NCBI GenBank assembly: GCA_037179385.1
Contig: CM074200.1
Coordinates: 31,809,884 to 31,873,883 of the forward strand
Direction: 5' to 3'
From: Holothuria scabra
Lineage: Eukaryota; Echinodermata; Holothuroidea; Aspidochirotida; Holothuriidae
Length of the DNA: 64,000 bases
Below the pieces are notes generated by a model, which did no database searches, was not told the origin of the DNA, and was given only the letters and a program-made list of their open reading frames with translations. A program made the position numbers and the translations under genes. Of this stretch, positions 1 through 64,000 are shown piece after piece (the first letter of the stretch is position 1; each line of letters begins with the position of its first letter).

Positions 1-3000
1 TGTTTTATCCCACTCGGGGAAGGCTACAGGTGCGTTCACACCACAAGCGAAATTAGATGCAATTTGCTGACGGAACGTAGATTTGTTTAGGTTTCAGTAA
101 CTAATGAAGATTTCAAAATTTTGCTCTGTGAGAAATTTCGCAAGTTACTCTTAAATAAGAATTACAGTCTCGTTCGAAAGTCGCAGTAGACTTTTGCTTT
201 GATGTGAACGCACTATCAATATCTGTCACAATATCTCTTTCCGAAGAGATGCCATCACGTGACCCTTCACCCAAAGGCATGCAATGAATGACAGAACTAT
301 CCAAAAGATGTACATAGTACCTCTAAAGTCCCCTAGTCCTTTTAAAAGGTTAAGACCTGAATCAAGGGTAAAGTTAATAAAACCCATCTTGGGTGGAAAC
401 TGAAAGGGTAGTCCCCAGTGTCTCTTGTCAGCATTAGTATGTTGATACGTCTTGAGTTTCGAAAGTACATGACCGACATATCATTGTCCTAGGGCTTTGC
501 CTTGCCTCTGATGACTGCATCAAGAGTTTGGAAGATTATTTAGATCAGACCATCCAATCCATCAGGCTTCTAATGTTCTAACGCCTTCTTTCAGACAGAT
601 ACTCTTCAGTTATAACCAGCGTCGAAAGAGGCATTTAACAGTGCCTCCCTCTCAACAACACGACGTGTCTTTTAAATTTGTTTATGAAAAGGAGTAAGGG
701 AATGAATAAGCACCACATTTATTTTCAAGTTTGGCAATAGCATACCAAACGATTGCGTATTCTGGCAGAATTCATAGACCTATGGCAAACTGCTTGCACC
801 TCAAACAACAGGTGAAACTTTTTACAAACCGTCATAATGACACCGGGAAAAGTCGTTCGAACGTGTCAAAAAACGGCGGAAAATCGTTTAAAGTATATCA
901 TAGAATTCCTTTAAGTTTTCATCTGTTTTAAAAATGAATCTTTGATTCATTTTAATGTACATCATGTTATCAACACTTACACATGGAACTTCAGAAACAT
1001 CTCTTCATTTGCATATCACAGGAAAACACCCTCAACATGCCCATGTGGCTTTGGGGGATTTTTTCATCATGCATAAATAGGCCTAAAGGCGCAAACATAA
1101 TTATCTAGGACTATTTAGAAGCTAATTTGTATGTTTTAATTTTATTATAGGTGGAAAAAGAACAGAGAACACATCTTAATCAATTTACAATTGACAATCT
1201 TTCTCTCTAAACTTGTGTTTGAAGCCTTTCTAAACAACTTGAACATTTATTAGTTTGCAGGAAGGTTTATGTGTCACGGTTATGTAGGTTGAATCAAAAT
1301 AACCGTCACAGTTTCCGAAGAACCACAACATCGCATTTATTTAAAACGTAAACTCCTGCTTACTTTTGTAAACTGTATAGTTCTAACCCACATCAAACAG
1401 TGAAAAATCCATACTTATTCCAAAGGCAAATGAATCGCAGTGAGTATTCCGAAAAATGCGAGCAGTTCAAAACATAGTTATTTGACTTCCTACAGTCTGA
1501 CAGTCCCACGGGTTCAACAAGAGCTCTCATCATCGGAATTGCTCACGGTGCAAGTTGTTTGCCTTCTTCGTCGATAGGAGAGCTTACGGTTTCATCATTT
1601 TACCAAATCGGAACATTCACTGGATCGAGTCCGGTTTCCTCTGACGCGTTTCCGGAGAAAATATAATACTGGCCTGTGGAACGGACAACATCAAATGCCA
1701 GTAGAAAGTTACTGTAAAAATGTGATAGCAGGGTTAAACACGGATATGAGCACCGAAAGATCAAGGCTACGTTCTAGACGAAGATATTTTGAGGGTGGTG
1801 GTAGCGGTAGAATGGTACTTTAATGAGGGTCTCAAATAGCATGTTCTTCTAAATATGAGATCGGCAATCGGCTGAAGAATATAATACAATACTGTTCCAT
1901 ATATAATACGATCAACGTGTACATTCATGACCCTCACAACAATTTTGTATTATTCGGGAGCATGAAATTATCGTTACTGAGAGACCACGATCAACCTGTC
2001 CTTTTCATATTTATGTGAGAAATGCTTGCGTTGCTTCACATATCACTGAACAAAGCTGCTAGTAAAATGACTCGTCTACCATCAATAGATGATTAATCCT
2101 GCGACTTGGTGTTATATGTATGAACGTTAACCAGCGAGGTGTTATAATATCACCTCCTTGCATTAAACTGGAAGTTTAAGCAAAAATTCTTTAAACGGAA
2201 AGAGAACCAATTCTACACCGTGTGGTGTAAGTTTCAATCAAATTGGACCTGTATTTTTCGAGTGATCAGAACGTGAAGTCACTAGATTTTTGTTTCAAAC
2301 TGTTTTACTGAGGGCGGCAGAGGTAATATCACTTCCTCACATAAACAAAGGAGGCTTCATTTTCCTTTGTTTTAAGACTGTTGTGTTGATCCGAAGTTAA
2401 TAGGAATGAGACCGTCTTGTGGGGATCGTAAAGTTTGTAAAGATCTCATGACACTCACTCACATTCTGATAGTATGGGATTGCTGAGGAGAAAAATGACA
2501 GTAACTTTTAAAGAAAACTATATGAATGTCTGTAAAGGTGAGGATACGATGTCATATCTGCTACCTTCAAGTTCACTAGTTTGTTAGAAATATGACAACT
2601 TTACCTGCCCTTATCATTAGAACCAAACATCGGATTTCAATGCAAATTTCATGGAAATGCTTAGAATAAGTGCCCCTCTATTACATCGAAACTTGACATG
2701 ACCGTAAGACATTCTTACAAATCTACACCTTAAATGACACTCCCGGCTTTTTGTTCCTAAATTCTATATGGAATGATGAACCTATATATGATTTCGAGAT
2801 TTATATCGCGGGTATAATGGATGTAACGTTAGAGCCAGAATACAACTCATCACCAATTCATTTCAATTTACAGTTTACGATATGATATAAAGGAGAATAT
2901 CCAGTCGAGGAAAGTCTTCCATTTGAGCATAATCTTGGGGGATTTCCAGAGGGGTGATAGATAGATGGGACTATCTGTAGCGATGAAAACCCTTTCCCAA

Positions 3001-4672
3001 ATGTTGGTTCAGTGGGAACTAGCAAAGAACAAACTTAAACTCATCAAATAAGAGAGACAAATATAAAACAACATTATATTTAACTGACAATCCAAACTTG
3101 AAATAACCTCATCCTCTTCTCTGATTGACGTAGATACAACACAACATAACAACATATTTCTTAACACAAAACAGTTGGTCAAATGTGTGGCCCTAACGTA
3201 ACGCATTTCTTGGATTGCGCATCTGCAGACGTCTCTTGCCTTCCTAAAATGGCGACAGGGCCCCTTGCGAGCAATAGAATAAAAAAAAAATGGAAATAGA
3301 TTCAGAGCTACCAATACATCTCATAAATCACCGTTACTTGACCAATGACTTACGTTGATCACAAATGCTTATGCCGAACCCCGCCAGTTAAGTTATTCCC
3401 ATTTTAGCGTTTCCCTCTTCAAAATAAACCTACCACACGTACTATTTAACAAACACAGTGTCAACAACGTAGCACTGCACAGTGCGTACGTACAGGATTT
3501 AGCTGGTGCCGAATCTCCAGATTGAACTAAAAAAGACTAGAGTGACCATCACGTGATCCATCGTTTGCTTCAAAATATTTCGTGCAGAAATTCTCTTTCC
3601 TGGCCCACACGTCAATGATTCATGCAAACATGACATCAGTGTGTCGTTCATGCAGTAAGTTTATAGTTTGTTCGGGCGTGTGTTTTTACTCAAATTACAC
3701 CGAACGGTATTGCATGTGCGTGTGTTTGCTGGGTCAGAATTGTACGATTCCCTCCCAGATGGTAACGAGGTAATTTTTTAGATATGCAAGGGACTCTATA
3801 ATTGTTCCTCCAAATATGAGAAAGACTACAATACCTTTTAAATTGTTTTTCCTTCCTTTTTTTTAACGAAATACCCATTTGCCTCAGTGTCAATTTTTCC
3901 TACGTGGTAGGTTGGCAGCGTAGGTTATGCTCACACTACGCTGACAGCTTTAATCGCAAAGGATAGTCATTTAGATGGAATTTCACTTCCAAGTTGCTTA
4001 CCAATTTAAATCGAGCCGGTTAGGGTATTTCTTTCCCAGTTTCGGCTCACAATAAGCCAGTACCAACTATCCCATTACAACGCTCTCACGGCCGGGTAGA
4101 ATTGTTTTCGTTGGCGAGGCGACCTCTAATCCAAATGTCCGTGTGACCCTCCCATATCCCCAACCCCACCAAGGACAAACGTATTCTTAGAATTTTGCAA
4201 ATCGCTGAGTTCTGGCATACAAAAGAATATACACCTATCAATAGATACCCGATGATAATAATGACACATATAAGAACAACCTTGAATCACACCGATATCT
4301 TCCGAGTGGAGGCAAATCGTTATCAATGACCGGTAATTTTAGTTTGACGAAAGTACGGATAAAATTTGAAGAGTCTTTCGACTTTTCCGTCTAGCAGGTT
4401 AACATACTAGTTTACATGTACTCATTAAGATGTAAAAGGGCAAAATTATGCCGATAAAGTTCGCTTCGGGATGCTGTTAAACCGATCTTGGACTTTTTTA
4501 GGCGCTCTTAACCTATATAAGCTTAGATTTGAGTGTGTTCAAACGATTTAAAATCAAGTGACCAGCAGTACTTGAGACGTGATTGCACTTTTTCTATTGA
4601 AGTCATGAACGGTAGATCATAGATAAAAAGCTCTTCGATGGAGGAAGGGTATAGAAAGTTAAATCTAAAGAA
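1..4672. other. Gene-free AT-rich sequence
   Basis: I see no exon with coding-like composition and splice sites, no RNA gene and no clear repeat. Open frames such as 3009-3314 (-) are low-complexity and lack any recognisable domain. Confidence 0.6.
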
Positions 4673-4676
4673 TTAA

Positions 4677-4926
4677 CCCTTTACCGTTGTGCTCCAATCG
4701 GGGCATATTTGCGCGCCTCGGGAGTGGGCGGAAAGCGGACGTATCACACCCCGCATTGGGTTCCGTGGGCCGCTGACCCCGTGACCTTTAACTATTGTCT
4801 CTCTCGTTGTTGTGGCCGAATTTTCGGGTAGCTAATCGCAGTTTCGAGCTCCGCGTGAAACAGTAAAGATGGGTGACAGCCGAGCTCTCCGCATGGGGCC
4901 AAAAGGACCCAAACAACGGTAAAGGG
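4677..4926. mobile_element. piggyBac-like MITE, copy 1
   Basis: A 250-bp element flanked on both sides by TTAA (4673-4676 and 4927-4930), with perfect 14-bp inverted ends CCCTTTACCGTTGT / ACAACGGTAAAGGG. TTAA target duplication and CCC..GGG termini are hallmarks of piggyBac-superfamily elements. There is no transposase inside; the interior is GC-richer than its surroundings. Confidence 0.85.
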
Positions 4927-5028
4927 TTAAAATAAGCCCGTGGAGTGTGCTTACTGCAAACTGATGCCACTGTCCCTGCGTGTGTGCACGTAACCCTTCA
5001 GCCGAGTGGTGCAGATATTTTAGATTAA

Positions 5029-5279
5029 CCCTTTACCGTTGTGCTCCGATCTGGGCATATTTGCGCGCCTCGGGAGTAGGCGGAAAAGCGGACGTAGCCC
5101 GCCTCGCATCGGCTTCCGTGGGCCGCTGACCCCGTGACCTTAAACTATTGTCTCTCCCGTTGTTGTGGCCGAATTTTCGGGTAGCTACTCGCAGTTTCGA
5201 GATCCGCGTGAAACAGTAAAGATGGGCGACAGCCGCGCTCTCCGCATGGGCCCAAAAGGCCCCAAACAACGGTAAAGGG
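5029..5279. mobile_element. piggyBac-like MITE, copy 2
   Basis: A second copy in the same orientation, about 100 bp downstream of copy 1, highly similar to it, with the same 14-bp inverted ends and its own TTAA at 5025-5028 and 5280-5283. The high similarity suggests recent activity or local duplication. Confidence 0.85.
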
Positions 5280-5603
5280 TTAAAACAGACAGGTACTGTT
5301 GTTATGTGTACGTTGGGAAATTGGGGCTTGTACAAGTTTTTGGTTGCACTGATACCCACATTATTTTGTTAATGTTTTTAAACATTTACTCATCGGTTAT
5401 GCATCGTAACATAACCCTCTGTAACGAAATGGAATTGTCTAGTGCCTGCTGTACTTACGATATATTTTCTGAATACATCAATCAAGATAAATGTTGATAA
5501 CAGCCCAGAAATGTGTATAATAAAACGTTTCGCAAAACTAAAATAGATCTCTCTAACATCTTGATGATAGAGGATCACTCAATATACAATTTAAAAATCA
5601 GCA

Positions 5604-5731
5604 ATTACCGTAGCCCGCGGGGCGGACGATTTTTTTCGTCCAGCTCATCGCTACGAAAAAATCATCTGAGGGGCGGCAGCCTAAAGGGGGCTGCTGTCAC
5701 AGAGGCGCTTCGCAGGCTACAATAACGGTGA
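5604..5731. repeat. GC-rich repeat with imperfect inverted ends
   Basis: The stretch starts near AATTACCGTAGCC and ends near GGCTACAATAACGGTGAATT, an imperfect inverted pair. The interior is unusually GC-rich for the window and carries two short self-complementary blocks (around GACGATTTTTTTCGTC and GCAGCC/GGCTGC). It looks like a small non-autonomous element; class unknown. Confidence 0.45.
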
Positions 5732-6705
5732 ATTGTGGGACAGACTTTTGGTTCGCGTCGTTTTTGTCAATGTAATTTTACCGTGGCCTAAAACTACATG
5801 CACGAGAACGTGTTCCCATAATCCATAGTGTAATTGTTTGAGGGAAAAGTGATAAAGACTTGTACATAGCGAGCGATTTAACAAACGAAGCAAATCTTAT
5901 TTCAGGAATAGTTATAAAGAATAGTTGCTTTGAAAAACATCACCATTGATAGTTTAAATTTGTGCTGAATATTTTCGTGTAGAGGGAGAGGAGGATTGAT
6001 CCCATGTCTACTTTCCGACATACTTTCTGTCATTCCTTACTTCCTGCAAAAGGTTCTATCATCTCTGTTTGTGACCACTCTAAACGGTACCTGAACGTAA
6101 AGTCCCTATGTACAATATTTTAGCACATGAGACAACCGGGGTTATTTAGTAATTTGACTCTTTTATTTTCCCTTATCAATTACATAAAATCAATAAAAAC
6201 TCTTGGAAGTGATAGATAACAGGTGTCTTATATTTAATTGGAATCACACAAATACTGGAAAAAAGAGTTTTGCAATGCTCTGTGACCTATATTCAAACTA
6301 CATACATAAACTGTCATTCGTATGGATATATATTAGATGTTAACAGTGATGTCACCTACAGATGTGAAAAGTAATGCCAAATTAGCCAACTCTCTCATTT
6401 CAGATGACAATTGTAACATTTGACAAGTCGTTTAAACGGGCTTCAACACTTTTAAATCAGCTTAATTTACATTTTTTAAACTTGAGTGCAAAATGTATTG
6501 ACATTTCCATAGCAACAAAGCTAACGTTCCTCCAAACGGATGATTACTTCTGTAGTGCTACGAGTGCTTGTCAAGGAAAACTTCATGAAAACACAGACAT
6601 TATTAAATTCTTCGTTTTGAAAGTGCAGTAATATATAAATGTCGCATCATGGTATATTTAATTATACAATGTAATGCTACCTAACGTTCGAAAAAGGGTA
6701 GATGA

Positions 6706-6838
6706 GCACTGTTTAACAAGTTGTTTCTTGATTGGCTGTTGCCATTGTATTGTATGAATTGCTTTCTTTGGGGTTAGGGATTAGGTCAGGAATTATGATT
6801 ATCGTTAGCCAGTTAGGAAATTTCTTCTGAAACAGTGC
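6706..6838 (+). mobile_element. GCACTG MITE, copy 1
   Basis: A 133-bp unit with ends GCACTGTTTAACAAG and, inverted, an eroded form ending AACAGTGC. The interior carries CTTGATTGGCTGTTGCCATTG and a TTAGGG-like stretch. Related copies lie at 21144-21269 (inverted) and 36968-37103. No coding capacity. Confidence 0.75.
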
Positions 6839-9711
6839 ATGCGCATCTGCCCTACGAAAATCCTAAGCCATCTTTCGTTAAAAGATAATGACAAAAGTTC
6901 CAAATAAGGTGGTCACTGCACCTTTTATCATTAAAGACACACGTTTACATTATGTTGCAAACAGAGACCTCACAAAAACCGAGGGGATACACTCCATTCT
7001 CCTGGGATCAATCAGGGAGTTACAACTCTCTGGACCAATCATCAAAGTCATCTTTGAACTTCTGCTCTGACAAATACCTGCGTGCTTGATGTTGTGAGTG
7101 TGTGACGGTCGTCACTCATTTCATGATATTTAGACGGACGAAGTTGTCAAGCAATAGTTTAGTTAGCTGTAGTTCTTTCTTTGACCTCGAATTTAATAAA
7201 CTTATGAGTCTGTACCCATGAAGATTGAAAGATTGGAGGAATGACTTGTCTGTTGTGCGTTAACATTACCAAACATTGGAATTTAAAACATTAAACAACC
7301 GTTTGAAAAGAAAATTAAACTGCATAACAAAACTTATTAATGTAATACAATATATGATATTACGTTCCATGTGCAGTGAAAATGTATTAACTTCATTAGC
7401 CTGAAGCTAAAGAAGCACATTCGGAAGTTGAATGTAAATTTTATCAATATTCTTTTAAATGAATAAATCTTTAACACATCAAAGATAAATTGATTTAAAA
7501 AAAAGAGAGAATTAGAAGCACTGCGAAGACTGCAAATTACATCTTGTTGCGTGCGGAAGATAATGATTTATGGAGTATTGTATTTTTATGTATGCAGCAC
7601 ATGGCTAATGGGAACTTGGTGATGCTATTTGAGCTCATTCATTACACATGGCATGATGTTTCGTAATGTTGGTACGGCTGTTAGGAACATGCAATACGTT
7701 TTTGGTAGTACTATAGTATTATGTTTTTAGTTAAACTACACCTTATCGGAAATACATTCAAACATTGAGGTTATCAAATTTCAAGATACGTGCTATTTTT
7801 AATTACAATTAATAAATTCACGGGAAACTTTGCACATTTTAAGAACTTGAAGACAACTAGAGATAATTCTTGAAAGATTTCAAACGTTTGTATTTGAATT
7901 AAAAATATATTATTGCTATATGGATGGAATGGTGTAACTATATGTAGTAGAATATATATCCCTGAAAGATGAATAGCAATCTTACGTAGAACCTCTAGGA
8001 AGTGGTTTTTTAAGTGGACGAAAAATTAAAGATCATCCAGCGCCCTCTCTCTCTTATGATCAAAGTCAGATAAGCGTAGAGGTATATATATCAATTGGGT
8101 CAATTTCTTTTGTCATTTTTTGAGCTCTACACAAAATGTATCACATTTGTTCCCTTAACGACGAATTGTTGGTCAACTTGATCATTGTCTTGACCTTTCC
8201 AGTACCTCAATTGATACACTACGTAAACGTTTCTCAAACCAATTTTTTTATTTGAACACTCTCTTCGTCCAGGTTTAGAAAATTTTTCTTTATTTTTAAT
8301 GAATGATTATGCACTGAATATTACAAGGAGCTTGTAACCATCATATGCATTTTACCTTCGACCCAATGAAGGGTGTACTCAAGGAGCCAGTCCAGAAGAA
8401 GAACTACACATTGTTAAACTAATACATGCATGCAATTTTGTATTATTATCTAGTTTCCAAACGAGATATGTTATAGTGTACTCCAGTCTCAATATACATC
8501 CTAAGGTAAATTTGTATCATTTAGGGGATAAATGCGAGGGTGCCCAGGTTTCAAATGTAATATAAGACCGACGATGACGCCATCACAGAAGCTGAGCGCA
8601 CCGAGGCGACATCTGAGGTCCGCTGCCTCTGATGACGTCAAATATTTTCACTTCTTTTTTTTCTTTAGTTCATTGAAAACTCAATCGTCAGTTAGTTGGA
8701 TGAGATTTAACTACACGCCAACACGAATTTGTTATTTAGTGTCAACCAGATAAAGAAGTAAAGTTTAAACAGCGAGCTCTTATTTGAAGGGCAAAGCAAC
8801 AGAAATTTTAATTTAAGCTGATACTTTTAAGATCCACTTAAAGGAATGAAGATAAGCTCTATAATTGCCGCAAAAGTATTTACTTCCTTTTCTCGCGGCA
8901 CCGCTTCAATTTCATTCCTGGAATACCATCTCTTTCAAGGCAACTAATCCTTACATAAACGGCTCATGCAGAACATACTTTGATAGGTAGGTCTGTACCG
9001 CCAACAGTTTAAGAGCAGATGCAAAAAACCTGCCGGTCCTACTCTAACCAGGGAGTTGCTAGAGACTCTAACAACTCCTCGCTGTAACCGGAGCAGACGA
9101 CACATGTCTTTTGTGTCATTTAACTAATCCTGTACAAGCATAATGGAAATGCCAAGAACGATACAAAAGACAGATTACTGAGTGACCTTGACGGCGTAGA
9201 CCTCGTTTCAAAGCGTTCTGCCTCTATCCAAACAACTGCTCTATGGTTTAACGACGCCTGAAGATACGGTTCAAGTTCGGTTTCAAGTACAGGTCAAACG
9301 CGGTGTTAGTCCTTCTCCTTAGTCGCCAAATTGCTCCAGGAGGAAAATACAGCAAGCATATTCCACAACCCCCAGTCCATGGGGGAGAAATTATGGAAAA
9401 TGAAATGCCCAAGTGAAATGGTACCTCTTTCAGCACAATTACGTTTAGGGGATGTTGTTCTGAAAAGGGTGCCATTTCACCTCAGCATTTCGCTTGCGTG
9501 AGGCGGAATTTTTTAGAACTTAAGGCAGAAATTGGCCCTAAATCATTGTTACTAAGTCATTTCATAAGCTCTTCAGTCTTGAATCTTACCGCTTTTGCAT
9601 TTGAAATTATTCACTCGTATTGCTGTTATGTAGAATGAAGTTATCATCTTAAAGTGTAGCCGAAGTAAAAAAAAAAAAAAAATCAAAAAAAGAAAAGTAT
9701 CAAAGAGCATG
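6839..9711. other. Gene-free sequence
   Basis: Nothing recognised. Short chance frames occur at 6888-7070, 8532-8753 and 9248-9475. Around 9665-9690 lies an A-rich run next to the long-TIR element. Confidence 0.55.
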
Positions 9712-10178
9712 AAAAATGAATTCTAATAGTTCAACTCCTATCGTCACAGGACACACCGGAGCTGAGATATAAAATGTTGAAGTTTATTCACTCAACTTAA
9801 AATGGGACACTGCGCAATAATTTATGTTATTGTTGTTCTACTCCAGTTACAATCTTTTGTATTTCTTTGTTTTTCTGCAAGTTACTGCATACTTGTACCA
9901 GGGTGTGAGTAGCACTCTTACTGGTATGGTGTGAGTAGCACTCTTACTGGTATGGAGTGATGTAATTAATTAGTGCCTTCTCTGTGTACCCTGCTATACA
10001 AGTAAACAGAAAGTGTCCAAGATCAAGGGAAACAAAGCAGGTTGTGTGAGTTGTACAACAAGAAAGTAATTATTGCGCAATGGGCCAATTTGTTTTAAGT
10101 GAATAAGTTTCAACATTTTATATCTCAGCTCAGGAATGTGCTATGAAGATGGAATTTAGACTGTTAGAATTCATTTTT
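9712..10178 (+). mobile_element. Long-TIR element, copy A
   Basis: About 467 bp with inverted ends of roughly 85 bp. The left end reads AATGAATTCTAATAGTTCAA and passes through AGCTGAGATATAAAATGTTG; the right end is its complement through CAACATTTTATATCTCAGCT to TTAGAATTCATTTTT. No open frame of note. The interior holds a perfect 26-bp tandem duplication at 9903-9955. Relatives at 15961-16570 and 62847-63287. Confidence 0.75.
9903..9955 (+). repeat. 26-bp tandem duplication
   Basis: The unit GTGTGAGTAGCACTCTTACT plus GGTATG occurs twice in direct succession inside the long-TIR element. The other two copies of that element have a single, diverged unit at this place. Confidence 0.8.
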
Positions 10179-10586
10179 ACGCTTTTAATATGCATTTTTG
10201 AATTTTTTGACTTGAGGTTCACATTAATTTCTCCCTGCTCTTTGTCTTGAATGATAAATACTTCCTGTCCTGATTCAAAGTTTGTTAACCTTCCCGATCA
10301 TCTTCTCTCTTTGTTTTAATTCTAGGAAATCCTCGTGCTCATTCGCAAAGCTATCCCTTCCTCTACCAAATCAGTTAGTCATAGGCCTCCTCAGTGATTC
10401 TCCCTTGCCCCGTATTTCCAACTAAGCAATTGACTCGCATACAGTGCGTTGACCCCTTTCTTCTCTTTACTTTTATAAAGTTCGCAATTGTTCTTTTCAT
10501 TTATGTTTCGTAATCCAGACTTTTTGCAGTTCAGACACCTTTCTTCTGTGGCTGCTTTTGTAAAATAAATCTTTCATTTCAACAGA

Positions 10587-10750
10587 CGCGTAGCCAGGAT
10601 TTTGTCGGGGTGGGGATGGGGTGGTGTCATGGGGGGGGGGGCACCACATGAGAGAAAAGTCTAAGGATAGAGAGAAAAAAACCGCTATTTTAGGTGTTTT
10701 TTGCATTGAAAGGTTGGGTCATGGGCCCCCGCCCCCATCGTGGCAACGCC
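10587..10750. repeat. GC-rich repeat with GCGTAGCCA-type ends
   Basis: The left end GCGTAGCCAGGAT and the inverted right end (complement of ATCGTGGCAACGC) match with two differences. The interior has a run of ten G followed by CACCAC. It is probably a small non-autonomous element; the chance minus-strand frame 10497-10706 overlaps it and is not a gene. Confidence 0.5.
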
Positions 10751-12526
10751 AATACATCTCAACTTATAATATTTTTCTGTCTTGAGTCTCTCTTTGCGTC
10801 AACTCTAATGCTGGCCTAGAACCCACGTTACAATTACAAACATGTTCATTTTGTATGTGCGTTCGGATTTCAGCCGTTTTATTAGTTAAAGATTTATCCA
10901 AATAAGCCTAGGAAAGTGACCCTCAGAATTTTTCGTTACCTACGTGTCCTTGCTTGAAGCCAATTTTGAGAGAAAATCAGGCTTTAGCATTTGCCTGTTT
11001 GCGTGGGGTTTTAATATCACCTGTAAATCTGACAGTTGCCACGGGGTGTAAATGAATCGAATGATAGACTGCAGCGAATGCCAACGGCAATGAACAACCT
11101 TTAAAGTGATTGAATCTTTCCAATTAAGGGTGCCTATTATCAATATACATGTCTTCAATAGGCATTCATGTACACTCTACAACTTGTTTTTAATTTATTC
11201 TAAAGATCCATTTACCACACGTTCTTCCGCGGTGCCCTGTCAACTTATGTCCATGCTCATGCCATTAAATTTTGAAAATTTTCAAAACGAAAATGTAATT
11301 TCAAATAAAAGATAAACTTTCCGTCTTTAGAGGAAGGGGAATGGAAAATATGTGATTCCTTCAATTGATGTCATAATTAGGTAGCTGCGTCTACTGCCGG
11401 ATGGAAAAAAACAGTTACTATGTTGGCCGTCAGTTGCTTCACAGCTAGCTATGCATACTACACTTCTTGCCCGGCTAAAAGGGCCGGGCTTGTGTCCCAG
11501 TGAAAACGCTCTGCTCCCTTCTCGACCTGTTCCCTTCAACCAGTAAGAAGTATTAAATCTCACCTGCCCTCAGACACATTTTGATCGATTTATTGAAAAC
11601 AATTTTTGAAGAAAATATGAAGTTATATCATGAAATATCTATTCCCAGTGGTCTTGCTCTGTTTGTAAACTGCAAACAAAATAGAGTATAGAAATTCCAT
11701 GTAAGAAGTTTCTCATAGTATATGTCAGTAAACATTTAACTCAGCACTGTGGTGCTTTTATTTTACTTAAATCTGCTTGAAGGGTATTGACTATTTTTTT
11801 TTTCATTTCTCAAGGTCATTCCTAACGCCAGAAAAAAAAAATCAATCATAAAGAATATTGGATACTGGCTTTATGGGGGTAGGATTCATGTAGGTGGTTT
11901 GTTAATACAATGAAGAGTCACAATAAAACACCTTGAGTGCCCACTCATAAAATAGTCAGTCAATCATAATAGCTCGAAAAACTTAACAATATTTTACTTA
12001 TTAATTTGTTATTTCAGTCTGTTGAACGTGGTTTCACACACATAGAGAAAAAGAAATCGATTTTTTTTAAAGATGTTCAAAAGTTTGGGCCGCTTCAAAG
12101 GTTTCCTGTGAAATTCTGTGTTTTATTTAATTGAAGCGACCGCATAATGCCTCCGGCAGACCCATTTTCATGTTAATCTTTGACCCTTTAAAAATAGTGA
12201 AAAAGATCCTCCCACTCTGGAAAGTTCCAATATCCTCAAGTCTCTTTAACTGCCAGCCCCCCCCCCCCCCCAGCTGTCTGAGCCTCCTCTTTGTGCAGGC
12301 ACATACTCGTTAATTGCTTGATGGTATATCTCGAAGAGCACGCAGCTGTGTGTAAACAAATACTCTTTGCGCAAGCTCTGCAGTTTGAATTACTGTGCAT
12401 CTTTTGAATTCCGTCAGCCAAACAACAGCACCAATTGAGAGTTATGGTTTGAGGAGACTAGTGCTCTCATGGAACATTTCGTTTGTATTGTAGAAATACG
12501 ACATACTAACACAAAAATTATAAGTA
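10751..12526. other. Gene-free sequence
   Basis: No gene recognised. A run of about fourteen C at 12257-12270 is the only conspicuous motif. Confidence 0.55.
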
Positions 12527-12696
12527 GGGAATAAAGTCAATGGTGCCCATGTCTCTACATCAGATTCGAACAGGCTATGACGTCACGCATATGGGCTGAG
12601 AGACCCGAGGCGAAGCCGAGGGTCTCTGCCTATATGCGTGACGTCATAGCCTGTTCGAATATGATGTAGAGACATGGGCACCATGACTTTATTCCC
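12527..12696. repeat. 170-bp near-perfect palindrome (foldback element)
   Basis: The left arm (12527-12595) and right arm (12628-12696) are inverted copies with one single-base indel and about two mismatches: GGGAATAAAGTC at the outside, then CCCATGTCTCTACATC, TTCGAACAGGCTATGACGTC and ACGCATAT. The 32-base centre is itself a hairpin, GAGACCC..GGGTCTC. No coding capacity. Confidence 0.9.
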
Positions 12697-15466
12697 ATTC
12701 ATAAATACTTTAATTTCGAGAAGTTTAGAAGGGAAAGGGCTTTTCTTTTTTATGAATTTTCCATTGATCATCAATTATTCTCCTTAATTTGGCTTAAAGG
12801 GAAGCAATTGTACAGCCTTCTAGACAGCACAGAAATTCAATATAATTATTCCAAGCAATGTGGCATCATTAAAGACCAATTTTATCCCAAGTCAAACGTA
12901 GTATGAGATTTTCCGAGGCAAGTCTGGAAGGCAGTTGGGCAAAGCAGTGCAAAGCACCATATTTCTCCGAAATTACCCATAGTGCAACAGAACAGTGACG
13001 TAAAACCTGCACCTAATGTATACTTTTGTTTGCTATTGCGGAATATCATATACACTATACTGCACAAACGTTCGTAACACTACTGAAGACTATCACAACT
13101 GCCCATCGTTTCATTCATTTTACAAATGTTTCAACGGTTGAGTTTGAGATAAAGGTTCAGAAATCAAAAGATTAACTCCTTAAAAGCATATGGCCGCCTC
13201 TTCCGGGCCAAGTGCATATGATTTTGAGCCAGTTCGACCAAGGAAAACTCGAGCACCTGCGAGCGATGTGACCAGCACCCGCAGCGAACCAGCCGTACAG
13301 TCTATACATGCTAACATTAGACCAAGGGTCAGTACGTTACGTATAGGCTTATACTAGTATAGCAATACGTAGCCTATGCCGTATAACAATAACACCGATC
13401 GATGTGTATTGTGTCTTAGCCGATTTCTCTTCGCGATTGCCTTCTTTTAACGTTTAAGTGTCCACAAATATCCTACATTACTTACGAGAATTACAAAAGG
13501 TTCGACTAAATCGAATCTTTGCGAAATGAGTGAAAACGAACCTTACTGTTGCACCGAAAAGCATGCTAAAGTACGGTCTCGCTAGTCCCAGCTTGTTGTT
13601 GTTACCGCTTGTAGTTTCAGGGTGTACCGAAAGTAACTTATCTTGGTTTGTACAAAAGCAGTCAGAAATAACGAGTATTTTTTATTTGAGGGATGAAACA
13701 AAAAGAAGAACAAAAAATTACTGGGTTATCAAAAATTTTTATCAGTAAAGCAAAAGCAACTATGAAGTTTTTTAAGCTTCGTAAAGGGTAATTATAAATT
13801 CAGCTGTAAGTGTACGTAAGTTGGTAACCACTTTTGTGAAATCTGATCAGGTGCAGGTTTTACGTCATCAATCAGCTGATCCATGGTCGTGTTTCTTCGA
13901 GTATGGCGATACTCAAGTCTTGAAGAGCGGGAGATTTGAAACTTTTTTTTCGGTATGAGTTTTTTGTGGAAAAACAACACAGTAGTGTTAATATCTAATG
14001 TTTATATATGTACTTCACATATGTGGGGAGTCAAATGGCCACTATTGCTCCCCTTTAAGTTTCATGAAGTGCTCGTACAGGTGTACGTTACCATGACATT
14101 GACATTGAATAGCGTAGCGAAAAGCTGTATTAATATTACTGCAATGCACAGTAGAGTAGCTAGCTAGCTAGCTACACGCTACCTTCGTCGCTTGTACGTA
14201 CCGTATGTACACAGTCATGACTCATAGTCATACAATGATACAGTTATAGGCCTACTTTGTGCCGTCTATTTGACTAATAAGTTATATTCTGGAAGTCTTG
14301 AACGAGGTCATATTTGGAACGATTTATCTCTTGGATTTGTGACTATAGTCGTGAATAGTTCCACTAAAATTATATACTAGCTCGAGGATCTGTGGTTTGG
14401 TTTATATTGCTCACTGTGACGTTTGACTTTGGAAACGTCCTGCTATACGTTGTTGAACACAGACTAAACAACTAACGTTAGGCTAACATAACGTTAGACC
14501 TAGCCTTTCAAATTAGGGTTACGTTGTTTTCGAAATGAGGCTGAGTCAGTAAACTAGCTTGACCTTTTTGAGTGGAACTTTATGGAACCAGAAATACTTG
14601 CCTTTACTAACGGTGGCTGTCGCTATTCCTAAAGTTTTCATTGCAGAGAGAATCTATCACAATCTTGATGACGTTTATTGTCAATGCAGTAAGCAGGCTA
14701 CTTGGGCCGGCTGAGGCTCTTCTTAATATTATCACATCTGCATTTCCTTTGGCGATTCTGGTGCTAAATTTCCTAACATAGGCCTAGCTAATGGTGCACA
14801 GAATACTTGACTAAGCCTTATGTATGGAATATGCGAGATGGGCTTTTCAGGTTAGTGAGTAACGTTAGAGGTTTCGAGTCTAACTGAGGTAGGCCTAGGC
14901 CTAGGAAGTCATGTAGTCCTACCTATAAATCTTTTTCTCATCAACAGCGTACCATATCAATATTTACACGATCGGGGTCTAAGCCTAAGCCTAAGCCCTT
15001 TGTGGACTTTGAAACACTAACAAGACCTTCACTTAATATTCTCTGAATTAAAGGTCTGAAATCTGATTAGGACCTAATTTATTCGTTTCAATGTACACAA
15101 CATTGCGCCAAATATATTTACATTTTAAGTTGGACAGTTATGGGGTAAATTACAGTCGTATGCCTTAATTGCTTAAAACGTCAGACACCATGAAGTAGTT
15201 GGGCTAGTATGTGTGCTATGTATGTGACCTAAAACTATGTAGTCAAGCCTACATATACCTTGAGGCTTGTCAGCAAAGCTGTGTTTATGGTCATGTTGAT
15301 CAAAAACTTTCTCTCCATACACCCTATGTCTCTACACTGGATTAGAACATGGGTAACTGACCAATCACAAGCCAGCATTCTCAAAAAGTATTTATGAATC
15401 AGTGTTAATAAGTAACTAAAAACTAAGGCAATAGCTGGAGGGCATCAATTGAGTAATTAACACGGA
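12697..15466. other. Gene-free sequence with TAGGCCTA-type words
   Basis: No exon or RNA gene recognised. Palindromic words such as TAGGCCTAGGCCTAGG (near 14890) and AAGCCTAAGCCTAAGCC (near 14980) are frequent, and CATATG occurs twice around GGCCGCCTCTTCCGGGCC at 13190-13230. Confidence 0.5.
14152..14176 (+). repeat. TAGC tetranucleotide run
   Basis: GTAGCTAGCTAGCTAGCTAC, a short self-complementary microsatellite. Confidence 0.8.
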
Positions 15467-15560
15467 CTTCCTATACATGGACAGAGCATACCGCACCGTA
15501 GATTGTCGCTATCGTGCGTGGGAGAAAAGGCTCACCAAGATGGCTATCTGATATGATTTT
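15467..15560 (+). repeat. Dispersed repeat, copy 1 (ACTTCCTATA..ATGGACAGAGC)
   Basis: GGACTTCCTATACATGGACA followed by GTAGATTGTCGCTATCGTGCGTGG. The same succession recurs in diverged form at 59261 and 59386, and the downstream part (AAGATGGCTATCTG..GATTTTGT) matches 59456-59490. Confidence 0.6.
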
Positions 15561-15960
15561 GTATCAAAATTTGGACTTGCTCAAGTAAATTCTCATATTT
15601 TGCAAGAAAGTTGAAACATTTTCGAAATATGGCAAGGTAAGGTCAAAATCACTTCACGTATTGCAAGAATATGATATTTTTTCCCCATTCAAGTTTAACT
15701 TTTGTTTGAAATATACAAGAGTCGTCGTCAAATAAGACGATTTATAGCTTGACGGCGGCAATCTTGGTGCGCCTTTTTTGCCCGGTCGGTGGCGACCACC
15801 TACGGATAGGACATACATGTTACATGCTATGTCCATGTATATAAGTCCGTGGTAATTAAAGACCAATCATTTCATAATTTGAAGGTTTGTTATACTCACA
15901 AGGTACATCTTGAATTGTATAACAAGTCAAAAAATTCAAAAATATACATTAAACAGTATG

Positions 15961-16570
15961 AAAATACGAACTCTTACAATCCAACTCCGATCTTAATAGG
16001 ACATTCTGGAGCCAATATATAAATTGTCGAAATTTATTTACCTAAAACAAATTAGTCCATTACGCAATAATTTATAGCTTTCTTGTTGTAAAACTCACAT
16101 CACCTGCTTTATTTCCTTTTAAAATCAAAAAGTTTTTAATGGCCTTGAGCACTTCCTGTTTGCTTGCATAGCATGTTGCACAGAGAGGGCTTAATTAATT
16201 ACATACATCAGCCCATGAGACCAGGAGTGCTATCACACGTTGGTACAAGATTAAGTGTCTTCAGAAGAACAAAGAAATACACAGACCGTAATCGGAGTAT
16301 ATAGTACAACAATGACATCACAAATTATTGTGCAATTTACCATTTAAATTTGAGTGAATTAACTTCAACACTTTAAACCCGCACAACCAATGGAGTAGGG
16401 AAAACAAGCCAATGATCCACAACTGGACAAAAGGCTGTGTCCTGCGCGGTCGGCTTGAACTAATAGGTTGGACAGTGGGCCGTAAAACTCCGTCTAACTA
16501 ACTCAATATTTAAAATCTCAGCTCAGGAATTTCCTATGAAGATGTGAGTTGAACCGTTAGAAGTTATTTT
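15961..16570 (+). mobile_element. Long-TIR element, copy B, with an internal insertion
   Basis: Starts near CGAACTCTTACAATCCAACT and ends in the complementary GTGAGTTGAACCGTTAGAAG. Compared with copies A and C it carries about 140 extra bases at roughly 16370-16510, interrupting the right inverted end just before ATCTCAGCTCAGGAATTTCC. Confidence 0.65.
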
Positions 16571-16741
16571 GTATGTATTTTAATAATATATATGTTATGA
16601 GTTTTGTCTTGAGGTGCACTTTAATATCTCTCCATGGGACCTTTATTCTTTGGAAATAAGAGCTCCTGTGAGGCCTTTTTAGCTAACGTTTCAGTATATC
16701 TTTTAAAAAATATGTTAAATTCCTCGGTTGCAACCCTTGAA

Positions 16742-16900
16742 ATCAAAGGACCACGAAACCAGAGGTCCCCGATACCGAAAATGTAAGAGCGTTAACGAGA
16801 TCAGAGGTAGGCTTAAGCGAGACCGAAAATCAAAGAAGGTTCACGAGACCAAAAAGCAAATAGGGTCCTGAAGACCAAAAATGAGTAAAGGTTCGCTACA
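16742..16900 (+). repeat. Degenerate tandem array of a roughly 30-bp unit
   Basis: About five imperfect units built on (A)CGAGACCGAAAATCAAAGAAGG. The units vary strongly (ACCACGAAACCAGAGGTCC, ACGAGATCAGAGGTAGGC, GAAGACCAAAAATGAGTAAA). The minus-strand frame 16813-17073 runs through it and is probably chance. Confidence 0.5.
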
Positions 16901-18606
16901 CTGACATCAAAAACCCGTTGACCTGTATTCACTTTCAGTCTCGCGGGCCTATCTTCATATGAAGTTCCGGTATCGTAAACCTTCGACCTCGTGCCTGGGA
17001 TGCCCCCAATTGTTTTTTTGTTTTTTTTTTTCAGAAACGGCAATAGTTCCGTGTAAATGATGGCATCGTTCATTTTTATTAAATATTTAGCTGTAGTGCG
17101 AACAAAATGAAGAAAATGTCCTTGTTATTCGGGAAATTATATTTGATTGGGCTAAAACAAAACTCAATTTTATGTGTTTTTCCAAGTAGGCCCACATTTT
17201 AATATTCGGTGCGCGTTAGTAGGAAATATGGTAGAGTCTCTCGCTTGTCATAAATTGAGAGAATTTTCTCTTTTGTGTAGGCTCTTCGTCAGTTGTGATT
17301 CAATAGGTGGCAGCATTTATGTATTGCCTGTAGCGACCGTCAACAAATTATCCTTTCTCTATAGTTGAGAAAGTATGTGAAACTGGTAATGGGGATGTTA
17401 GATTCGATATATAGACAATAAAGTTAAGTAGTTGGGTAGGGTGGGTAAGGGTGGGGTGAGATAACTTTTATGGCTGATTGTGTTAGGGTGAGATTCCCCA
17501 AAATTGTATTTAGAAGTGGTAACTTCCTTGGGGTGCCTTGATATCTCTGCCGGATAAATATAAGACGAAGATTTGATCTTTCTTCTCTTTAATTTTTGCA
17601 ATAATTTTGTTCAAAGGAAGATGCTCACTATTAACTATGAACCTGTTCAAAAAACTCTGTTAGTTTTTGAAATAGCGTAACTTATGTTATCAATTGCAGG
17701 ATTATTGTGACTGAAAAATTTCGCATAAAGCACCTTTTGTGAGAAACTTTTACACTCCACCAACTGTGTTTGTCTGTCTAACAGGCTATAGAGTTGGCAA
17801 GATTGATCGTGCAAGGTGCACGCACGGCGTCTTTCGAAAAACTTTTAGTAATATTTTAAACTGAATTGCAGAATTGATATTCCTTTCGATTAGAGGAAAC
17901 CCGGCCCTCCATCTGTTGTGTCGTCTGTCCCACACAACTCTATAAATGATCTCATAAAACTGAAATCATGTTTTCTTTGCATTCACAGCCCCTCATGGAT
18001 TTAGTACTCCTCAGAGGCACTCACTTTCTATCACATTTTGAACGGATATTAAAATGTTTGGTCGGAATAGATTGTTGGTAAATCGATCGTCTTCCCATCA
18101 TACTTAAGATTATATCTCAATGGAGACTAGCTTTTTCGTTCTTTGTTTTAGAGGTCATGCGAAACACTGAAAATACAAAGCAGTCTTCTTATCATGCTGC
18201 ATCTGAGACAATTACTGCCTTGTCACAGAATGATAGAAAGAAAACGTGCCGTATGCAGGCTGTAAATACGAGGGTTTTTATACATAACCACTTTTTTAGA
18301 AAAAAAAAAAAAAGAATAGACAACACATCCATGTGACGATACGTCTTCTCTTAAAGAAGGCACTAAAAATATGACAGTCTGAGCCTTTCCGGTGTTTCTT
18401 AAAGGAGAAGGGGTACGAAGGAACGAATGTCATGCAATATTCGACAGAATGAGAAAAATAGACTCAAAGTGACTGAGGTTTGTGGATACTCGTCGGTTGG
18501 GAACACAGCGACATTTTTTATAATTGTAATTAATAACAGCAAAACGTGATTATCATCATCAGTAATTGTTGGTGATTGAAAAGATGCCTGTTTCACTTTA
18601 AAAACA

Positions 18607-18925
18607 AAAGAGTGAAGTTATGTTACTCTATTGTCACTCTCTAATAGAGTGACAAGGGTAAATTTACTCCATTAGAGTGTACTATTTCAAGTTCACTTCT
18701 GAATGATAGCATGCAGGGATTACGTTATTTTTCAGAGAGACCTCTGCACTGTTGAAAATTGCTGTAAATTTACAACCAAAAGATTTTACTTTTTGATTTA
18801 ATTTACAGAGAATGTTAAAAGTGTATAAGGATTCCACGCAGAGCGAAAATTTGCTCTTTGGAGTAAATTGGCGTTTTTTGAATAACCTGTATACCTTTCA
18901 CTCTTCCAACGAGTGAAGTTTCACT
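18607..18925. repeat. Cluster of short GAGTGAA/ACTCT motifs, copy 1
   Basis: The motifs AGAGTGAAG, ACTCTATT, CACTCTCTAATAGAGTG and TTTACTCCATTAGAGTG recur in both orientations, with CACTCTTCCAACGAGTGAAG at the right edge. A similar cluster is at 35992-36270. It looks like a foldback-type element with short repeated termini. Confidence 0.45.
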
Positions 18926-19026
18926 ATTTTCTATATCAAGAGCGTTGATATTGACGGCGGAAGGACGAGAAAGAGTCAGTTTTCGAAAGAACTTTTTATC
19001 TTACTATGGAGAATAGGAACAACTGT

Positions 19027-19160
19027 TTGAGATGGAAAGATCAGGGCCGCCACCAGCTTTTTTTCAAGGGGGGGGGGTGCGTTTGGAAACTGGAGCATGT
19101 GAGTGAGGAAATTGTTGTGGACGAGGTCGGGGTGGGCATGGGACAGGCCCCCTCCCATGG
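19027..19160. repeat. Repeat-like GC-rich segment with G-run
   Basis: GGGCCGCCACCAGC followed by a T-run and nine G. The style matches other G/C-run segments of the window (10.6, 20.3, 20.9 kb). Overlapping chance frames on both strands (18976-19158 -, 19006-19227 +) are rejected as genes. Confidence 0.35.
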
Positions 19161-20250
19161 TAGGGAGCTTTGCAATTTTTCAACTAAAAATGGTGCTATC
19201 TGGTGCCTACTAAGAGAAGAAATTTAGGCGTAGGATTAACTGTATCTGGGAGGGTGATTGATAATTGAAATCATTATATTGTCCTTGAAACACATATGAA
19301 TGATTGACTCACAAATAAATTTGACCCCTAACACAATTGCAACTGTATTAAATATCAAACACTCACAGTTCAAAATTTAGTCGGTTTCCCACTTGGTTCA
19401 CTCCTCCAATAATGAGTCTGTCCACGATTATTAACCAATTACCTGACGGGGACTATAAACTATAAACTGTTTTACAGCAAGCGTGATTATAAGCTTACAA
19501 AATACACAAACTGACATTAAATTTACCCTCCCGGCCAATAAAAGATGTTGCAAAGGGCGCGACAATAATGGTAGCGCAAATAGCCCTCTTGTTGTCGGGG
19601 GTAATTGTCAACACAGACAATAAAAAGAGTTTTTAAAGAAAGCAAAATAGATTCCACAACATTTTTCAAAATCAGTTGAAGAGAACATTCAGGTTGTAAA
19701 TGAATTAAAACTGTTATCATAGTGGTAATGGTTTAAGAGTTTAAATGAGAAGTTTCCATTTTGCATTTCTTCAAGTGACCAGTCTCATGATAAATGGCTG
19801 TCACTGCACGATAATGCCATAAAAAAGCTCTTTACTTTCGTGGTCTCAAAAGCCCGAAAATTGCATCTAACTAGCCTACTAGGTTTAGGTTACTTCGATT
19901 TATCATGAATTCGGTATCCAGAGAGCCAAGCAGACCTTTTGTCTTGGCTATTTCTTGCAATGTACTTAATTATGGCTATTTCAGAGTGGTCACATGATGT
20001 AAATTACGTCAATTAATGTTTCTTCGTGTACTCATCTTGATTTCCAGCTGCCAAAAATGTACACCTAACGGTGATTAATTTCCATAACTTTTCCTCCGTA
20101 AGATTGCTTGCTTTTGGCTCTAGCAGGTTTAATCTTTATCTTCACAAAGTAGCACATTGTTACATTAAAATCTTAATCGAGACCTGCCATAAACATGGAA
20201 TATAAAGACCGCCTTCATATTAGAATGCGAAAGAGAGGGATAGAAGTATG

Positions 20251-20535
20251 GGCGTCCGCAGGTAGGGGCAAGGGGGAACTTTCCCCCCTGGAAAATGAAA
20301 AACCTGAAAAACGAAGAAAACAAAAAAGAAAAATTAACATCAACATTCCTTAACAGTTCATTCGGTGTTTTCCTTATTTATATGCGCTAAACAGGCTTTA
20401 GAAATGCATTTCCAGCGATCTGAGAGACATCTTGGGCCACAATTTTCTTGCACTCTGCGCCAACTCATGGTGGCGCGGAGTTTTTCCCCCTAAAAGAATT
20501 GTACCCCCCCCCCCGAATTTTCTTCTGCGGAGGCC
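20251..20535. mobile_element. Small element with GGCGTCCGCAG ends
   Basis: 285 bp between GGCGTCCGCAG at 20251 and the inverted CTGCGGAGGCC ending at 20535 (one mismatch in 11). Just inside each end lies a G-run or C-run (GGGGCAAGGGGG; CCCCCCCCCCC). No transposase. Confidence 0.55.
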
Positions 20536-20904
20536 AATGTATAGAAAATTTAAACATGTTTTAATAGAAAAACTTGCTGAAGAGAAATGGCAATGTAGTC
20601 TTCTACCATGTGCAGCAAATCAAATGGAAAGTCTGAAAAGCCGTGGCTTCGACCGAGCGCCCCTGCAGACCATTTTAGCCCCCTCTTACCGAAATCCCCA
20701 GCTCCACCACCGACTCGAAGGTTGAGCGGAAATGACTGATGGGAATGCAGCCCTGGATTTACAGACGCGAATATTGATAGACCTCTCGAAGATACTTGCG
20801 AGATCGACGACGAGCTGAAACTTCGCCACATGATAGTCTAGAAGGAGTGAAAACGTAGGAAAGATTGCTGTTTGGTCGTCCCATACACAATTCCGACCGC
20901 ATTT

Positions 20905-21040
20905 TAAAAAAAATCTCCACACCCGGCGACACTCCACACCCGGCGGCGACGCCCCTCCCCCAATTTTTTTTGGGGGGGAAGGGGGCGGGCGGGTCTTGAG
21001 GGGGTGGGTTCGCACCCTCCCCACCCCGGCGACGGCCATG
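20905..21040. repeat. GC-rich segment with C-run/G-run hairpin
   Basis: CCCCTCCCCCAATTTTTT is followed at once by its near-complement TTGGGGGGGAAGGGGG, and direct CACACCCGGCGGCGAC repeats precede it. Together they give the chance 153-codon minus frame 20686-21147, whose composition is low-complexity. Confidence 0.45.
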
Positions 21041-21143
21041 AAAGATGTAAATTTTTGAAGATTGTTCACAGTTACGTGTCCTTTAGTAACCAAAAATTTC
21101 CCATTGTTCAATAATAATGAAGAGAATTTCTCTAGGGCGACGC

Positions 21144-21269
21144 GCACTGTTTAACAAAAAAAAATTCCTAACTGGCTAACGATAGCCCTAATCCCTAACT
21201 CTAAAAAAGAACATAATCGATACAATATAATGGCAACAGCTAATCAAGAAATACCTTGTTAAACAGTAC
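21144..21269 (-). mobile_element. GCACTG MITE, copy 2 (inverted)
   Basis: Same family as the units at 6706 and 36968, in reverse orientation: it opens with GCACTGTTTAAC, an A-run and TTCCTAACTGGCTAACGAT and closes with CTTGTTAAACAGTAC. Confidence 0.75.
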
Positions 21270-24200
21270 GCATTTACCCATTCCTTCTTCACAAAACTAG
21301 TCGAAGAGGTCAACAATTCTTTAAATTTTTTCAGTCTCTTAAAATTTTATAGCATCCATGGTCTAACTCAAGTTACTGCTGACTCATAAACTGTTAAAAA
21401 GACTCAAAATCGCTGTAAACTTGCAGAACACAAAATGAAGAGAAATACAGAGGGAACAGAAGAGGTTCTGGTAGTAACTTTCCAGAACGTTTTAACTGTT
21501 ATTTATGTCATTATTTTTTGTTCTGTAAATCCATCGTAATTTCTCACAGTGTGGCAAACACGGCCGGGCGGAAAAAATAGATATTCGGGGAAGAGAGACT
21601 GATTGGCAGGAAGAATATGTAAGCGAAGCTTCAGTCCCGGTTAGCCCTAAGCAGAGAGTTGTCAGACAACTCCCTGCTCTAAGCATACAAAAATCCTTTT
21701 TAAACCCCCAAAAGGCAGGAAAGTTAGCACTTTCCGGGTGTTCTAAGATTCAAGTGGATTTTTACTGATCAATGTTCGTGGTCCCGACATCTTGAGGGTT
21801 AGGCAATTTTTTGACCTAGTTTCTGATACTTTTATTGGGAGCTAAGAAGGCTACCGGCTCAGTCCAAACCGTCCATCTCTCATAACTCGGTCTTTTAGTA
21901 CAGTGCTGTAAAGCTCTTGGAAACTTATTCACTTTTCAAGTCTGAGCTATGTCTGTGGTTGACTGAACAAGAGATGCTTAATTATGACTTTAAAAGATTT
22001 ATAAAGCCAATGAACATTTGCAACTCAGTACCAAACGACCGTTAAGTCTGGATCACCAAAAATTTGTTCCTTTCGCTAATAGCTTGTAGATCGTCGGAAA
22101 TCATAGTTGTACCATACCATTCACACAACTTCCTTATTAAAGGGTTGAACTGACCGAGTAGATGAGTAACACGTGATTAGTGGTTCATTGTTGCTCACTG
22201 AGCTTTTGTAATCAAAAAGAAGTTTTTGAACTTTTCAAGACTGAAACTAGTTGATAAATGACTTGAGTCACGGAGGTGAAGATGGACTGAATTACGTCAT
22301 AGGGAATAAATAGTGACATCAACAGTAGGCAATTCCACGCATAGAGAGGTCAACGGGATACACTCCCTAAGACAGGAACTACACTTCCTTTGTCAGGGAA
22401 TGAACCTTTACAATTCTCGTGGAGCTAAGATATGGGATGTATTTTGTTTTATCTTTACTTTCATAATGATCGGGACTTAAGCCTATTTGGTGGATATTTT
22501 GAATAAACACACTTTAGACTGTCAGGCGGACAGGTTTTTATTTTGCAATACTAAGGACAATATTTAAGGGCAGATATTTGATGAAATCTGTTCCAATCTT
22601 CCCAACTCAGTAACTTTTAGCCCTTGTCGAGAATGTTGTCATCTCCTCTTTAAGCCTAACGGTACCATACCCCTGTCCACCTTATAGAAAGGTAGGACAA
22701 AGGCAAAGTCTGCTAGTTGACTGGTCCACCCGAAGGCGCTTCAGTCAGACAGGCGATCGACTCCGTCGGCTGGACAACTGATTTTAGTGGCCAGCCTTTA
22801 TGGGAAATGGGAGGGAAGTCAAGGTTCCCGGAGAAAACCCCAAGTACATTTAAGCGGGATTCAAACCAAGTGAACATGTGAAACACATTGGCCCACAGAA
22901 GCTGAGATAGATCATTCTGTCTCTCGGCGACCCAGATAGGTGAGAATCAAAAGAATTGCACAAAACTGGTCTGTACACTGTGACGCTATAGCTGTATTTG
23001 TAACACGTAATATTCATTATGCAATATTCTAACGAAATATTTATTAACTATGTTGTGTAACAATGGGGCTAAAGGTCGGATATAAGCTGTCCATCAATTC
23101 TTCAATTCCGGAATTCTTCGTGTACGAAAACGTGAAAGATTCGATAGTGACCATTGACCAATAATGACAAATGATCCCGTGTTTCCGTTGAATTCAAGGC
23201 CTGTGTTATCTCCTATGTGAAAGGTCACATGATTCGGTCATTACCTTAAGTGATGGCCAAGTGATTTCACATAAAGTTATCGTGCGAACAGTTACATTTC
23301 ATTTGAAGCTGATTACTTGTGCAAAAAACACGGTCTGGAGTGTAAAAATTAACGTGAACTTCTTGAAGTTTAAGTGAGATTAGCGTTAGAGAAAGGGTCA
23401 CATTAAAACTTGGAGGTGTTACTGGCAATGATATTGAACGGTAAGTTCTGATTTATGCAAATGCTCCTAGACTTGTTGAGATTATCCTTGACAAACTACT
23501 TAAATGTGGTTCTTCCCTTTTGTTGTAGCTGTTCTTTCATTTCAATACATATAGCAACAGTCAAGTCTCGTAAACCTCTCATAATTGGTTTATTCAAAAT
23601 AGTAGTAAAAACAAACAAACAAAAAAAAAATCATTTAGACGCAGGAGCTTCAAAACTAAAGACGTGCCGCTGCATGGTTAACTCAGATAACCCAATTGGG
23701 CTTGAGTCCTTTAAAACAACGAGTCTTATGGAAATGAGCTGTAGGGATATACTTATTCTGGCCATCTCAGTTGCAAGATTTCCTTAAATCAAATGAAATG
23801 GTTAATCATAGCACTTTGTACATTTTCAGATACAACGGAGGTGAGGTCCCCAAAACTGAACGAGATACAACCCCGCTTTTTTTTTTCCCTACGACTGACA
23901 TTGCTATGCAGTAGATATAAACCAAAGACTAAACATGTTGTAGTTGACGGCAAATCGATCCATGTATAAATCACTTTTTCCCGGAGTTTCCATGAACACA
24001 TTCAGAATATAGACACATCTGAACAATAAGACGTCGGAAAATAAGGGTTTCACCTCGGTAAATACATACTAGTATGAGGGTCCTTTCGTACACATATACA
24101 AACAAAAAAGTACAATAACGCAAAAGTTAAAAGTCTGCAAATTAACAGTTCTCCTCTTCTTTATTTTTCCGCCACGGACTCAGTCCCACTCGCACATCCC

Positions 24201-26266
24201 TTTCCTCGATCCTCAATCCAAAAAAACTGACACACCTTATGTCCTACCTCTATTCTCCTTTCATCCCGCTCTCCCATCATGCCTCCTATTTAAACCATAC
24301 TTTGACTAACAAAACCTTACTGCATACCTAACGCGTTTTCTATCTAGGGGCTTAAATTACGCTACAAAGAAATAGAACTCTAAACACAAAAGAAAGCCTG
24401 CATAGTAACAAAATCACAGATAACTTATTCCAAGAAGAGAACTAACATCTCACCAACAATTCACAGATAAAAGCAACCAAGATATTCCATTTTTGTGTTT
24501 ACACTAGAATATATGGAGACTTTCCATACCTAAAAAACTCTGTATTGATTAAAATAAACCAAACCAGTTGAACACGTGACGGTTTCAGCACGTGTTTGAC
24601 ATGGGAAATGCACCTTTATATAATAATCAAAACGTAGGCCTACAGTTAGTCCTTATCATGAAGTAACATGTGGTATATCTGTTTCTGCTTGCTGCCAATG
24701 CATCCTTATCTATCTACTGCTTTTTTAAAATCAGTTAGCTGTAATGAAAGCTATCTAACAAATAATGTTGGTTTATACACATTGAACTTTTGCACTTTTT
24801 CCATATTAATCACGGCAATGTTTGATATTGCCCTGCGTTGAACTTTATTAAGTTTCTTTTAGTTCATCTTGCAAAGTGAAAGGACCTAGGCTGATAAAAA
24901 TGACCGAAGCCATTTTGTTTGTTTCCTTGATTCATTTTGAAAGTCGTGCTTATGAAAAAAGAGTCACTCACATGTCTGATTCAGTAGTCTATTACCTGAT
25001 ACTGAATGTTTTATATAATACCTTCCATTTGCAATGTGATTAGCCTAAGACCAGCAGTCCATTGCACTCGCTTACGTTGGTAACCCATCGTTACATCAGA
25101 TAACACGATTGCTTCCCTTTGCCTTTCTTTTAACTTTCTGGCTGACTGTATAAAATGTGACACCAATTGACGATAGATTCAAAGCAGTTCTTAAATCCAA
25201 ATCAAAGCTAAGTCCGTGCAATTTGTTCTTTAACATAGCGTAAAGTAAGAGTGAACTTCAGATTTAACAAGTGTGTAAACATACCAGGAGCCAATATATA
25301 TCATTTTGATGAGTAGTGTTTTGCATGTAAGTTGCATTGATTTTCTTTAAATTTTATGCGATTAGTTTTTCTACTCGATGTAACAAATAATGTGTATCGT
25401 TTGAAAGTAATCCAGTTCCATACCAGAGGCCTTTATTTATAACGATGTAGCTTAATTTAAAAAGGAGCAGATACACCTCCGATTGATCTACATTCTTTCT
25501 GAAAGGTGGCCCAGGTCAAACACAAGGTCATACATAGTTCTAAAATTTGTATGCACTAACGAAAGTCCAGTACATTTTAAATATTTAAAGAGATTTAAGT
25601 TCCTGTGGTATGGCGGTCAGTTCATTGAATGGAATAAAACTCGCTGAAGTGGTGACTTTGTAATGCGTGTTTTATATCTATATTTTAACGTCTACGTTGG
25701 ACTGTTATTTTGTCATTTCCACAGTGCTGTAGATAGAAGATGAGCCCACGAGACTGTTCTACATTAGAAATCCATCTAAATACGTCTTCTTATATATAGA
25801 ACAATGCATGTAACTCTCCCCTAGGCACTTTTTGCATTATTTTGGGGTCGGGTAAATAAATGCAATATATGGAGATATATGTATGTAGTGCATGCAAGTT
25901 TTAAGAGGAATTGAGGAGAGTTTTAAGGGGAATTGAAGAGGAACACCCTTGAAGGGTTTCTTCCTTAAATAACAAAGAGAAAGCATAATTCGACCGCACC
26001 GCGGGCTGTCTAGGCTTCTGTAGAAGAGGTATATTGTATAATTATGTCTGTTTTTCTATAGATGCTTCAATTTTGGCCATCTTTGTAACAAATACTTGCC
26101 CTCTGTGTTTACATACAGATATTAGTTAAGAGTAACGCAATCCTCTAAAAGAGAACTATTTTCAATCCCCCTCCATTTTAAAATCCTTAGTCTATAAATA
26201 AATTTTCCTTGTAATCTTAAGAAAGGTGTTGAGGGATTGACATTTTGCTAAAGACCTGGTAGCCCC
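21270..26266. other. No gene found; one possible untranslated exon
   Basis: A strong donor GTAAGT at 23441 follows a stretch with stops in all useful frames, so at most it could end a 5' untranslated exon of a plus-strand gene such as the kisspeptin gene. The 110-codon frame 23455-23787 starts inside that would-be intron and has no domain. The segment 22676-22930 (TTCCCGGAGAAAACCCC, GGGATTCAAACC) looks like an old dispersed repeat. Confidence 0.4.
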
Positions 26267-26394
26267 CACTTTGTAAAACCGTTTAAATTCTAACAAAACT
26301 TGCCTAAAAATTTTGCTCTCATAAACGCGTAATTACTGAAGGTTTAGTGTTTAAAAGCTAAAAATGTTTAGAAATTAAACGTGTTTACAAAGTG
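26267..26394. mobile_element. CACTTTGTAA MITE, copy 1
   Basis: 128 bp with inverted ends CACTTTGTAAAACCGTTTAA and TTAAACGTGTTTACAAAGTG (two mismatches). The interior repeats GTTTAGTGTTTAAAAGC-like words. A second full copy is at 56254-56389. Confidence 0.75.
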
Positions 26395-28656
26395 CGATCT
26401 AAATAAGTGTTCAATTGCTGAACACGATTTTAGGGTCCGGAAAGTCAACAACTATTGGTTTGGAACTCTATTGAACACATACGAGGCGAATGAGGCATTT
26501 GGACGAAGACCCTGAATTAGTAGCATATATCAAATGCAACTGGAAGTTACCCAAGCATAAGCAAAGAAAACGAAACAAATTGTTCTGCTGTTCGCTGAAG
26601 GGAAAACACAGAGGATTACAGGGGACTACTTTATATTTATCATGGTTGGCAGACTGACCCAAACGACGTAGCCGTCTAATGAAACTTTTGATTCCTACAT
26701 GACTTGATATTTCAATTTAAAGATTGCATTATACGACTTGTAGTATACATCTAAAACTGATATATTATTGATTATAAAACGCGATTGAGAGAACATCAAC
26801 GCATTTTTTCATTCCTTTTTTTAATGTTTTAGACATTTACTATAACACGAGGACGAGGACAATTTTAGGAAGGATTAGGTAAAATGATGAGTTCATCTCA
26901 TCGTCAATAGAATAAGATGCGCAGCCGAGAGTGTCCCCGTTAGAAGACTCACGTATTTGGTTGCAGGGGGGAAAAAATCGCGGAAATACTGATGGAGCAT
27001 GTTTAAGTCAATTCTTTCTTTCAACATCGTACAAATTTCTGAGGTCTTTGATCGTGACTTGTAGTGTACTAGACGTGGGTCTTACCTCCTTTGACGATTG
27101 TTCCATGTTTTTTCTTTTTATTTATCTAGAAGTAGAAAATTAGCTTAAGGACTTTTCTTAGTAACTCTGCACAGCGCATGCGCCTCAGAAGACAACTTAC
27201 TGGCAGAGAGACATTTTCATCAAATCTTCTGAAAGAAGTCATTTTAACAATTTCTTCAAGTGTTTTAACCACAGTTTCTGCCTCGTCTGCCTATCGATTT
27301 CGAATGACTTATCCCTCAGTAGGAAAAGGACACATCTGACACAATTAGTTAAAATTTTACAAAAATGATAGGCAAAAGCGGAAATTAAAAGGCTTCGGGT
27401 ATAAAACAGTGAGGGACGAATGTAATTCATAAATTTTGTGTATGCTGGTTTGGATGTTTGGCACTACATGCCTTGGAGATTCTGTCCTCCATGACCCTGC
27501 CCTAATAAGGACTCGTAAATAAAAGAAATGCTTTGGTTTGTGCTAAAGACTTCAGCTGACAGGATTTTTTCGATTTTTCTCCGAAGATCTTCAAAGAAAC
27601 ATGTTTTATGTGGGACCTGGTCAATATTTTCTGTTTACACAAGCGTCAGAGTGGCGGAATGTTTAAGTTTCACAAAGCTTGGATAAGGGAAACAACTGGT
27701 TTAAACGTAAACAGTAACCCTTTTAGAACTTGCAAAATTATGTTTTACGTATCAGATTTCAAAATCAAACAAGTTGAACGAGTTTTTCTCTTTGTACCAC
27801 ATTTGACAGCCTTGCTAGGAACGGGATATGTTTCATTTGTAAATAAATATGTCCCCATCATCAAAACATGTTGTTTGTAAGCTGGCATTTACCTCCGCTA
27901 GGTGTTTAATTAACGGATATGTGAAATGGAATCTCCCTTTTAAGTTTTTAGGGCCTCTTCAAAATACTCCCTGTAATAAAAGAAAGTTTGCATTTTTATC
28001 TGTTCTCTGCCCAGATGATTAAAATGTTCAAACAACCGACTGAACTTTTTAAGAGGACAAACCTCACCTCCTTGTACGTAAATAGGGAAGCATTTTACCT
28101 GACACCAATATGCCTTGCCTCTTTATCGACTGGTTGAAATTTTAGATTCTATCTTTGGAATTCAACTGTTTTCATCGTGACGTACTCTTCGTTGTCAGTG
28201 ATAATTAAAACGGACGTAGCCTGTGATATTAATCGATTTCTGTCACAGACTTAATGTAAAGGATGATTAATCGTCTCTTGATTTATCTAAATTAGTCTTC
28301 ACACTCTCAACTTTGTTTTGAACATTCACTTAATATACTTTAAATGTCAGATGTTAGCATCGAACCGATACTACTCGCTTTTTCTGTTCGTGGTAATGCC
28401 GCGTAAGTTATAAGGCGGTAAAACATGTGAAAGATTTGTCTTATAGCTTTTTTGCAATGCGTTAGTCGTTATAGAGAGTTTGAGGGTCTAATTTGCTTAG
28501 CATTCTCAGCTGAAAATTCCCTTTGGAACCCTTTTGAGAAGGAACCTATGAACCTAAAAGGTGTGAAACATGCTACCCTTTGAATAGTCTTTGAAAAAAA
28601 CAATCTTTTCGTTGAAAGGGTTGGTTCTCTGTCGTTGTTAATTGAACTTGGACAAA
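26395..28656. other. Gene-free sequence
   Basis: Nothing recognised; frames 26931-27143 and 27608-27880 lack any domain or matching splice context. Confidence 0.5.
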
Positions 28657-28960
28657 CCTAAAAGGGCCAATCCTTTCACCCTAACCTACACTTCTTGTAG
28701 GGGGAAACTCTCCATTGGCGTACCTTTTTGATTGACTGCTAATTCAGACGATGCAGACTACTAAAGCTTATATTACACAGCATGAACTGTACTCAGAATG
28801 TTTTGATTATACACGTAGAGCTTTTCTACGCTTCCCCCGAAGCAATTAACTGGGATTGTGACTTGATAAGGATGAATTCCAGACAATTGTGGGAGGGGCT
28901 TAAGTACTAAGAAGGTTTGGAGAACTGGTATTGTTTGGTAGAGAGAGCTGGACCTTCAAA
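28657..28960 (+). mobile_element. TTTTAAAGGGCC element, copy 1
   Basis: The stretch from CTAAAAGGGCC to AGCTGGACCTTCAAAG matches 32083-32397 over most of its length, for example GCTAATTCAGACGATGCAGA, TATTACACAGCATG, GTTTTGATTATA and CAGACAATTGTGGGAGGGGC. The ends are eroded inverted repeats. Confidence 0.75.
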
Positions 28961-29314
28961 GGAAACCAAACCCTTTTGGACCATTTAGAATCCATTGAAA
29001 ACCTTTAGTTAATGTTATTTGAACGAAGTGTCCTAAAGTGACGTTTCTGTTTGGTTTACTTGGATATTATCAAGTAAACTTGGTTGCTGAACCAAGGGAC
29101 TGCATAATGGCATTGATTTATACATCTAAAAGTTTAAATGGCTACGTTAATGTGAGTTCAAACACTTATAAATTCATAAAATTTATTTATGTTGATTAAT
29201 CTACAGCCGGAAATGAAATTAAAACCGAAATTGGATAAGTATATGAAAGTATATGAAACTTTCGACTGGTAAAGAAAGAAGAAGAAACTCTTGTACCTTG
29301 ATGCATCTTACCTC

Positions 29315-29372
29315 ATCTTTCCCTAATCTTTCCCTCATCTTTCCCTCATCTTTCCCTCATCTTTCCCTCACT
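29315..29372 (+). repeat. 11-bp tandem repeat (ATCTTTCCCTC)
   Basis: Five units of ATCTTTCCCTC, the first one reading ATCTTTCCCTA, forming a pure pyrimidine-rich microsatellite. Confidence 0.9.
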
Positions 29373-29828
29373 TTCCTTAAAAGACATTTAAAAGCGGCGG
29401 TCACGTCGTTGTGTTCTTTACGGGTGTATACAGATTGTAAAAAGCATATAAATTTCCATTTCCTGCTTATTCAGCCTAGTCAGAGGATCTTCAGTTGTAA
29501 TAAGGTCCACTTTTTATGTACTCAAAAATTTATTCGGTTTTATAATTCTCTGAATTCTGACTCGGTTAAGAATTCTTTTGAACCAGCATGAGAGGGCATG
29601 GTATACCGTACCTTATATACCCTCCCCGGTCTTCAGCTCACTGTTGGAGTAATCGCGAGGTTTTTGGTGGGTGTTTAAACAAATCGTAAAATTCTTATAA
29701 TCGATACAGCGGGCGGAATACATAGTGTTTCTATTTCAAATATCGACGAATCCAGTTGTTAAGCAGGAAGCAAGCCGAACCACTGTCAACATTATGGGCC
29801 TACTGCTTTTACCTTGTGAGACACCGAA

Positions 29829-29875
29829 CTTCTCGGTCTTTTGGCTAAGATCATGTGTAGTATCTGTTCTTTTCA
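29829..29875 (+). pseudogene. Truncated U2 snRNA 5'-end copy
   Basis: These 47 bases match the highly conserved 5' region of U2 snRNA (CTTCTCGG..CTTTTGGCTAAGATCA..GTGTAGTATCTGTTCTT) with about three differences, including the branch-point-pairing GTAGTA. The match stops abruptly: the stem IIa, Sm site and 3' stem-loops of U2 are absent downstream. It is therefore a 3'-truncated pseudogene or an snRNA-derived head of a retroelement, not a functional U2 gene. Confidence 0.8.
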
Positions 29876-32082
29876 TCCAGTCTAGCATGTAGCCATACAT
29901 GACAGACCAATGGCGAAATGGTCTGAGGGCCGTGAGGCTGATCAAGTGTTGTCCTTTAGTGGACGAATACCTTCATCGGGGAGCAGTTTATAGTTTGGTT
30001 TCGTCGAACGGCCCTTTGCCAAACGGAAGGGAAGACTTTAAAAAAAGGAAAATGAAGCTGTACATAGTTAAAGATTGGAGTTCTTACCTACACAACCAAA
30101 CGTGTTTGAGGATTCAAATCTTTCACTTTTAAGAGATGTATGGAAGTAATGTCATTTATCGTCCTGCTTTCGTGTAAACCATGGGAAATCCTTTAAATGT
30201 TGACTTTACTTCGTTTTGTGATATTTACAAGTCGTAACAAACATATAAAATAGTTCGTGGACGGGTTCGCTTCATCTAGTGTTAACGTATAGACGAATCC
30301 GATTAACGCTTGTTCTTAGTGACTGTGGGCGGCCATTAGTGGGGTCCATCAGCCTAAAATCGTCTTTATTTATTGTTTACATGACTTTCAAACCTCATAT
30401 TCAGTGAAAATGGAGAATTTAAGAAACAAACTAGTGTACAATCATCCATGATAGAGTAAAGCAAAGAAATTGAAAGATTTAAAGGTGACGGACCCCAGTT
30501 ATGGCCGACTGAAATCAGACCATCACTTGCTGTCCGGATTCGTGTATATTAAGCATTACTGAGCAGTTGAGAAGCTTAGCATTACATCAAATAGGGGTTT
30601 ATTTAAAAATTAAAACAGAAATCTTTTCATTGCTCATAAATCCCATTCGTATAAATCCATCGCTCAATGGATTTTGTTTGATTGTTAATTGCAGAATAAT
30701 CTTGACGATTTTTGATGAATGTAGGACGAAGTTAAATTTAGATGGATCACATTTAAAAATATTTTAATAACTTCCATTCAACATTAATGATGATATGCTT
30801 TTAGTAACGAGATAATTTATACTTCGAAGTGGTCACATACTGTTAACGGTTTTAATACAGAGTGCGTGTTTTTTCGTGAAGGGTAAATGGTAACACACGT
30901 TCTCATCGGTGCAACGTGCTATAACTACACACTGAAACGGAAGAAAGTGCAGAAGGGGGGGGGGGCGTTAATGTGTAGTTGTTTTGAATTCAGACTGAAG
31001 TTTTAAGCAATGGATTTTAGATCCTCTGAAGGAAATTCAATAGATTTCTTGAGTCCTCTCAAGTTTGAACAATAACAAGTCTATATTGTCAAGTGTATTG
31101 TAAAGGGAGCAAATTTAAAGAAAACACGGTGAGCTTCTCGAATTTAATGTCAAGTTGACTCGTAGTTGACCCTTAGTTGTGTTTCTAGAAAGATAATTAT
31201 GTGAAATAACAAGAAAGAACAAGAACTATGAGGAAACCCATCACTCTTTGTAAAGATGAAATTTACTTCACTGATTTCCGTGCACGCACGCGTACGCTTG
31301 TCAACTCTCTGTATATAAGGGAGGAAAAGTACCCCGTGCATCTGCCACCTTACCACACATGGTTACATTGCATGTGAGTGTGTGTGTGTGGGGGGGGGGG
31401 GGGGGTAATGTCATTACTTCATGCTATCTTTAACCTGGAGGCACAGTCCTTAGCATGATTTGATAGTGAATATAGACCTTGTGCATTTGACATCAGTGGG
31501 CAAAAAAGCGCAATCGAACAGTGGCAAATGCGAATAATTAGAAACTCAAAACAATAAATGCATAGAGATATGTACCGAGGAGAGAATACGTTTGTAAATG
31601 TAATCATCGTGAACGCGCGGCTTTTTGTAGCGTATAGAGTGTGCCTAACTTTGTGCCTCTTAAATGACATCGCGATACGTCGATGGCATACGATCTATTC
31701 AAAGCCGGAGACAGTCTGATTCATTGCGCTTGACATGCTGGTGTGTTACATACATGCATGATAGTCAGCCATGAATTTTGTGTGCATTTAATGTATAGCT
31801 GTTTGTCGGATAAGTGCATAAGGTTCCAACGCGAATGCAACGCGCATTCCTTGTGCAGTGTATATTTCAATGACGTCAGGTGACAAAACAATTTCTTTTT
31901 ATTCATCCTAAAGTCCATTCTATACAGATCCTTCGTCTTTAAGAATGGATAACAAATTAACCATTCACATATGGAAACAATGGTATTTTCTGATCTCTGA
32001 GCTTTGAAATTTACAAGGCGAAGCTCTAAATCACTAGGGCCCAATCTCCACCCCACTCCATGATACTTGAGGGTAAATGCTG
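29876..32082. other. No gene found after the U2 fragment
   Basis: Frames of 60-83 codons occur on both strands without recognisable features. A run of nine or more G lies at 30956-30965. Confidence 0.5.
31375..31406 (+). repeat. GT microsatellite followed by G-run
   Basis: A short GTGTGTGTGTGTG run leads into about fifteen G. Length is likely variable. Confidence 0.85.
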
Positions 32083-32397
32083 TTTTAAAGGGCCACACCT
32101 TCCACACCAAACTAAAATTTTGGTACCCGGGTACCGAAATTCCCAATTTGCTCAGCTCTTCAGATTGACAGCTAATTCAAACAATGCAGAGTACCAAAGC
32201 TAATATTACACAGCATGTATGGCACTGAGAGTGTTTTGATTATATAAATTGAATTTTTCTATACTCACCCTGAAGCAATAATCTGAGATTGTATCTGGAT
32301 GAGGATGAATTTCAGACAATTGTGGGAGGGGCTTCAGTAAGAAAGTTAGGAGAAATGGTACTGTTTGGGATGAGCTGAGAGAACTGGGCCTTTAAAA
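32083..32397 (+). mobile_element. TTTTAAAGGGCC element, copy 2
   Basis: 315 bp bounded by TTTTAAAGGGCC and its inverse GGGCCTTTAAAA. Same orientation as the copy at 28657, about 3.1 kb apart. It interrupts nothing recognisable; the 141-codon minus frame 31721-32146 partly overlaps it and is a chance frame. Confidence 0.8.
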
Positions 32398-35131
32398 TTT
32401 GACTAAAATACAATCGTGGAATTTCTTTTGATCATTTGGAGTTATTTCAAGTTAACACTGAGTGCAGATGCTGTAGCTCTTTAGCTACAATGTCTACACG
32501 TACACGTATAGAACTATCAATGCTAATTCCTTTGAATAATTGAAAGTTTTGAGAGTTAAGTTACAACAATAAATTCCTTTAATGATGCAATGATTTGATG
32601 GAAATGCAATAATCCACATAGTGACATATCTATTTTGAATCCTTTGTAATCCATAATGGTATTGTGGCTATGAAAAAAAATCTAAAGCACATTATGCAGT
32701 ATTTCTTTTTAAGCAGTTCTTCCTTTTTTATTGTAGTAATGGTTACATGAGCGAGTCGTTGTCATTAGATTGCATACATTACACTCACCTTAACGTCAGA
32801 GAAAAGGCGAACTTGAAATGTCATAGCCTGATTGAAGTGTGAAAATAATGAACCTCTTTTCTCTAGCTGAGCATGAGGATAAAATAATCATTAAATTTAG
32901 AAATAAGGTGCGGTTCCGTCAGAACAAGAACGACACAAGTTGTAATTAACGCACTTACATGAATCTGCCCCGAATTTTCACTACAAAGCCAACTTTATTT
33001 CAAATAGAAATGTAACTCTTGAAGTTTTGGAATTTTCTCATGCTAAACGAAGCTTGACGTATGGAGAAAAGTCTTTTTGTATCATCGGTGTGCACCAAAA
33101 TGTGATGTAGGTCCGTTATTCTAGAGGATGGCAGGGTAAGCTAAAAGCTGAGCAGGCCACTAGCCACGGAAGGAAGTTGAAGAGGGCAAAATTTCTTAAA
33201 ATGTTGTCCATGGACATTGTTTTGAGAACAAACTTAGCAAATGTAGACCTAATAAATGTGTCGGCCCTTTCAACACCTTAACACTGAGAATGCAGTCGTG
33301 ATGTGAAATGTTGGCTTAGTGTCTTGCATTGTTTGTCAAGGTCGTAATTTCCAATGGTGGTAATGGGATCGTTATTAAAGGGGAACACTTAAAGATGCTG
33401 TTTTGACCCTATTTAAACATATCTCGTTTAGGGTCGCATGAAAAAGGACATTCCAAGCGCGTACCCCAGCCTCGGCAGCTAAAGCTACGATTGTATTGTT
33501 ACCATTTATGTGTTCAAGTTAGAATAGGGTTGCTAGCTGTTAAAACCGGTACGTTAAAAGAAACATCAAATTATCGGCTAAGGTTTTCGCAAGTCCTATA
33601 AATGTTGTGTCTTGTGAACACAGACTTATCACCAAATTACTGTTATGGAATCTTATGTTAAATGCCAAGTCAGCTTAAATGCCGAGGTTGTAACTATGTA
33701 ATTCCATGAGACTGCGTGATGCGTTGTACTATATAAGTATTCAGCATAGTCTATGGTACACATGGCGTGCAATTCTTCATCCATAATATCTAACATGATT
33801 TTGCCCCTTAAGTAATGACCTTAATAGCTAATAACAGCGTGCGATCAAAGCAGCATTTGTCAAGTGAAGCGGATAATAAACATTTAGAGTACAATGCATT
33901 GGATATTAAAAATGCAGCGAAGTTTCCCTTTTGTACAGTTTGAAAAAAATGTTCCGTCATAATATGTGAGTAAACAGCCAAAATGATAAAAACGAAAGTA
34001 CTAAAATAGTAATATATTCCAGATCCGAACAAAATGGCTTTTTGTGTAAAATTGAAATTCTGAAACCTAATTAATCACTCTAGCCGGAAAACTCGGTCAA
34101 ACATGTTTAATAGAAGTGTGTGTCTTATTGATACTTGGAGCGTTTCTTCATTCAAAGGTTGCTAAACAATGAACAGTTATCAGACTTGAGAACAGTAACG
34201 AACTTCTGATATATGGCTTTTTTTTTCATTTGAACTCTGCTCACGCTGTCAGCGAGTGTTAAGGGTAATGCATGGTAGTTGAACGTACTGTAATAGGAAG
34301 TAACTAATCGGAAATAACGGTGCGCGAGTCGATTTATTTTGTTGTACGTGTTCAGCTATTCTATAACGTGATATCGTGGCATATAAGTGGACCAAACGAT
34401 TAATTACTTTACGGACCTATCCTAGAACGTGAAAAATAAAAATCTGACGGTCTTATCGTAATGGATTCAAGTGTACGTGAGGAATTTTAATTAAATCTCT
34501 AATAACATTTTGTGTCGTTTGTAGGACCTCTCTGTTTACTCAGGTCAATGCTTACTACTATTTAGCGTTCAAAGTCGAGATTAAGAAGAGTTTTAGCAAA
34601 TCCTGTTGGTCGTCGAGATAGTTATTTTCGGTTATAAGATTTAGTTTGGTATAGAACCCATTATTTCACTTTTAAAATTTGATTACATTTTGTTTACCTG
34701 TTGTGTTAATAAACAAAGTAATGTAGGCCTACTGGTAAAATTAATGTATAAAAGGTAACGTATCGTAAGTTATGCGTTTTGGGGTATCGTTTAGCCAGTA
34801 TACTAGCACTTCCGACAGTAATGTCTCTGTGACAATTTCTTTTTGAAATCTTGCGAAATCAAAAAAAAAAAAAAAAAAAATGAAAAACGTTGTTGCTACA
34901 GTTTTTATCGCCAGTCCCGGTCCCACATATGGGAACATGCCGACCATTCAAGCCTAAAAGAACCACAGGGATTTTTAACTGTGCAGAAAATCTCGAACTT
35001 TTTCAGTTAAATGCGGATATCTTTAGTTATACAACTCGCAGAGAGCTGGGTGTTCAGATTTGGGAAGGAGAAATTGTTGTCTTTTTAGTAGACTAAATTT
35101 TCAATGCAAAATCAAGGCGGAACAATATGCA
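32398..35131. other. Gene-free AT-rich sequence
   Basis: No exon, RNA gene or repeat family member recognised except the A-run at 34861-34880. Confidence 0.5.
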
Positions 35132-35159
35132 CTTTTTTTTTTTTTTTTTTTTTTTTTTT
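35132..35159 (+). repeat. Long T homopolymer
   Basis: About 27 consecutive T. Together with the 20-base A-run at 34861-34880 it could mark the tail of an old retroposed insertion, but no body or target-site duplication was identified. Confidence 0.7.
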
Positions 35160-35991
35160 GAAGGAACGCTTTATTTCAACCTTCAAATACATATAAGCAA
35201 ACAAGTATGTACAGAATTTTAAGAAATAAATATAATATTTACAAGTATTTACAAGTAATTTGCATAAACACCACGGCACTAACAAGTAATGATCATTTTA
35301 TCATGGCAAAGGAAACCTTTCTTTTTTGTGAAACAGACATGGGACGGAACAAAACTCAAAACAAAACCATAATAATTAGGTCAAAAATACAGAATAAGAT
35401 TACATTACAGACTAAAGATTAAATTGTCATTTTTACAATTAACAAAGGATAACAATATGCACTTTTTTAATGAAAAATATAAAACTAGCGAAAATTCAAT
35501 GGCGAAACAGTGAAAATATCAATATATAGGCCGTGTGCGTTCGTTTACACCGTTACAGCTATCGACACAGAGCAGCTATCGTTTCGGGGTGGAAAGGATA
35601 TTTTAGAAGAACTTTCCTCCTTTCCATTAAGGTATATTTCATTCTGATTGGTTCATGGGAACAATGTGCAGATTTCGATTAAAATAAAAACTAACCCTCA
35701 GAGTGTCTCAAACCCACGCCTGTTTCTTATTGTTTTCTTTGTTATACAATAATGCCATCGCGTCCTTGCTTCCACAGCAGCTCCGTTCAGGCGTGAATAG
35801 GAGAGATAAACCGCAAACTTGGGAATGCTGCACAGCAAACTGGCAGATTTTGAATGGTCCTTTCAAGCTGATATGTTCCGATATGGAGGCTTATACCTGT
35901 GAAGGAAGCTAAAGACATGGTTTCCATTTTAATATCAGACAAAACGTGTTACTTTACAAATGATTCCTAATAAAAAAAAAATCATCCAAAG

Positions 35992-36270
35992 TTGACGAGT
36001 GAAATTCAAAGTGAAAGAGTGAAAATCACTCCAAAAAAGCGAAATTTCTCTCTTGATGGAGTGTTTACAGGGATCACTCTTGAAAAGAGTGGTCATTGCA
36101 GGCAATCGCTGAAGCGTTAATTTTCACTCTTCCCATCATGGTGATTTTCACTCTTCCTCGAGTTAATTTCTCTACTCCTTGTGCGAACTGACACCTCTAA
36201 TGGAGTAAATTCACATTTTCCCATATATTAAAGAGTAACCTAGTTTACTCTTTTGATGTAAAAGTGTAGG
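35992..36270. repeat. Cluster of short GAGTGAA/ACTCT motifs, copy 2
   Basis: Same motif set as 18607-18925: GACGAGTGAAATTC, GAAAGAGTGAAAATCACTCC, ATCACTCTTGAAAAGAGTG, TTTTCACTCTTCC (twice) and TTTACTCTTTTGATGTAAAAGTG. Confidence 0.45.
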
Positions 36271-36967
36271 ACCGAGGAGACGAGGCACCATTTTCGTAAC
36301 CTCTATAGTTGTTATCCTTGAAAAAAACCCGGCCACGCGACAACAAATTCGGATCGGATTCCGATTCGATTTTTGCAAACGTTTAGTAAAATCTTCTCCG
36401 TCTCTGGTCGAAGTAACTTGCCAACCAATGTTGTTTTACGCGTACTTACCACAGTACTATAAAAAATAAAACGTGCTAATTATTTTGTGACGTCATGTGG
36501 ACATATTTTCGATGTATGATATACTTTAGCGGACTATGCTGCCCGATAAAACATATGTCGGTGTTACGCACGAAAAAATTAGCATTTCACTTCCACAAAT
36601 CTGTGGCATTTTCTACCCAGATATGGAGGAGATTTTAACGAAAATATACAAACATTGGATTGGAATAGCATCCACTAGTTGCAGTGTGATCGCGACTTAA
36701 ATGCCCTATATAGGTGTTTGGGGTTTGTAACATTCCTTGCCGTGGTTTAAAATCAAAAACAAATATTAAAAGGACTTTAAACCTTAAACAAAACTGTTCT
36801 TTTTAAAAATCTTTTACCATGCTCGTTCAGCATTTCAAAGGTTCTGGTTTTTCAATAAACGAGTGAACTTTGGAATGTTCATGAAATAGCTGGTAATGGC
36901 CCTCCGAAATAGATTTGGTTATTGTGACGGCCTGAAAACTATCCTGCAGTCCGGTTTGGGTTGATGC

Positions 36968-37103
36968 GCACTGTTTAACAAGGTGTTTCTTGATTAGTTG
37001 TTGCCATTGAACTGTATGGATTGTATTTTTTGTTCGGGTTAGGGATTAGGTTAGGGATTAGGGTTATCGTTAGCCAGTAAGGAAATATCTTGTTAAACAG
37101 TGC
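36968..37103 (+). mobile_element. GCACTG MITE, copy 3
   Basis: The best preserved member, 136 bp: ends GCACTGTTTAACAAG and CTTGTTAAACAGTGC are near-perfect inverted repeats. The interior has GGTTAGGGATTAGG repeated twice, which could be mistaken for telomeric sequence. Confidence 0.8.
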
Positions 37104-39020
37104 GAATCGCCCCTCCGGTTTAGCAATCTACGCTATATTTGAAGTATTCTTCCAGTGATGCTGCTTTTGAAAAGATGACAATGCCACGTCTTGATGGCGA
37201 TCAAAAATTTGAATATATACCCCTCTCAAAATAATCTGGCACTTCAACACCAAAATAGCGGAAAACCGATATACCATTGCAATATGACTTTAGAATAATA
37301 ACATTCGGAAGAAATGTCACTTATTTTTTTTAAGAACTAAAGTAAAACAATATAACATTTCGTGACGGGATTTAAAGCAGAAACAAATATCAGAAATACC
37401 TTTAACTTTATTCCAAGTTGTTGTATAAAGAAATGTTTTTTAATATTCGTTCAATATTTCAAAGGTTCTGTTTTTGTCAATAAACCAGTGAGTTGCAATT
37501 GTATTGTAATGGCCAATGAAACTTGAAGACAACCTTCAATTGATGCAAAAATATCATGTTAATATTGTTAAAAACCATTTTAAGGAATCGTTGCACTTTG
37601 CGAAAAGGGTTCCTAGTTTTAATTTAGTCATTGCATAATTTTATATTACTAACTCTTTCATCTCACAAGATAAAACAGGAACAATATCAACAACAACAAC
37701 AAATTAAAAATAAATATTTTGCGTGTCCTTTAAAATGATATGATTATTCATTATTTTACTTCATCACGTTCAAGTTTTATACATCTATTCCTTTAAAAAA
37801 TCCAAGGATCATATCGTCATGTTTTCAGAAGAAGTCTATATCAAGCAAAAAATTGCCTTTTCTACTTCAATCCATAGTTCATGTAATGCATGCGTCAATA
37901 TTCATCAGAACTTGGTTTGATGCTCTTAAAGTCTAGCTGCTGTAAAAATCCTTTTTACATCGTAAAAACGTTGCGCTGTTGTTATAAAATACTTCCAGCA
38001 AAGGCTAATCCAATTTCACTCAGCATGAAAAAGTTATAAATATATTCAAGTTGTGGTTAAATATAATACATGAAACCGAATTGCAAACTTTGGAAGAAAT
38101 ATCATAATTTCTCGTGTTTTGTACGCATGCTAATTGTATTATATGCTTAACAGGGACTCATTTAGTGAAAACGTCTCTGTATTCTCCAGCAGAAGTGAGT
38201 AGATTTGTAAGCCTACAACTTATTGGTTAAATTGGGGCCCTATCAAGAATCACATGCTACAGATTTGCCAAAACCCCTTAATTTGTTGTTGGGCAATCGT
38301 CAGACAAATAACATCTTGCGAAGGTCTTCAGATAGAACATTCAGTCTCACAGAACAATGACAACCACCTGCCTTTAATCAACACTTTTAAAAGTGGCTGA
38401 AAATTTACAACACAAAAATAAGAGAGATATAAAGGTAACACAAAATTGTGGCAAACATTTAAAGAAATTTTCTGTAATCTCTAAATAAAATTCTTATTTT
38501 TCGTTCTGCAAAATTACAGCTATTTCGAACATTTCATTTAGTAATAATTATAGTCCAATAGGTGTTTAGTTCTTGCGATCTCTTTCATGTTTTTCCTCTT
38601 TTATTTAAAACGTTCAAAATTTACATCAAGGAAAGGGTAAATAGGCCTAATCTATTGAACTGATTTTTGAATCAATTTTTTTGCCATAGAGTTACTTTGG
38701 ATAACATCCTGTCAGCCTGTTCTGTAACATTAAAACGACTGTACAAACCGAGCTTGAAAGTTCCAAAATTTAGTACCGTAGGAGTGTCGAACCTCTCCAA
38801 TTCATTCACAGACTTTTCTATTCTATTGCCAACTCTGACGACCGTCAGTTCCATGAGATGGGAGAAACCAGCAAATACTCATCTTATTTATTTTTATTCT
38901 TTGTAAAGTTTCATCCATGGACCAATTTCGTTGCTCTGTCTGTCTATTGAATATTATATAGACATGTACCAAACATAAAATTCAAAACACTAACAGGTAT
39001 TTTTCTATTCTTCTTCACAG
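37104..39020 (+). other. Region upstream of the kisspeptin coding exon
   Basis: Very AT-rich. No convincing TATA box or first exon could be assigned. The paired frames 38667-38906 (+) and 38672-38854 (-) overlap on opposite strands and neither shows a domain. Confidence 0.4.
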
Positions 39021-39046
39021 ACAAAGCTTGAGGAAAACCCTATGCA
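39021..39046 (+). other. Kiss1: 5' UTR part of kisspeptin exon, after a splice acceptor
   Basis: A pyrimidine-rich tract ending in TTCTTCACAG (39011-39020) is a good splice acceptor just upstream of the start codon, so at least one non-coding 5' exon probably lies farther upstream. An ATG at 39042 in another frame precedes the chosen start by 5 bases; it runs only 19 codons to a stop and does not give a signal peptide. Confidence 0.55.
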
Positions 39047-39134
39047 ATGGACGGAAAAGTTTTTCCAATCTTGTTGTCAATGCTCTGTAGTACAGTTCTA
39101 AGCGTCTCAATTGAAGAAACGGAGTTACAGAATG
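39047..39134 (+). CDS. Kiss1: Kisspeptin-type neuropeptide precursor, coding exon 1 (signal peptide)
   Basis: This exon encodes residues 1-29 plus the first base of codon 30. It begins MDGKVFPILLSMLC and continues with a hydrophobic stretch to about residue 20, which reads as a secretory signal peptide with likely cleavage near Ser-Val-Ser/Ile-Glu-Glu. The exon ends at G39134 followed by the donor GTAAGG. The intron is phase 1 and 3,952 bp long (39135-43086), ending in GCTCCACAG. Joining G to the AC that opens exon 2 gives Asp30 and continues the only open frame of exon 2. The ATG at 39047 is chosen because it alone yields a signal peptide in the frame of the amidated peptides. Confidence 0.88.
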
Positions 39135-42100
39135 GTAAGGTATCCTTCTGTTGAAGGGCATTCATTGTGAGATTGACCACGAATAGACTTAGTCTTGTGA
39201 TGTGTTCGTCATTACTGTTTTATTGTAACCAAAAGAGACCCGAATCAATTTTAATCCCATGATTCTTTGTAACTACTATTTGCTTAATTTGCGTGACTGT
39301 CACCAGGAAACTAAATGGAAAGGATACCTGGGCTTTGGCATTAAAGTATTAATCATTCCAATATCTGCGAGATCTACGTTACCTAAGAAATTAACTACCT
39401 AACTTTAAAACTTTCTCTCGTAAATGACTCGGTTTAATGTGCCGTACATAATCTTCGTGAGACGCTAAATCCATGACGCTTTTCCTTCCTAATCATCAAG
39501 GAAATTGATTATTTTTTATACGTTCTCCCATGAATGGATATTCGTATTCGGATGTTGGGATATTCGCATGAATACTGCGGAAAATATTATATAATATAAT
39601 ATTTTGGTGGTTTTCCATTATTCTTTTGAAAGTTAGTATTTTTAAATGCCAAAGAAGGGAAATCAATGACTAAACTTATCACGCAAAATTGCTTCTAGCG
39701 TTTTACCTACTTTCAAAAATTTTAGTCTATTGGATTTAGTTGTCTGTGTAAATTTAAAATGACCTTAGCACCAGAAGCCCTTCAGGTAAAGTTTGAAGAC
39801 CTCGCCAAATGCGCAATAAATAGTTCACGACCTCATGAAAATCTTCGGATTGGTATCTTAATCTCGTTTGGAAAAGTTCAAAAATTCTCCCTTTTTGTAT
39901 TTATAGCTTTAGGCGAGGAAACATTGCACGAATCCTGTGAACCTAATTAAAAACTTATGCGAAGATTGCGTATAAAACTTGTTGGTACGTTTTCAGGTAC
40001 GGCAGGATATAGAGTCTTAAAACATTGTGTACTGCCACTAAATTAACCAGTTTCAGTGACAGTCAGTGATCAAACGCATGTAGTCGGAATGTTCCCTCGG
40101 ATTTTCAGTTTAGAGGGGATATGAAGTTACTCAAAGAAATGTTACAAGTAATAGTAAAAAGAAAACATGTTTTTCTGTTATTTCTGTCTATGTTGTGAAC
40201 CGATCTAAAATTAAGCTGAAGTAGAAATCCATTGTGAAGGGGTTCAAATGTTTCAGATGAGAAAATAAAACTTAGCGAAACTGGTACTTGCATTCATTAA
40301 GTTATTCAAGTTAAATGTAAGAAAGTCACATTCACTTTGATTTCTTTATGTTTCTAAATAAGTAACATTACTAACATTACCAGCGCACCAAGTTTTAAAC
40401 GCCCTACTTTCAACAAACGTATTCATCAGGGATGTTATGACCACTTCAAGCAGCCACAAAAGAGAACTGTAAGAGCCTATGGTTGCCTTAAAGTATACTC
40501 TTCGCAGGAAAAATCTCAAAACATAAAGAACACTGGCACCTGATAAAAAGAACATTTTGCTTTACACTTTGCCCATGTTTTTGTTTTTATTTTCAATGTG
40601 GATCATGTTTCAAAAAATAAGAGAAAAGAAAAAAGTCGACGTGGAAGCATTGTAAGAGTTTCCTTTAGTGATGGAGAAACGTGCTTCACCTTGAGAGATA
40701 CGTATGTTTTAATGTATGTATAATTTGATGCAATTCATACATTTGTATAACGAAGGCATCAACTCACACGTATGAACTGACCCGTTTGTGTCAGTGACAA
40801 CTACTGCGTTAGACGTCCTTTCTAAACAAATTCGTGATTTTCAGCTGTCGTCTGTGTATCTTCCCGTCTTCCTTTTAACTGATAGATGACAACTTTTTTG
40901 GGAATATTTCATATACTGTTAGAGAATGCTGCATATATTATAAGCGGCGTACCACTTGAAATGTTCCTCATATAACCGATGCCATGAATTAATACTTTAT
41001 CTACATTATCAGCCAAACAGGCCGCCAACAAAACAATTTCGATTTCGTTCTTTGCTCATCAAATTTCCTGCATGGGATTTTTGACGAAAAATCTTGTTAA
41101 ATCAAATCGATAGATTACCATTTGAGGCTTTTAACAAAAAAAATGAAAGAATAAATAAATTACTTTTACAGTTAACCTTTTAAGCCCAGTCACTTGTGAC
41201 ATTTCGAAATCTACACATACACTGAAGGGCGTGGGTTAGGTTAAGAATATTAGAAAAATGAAAGTTTGAAATGTAGTGGAGGCCAAAAAAGTAATAATGC
41301 CCGCAAAAACGTCCTTCAAATCTTTTTCAATCTGAGGTCAAAGGGCAAGAAACTCCACAATTGCTAGGCTGTGTTTCTAGCTCCTTTATCTGGAGATATC
41401 CAGAACCCGAGATATCCAGAACCCTTCATGAAGCTTATTCTTGTGAAGTTAATAAATTGGGATCATGTGAAATAGTCATCTGAATATATTTTCAATGTAG
41501 AGGTTTTTTATATGACTTCATACTAGGCCTTCTCCCGTTGGGCATGTTGGAGTTCACGTAACTACATAGTGAACCACACTGGACACGCTTTGCTCGATGT
41601 TTTTGTAAGCACGGCGCATTTCACAATATTCACTGTACAGTGCGTTCAGCTCAAACCCCCATGTAATTGTACTGGTTAATTAAAGTTCATATATAATTAT
41701 ATGCTTACGAAGTGAACAATGTAACCGCCAAGTCTAAATTTTACACATGTATATGTTTGTCAAATCTAACGAAAACTTACAAGTGTAATAGGAGTGCTTT
41801 ACCCTTTGCACTCACATTGATTCTCAAAGTATAAAATACGTGAACGCGTCCTGTAAAGCATGACTATACTAAGTCTTACTTTCTGCTGAGGCAAAAATCC
41901 ATTGTCATAAAACACCAAAATCCGTAGAAATAAGTCCATGTGAAGTTCAATGCATGGTAACCCATTGCATGCTGATTTTAACATCACATCTTTAAAATAT
42001 ATAAAAGAAAATGAAAACGAAATTGTGTGGAATACAACGTTTCAAAATTAAATGATGAATGTTAACATATTTTCTTAAAATCGGTTGGTTCTAATTGTAG

Positions 42101-43086
42101 GTTGACCTTTGGCATGGTGAACCATTTGTTCAATTTCCGACTGACCAGGGAATTTCTGTGAGACGACTCCCTTACTTGACATACCCCTTCTTCATCGTAA
42201 CTTATAATTGATCCACTACAGTCACTCCTTGGCGTTCCATTCACGGTCATCCTATATGCTGTTTGTCCTTTCAAATCGATACCAATGCTACCGCTAAAGT
42301 CGTTTTAAGATCCTATTCCTCATACATTTATTGACAGTACTTAGCATTACTGTACGCCTTTCAGGCAAAATATATCGGTCTTCAAGTAGGAAAATTAGAC
42401 TAATGCAATTTGTCCACACTACCGTTGATGGACTTTTCAACAAGTGCTCGTTTGTAGGAAATTAGGCCAAAGATCATTTGGAATTTCACTATAGAGAATC
42501 TTTCCATTTTTTTACAGAAGAAGGCGAAGTCGGAAAATTTAATATTATCGTGTGCATATGACATTTGCACAAATCCTAAGGCTGAATTGACAGTTATTTT
42601 ATAACAGTGTCACACAGACTATACTAAACTGAAACAGCGCCTCCAACTAAGAGATCACTTGTGAGCATTTTCATCTGGAAATATTCATCGGAAGGCATCC
42701 TCTTTGTGCAAGACAAATATATCAATAACTATTGAGCATTAACGTGGAGCTATTACGTAATAACTCCATGATATTAACTGAAACAATTCATTTCAATTTT
42801 TTGTCCAAATTTCAATCATGATTAAAGGAACACCATCCTAGGTTCTAGGCTGTCGAACCCCTAATCTTTAACCTACAACCTTTTTAAGCAAAGTATTGCA
42901 TATCTTTGTAAAATATTTATCCCCGTCAACAAGCAGGGTGTGATATGTAATATGTCAGTTTTATTTATAGTGAGGCTTTTACGTGAAACGTTGGTGTCGC
43001 AAGAGTCTTGTTTACTTAATTTTAGAAGTAACAAATATTCATTAAATTTTGTACAACTTTAATGACTTATTTCCTTTGCTCCACAG
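39135..43086 (+). other. Kiss1: Kisspeptin gene intron, phase 1
   Basis: The intron is bounded by GTAAGG (39135) and GCTCCACAG (ending 43086). It is AT-rich and I see no other gene in it. The short open frames inside (for example 39759-39950 +, 40346-40555 -, 41799-41987 -, 42062-42274 -) have no recognisable domain. An in-frame ATG at 43062 lies in this intron, so it is not the true start of the exon 2 reading frame. Confidence 0.8.
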
Positions 43087-43535
43087 ACTATGGGGAGTCT
43101 GGCTCAGAGGGAAGGATTTTGAAACTCCTCTCACAATTGTTGACAGACGAAACGAACCAAGACGGGTACGGAGGTGGGGAAGAAGTGATTTACCCAGATG
43201 TAAATATACCAATGCTTGACAAATATCCAGCTGAAAATATTGGTGTGGATGATTTCGACGTAGACGAGGCCAAGGCATTGATTTTGAAATCTCTCTCTAG
43301 CAATGGAATACCCCTGGATACGAAACGAGCTGGTACCTTGGATTGCTTGGAGCAGTCTTGCGAAGGCGTTGAGCGGCGAAGACAACCTAGTCGGAACGCC
43401 CATTATAGGACGCTTCCATTTGGCAAGAGGGTACAAAGACAAACATATTCCACGGTCAGAAATCCTCGAAAACCATCATCGAAGAAAACAAGGGGAAGAT
43501 TAAATCCTCCACCTCTGCTTCCCTTCGGAAAATGA
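43087..43535 (+). CDS. Kiss1: Kisspeptin-type neuropeptide precursor, coding exon 2 (both mature peptides)
   Basis: This exon completes a 178-residue prepropeptide. Residues 30-108 are an acidic spacer. Lys109-Arg110 precedes the first peptide, residues 111-141, which starts AGTLDCLEQSC, ends NAHYRTLPF and is followed by Gly142-Lys143-Arg144 (amidation plus dibasic cleavage). Cys116 and Cys121 can form a disulfide. After a basic linker (145-163, ending Lys162-Lys163) the second peptide ends LNPPPLLPF, followed by Gly177-Lys178 and the stop. Two amidated peptides, a long one with an N-terminal Cys pair and a shorter one, are the known arrangement of echinoderm kisspeptin-type precursors; vertebrate kisspeptins end in RF- or RY-amide, here it is LPF-amide. 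Such peptides are released from neurons and act on GPR54-type receptors. The length is close to what I recall for sea cucumber precursors (about 180 residues). A less likely alternative is another LPF-amide family. Confidence 0.92.
43329..43421 (+). other. Mature kisspeptin-type peptide 1 (31 residues, predicted amidated)
   Basis: Residues 111-141, released by Lys-Arg on both sides with Gly142 as amide donor. It holds Cys116 and Cys121 four residues apart, as in ambulacrarian long kisspeptins. An internal Arg-Arg-Arg (126-128) could be cut to release a shorter C-terminal form ending RTLPF-amide, but in long-form kisspeptins the chain is usually treated as uncut. Confidence 0.8.
43488..43526 (+). 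other. Mature kisspeptin-type peptide 2 (about 13 residues, predicted amidated)
   Basis: If Lys162-Lys163 is the cleavage site the peptide is residues 164-176 (TRGRLNPPPLLPF), with Gly177 as amide donor and Lys178 as the last residue before the stop. If that site is skipped, the peptide would run from Val145 and be 32 residues long. The N-terminal boundary is therefore uncertain; the C-terminal amidation signal is clear. Confidence 0.7.
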
Positions 43536-44015
43536 AGATTTTCCCAAATTTTAGATAAAAAACGACAAAAAAGAAAAGCAAACTCGGTTCCCACAGTATT
43601 CATTACTTTATCAAATTCTTTCTCTATCTTCTGATGACTATTTAAAATTGAAGTCACTGTAAATTTTATTTTGTCCTATTGAATTATTGTATATGATGGT
43701 AACTTATTATAAGGACTTGTTACTACACTTTTATCCAAAGAGGTGAAATTATTATTGACAGCAAATTTTTCCTTTCAAATTGCTAATGAGATTTCGTTTG
43801 CATTGAAGTTATTGCAGGTTGAATACCAGAATTGCTTATCACTTAATGATACGATGTTGTTTAAGATGAGATCTAAAAAAGTGGTGAGTATTGTAAAACT
43901 TAAGTTTGATATTTCTGTTCTAGGTGGTCGCCTTTTGAAGTTCTACGGTCACACCACCTGTTAAAAGGATATGTAACTTCATAAATGCAAGGGTCATCGC
44001 TATAATTGATTTCGT

Positions 44016-44021
44016 ATTAAA
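44016..44021 (+). terminator. Candidate poly(A) signal of the kisspeptin gene
   Basis: ATTAAA about 480 bases after the stop codon is the first AATAAA/ATTAAA hexamer downstream. A second ATTAAA is at 44496-44501. Hexamers occur by chance in AT-rich DNA, so this is only a candidate. Confidence 0.3.
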
Positions 44022-44501
44022 TGGTTCGTGGTTAAAATTTTGGAGGTGAGTTTAGTCCAGTCCAGGGGTTAGTTTCATCAGAGATTTCTAAATTATTTAG
44101 GATAGGGTCACTGTATGTTTTCATGAATTTGTTGAAATATATATTAAAAAGCACGATAAGCCGCTGTTGTCTATGAGATGTAGGTTTCTTCGAAGAAAAA
44201 GGTCTGGGTAACATCATGGGGGAAGGGAATTACTATTTTGAATTAGACCTTTGATGATAGTTTCTCATCGTTGGTAAAAACTGAGAAGTAGATCGGGTAC
44301 CTGAAAACAAAACAAGCAATTGGACAAACGAGGGCTCCCTCTTTAAATCAATCGAACTACGTTCTTTCATACCGTTTCAACAGTTTTAACTTTGTTGATA
44401 TTATTGCGTAATCTACGAGAATAGAAAGTTTAAAAGTGTAATTTTAATTTTAAGTGTACGTAATATGTCGCGCCTGTCTTTGTTTGCATATAAAAATTAA
44501 A

Positions 44502-45383
44502 GCTCAAAGCTCAGGTTGTTGATTCGTTAATTCATTTATGCTGCGGTAAAAGGGTGCGGAGAGAAGGTAAAGTAAAAGACATTGCAAACGGAGGAGATTG
44601 GTGTGATAAAATCTCTTGACACTCTATCGCCTATATTTTGTGTAAATCCTTCGATGCAACCCACCATGCTGTTGCAATCACAGTAACAAAAATGACCCGA
44701 CAAATTCTGTGATGTTGATTGGACATACCCTGCAGTCGAGATGAATAATTTTGGTTTTATGACCTGTTCGGAATATTTATAACATTTCATGGAGAAGACG
44801 AGTACGTAAATGCAATGTGTGCTCTGTAATGTGCATTCAGGTATTTGCGAATTGGTTGTCACACACAGCCCTTGCTGTTGGTCTACAATGCTAACCTCAT
44901 TCTATAGCCCGCAATCTGCAAACCTGAAGCTATGTTTCATTAAGTCCAGCCAAAATATTTATGCTATTTGGTGTTCAGTGTAGAACTTATGCATTGAAGC
45001 TATCTGTACTGCATACTTTTAAAGAGGGCGCACTTCATGTTCTATATCAGTATTTAAATTTATGGCAGAGATATTTTACTAGGATTCTTCATAGCGCACT
45101 GTATTGTATTCACGCATAAAAATAGGACATACTAGTCGCATTGCAGTGATATCGATTTTTCAACTTTTTGAATTGAATGCAAAAAGAAAGGTCCATAAAA
45201 AGTACAAAAAAGTTTTGAGTTTCCTTCACAAAGGAAAACTAACACATTCCCTTAACCGTTTATTTGAGAACATGTTGCCGCTAAAAAGAATAAGGTGAAT
45301 AAGGACAGTCGTCGAAGTGCTAGTTCTGCTATGCGTGTGATTCACAATAATGGATGAAACACTGATGCACCCACCTAACCCAG
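44502..45383. other. Gene-free sequence after the kisspeptin gene
   Basis: No gene recognised; the 108-codon minus frame 44536-44862 has no domain and no good splice sites. Confidence 0.5.
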
Positions 45384-45629
45384 TATAGACCTTATGCATA
45401 TGAAGCCGCAGAGCAGAAGGACAGAAAGTGCGCCCTCCGATGAGACAAGAGCTTTACACTAGGCTGCCACCCATACCAACAAATGTAAACAAATGATATA
45501 CTTGGTTACAGGGAGAGATGCACAGTACTCCACTTCGTGCGTGTGGAAAACCACGTCGTGTCCAAAATCGTGAAGTCAATTGTTTGCATCCAAAATGGCG
45601 TCACCTGGTATTAATGCATAGGGTCTATA
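45384..45629. mobile_element. TA-flanked MITE with TATAGACC ends
   Basis: 246 bp between TATAGACCTTATGCAT and the inverted ATGCATAGGGTCTATA (one mismatch). TA at both borders is consistent with a Tc1/mariner-type target site. The interior is gene-free. Confidence 0.7.
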
Positions 45630-48600
45630 GAATGTCTATGTTATTAGTCTTATGGGATGGCACTGACCTGTAATTAGCTCTCAACAATGCTGATACTCAT
45701 GCTGGTCGTCTGTAGACTAGAACTGTATATGATGATACTCAAGAAATTAAACCTTAACTACAGTTTCTATATTTTTGTGTCATACTTCACCAAAACATTC
45801 GGCTTTGTGTTCGGCCTATATTTACAGAGATATGGGACTTGTTGCCCTGTTTATGTAAGTCAGCCAATGCATTAAGACAAAATAAGAATCCGTTTAATTC
45901 CATCATAAAGTTGTGAAAATATACATTTATAACACCATTGCTATCGAAGAAATCTCTTTGGCACCAGTAATCACGTTAAATGAAATGTATATCCTAGATC
46001 ATTGATACTAAGGTACTAAAGTACTATGAAAATTGATCAATTCGAACTACTGTTCAAATGAGACTTTATTTCTCAAACGGAATACTTTGATTTTCCTCTT
46101 GAGAATAAAACAACATTACAAATGTCATCCGCATAAAAATAACTGATTTCATTCACATTTATTCATAATGTTATTCATGAAACAGGGACAATAAAACAAG
46201 TTTGAAATTCACAACACCCGTATTTTCATAGTTTGTAAAAATGTGCTTCTGTGATTCTTCTTTTATAGACGACAAAAGACAATGTCGCCCCCAATTTTTA
46301 TGGTGCGTTTGAATCCCTACATCAGAATACCGATAATCTAGAGCAATAGATCTTTTTTCAAATAGCAATCATTTGTGGGATTGTGGGAGAGACTTTTTGT
46401 AAGTGTCGTTTTACGCCACAGTAAAATGACATTACAAAGCGTATCTTACAATGCTGAAATTCCTAGCAGGAAAATTGCCCATGATCAACAATTCAGGTCG
46501 TCCTTTAAAGCAATCTAGTTGAACTGATGTTAGCACACCCCACCCCACCAGCTCTACACACACCAACAAGGTATATAAACAGATAACTTTCTTCACATTT
46601 CTTTCACGTTTAAACCACCAATATAATGAGTGTACGTTAGGCTTTGTGAATAAAAATTCGACCGAAAATGTGGACTGTAGATGCCCACAATAGAAATGCC
46701 TTCTTATTTTGATGGATATTGTATTTTATCCAAACGTGTGAATTGTTCCAATCATTGGGTAAGCTCGAAATAGCATGCGTTAGGGTCATCTTCATTAAAT
46801 CCACTGTTAAATATTGCGAAGTCCTTTGAATAAAAAAGACAAAAGTTGCACTTTGCTCTTCATCCGTCTAATTATTTCAAGAATTTATTCTTTGTGCGGA
46901 TTCTTGACAGTCTTTCCCAAGGATATGAGATTTCCCCCTCCCCTCCCAAAGGCCCCTTCAGAGAATTTTCAGCTGGACGATTTGACAATGAGAATTTTGA
47001 CCAATACAATGAAAAGCTCTTTGTTGTGAAAGCTGCCAGGCGGGTGGTATTTTGAAAGATTTCTTTTAACTTCAGTGTTTCGAGTAGAGAAAAAACGATA
47101 GCGCTCCTGCTAAAAACGAAATTGAACTAGTCCATAGGACACAGTTCGATTAAGATTCTACCGAGGCATTACACGAACATAGAGATAACGCTCCCTGTGG
47201 GAAAGGAACAACACGAAAAAAGCCTAACTTTAAAGTTATTATACAGTCCACTGGTCAAGGGAATTCCCTGTGGGAAGGATAGTGCCTGTTAAAACCCAGT
47301 GGGCCAGGCGCTCAACTCCTTAGCTTGTACTTGTAGGCTGAGTACAAATATTCACATAAAGTGCCGGTAACAAGTGAGCCAAATTAGAATTCGGTGCAAC
47401 TAACCTGCTGGAGACACCGACACGTTTGTTTCAATCCGGGCCTGTGCTTACATTGCATGCTCGACATTCCAGTTAATATGGACTTCGAAGCACAACAGTG
47501 CTAGAGTACAAATTTAAGGACGTATAATAAAGCCGAAAGTCGATCACAGCACTGAGTATGTAAGACCTCCACGCAGGATCGATTTTTTCGTCAATTACTT
47601 GAATTTAATTAATTAATGTCAAATAATTGCTGTTCCTCCTAGCATGATCATTTTTCAACTTGGGAATCAATTTTATTTTGACCAAAACCTTTGAAAAGAA
47701 AGGATCTTTCGAACATTTAGCTCTTGCCCTGGCCCATACTAAAAAGTAAAACCGAAGGAAGTGGTCGAATAAGTGATAACAATTTTTCAAGCTGATTGTT
47801 CGTAGTGATTCCTATTACTCTACTGCGGGATTCGTTTATAGAAGTCGTCTACTGACGACATAAAAGTATGACTGGTAGGATGCTAAGCCATGATGCAAAT
47901 TTTCATATGTTAGAGAGGTACTTATTTTAAACATGTTGGTAAAACTTGCATGGAAATCCAAAAAGTTGTTCTCAAGATGTTTAAAGGTTAATGGTCACAT
48001 CTTCAAGAAAAAGGAAACTTGAAGGAGCCACATATGACATCGTATCCTTACACAACCACTTTGTTCCCCAACAATCACATAGTATCAGATAGTGGTTACG
48101 TACTATGTAGCATAAAAAGTTTACAAACTTCGCATCCCCCACATGGTAGTCGTCCTATCTCTTTTAATTTCAAGGTCAATGTAACAGTCTAAAAATGTAG
48201 AGGGAAGCAGAATATTTCTTGTCACTGTGAGGAAGCTCACTTTGGAACACAAATCCATTGAATTCATTTCCTGATACATCGAGAAATGCATGTCTGATTT
48301 GAATGGCAGTTTCACCACACTGTGTAGATTTTGTTCCTTTGTCACATGTAAAATTAAATGTTTGCTTACACGTCCCCTTTAACACTAATAGACCTTACTC
48401 TTTGTTATGTTATCAACGTCATTTTGGATGAAAAGAAATGAATGAAACACAGAATTCGGTGTAAGGATCACAAATGGTCGAAAAGCTGGGTTGTGGGGGC
48501 GTAGCTAATTTCCGAATTTTCCGGTAGAAGGTGATTTGCACATTGGCGTGACTTACTCATACTGATTCAAACGTCGAATTGGACAAAAGTGATGATGTGT

Positions 48601-51600
48601 ACTGACCATATGGAACTTTCATAAAAGTGCGCATTATTTTCTCAGTGCTGTATTGTCTATAGTCAGGAGAGAAATCCCGGGGCAAAGGTAATAAGGAATC
48701 CCGCCCCTTGAACGATGAACATTTGTACTTTGACTTTTACTTCAAAATCTAGCGGTGCTGTGATTTCTTTCTTTTTTCTAAAGATACTGGACATCCACCT
48801 TTAATCGATTCTGAGAGAATGTGTTGTATTCCCATGTAAAATGTGACAAGAAAGTAACTGAGATGCTATATTAGATACCGAACGAATCTCGAACACTGAA
48901 AATCGGTTCAGATTTGGTGAAGTAACGCACGAAAATAAAATTAAAAAGCTGGAATATTATTAAACCTTTCCAGAACAATCTGTTAATTTTTTCATATCTC
49001 GGACAAAAACATAGCAGATAGATACTTCATGTTCCAAAATGAAAAACGATAATAATTATCACAAACGAGTATTATTCCTTGGCATTATCGGCAGTAATAC
49101 ACATGTCTACTCAAATCAGAAATCTCAAGGTCAGCTAGTTAGGCCTATCTGCGGTTTTCTGTCGTTAGTTCTAGGAGAATTTTCTAACGGGAGTAAAGCT
49201 AACTAGTCAGGGAAGGTGCACTTGACGTGGACGTCTGTAGAATGGTCTGTAGGTTTGTGTACTAGTCGTAAATGATGTGATTGGGAACAACAAAAGAGGA
49301 GGGCGCTCAAACTATTTTCAGTTAATATTTATCGAGGTATTTGTCAGTGTATATGTGTTTCATCACAGACAACTGTGGAAGGAAAACGATAAACATGCGT
49401 ATCTGCAAAGAAGGACCGAAATAGCATGACATCAGTGGGGACTCTACTTATATTGCCTTTATTTCAATAGATGTCTTCATGGCCACGTCATACAGCACCA
49501 AAAGACTACTTAAATCTATGATATAAAAAAGGGGTCGTCCCCAGTTCTTGATGGACCCCCGATTGGTAGGTGTGTATTCAGATCCTATCTTTACCCTATG
49601 TTTACATTGTCATGTACGTTGTATTGTAGTTTTATGCAAATATAGATTTGTACAAAAATAGTTTTGTACAAATAGAATATCAAGCTGAAGTGCAGTAATG
49701 CATGGGGTGGGGCGGAGAAGATTTCCCTGTGTGAGTGAACAGCTAAACATGATTACTTTCATGGGGGAAGGTAAATTGTTGCGGACGGGATGGTGCCATC
49801 AATTTCCCCAAGTGAAACGAGACTGGCGAAGAATGGTGTGTATTTAGTCCGAAAACGTACACACCGTTTTGCAATATCGTTTTGGTTCAAATTGTGAGTT
49901 TTGTGTCTCATAAACAGGGACCCACATGGTACAGAAGAAAAGCAAAGATATTACAAAACACGAAAACAGTACCTTCAACTTTTGCAACTTAGTTGCCGGC
50001 ACCTTTTTGTAATTAATTTATTTTTTTCGTAAATTTATCGCATTTTTTACAGTGAAGGATATCTTCATGGGTGCTACGAATGACCCCCCCCCCCCCCTTC
50101 AAATTCGACTTTAATTTTAATAAAATCCCAAACTTCCAAAATTTCTGTTATTACCTTACCTTTTCAATTTTAATTCTTCTTACAAAAGCAACTCGTCACA
50201 CTTATCGCGACTTCGGACTGTTGACCCGGAGTAAAGGAATTTGTTGTCCCCAGTAGTGTATATCCTGGTGCCATCATGCTCATTGAAGGAAGAGATCATC
50301 TTGACATGTATTTGGAAACCTTACCAAGTTTGGACACATTTCGTTCACAACCGTACATTATTAAAAAAGGGAAGAAATAGTGGAGGAAAATAAAGAAGAA
50401 ATTCATCGCTAAGTCACTTGAATGGTGGCGCTGTTTATTAATTGCCTTGTTAGGTCAAAAGATGAAATACCTACGAACAAAGTAGACGGACAAGGCAACA
50501 AGCTTAAGTTTCCTTCGCTGCCCTCGAATTTTCTGGGACATAACAATGCTTTCAAACAAACAAACAAACAAAAAATGGGTGAAAATTGATTTTTTTTTTA
50601 AATTATGTATTATTTGTCTTCTATATTGTTTACAATTTCACGTATAAGCCAGAAATGAACATTACTTGAAAACATAAACTTATAGTAGAGATATTCATTT
50701 TAAAACTAAGCGAAAGAATATGGTATCGTAGTTTCCCCACAGATTATCTTAAGATGATGCGTTAAATGTAGGATTTCTCTGACAATTGTGGAGTTTTAAA
50801 CAGCACAAGACAAACTCCATCACTGAACATCGATACATGGTATTAAATTGACTCAAATTAGATTACCTAAACGTGCTCTTTTAAATTTTATTCATGTGGA
50901 ATGTAATTCAAGCGTGATAAAATCCAAAAAGACATAAGAATAGGTCTTTGATTTTTTTCCATTGAAAGTGAAACAAAAATGCTATGAAACGATTAGCTTA
51001 TGGTGATATAGGCTAATGCATTCCCTCTTGGATGTATTTGGGTGTTATCATAAATCTTATAGAGTGATGATGTCTTCCGCTGGCAAGTTCGTTTGAGGAT
51101 GGAGCCGTTTTAACATCGAACTTTTTGTACCTACTTCTCATATTAACCGGAAAACCCAAAACAAATGTTGCTTATGTTTTCTCTCAGTGATAAAATTTTA
51201 AAGGGTAGACACACCAGCCAAGCAAAAAGGAAGTGGGATTAGTGATCTACAGCAAACATTCGTTTAAGCGTCATAAAACAACATTTCATTGAATTATCAT
51301 CTTTGATTATATTGCTTCACATTTGCTTTCTTAAAACTCAATTTTCTGTACACCAACTCACCTCATTTCGTAAGAATGTTTCTTGAACATGCTGAACACA
51401 TTTTCACAAAAGCAAACAACTCTTTTTCGACCTCTCTCTCTCGAAAAGTGGCACTATGAAATAATCTCGGATTTTGTTGTTGACAACGCCTGAAATACAC
51501 CCTTAAAATGTTACACCAAACATTCTATGATATCAAAAATTTCAGTATTAACTTGGAAGTGCATTAACTTAGGAAAACTTTAAAAAGGAGCACTAAATAA

Positions 51601-52050
51601 TGATGACTGGTGTGATGAATGGTCATGCATCAAAGTAAGATTTAACATATGTGGCTAATCCAACCTACAGGTACGGCAATTCTTTGTTTTGTATAAGAAA
51701 TGATAGACTTCCAGGTTTTCAGAGGCTTTTTGTTTTTGCTTTTGTGATTGCAGCTTTGATATCAATCCCTCTTGGTGAGTTTTCTTTTAAGGACATGAAT
51801 ATCGAAACGGCATTTGGAGTTAACTAATTTGATATCACACACTCGAAGGCAGCTCTGTCGCATTTAGCACAAACTTTGCCGGATATATATTTACTTGAAA
51901 TAAACATCTGTATGGTCTTTTCATAGCATTTCACGTCTGACATATTCATAGCTCATAACATTCTTAACTTCAAATTTGAGTTACCACACGATTGCACGAT
52001 AGCCATCAGTTGAAACAGGAATCTGAATCGGCCAAATATTTTGGTACATC
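45630..52050. other. Intergenic stretch between the two convergent genes
   Basis: No exon recognised on either strand. Simple sequence includes a CAAA tetranucleotide run near 50553-50572 and eleven or more C at 50086-50097. The overlapping plus frames at 46814-47055 have no supported identity. Confidence 0.5.
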
Positions 52051-52056
52051 TTTAAT
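52051..52056 (-). terminator. Candidate poly(A) signal of the minus-strand gene
   Basis: ATTAAA on the minus strand (TTTAAT on +), about 250 bases past the stop of exon D, is the first canonical or near-canonical hexamer downstream. Weak evidence only. Confidence 0.3.
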
Positions 52057-52309
52057 TTAGATGTCTGTTGTCCTCCTTACACATCTGCCAAGTTTATCGT
52101 GATCCGTGGTACCCTACGTTGGAACATATTGTCACTTGCTTGACGCCACGAAGCAGAAATCAGTACCCAGCAACGTTACAAAACCTACAAAAACTGAATT
52201 AAAATAAACTGAATGCGTTTTGATTTCCAAAAATGTAAAGGACGTTTTAAAAGGTCATCGAATATTGAAAACAAGTGGTGTGTTTGAACGGCGACACTAG
52301 CTGATTACG

Positions 52310-52413
52310 TCATTCGTCAAAATTCTCCAACTCTTCCAGGACTCTGTTTTGTTCTGATTCTCTCTTCTCAGCAATTTCTTTCATCCTTTTCAACAAGGGA
52401 AACTCTTCATATG
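52310..52413 (-). CDS. Unrecognised peptide-precursor-like gene, terminal exon D
   Basis: A 104-nt coding exon after acceptor CTTTTAATCAG, ending in TGA at 52312-52310. Only phase 1 is open. It encodes YEEFPLLKRMKEIAEKR followed by ESEQNRVLEELENFDE and the stop: a charged, probably helical tail with two more Lys-Arg pairs (LKR, EKR). Together the four exons give 88 contiguous residues with no Cys. The tail has some flavour of granin C-termini, but this is not a family assignment. An intracellular acidic helical protein is the alternative. The gene runs toward the kisspeptin gene, so the two are convergent. Confidence 0.68.
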
Positions 52414-53742
52414 CTGATTAAAAGATGCAGAACGAAAAGAGCATTTGTATTATTAAAACTGTGTTAAACACTTTTAGAGGTCTTATAGGTCTTTCGCCAC
52501 TTCAATAAGAATTTCAAAGGCGGGAGCGTGTGGGAGAAAACAGAAATAGAGGAGGGAGCACTGACTCTTATAAACTGTATCTATTTCAGCAAAATCGGAA
52601 TGGGACGGGTTACGTGTGTGAGAGGTAAGCATTGACTGACGAAAAATGAACCATGAACGCCACCTTACGGTTGTCCTGTTGCCCTAAGGTCACTTTTGTA
52701 GACGTGAAGTGTTTGGCATGGCACAGTTTGCCAACCTCTCACAGCGGGAATTTAAGGAATAAGGTTAGCATAAATTCAAACTTTTGCCCAATTTTTTAAG
52801 GAGCCTTTGGGCATTATCTGGAACATGGAAATATGATTGTGAAGGTGTCGTTAAGTCCCACTACAATTCCATGTAGGCTTTCCACTGAATCCCAACACAC
52901 TGTCACTTCTGTCACACACTGGACTTCAGATTCATTAAAGCCTCGAAGATACAAGTTCTACGATAACACGCATATGATATCAAGGGGAATCTAACCAGAG
53001 GGAGCAGACCGAGTTCATTGTTCAGTTCATCGCAGCAAAAAAAAAAAAAAAATCTCTGAAAAGCGGAAGCATTGGGGGCGATAGAAGTGTTGCGCATGCT
53101 GACAAGCCCTTGGTCCATTTTATCAATACAAAGGGTTTTTTTTGTGACTCCTGCTATGGTAAATGCATGTCGAGATATTTTTAAAGGGAAGGGGAGCACG
53201 TCATTTTCTGCCAGATATATGAATCTTGTCCGAAATACTATTTCAATAATGAATCGCCATCGGTTGTTCGGGGCCTACAGAAAATTTTGAAAAATCGCTT
53301 TCTCTTTGACAGCCTACAGGGAATGGATTTCCCTAGCTTGAATACAAAATTTATGCAGACGTAATTAAGCGTCGTGTTGCAATAAAAGGCAGCATGAAAT
53401 AAATATATTGAATATTCCTCTACATTTGCACTACCGTACATGTTAAATAATTAATTTAATACAATTTGGGGGTTTTCGTTTTTACTGATACGGCAAAAGG
53501 GGCTGAGGCCGGGGAAGCCTCTCCCCGGGGTCAAAGAGTGCTCACTCATTTGGACCTCAAAGATATTCAGAAGACACAAAACACCGCCAGTGTTGTGACC
53601 TTCAACATCCATGGTACCAATTCATTGGTATAAATATCTTCTTGTTTGCGTCGCGGCAATTCATTTTAAAGCTCACTGTCTCTGCCCAGGTATCAGACGA
53701 TTGAGTTGGCAGCACAATCAGTCCAGGGAAGCGTTACTAGTA

Positions 53743-55138
53743 CGGAATGCCAAATGGTTCAAAATATCCAAACTTGCATCGAACTATCCAAACTTAAAAT
53801 CGACATGTCCAAAATTAACACTGAAGTTTCGAAAATAAACATCGAAGCATCCAAACTTTCACTGAACTATCCAAAGTAACATCGAAGTATCCAAGCTTGC
53901 ACTGAACTATCCAAACTTAAATCGAAATGTCCAAAACTAGCATTGAAGTATCGAAAGTAAACATTGAGCTATCGAAAATAAAATTGAAGTATTCAAACTT
54001 AGATTGAACTCTCCAAACTTATTTCGACATATCCAAACCAACACTGAAGTTTTGAAACTAATATCGAGATATCCAAAGTAGCCTAAACATCGAAATATTC
54101 CAATTTTCTAACGTTATATCCAAGATCCAAGAGCTAAATGAAAACGATTGGAACTTGTCTGCTAACTTCAAGTCTTTTTCGACACACTGGCTTTTAAAGC
54201 GTAAACAGGGGTGACAATTGGTTCATATAACGAACTCAACATCCATATGTCGAAGTGAGTCGATTGCGTAATCGACCGAGGATTGTACTAAGCACGTTGC
54301 GGAATTTTGCGCACGTTACATAGTGTAAGTGGCTGGGTGCGGTGTACGTGCATATTTGCTGGATCGATGTTATAATTTACTAGCTCACTGAATATCGTCA
54401 GTACTATAGTAGGCATGGTACTTAACGTTCGATCGGGACGGCCGACCACGCATAGCCTGCGTCATTGCTTAGCCTAGCCTACGGGTCTCGGCATATGTAA
54501 TACTAGTAGTAGAAATTACTGTACGTAGCCCGCCTAACACCCACACTACTATACAAACACTAACACTGGTTGCGCCTAGCCGGAATGATTAGGCTAGGGT
54601 AGTCCTAAAAGTTAGCCTAGGCATTAACAGCGTGGCGGTCCGCAAGTATACAGCACCCGGCCTAAGCTTCATGGGCTGAGGGCGCGTCGTCGATAGGATA
54701 CATGCCACAATACACTCCTTGTGCAAATTTGGGGCAACATAAACGTGATGAGTGCAAAGCACCATAGCCAACCAGCGATGTAAGAGTTCGATATATCAAT
54801 CATTTGGCGCCAGGCTATACAGTTCGGAGAATCCAAACGGACTTGAAGTTATCATGCTTATGTTAATCGTCTTGATGTAAACTTTGGATACTTCGATGTT
54901 CAGTTTAGACGTGTCGATGTTAGTTTGGATAGCTCGATGTTAAGTCTGGATTCTTCGATGTTAGTTTGGATACTTCGATGTTAAGTTTGGATACTTCGAT
55001 GTTAGTTTGGATAGTCCCATGTTAGTTTGGATACTGCGATGTTAGTTTGGATAGTTCGAAGTTTAGTTTGGATAGTTCGATGTTAAGTTTCGACACTTCG
55101 ATGTTAAGTTTGGATATGTTGAACCATTTTGCACTCCG
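53743..55138. mobile_element. 1.4-kb TA-flanked element with arrayed 20-bp repeats as inverted arms
   Basis: TA sits at both borders (53741-53742, 55139-55140). The terminal sequences CGGAATGCCAAATGGTTCAA and (inverted) CGGAGTGCAAAATGGTTCAA match. Inside each end lies an array of a degenerate 20-bp unit: CATCGAAGTATCCAAACTTA in about 17 diverged units at 53760-54115, and its complement TAAGTTTGGATACTTCGATG in about 12 units at 54885-55125. The middle (54130-54880) has no credible gene. It is non-autonomous; superfamily uncertain, with Tc1/mariner suggested only by TA. It lies in the intron between exons C and D of the minus-strand gene. Confidence 0.8.
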
Positions 55139-55505
55139 TATAATAACCTCCATGATCAGTCGATGTACCCCGCTTGGACATGAAGAAGGGTGGAGTTTGT
55201 AAACCCTTTACATGGAGGCGCTTATGCAATGTGATATGAAATGCGTATGCGTAGATCTGCATTTTTGTAGAATTGCGTATAACAGGTTAATTCATTTGAG
55301 GGGGGGGGGGGGGGAGTTTGGAGGAGCCTCGGGAATACTACTTTTCAACTGCATCTTAATCTTACTGCTGTATTAATTTTCTCTAGGTAATCTCCCCGGA
55401 CCCCAGTTTTAGAGCATGTAAGGATGAATACCCCAAACTCACAAAGCAACGATAGCTCAATCCAAACGATTTAGGATTTAAACATTTTCTAAACACTTTT
55501 TGTCC

Positions 55506-55600
55506 AAACTTTGTGAACACGTTTAGATGCTAAACACATTTTTTTCTTAAAAAAAAATCGTTTTTAAACCCGTTTAAGTGCTAAACATTGTGCAAAATTG
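55506..55600. mobile_element. CACTTTGTAA MITE, 5' fragment
   Basis: ACTTTGTGAACACGTTTAGA then TGCTAAACACATT matches the left end of the copy at 56254, followed by related AAACCCGTTTAAGTGCTAAACA; the right terminus is missing. Confidence 0.55.
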
Positions 55601-56253
55601 GCAAAATAAGTTTTGTAATGGCGACACACTTTTTTTGCGTTGCGGTTTTAGCAGTAGTAATGATAGTTACTGTTCAATTTCAACGCGTTGGTCCATAACG
55701 ATAGTGTTTTCGTGTAGACGTTCAGCTGTGTAAATTTTGTTGAAATTGCACAGTACCGTACTATATTTATGCTAAAATCATTACCCGTAAATTCGGTTTG
55801 TTGTCTGGCTGGTCCGAGCGAATGAACAGACCGTTCTTAAACAAAAGTGGTCTATTTTAGTGTCGTTCAAGCTCTTCAATTGTACACAAAGAGTGAATGG
55901 CAATAATGAGCTTTAGAACTCACGACGCAGACGTAAGCTGCAAGTAAGGACATCACCTCCTAAGTACGATGCCCTTGCTTTTTTATAGAATTTTTTCGAA
56001 TAGACACAAATGACGTCATTTCGTTGTAAATGAGGAACACCTCGTAAAATCTAAAGCTTCCTAACATAAGTATCGTCAACGGTACAGCGAAGTGCAAAGT
56101 TTCCCGTGAAGGGGCGTTCGTTCTTGCAGTGGTAATTACAAAGTCTACTGTCTCACACAGGAGTAGGAAGCCGTATCGGATTGTGATGAACACTATGTGC
56201 ATTCCACAAACTAGGTGTTTAAGAATTAAACGTTTGGTAAACACCTTTTGCCT

Positions 56254-56389
56254 CACTTTGTAAACACGTTTAGATACTAAATGAGCGTGTTTAATTTATT
56301 ACATTTGGCTTTTAAAGACGTATAATTGCTAAACATTTGGTGTTTGATTTTCAAACATGTTCAGAATTTTAACCCGTTATTACAAAGTG
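56254..56389. mobile_element. CACTTTGTAA MITE, copy 2
   Basis: 136 bp, ends CACTTTGTAAACACGTTTAG and the inverted TTAACCCGTTATTACAAAGTG-type end. It lies in the intron just past exon C of the minus-strand gene (about 220 bp on its 3' side). Confidence 0.75.
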
Positions 56390-56605
56390 GAGGGAAATAG
56401 GTGAATAAAGGTGAACACCTTTTACAGTGCAGAAACACATTACATCTGAAAATAGCAGTAACATAAATTTGCTGCACCACCTGTTTTACCCTATTAAAAT
56501 TTGAAGCCGAGAAAGAAATATACTACACCCTACCACACATTTTGCTTTGGAGCAATGATTTAAAAAATATTGTACAGCTTCCAACGCCTATGTTGTCTTA
56601 CATAC

Positions 56606-56650
56606 CTTCAAGTAATTCTTCAGGAACTCTTTTATCGTCCATGTCTTCTG
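56606..56650 (-). CDS. Unrecognised peptide-precursor-like gene, microexon C
   Basis: A 45-nt exon bounded by CGCGTATAG (a weak acceptor) and GTATGT. In phase 1 it encodes EDMDDKRVPEELLE, again acidic residues before Lys-Arg, with Ala at both junction codons. Phase 0 is also open by itself, but phase 1 is the only frame that connects exon B to exon D. A 3-base-shorter form using the next AG (CAG acceptor shift) is possible and would remove one residue. Confidence 0.55.
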
Positions 56651-57749
56651 CTATACGCGAAAGTAAGGAAATGGATGATCAAGTTAGATATTACAGTCTC
56701 TCATTAAATATTTTCTGACCGTCATTTGTCACAAATTAGGATAACCAATTTAAAGATGTTACTTGGATAAGTCAGTTAATAAAGTGCCTTGATGCAATAC
56801 CTTAAAATATCGTAGTTTAGGTCATACTAGTGCCTCTAATAAAGCAAGAATCACTCATCAAAAAGGTGCATTGCCGTGGCAGAGCGTCTACAAGGCTGAC
56901 CAAAATTACATGTCGTCACCCTTTTTAGGTTTTCAGCATCCTGCTTCTCCTAGCCTAGCAAACCATTTTTACCCCTCTGACAGTCTGACCAAAAGCCCTT
57001 GCTTCGCCACTGGTACGTCGGTTCTTGAAGGTAGCAACAATTTTAAAGGAACGCATTTTCCTTTAATACCCCTCTCACACCAATCCGGAAAGACATTTCG
57101 TGGTCACTTCGAGGTGTCCATATGAGAGCAAAAGTTCAAAAATTGAAGTAACCACGAAATGGAACCGGATCTCCCGGGTTGCCACACCTTAACCACGATG
57201 TGCCCACGTGTCGATTCCCTCCGTGGGCCAATTCTCACAGATGCTCCACGGATCAAACAAAACATTTTTGGACATTTCGAAAAACGGAAACGTGGGAACT
57301 TGGGAAATTTATTGCCGATATGGAAACGCTTTCAATACGGCTTTGTCGAAGCACTCTCGCAGTGTTCTCGAGGTTGGGTCGAAGTAATTTCGGATTTCAC
57401 GGGATAGCCCCGGAATGATTGCTGGCCGATCTTACAGCCGTTTTCATTGCGATCTAGTCGATGGCACTACAGGGTTATCTCGTGGCAACTACGTCAATAT
57501 GACGTTATCACTCCGAGAGAAAGCTGCCACGGACTGCCCAAGTTCGGCTTCAGTACGTCTGTTACGTTTCCATTGCGTGTCTTCTCCGGAACAACTACGA
57601 TTCCATTACGTGCTCATCGTTTTTCATCAAGTGGAAAACGTTCTCACTTCAATCAAAACGTTTTCTTTACGTTTTAATCTCGTTGTCATAACGTGATCCC
57701 CATCGTCGCCGTTCCCAGTACGTGCTCTTCTCGTTATTATTTCGTTTTG

Positions 57750-58056
57750 GGGACCCTCAGATCCGTTGTCCGTTGTTGCAATAAATGCACAATATTTTCC
57801 GAAGTCTATCATTATGATTATTGCAGCTGAGATCCTGTTCCTGCTGTTGCTCCGCATCCTCATTGCCATCTATTGAATCACCAAGAGAGAAAGGTGTCAC
57901 TGGCCTGACCAGCTGACAGCTTCTTCAAATTCTTACTCTACCACCGCAGGTCTCTCCGGTGCTGCTGTCTTTTCGTCTGCCGGTGTGTTCGGCTGCCTGT
58001 CCCTCTTTCTCTCCTGTGTTGATTTTGCCTTTCTTAGTGACATCTTTGCAAAAGCT
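57750..58056 (-). pseudogene. Decayed coding stretch inside the 3-kb element
   Basis: On the minus strand an ATG near 58044 opens MSLRKAKSTQERKRDRQPNT and continues 16 more residues to a stop; the frame then resumes as EFEEAVSWSGQ before a further stop. Farther on, GNEDAEQQQEQDLSCNNHDR is read before another stop. Such charged, Gln-rich stretches could be the wreck of a transposon accessory or DNA-binding protein. No domain is recognised, and it may be a coincidence. Confidence 0.3.
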
Positions 58057-59260
58057 CTACTACTTCGTTTAACATAGGCCTATATACTATGGTACATGTC
58101 TTCCCAGTCAGAAAACATCGCCCGAAGGAAGCCACAGATCCGTGAGCAGCGTTTTTATTCCCGGTCTACGGATGTAAGAAAGAACCACCGCGGCCTACGA
58201 AGTGTCCACGAGTTGGTTATGAACTGCTCACGGACTTTACGTAGTTACCACTGACACCCCGTAGTAGTCACGGGAGGTGTCGAAGTTATTACGCGATTCG
58301 ATCGGGAAGGCCACGAGTTTCCGGGAAACTGACATGTGGACGGGTTTGCCCAGCTTTGTTTCCGGCAAGGCCACGGATTATGCACGTAGTGAAAACGAGT
58401 GACCACGAAATTAAAACGTGGTGACATAAAAACGGACAAAAACGTAGACTACGGATGCTGTTGCAAACTAGAAAATGTGGTTACGAAAATCGTAACCAAT
58501 TACTGTCCATGATTGCTTCTGTGCCAACTTACTTTGGAACGTTCTAAAGCCTAGAATACCGTCCTTTCACGTTTGTTGGCCGATGTGATATACCTGAAAA
58601 TGCGGTACTGTTTTGGTTGCTTGTTGTAGATATCAATCCTTCGTTACTTTCGACTCGCAATCTCGTGATACACATGAATGATGCTGGACTGCACTATTTC
58701 TTATAATGCTTATCAGGCTAATTGAAGAATCACTATCTACATATAGACTATTCATGCAATGTCGACAACTGGAAGTCGCAAAGTATGCCTACAGTGCTCA
58801 CAGTGGCACTGCAGGTAGGGTTGCTACACGTTGAGTTTTACCAGGACCCTCTTTTTATTGTTTCGTGATGGTGTCCGGGCGGGTTTGTAAAAATTGCCGC
58901 CACTATGTCATGATATCATGTATTTCTCACATGATCTGACAGGTTTTCCCTTATTTCGCTGCAATCAAGTTAGAAGAAACTCTAGTAAAAGCAACAAATA
59001 TGGCACCATTTTGCATCTAGACACCATTGAAAACCAGCAAAATTTCCAAACTCCCCACCTCTCCCCTCCTCTTAGACCCTTCACCAGGGTGGCGATGCAT
59101 ATCCTCCTTGTGAGAAAATAAATAGGCCTATATGTCAACACTAAGTGCAGACAAAAACAACAGTATAGACCCTATACTAATTCTGAGAATGACCATCATT
59201 CTGAGAATGATAACATACACAAGCAGCGGTGGGCATTTGGACGTATGTTATGCCCACGAA

Positions 59261-59485
59261 CTTCCTATATAAACATGGACAGAGGATCATGGGCAAATAG
59301 ATCGTCACCGTTCGAACCAAAAAGACGTAGCAAGATATCACCGACTGCTAGTCCCAATACATGCTATGTATAACTCAGACTTCCTATATACTTTGACAGA
59401 GCAGATTGCACTGACGTTCTATGCGTAGATTGTCGTTGCCGTACGTGTGGTTATAGCAAGATAACTGCCTGCTTTGGTTTTGTGC
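59261..59485 (+). repeat. Dispersed repeat, copies 2 and 3 in tandem
   Basis: GAACTTCCTATATAAACATGGACAGAG at 59261 (given here in two parts: GAACTTCCTATATAAAC, ATGGACAGAG) and CAGACTTCCTATATACTTTG at 59385 head two diverged units. Each continues toward (C)GTAGATTGTCG-like and AGCAAGATA words, as in 15467-15560. Confidence 0.5.
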
Positions 59486-61160
59486 GTAGAGAAGGATAAG
59501 TTCTTATTACTTTTCAAGATACACCTATAGCGTTTGACAAGCCTAAGTTAAGCCTTACGTAACTGCTTCCAAGAGAAAAATATAACAGTCCTAGATGCGT
59601 ACATAAATCATTAATGCCACAGCTGTTCTCCGGCGGCAAACTACAAACACTTGCGAGATTATACGACAGTACAGTGTGTGTGTCACAAGACTAGTAGACT
59701 ACAATGCTCTTAATCTTGTCAGCGTTTAGAGACACTGTACGTGTACGCGACACACTACAGGTACAATGCGACCGTGGTGTGATGATAAGCAAGTATACTG
59801 TACACACTTTGACTTACTCAAGTATTCTTTACAAAACAATAAAATATATAAATGTCAAAATAAAACCAGCTCATTTTAGGCCATATCGTAACCAAAGGTG
59901 AACATGAAGTATCGTTCCCGTCTATAGGACTCACTCTACACAATGATCTGGATTGTAGAGCAAACCACTCACTGAGAATCAAGAAACATTGAACGAAAGA
60001 ACTGTCCCTCGAAAATGAGAAGCGTGCCGAAGGTACTGTCCATGACGTCATGGACAGAACAAAAATTCATTTTCGGAGTGACCTCGTACTGGTTTCGGAT
60101 TGGTGTGAGAGGGGTATAAGATTTATATCGTTATAGTTCAAATCAGTTTCTTTTTCGTCTTTAAGGTGGGTCTGTCTTCTCTCAGAAATGCAATAAAACG
60201 CATGCAGGTCTTGTCTTTGATGAAGAACCGACTGGAAACTGTCGATAATGTTGCAGTGATAGCGTGTTATCGACGGTGCATGGAATTACTATGTAATTGA
60301 AGATAAGAAAATGGTATGGTGTTACCCCACATCTAGATATGGCATAGTTTGTATTTCATGTCCATAAGACGACAAATCGTTTTATTATCGCCACATAAAC
60401 CATTGTCGCCAGTATCATTTAAAAGTGTTGCAGTCCATCCCGAGCTACTCAGTTGTTTCTATTTCATTTTGTCACTTTGTGTAAAAATATATCTGATATG
60501 ATTCACTTGGGCAGAAAGCAGTTGTCATACCCGACATGACAAAATGAACCTTTTTCCAAAAAGGCCTACCAGCAAACCAAAATAGTGGGAGAGAAGTTGC
60601 TGGTGTCAAAGTTTGGCATTGAGAAAAACGCGGTGTAATTAAAATCAATGCCAAACTCATTTGTATGTGCTTTTTGAAAAAAAAAGCTATGTTTGAAATC
60701 AGGTTTTCGTCTTTTCGCGATAAAGATTGCTGTATCATTTTGTGCACTTCATTCGTCATCATACGATCTCACTTACCAGACATATAACGGTTTCCATATT
60801 TTGTCAATATTTTAAACACAAAAACCGTATCATTTCTAAGTGACTTTATTTGAAGTTCAAAATTCTAAGATGTAAGTAGTCTCGTAATGATTGGAGTATT
60901 TTATGCAATGCAATAAGATTTTATCATATAAGCTGACAATCTTTGCCATCTCCATCCAATTTTCTCTTAAAAATATTTATATATATATAATTGCGTTATA
61001 ACCATGCCAATAATTGCCATTAACGTGCCAAAATAAAAATGATATAATTTGCAGGGAAACATTTTGCATGAACCAGTCACTTTAAATCGCCATTATCTCT
61101 AAAAACAACATTCAATGCAATTGTCTTGCTTTAAAAATTAAAAAAAAAAAAATTCTCTAC

Positions 61161-61244
61161 CTCTTCCAAATACTCGAGATCTACCAGTCCACCCGGCTCT
61201 CTTGCCTTCATCATCTTCATCAACTAAGTCATCAAAGCTACGAA
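61161..61244 (-). CDS. Unrecognised peptide-precursor-like gene, exon B
   Basis: An 84-nt exon between acceptor TTTTATTTCAG and donor GTAGAG. Only phase 1 is open: phase 0 and phase 2 both hit stops. It encodes an acidic stretch (SFDDLVDEDDEG), a Lys-Arg convertase site, then AGWTGRSRVFGR. Phe-Gly-Arg could be an amidation plus single-Arg cleavage signal giving an RVF-amide. With exon A the junction codon is Val, and with exon C it is Ala. The acidic spacer, KR and amidation-like motif resemble neuropeptide or granin-like precursors, but I do not recognise the family. Confidence 0.65.
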
Positions 61245-62846
61245 CTGAAATAAAACAAAAACAGAGTTCGTAAATTCCCTTCCCATTTCAGGAACATATA
61301 TGCATAATTGACAAGTAATTTTGGTAAGATGTGATATAAATTCTATTTTGGTGATTGTTTTTCGCTGGACTGACGGAAAATCAGAAAATTCAAAAGATGC
61401 AAAGTACGGGTAAGCAGGAAGAGTTCTTCGCAACTTCGCAACATCAAGGCCTTGAGTTTTCAACAAGATAAAGCCGAGGTTAAACTAGAATGAAATTGGA
61501 TCGGATGTCGATCTAATATTTGCTACTTCAAAATTTTATCTCTGGTCTAAAAGAGCCAAACGGTGCAAGAACATAACCTGCATTAGACGTCTATAAAAAT
61601 GAAATGTCACCTTAATTTTTCAAGACTTAGCATCAACATACAGGTATTAGAGGACACGCGTAGTCCGATAAAAGTTGTCTGATGACCATATATGATATAA
61701 ATGATAACAAAAAGTCACCCAAATCAGATCGAAATCCGATGCGAAAATTCGTCAATCATAGCAAGCATCGTTGCCGTGTGTCCGCTTAGGATCTTCCCAA
61801 GCAGCGGTCGTGAATCGTGTCTGAATGGTTTCAATTGCCTTATTAAAGTAAAAGTTCTGGTTGGGAGAATACAAACTGTCTGCGTGGATTAGGGGCTTGC
61901 CCTATAAACAGACTTTTTAGCAAATTTTTAAAAGTGCAGTTCCCGGCTCTCTGTACTGAACTCCCAGTAAATATTTCCTTGTTGAACCTTTTCTTTGTAT
62001 CAATCACTTATACGTTATACATCTATTCAAAAGTTCAGACACCAGTGATTTTATTAAGGGTTTGTTGCATAAACCTTATAAAATCTGGAAGACAATTTTG
62101 GTAGAAGACAGGTCAACCTCGATTGCTCATATGAACAAAAAATTGGGTGTGGGCTATTTCTTTAAGACCGCCCAGTCACTCACAGTTGAAGTGGGGAGAA
62201 TAAGAAGTTTCTGAATTAGGGATAGGCCTATGTGCCTTATGAAAAGAGTTGTTTTGGCACATTATTCAAAATTCAGTCTGAATTGTTCTCTTATCAGCTC
62301 CTTATGGAAAATATCCTATTTTCCAGTCTCTCTAAATATATCGACCGTTAAATGCAGACCTTTATTAACCATGCTTCTTATTCAAAATCTTTATCTCATT
62401 ATCCTTGACAGAAGAACCAGATAAAAACATTTGCTTTATGAATTTTTCTCTTTCTCTTTAATTACTGCAATTTATAATCCTCTTCGTTTGGTATGTATTG
62501 CGGTTGTTCTTCCGTGAAACCTCTTATCCCATGTTTAACCTGTCCCCCTCATTTCCACTCCCAGGTAAGCTTTTTTATATTCTTACTTCAAATAGAATTT
62601 CAGTTTCTACACTTTGATGTGTTTTATTTTTCATAAAAAACTTACGTAAAAACTGTTCGTTATCGGAGCAGTGGAAGAAGCTTTTCTTGGAGAGTCATGA
62701 TTAGGAATGTCTGTCGTAAGGAAATTTGCTTTTAAAATTATTTGGATGTAATAGAATGCATACAATATATCCTAAATGGGTCCTACTTTCACTTGCAACG
62801 GAATTAATCAAGTCAAAACATTCAAATATATATATAAAACAGCATG

Positions 62847-63287
62847 ACGAATGAACTCTAACAGTCCAACTCACAACTTCATAAGACATTCTTGAACCGA
62901 AGTATAAAATGTTGAAGTTAATTTACTCAGATTTAAATGGGTAAATTGTACAATGATTTGTGACGTCATTGTTGTGCTGCTCAAATTACAATCTTTGTAT
63001 TTTTTGCTTTCTGAAAGTTACTTAACCTTGGACCTGGGTGTGATAGTTACTCTTTATCTTTTGGGGTGATGTAATAAATTAAGCCCTCTTTGCCACATGC
63101 TATGCAAGCAAACCGGAAGTTTTCAAGCTCATAAAAGCGTTCCTAATTTTGAAGAGAAATAAAGCAGGGAATGTTTGAAATAATTGAGTATTGGACTTAT
63201 TTGTTTTAAGTGAGTAAATCTGAATATTTTTTATCTTGGCTCAAAAATGTCTTACGAAGATCGGAGTTGGACGGTTAGAATTCGTGT
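62847..63287 (+). mobile_element. Long-TIR element, copy C
   Basis: About 440 bp, same layout as the copies at 9712 and 15961: GAACTCTAACAGTCCAACTC at the left, ACGGTTAGAATTCGTG at the right, and the shared middle GATGTAATAAATTAA. It lies in the intron between exons A and B of the minus-strand gene. Confidence 0.7.
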
Positions 63288-63570
63288 TTCAAGTTTTTTA
63301 ATATTATTTTTTGAATTTGTTGACTTCATGTACACTTTAACACTAATGTAGATTTTCTACAAAAGAACATCAACGCTAAACGGTATTAGTAAGAGAGAGC
63401 AAACATCAAACACGCAACTAAGGACTAAAATGAAACTTATAGGTTGAAAAATATAGAAAGAAATCCGTTATTAAATTTACCTTTCTGTTTGATACGGTTA
63501 AATCAATGACATAGAGTAGAGTAAGTGTATACATTTCAACTTCAAAATAAACAAAATACCGGACACTTAC

Positions 63571-63606
63571 CAGCTCGAGATACTCTGGCTGGATGCCATG
63601 CCCTCA
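63571..63606 (-). CDS. Unrecognised peptide-precursor-like gene, internal microexon A
   Basis: On the minus strand a T-rich tract ending CATAG is followed by a 36-nt open segment and the donor GTAAGT. Read in phase 1 it encodes RAWHPARVSRA and leaves G as the first base of the next codon. It is the most upstream exon I can see; the start codon and any signal peptide must lie beyond 64000 or in an exon I missed. Its end (ARVSRA) loosely resembles the end of exon B (RSRVFGR). Because it is so short, this exon rests mainly on its good splice sites and phase agreement with exon B. Confidence 0.5.
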
Positions 63607-64000
63607 CTATGAAAAAAAAAATGTTGAAAAGGAGGAAATGAGGTACGAATAAAAAAGTGAGGGAGCTATGCAAAAATGTTTTAAAAATATATGCAATAGT
63701 TATGATGAATCTTTGACCACTACAGAAACGATGATAAATTGGTTACATTTTATGCGCTGATGTTGCTTGACTTTGGTTTTATTGTTTTTTCAGTATGAAG
63801 CTACTTCGGCAAACCTTTTCCTTTCCTAAATCATCAGACAAAATTATTCCTTTAATAATGATACAATAGAATTCTCTGCTTGTAAAGTTAAGGATGGCTG
63901 AAGTTTTCCTACAAAATTTATAACCTGAATGGTTCTGACTGGGCATTGCAGTTCTAGCCATTTTCCAAGTAATTTAATAAGAAATTGATGGAGAAATGGA

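Follow-up and report, generated by a model that had tools for sequence, protein, structure and literature searches.

The question raised by this locus is whether two separated stretches of a 64,000-nucleotide window (the whole piece of DNA analyzed here) form a single neuropeptide gene and, if so, to which family that gene belongs. We conclude that it is almost certainly an echinoderm KPP1-type kisspeptin precursor gene with two coding exons and a product of 178 amino acids, likely orthologous to the sea cucumber precursor already published and likely to yield two amidated peptides. Kisspeptin precursors have already been described in starfish, sea urchins, brittle stars, and sea cucumbers, and the gene is a further member of this known family, whose receptors are also known.

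Gene structure and the splice junction

When positions 39047 to 39134 are joined to positions 43087 to 43535 (here and below, all features lie on the plus strand), the result is an open frame encoding 178 residues, with 88 coding nucleotides from exon 1 and 449 from exon 2 (537 in all, including the TGA stop at 43533-43535). A splice donor (AATG/GTAAGG, the slash marking the boundary) is present directly after 39134 and an acceptor (CTCCACAG/AC) directly ahead of 43087, and these delimit a predicted GT...AG intron of 3,952 nucleotides (39135 to 43086). Since the coding part of exon 1 amounts to 29 codons plus one nucleotide, the intron falls in phase 1. The splice sites, phase, and frame continuity claimed in the sequence-only reading are thus all present, as is the claimed invisibility of the unit to single-frame ORF calls; among the 23 stop-to-stop ORFs of at least 90 amino acids in the window, none covers exon 1, and the 167-amino-acid ORF at 43032-43535 begins within the intron.

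The start-codon exon (39021 to 39134, coding from 39047) matches residues 1 to 30 of the closest relative, P0001, at 87% in its coding part (tblastn). Reading in frame 5′ of the start reaches a TGA at 39029 before any other ATG, and the start codon carries G at both −3 and +4. A 19-codon upstream ORF in a different frame (39042 to 39101) overlaps it and has a weak start context, with C at −3 and +4. Because a pyrimidine-rich stretch and an acceptor-like AG (39019-39020) lie immediately upstream, the sequence suggests that a noncoding 5′ exon precedes the start-codon exon, whose predicted 5′ boundary is 39021. The published table in PMC6586643 gives the entry "2 (3-4)" for the Apostichopus japonicus gene, which we read as two coding exons among three to four.

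Could such a frame arise by chance? ORFs with two L-x-[FY]-G-[K/R/end] motifs numbered one in the six frames of the window; 200 control windows generated by a first-order Markov model averaged 0.005 each. That the gene-like joined frame, as predicted from the sequence, is not a chance product is settled by the homology E value of 1.9e-88 given below. The surroundings yielded little: of the 214 stop-to-stop ORFs with 60 or more amino acids, 20 were searched against Pfam, four giving sub-cutoff hits and none reaching a curated cutoff, and ARAGORN found no tRNA in the window. A bacterial promoter scan of 38000-39100 was disregarded, being meaningless for an animal gene.

Homologs and family membership

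A protein search, proposed in the sequence-only reading as a check against echinoderm neuropeptide precursors, came out positive. Only four matches were found among 5.8 billion sequences, and every one aligns as a precursor of the same kisspeptin design. The best match, P0001 (181 amino acids, on a contig of 1,689 nucleotides), is 81% identical over 100% coverage (E value, 1.9e-88), P0003 (183 amino acids; its longest contig has 2,019 nucleotides) is 52% identical over 100%, and P0004 is 60% identical over 79%. Over shared columns, identity to the window protein is 83% for P0001, 86% for P0002, and 57% for P0004, values that make the proposed sea cucumber host likely. That host is very unlikely to be A. 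japonicus, whose peptides differ and for which PMC7282810 reports one kisspeptin gene. Both P0001 and P0003 run from the exon 1 part into the exon 2 part in a single unbroken frame, with the same residue continuity as across the predicted intron; given that P0001 reads unbroken on its 1,689-nucleotide contig, it likely derives from a spliced transcript. The junction is backed by two relatives only, because P0002 and P0004 come without the exon 1 part.

P0004 contains AjKiss1a and AjKiss1b of A. japonicus letter for letter and so ties the window protein to a receptor-proven member of the family. Together with the KPP1-type phase-1 intron, this supports the kisspeptin identity that had been proposed from the motifs. 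According to PMC9400282, two coding exons and a phase-1 intron characterize both echinoderm KPP1 and vertebrate kisspeptin genes, and PMC7282810 describes an ORF in two exons for the A. japonicus and vertebrate genes. In the window, all of the peptides lie in exon 2, so that the intron, as predicted, separates them from the signal peptide.

The same features bear on two other assignments. Both window peptides end in L-x-F-G, as would those of an L-type SALMFamide precursor; SALMFamides of this type are described as a related echinoderm family with L-x-F-NH2 ends that acts on kisspeptin-type receptors, and their genes likewise place the signal peptide and the peptides on two exons (PMC9400282). 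However, the intron is reported to be in phase 0 in those genes and is in phase 1 here, the L-type precursor of Asterias rubens is described with seven peptides versus two here, and the published peptides found in the homolog P0004 are kisspeptins. Intron phase and homology therefore refute this reading, which we hold to be exceedingly improbable. No more credible is a KPP2-type precursor (once named tachykinin-like or cholecystokinin-like). In A. rubens, KPP2 too is reported to give rise to a kisspeptin-type receptor ligand, but its gene there has a single coding exon and its peptides carry G-x-F or G-x-x-F at the C terminus, as opposed to the two exons and L-P-F ends seen here; exon number and end motif refute it.

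The KPP1-type assignment agrees closely with the published A. japonicus precursor (AjKPP/AjpreKiss, GenBank MF401998 and MH635262), which has 180 residues versus 178 here and is described with two ORF exons, a signal peptide, C-x4-C in a long first peptide, and a short second peptide, both peptides ending in LPF-NH2. Compared by published features, the 149-residue ArKPP1 of A. rubens shares the two coding exons, the phase-1 intron, and the first-peptide Cys pair; the restriction of the two Cys to the first peptide is described as the echinoderm pattern. Vertebrate KISS1 and KISS2 share the two coding exons and the phase-1 intron after the signal peptide, and human HsKISS1-10 shares with the first window peptide N at −9, L at −3, and the terminal F. 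The NxxSxxLxF-NH2 core of starfish and human kisspeptins is not complete in the window, where NAHYRTLPF retains N (N133, position −9), L, and F but has Tyr in place of the Ser present in ArKPP1 (Tyr is also found in A. japonicus). With N133, the precursor does show the KPP1-type feature of a core Asn in one or both peptides. The window precursor further differs from vertebrate kisspeptin in its LPF rather than LRF ending, its Cys pair, and its two peptides per precursor.

More distant relatives were not recovered. A profile search with the five-sequence alignment gave four hits among 4,997 candidates, all from the set already known, and did not reach starfish or urchin precursors; a search with residues 105 to 183 of P0003 gave three hits among six candidates from the same set. 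Pfam returned no kisspeptin match for the precursor (the sole hit was SpoVR_C, at 17.2 bits versus a cutoff of 27.6), and an AlphaFold model built from the five sequences reached a mean pLDDT of 44.8, which denotes very low confidence. The string RNAHYRTLPF was found in A. japonicus papers only, among those searched, and no Holothuria kisspeptin peptide sequence was seen in the portions of the kisspeptin literature that the search covered. Work on H. scabra and H. glaberrima (Peptides, 2018) and on H. leucospilota (Gen Comp Endocrinol, 2019) is cited in the literature, and the window could stem from any of these three.

A decayed or silent copy of a kisspeptin gene was considered as well. Against this, the frame is unbroken, no splice, cleavage, or amidation site is lost, the changes avoid the peptide parts, and tblastn with five queries found no second kisspeptin copy in the window (lowest E value elsewhere, 0.51); we consider a pseudogene very improbable.

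Predicted peptides and their processing

The kisspeptin precursor would enter the secretory path by means of its exon 1 signal peptide. The likely signal peptide, MDGKVFPILLSMLCSTVLSVS (39047 to 39109, cleavage point approximate), is predicted from hydropathy, which reaches 2.26 at residues 8 to 20; the four most hydrophobic 13-residue stretches begin at residues 5 to 10, and the 81%-identical relative has a near-identical N terminus. A 23-residue signal peptide is predicted for the A. japonicus precursor in PMC6586643. There follows an acidic, variable propeptide (residues 30 to 108, 43087 to 43322, its first codon split by the intron); residues 1 to 108 include 21 acidic and 6 basic residues, and just 16 of the 70 columns at residues 39 to 108 are invariant among the five sequences.

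The two LPFG-K(R) sites and the Cys pair noted from the sequence are borne out: LPFG-KR occupies residues 139 to 144, LPFG-K-stop residues 174 to 178, and Cys residues 116 and 121, with no Cys beyond residue 121. Convertases would cut at KR109-110, within the R126-R128 cluster, at KR143-144, and at KK162-163, and a carboxypeptidase and an amidating enzyme would then convert LPFG-KR and LPFG-K to LPF-NH2. The expected products are a disulfide-looped first peptide of 31 residues and/or its C-terminal form of 13 to 14 residues, plus a short second peptide. The predicted long first kisspeptin (43329 to 43421) has KR ahead of it and G-KR behind it, and its counterpart in the alignment with P0004 is the AjKiss1a segment. 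The predicted short form, QPSRNAHYRTLPF-NH2 (residues 129 to 141, 43383 to 43421), is preceded by RRR. In A. japonicus, a Gly lies between RR and RQ, giving a long form of 32 residues; the window precursor lacks it. With no Gly at this site (RRR, then Q), a pyroglutamate-capped 13-mer is likely here, and pyroglutamate is documented in the starfish peptides ArKP2.1 and ArS2.1.

The amidation Gly and KR site of the first peptide (43422 to 43430) are invariant in all five sequences, as are the second amidation Gly and terminal Lys (43527 to 43532) that precede the stop. The predicted second kisspeptin, TRGRLNPPPLLPF-NH2 (residues 164 to 176, 43488 to 43526), is a 13-mer after KK, whereas that of A. 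japonicus is an 18-mer after RK; the sequences indicate that the cleavage site has likely moved from RK to KK. P0001 and P0002 are identical to the window protein in RRRQPSRNAHYRTLPFGKR and in the KK site, and ahead of LLPF the second peptide reads RIVVPQR in P0001, RIVVPQHQR in P0002, and RLNPPP in the window.

By analogy with their A. japonicus counterparts in cultured cells, both peptides would signal through Gq-coupled kisspeptin receptors in the host. AjKiss1a and AjKiss1b are reported to activate the receptors, while AjKiss1a-15, -13, and -10 fail to do so. The Cys-loop arm is conserved (13 of 20 columns invariant at residues 109 to 128), which fits this published activation by the long form and not by the short forms. 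The short form is, however, the one described as detected by mass spectrometry in A. japonicus: PMC6586643 reports confirmation of the 15-residue AjKP1 only. PMC9951865, citing earlier work, states that both A. japonicus peptides were verified by mass spectrometry as amidated, and the two papers conflict on this point. For the window peptides, the computed monoisotopic masses are 3585.743 (31-mer disulfide amide), 1740.928 (RQPSRNAHYRTLPF-NH2), 1567.801 (pyroglutamyl QPSRNAHYRTLPF-NH2), 1475.873 (TRGRLNPPPLLPF-NH2), 1005.601 (LNPPPLLPF-NH2), and 1047.499 (pyroglutamyl QTYSTVRNP). The calculation was checked on the AjKP1 3+ ion (609.3275 versus 609.327549 printed in PMC6586643).

A conserved linker and probable shifts of cleavage sites

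Between the two kisspeptins lies a linker, VQRQTYSTVRNPRK (residues 145 to 158, 43431 to 43472), whose column conservation makes it a candidate overlooked peptide. In the pattern VQRQ..STVRN.RK, 10 of 14 columns are invariant among the five sequences, nearly the level of the first peptide (12 of 14 at residues 128 to 141) and above that of the Cys arm (7 of 14 at residues 111 to 124); the propeptide reaches at most 5 of 14 over 74 windows. One possibility, then, is that a gene of this same kind releases the linker as a third peptide (something like pyroglutamyl QTYSTVRNP), or that the linker belongs to a longer second kisspeptin. Basic residues do border it. Nevertheless, the comparison comprises only five sequences, including a pair that share 90% identity, and the contrast shrinks to 11 versus 8 when the three full-length rows are used. 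In the window protein, the RK at the linker end is followed by Pro, and Pro after a basic site is poorly tolerated by convertases. Conservation of the linker may instead aid convertase access to the adjoining KR. Among the entries covered of the A. japonicus mass spectrometry table in PMC6586643, AjKP1 is the one kisspeptin peptide, and the main text of that article does not contain the linker string; in the body text of the articles searched, STVRN was not found together with kisspeptin. On balance, we regard a product from the linker as unlikely. The same doubt attaches to a broader and rather speculative view, in which the linker (QTYSTVRN, likely with pyroglutamate) is a third peptide overlooked across sea cucumber precursors and the lineage has rewired both processing sites (RR-G to RRR and RK to KK), giving a capped first and a shortened second peptide. 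Should the linker prove to be a genuine peptide, tests of the sea cucumber system would so far have lacked one of its signals.

The KPP1-type gene itself bears on a wider history. In vertebrates, puberty is under the control of kisspeptin, which the echinoderm precursors link to an ancient deuterostome system. The gene described here adds one more case of the shared phase-1 intron, together with precise predictions of the peptides in what is likely a sea cucumber, and its comparison with the A. japonicus precursor suggests that processing sites shift between species while the peptide ends do not.

Gene structure and homologues

The splice sites, reading frame and motifs from which the sequence-only reading had assembled a two-exon kisspeptin-type gene were all found in place when the sequence was checked. 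The coding exons (39047-39134 and 43087-43535, forward strand) flank a phase 1 intron of 3952 nt and join into a coding sequence of 537 nt, including the TGA, which encodes 178 residues. Reading in frame 5′ of the start, a TGA is reached at 39029 with no intervening ATG, so that 39047 is the exon's first in-frame ATG; its context has G at both -3 and +4. Five bases 5′ of this start, a second ATG in weaker context begins a 19-codon ORF in a different frame (39042-39101), which overlaps the kisspeptin start and might modulate translation from it. The AG at 39019-39020 resembles a splice acceptor, which points to a noncoding 5′ exon ahead of the start-codon exon. PMC6586643 prints the Apostichopus japonicus gene as “2 (3-4),” which we read as two coding exons out of three to four. 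A sequence scan 3′ of the gene placed ATTAAA or AATAAA signals at 44016, 44143, 44496, 45746, 46104, and 46190.

Among 5.8 billion proteins (130 candidates scored), only four matched the 178-residue product at E values up to 10 (here P0001 to P0004), and all four align, in full or in part, as precursors of the one kisspeptin design. P0001 (81% identity over 100%) and P0003 (52% over 100%) run continuously from the signal peptide through the last Lys; since the contigs that carry these unbroken frames are no longer than 1689 nt (P0001) and 2019 nt (P0003), they are likely spliced transcripts with the same exon continuity. P0002 (84% over 81%) and P0004 (60% over 79%) lack the exon 1 part and have no direct bearing on the junction, whereas P0001 and P0003 do bear on it; from this homology, we infer that the H. 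scabra gene is spliced as predicted. The N terminus of P0004 diverges from the other sequences immediately ahead of the D-Y pair across which the intron falls in the window, as an unspliced copy would presumably do. A string check also found both A. japonicus kisspeptins, AjKiss1a and AjKiss1b, in P0004, identical in every residue to the versions given in PMC7282810; this anchors the homologue set to that species. In six frames, ORFs with two L-x-[FY]-G-basic/end motifs numbered 1 in the window versus 0.005 per control window (200 controls); together with the strong homology, this excludes a chance origin.

Family assignment

The proposed kisspeptin identity is supported by the homologues, by the A. 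japonicus peptides within P0004, and by the features of KPP1, the echinoderm kisspeptin-type precursor class. According to PMC9400282, PMC5627052, and PMC4772807, the coding part of a KPP1 gene is split into two exons by a phase 1 intron behind the signal-peptide exon, and the precursors carry two peptides with L-x-F-NH2 ends and a Cys pair confined to the first; so far as sequence can tell, the window gene has all of these. PMC9400282 gives SALMFamide genes a phase 0 intron and Asterias rubens KPP2 a single coding exon, and the phase 1 intron and two coding exons of the window gene thus rule out a SALMFamide and a KPP2-type precursor, respectively. The core Ser of the starfish/human kisspeptin motif was not found in the window gene, which places it in the echinoderm family, outside vertebrate kisspeptin proper.

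Other elements in the window

A U2 snRNA match at 29825-29975 (forward strand; 47.7 bits, barely over the gathering score of 46) is close to the U2 5′ end over its first ~50 nt and diverged or missing thereafter, as in a U2 pseudogene or U2-headed SINE. A foldback-type element of ~1.4 kb (53742-55139) has inverted ends of 32 nt (29/32 identical), TA at each edge, and subterminal tandem repeats of 20 to 21 bp in opposite orientation on its two sides. There is also a direct duplication of ~260 bp (4672-4932 and 5024-5285; copies 93 to 95% alike, 352 to 353 bp apart) and a near-perfect hairpin at 12540-12684 (62-nt arms, 95% complementary, 21-nt loop). A dispersed repeat family (6695-6838, 21155-21280, and 36957-37114) occurs in both orientations, its members 79 to 88% alike; two copies contain GGTTAGGGATTAG units and have ends that are also inverted repeats of each other. 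Three diverged copies of a repeat with inverted arms (9680-10178, 15930-16571, and 62815-63321) likely constitute a small transposon family.

Peptide processing, conservation, and signaling

Cleavage behind RR yields the first peptide of A. japonicus, GRQPNRNAHYRTLPF-NH2, which was detected by mass spectrometry (PMC6586643). By contrast, the Gly is absent and three consecutive Arg are found in the window protein and P0001 to P0003. The residue behind this run is Lys in P0003 and Gln in the other three, for which the Gln makes a pyroglutamate-capped 13-mer probable; pyroglutamate is known in the starfish peptides ArKP2.1 and ArS2.1. The annotated A. japonicus second peptide starts behind RK, whereas the corresponding RK of the window protein is followed by Pro. 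Pro in this position is poorly tolerated by convertases. A KK site is present in the window protein, P0001, and P0002 (but absent from P0003 and P0004), and cleavage there would release TRGRLNPPPLLPF-NH2 from the window protein.

The linker between the two peptides (residues 145-158, VQRQxxSTVRNxRK) is invariant at 10 of 14 columns across five sequences, a small sample in which two are 90% identical to one another. The corresponding counts are 12/14 for residues 128-141, 7/14 for the Cys-pair arm of the first peptide (residues 111-124), 4/14 for residues 159-172, 3′ of the linker, and 5/14 for the best of 74 propeptide windows, the N-terminal part being depressed by two rows with absent or differing N termini. 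With the three full-length rows alone, the linker scores 11/14, the top propeptide window 8, and the signal peptide (residues 5-18) 12, so that the contrast is blunter than the five-row figures imply. STVRN was not found together with kisspeptin in the paper texts searched. AlphaFold gave no confident structure for the precursor, as expected of a neuropeptide precursor.

Judging from its anatomy and from A. japonicus, the precursor would be secreted, cleaved by convertases, and amidated, and the released peptides would act on Gq-coupled kisspeptin receptors. As reported in PMC7282810, the A. japonicus receptor AjKissR2 responded most strongly in cells to AjKiss1a (EC50, 1.98 nM) and AjKissR1 to AjKiss1b (8.06 nM), while truncated forms of AjKiss1a were unsuccessful in the same assays. 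The Cys-loop arm is retained (residues 109-128; 13/20 columns invariant), which is consistent with a functional long form; it counts against this that the mass spectrometry in PMC6586643 found the short form.
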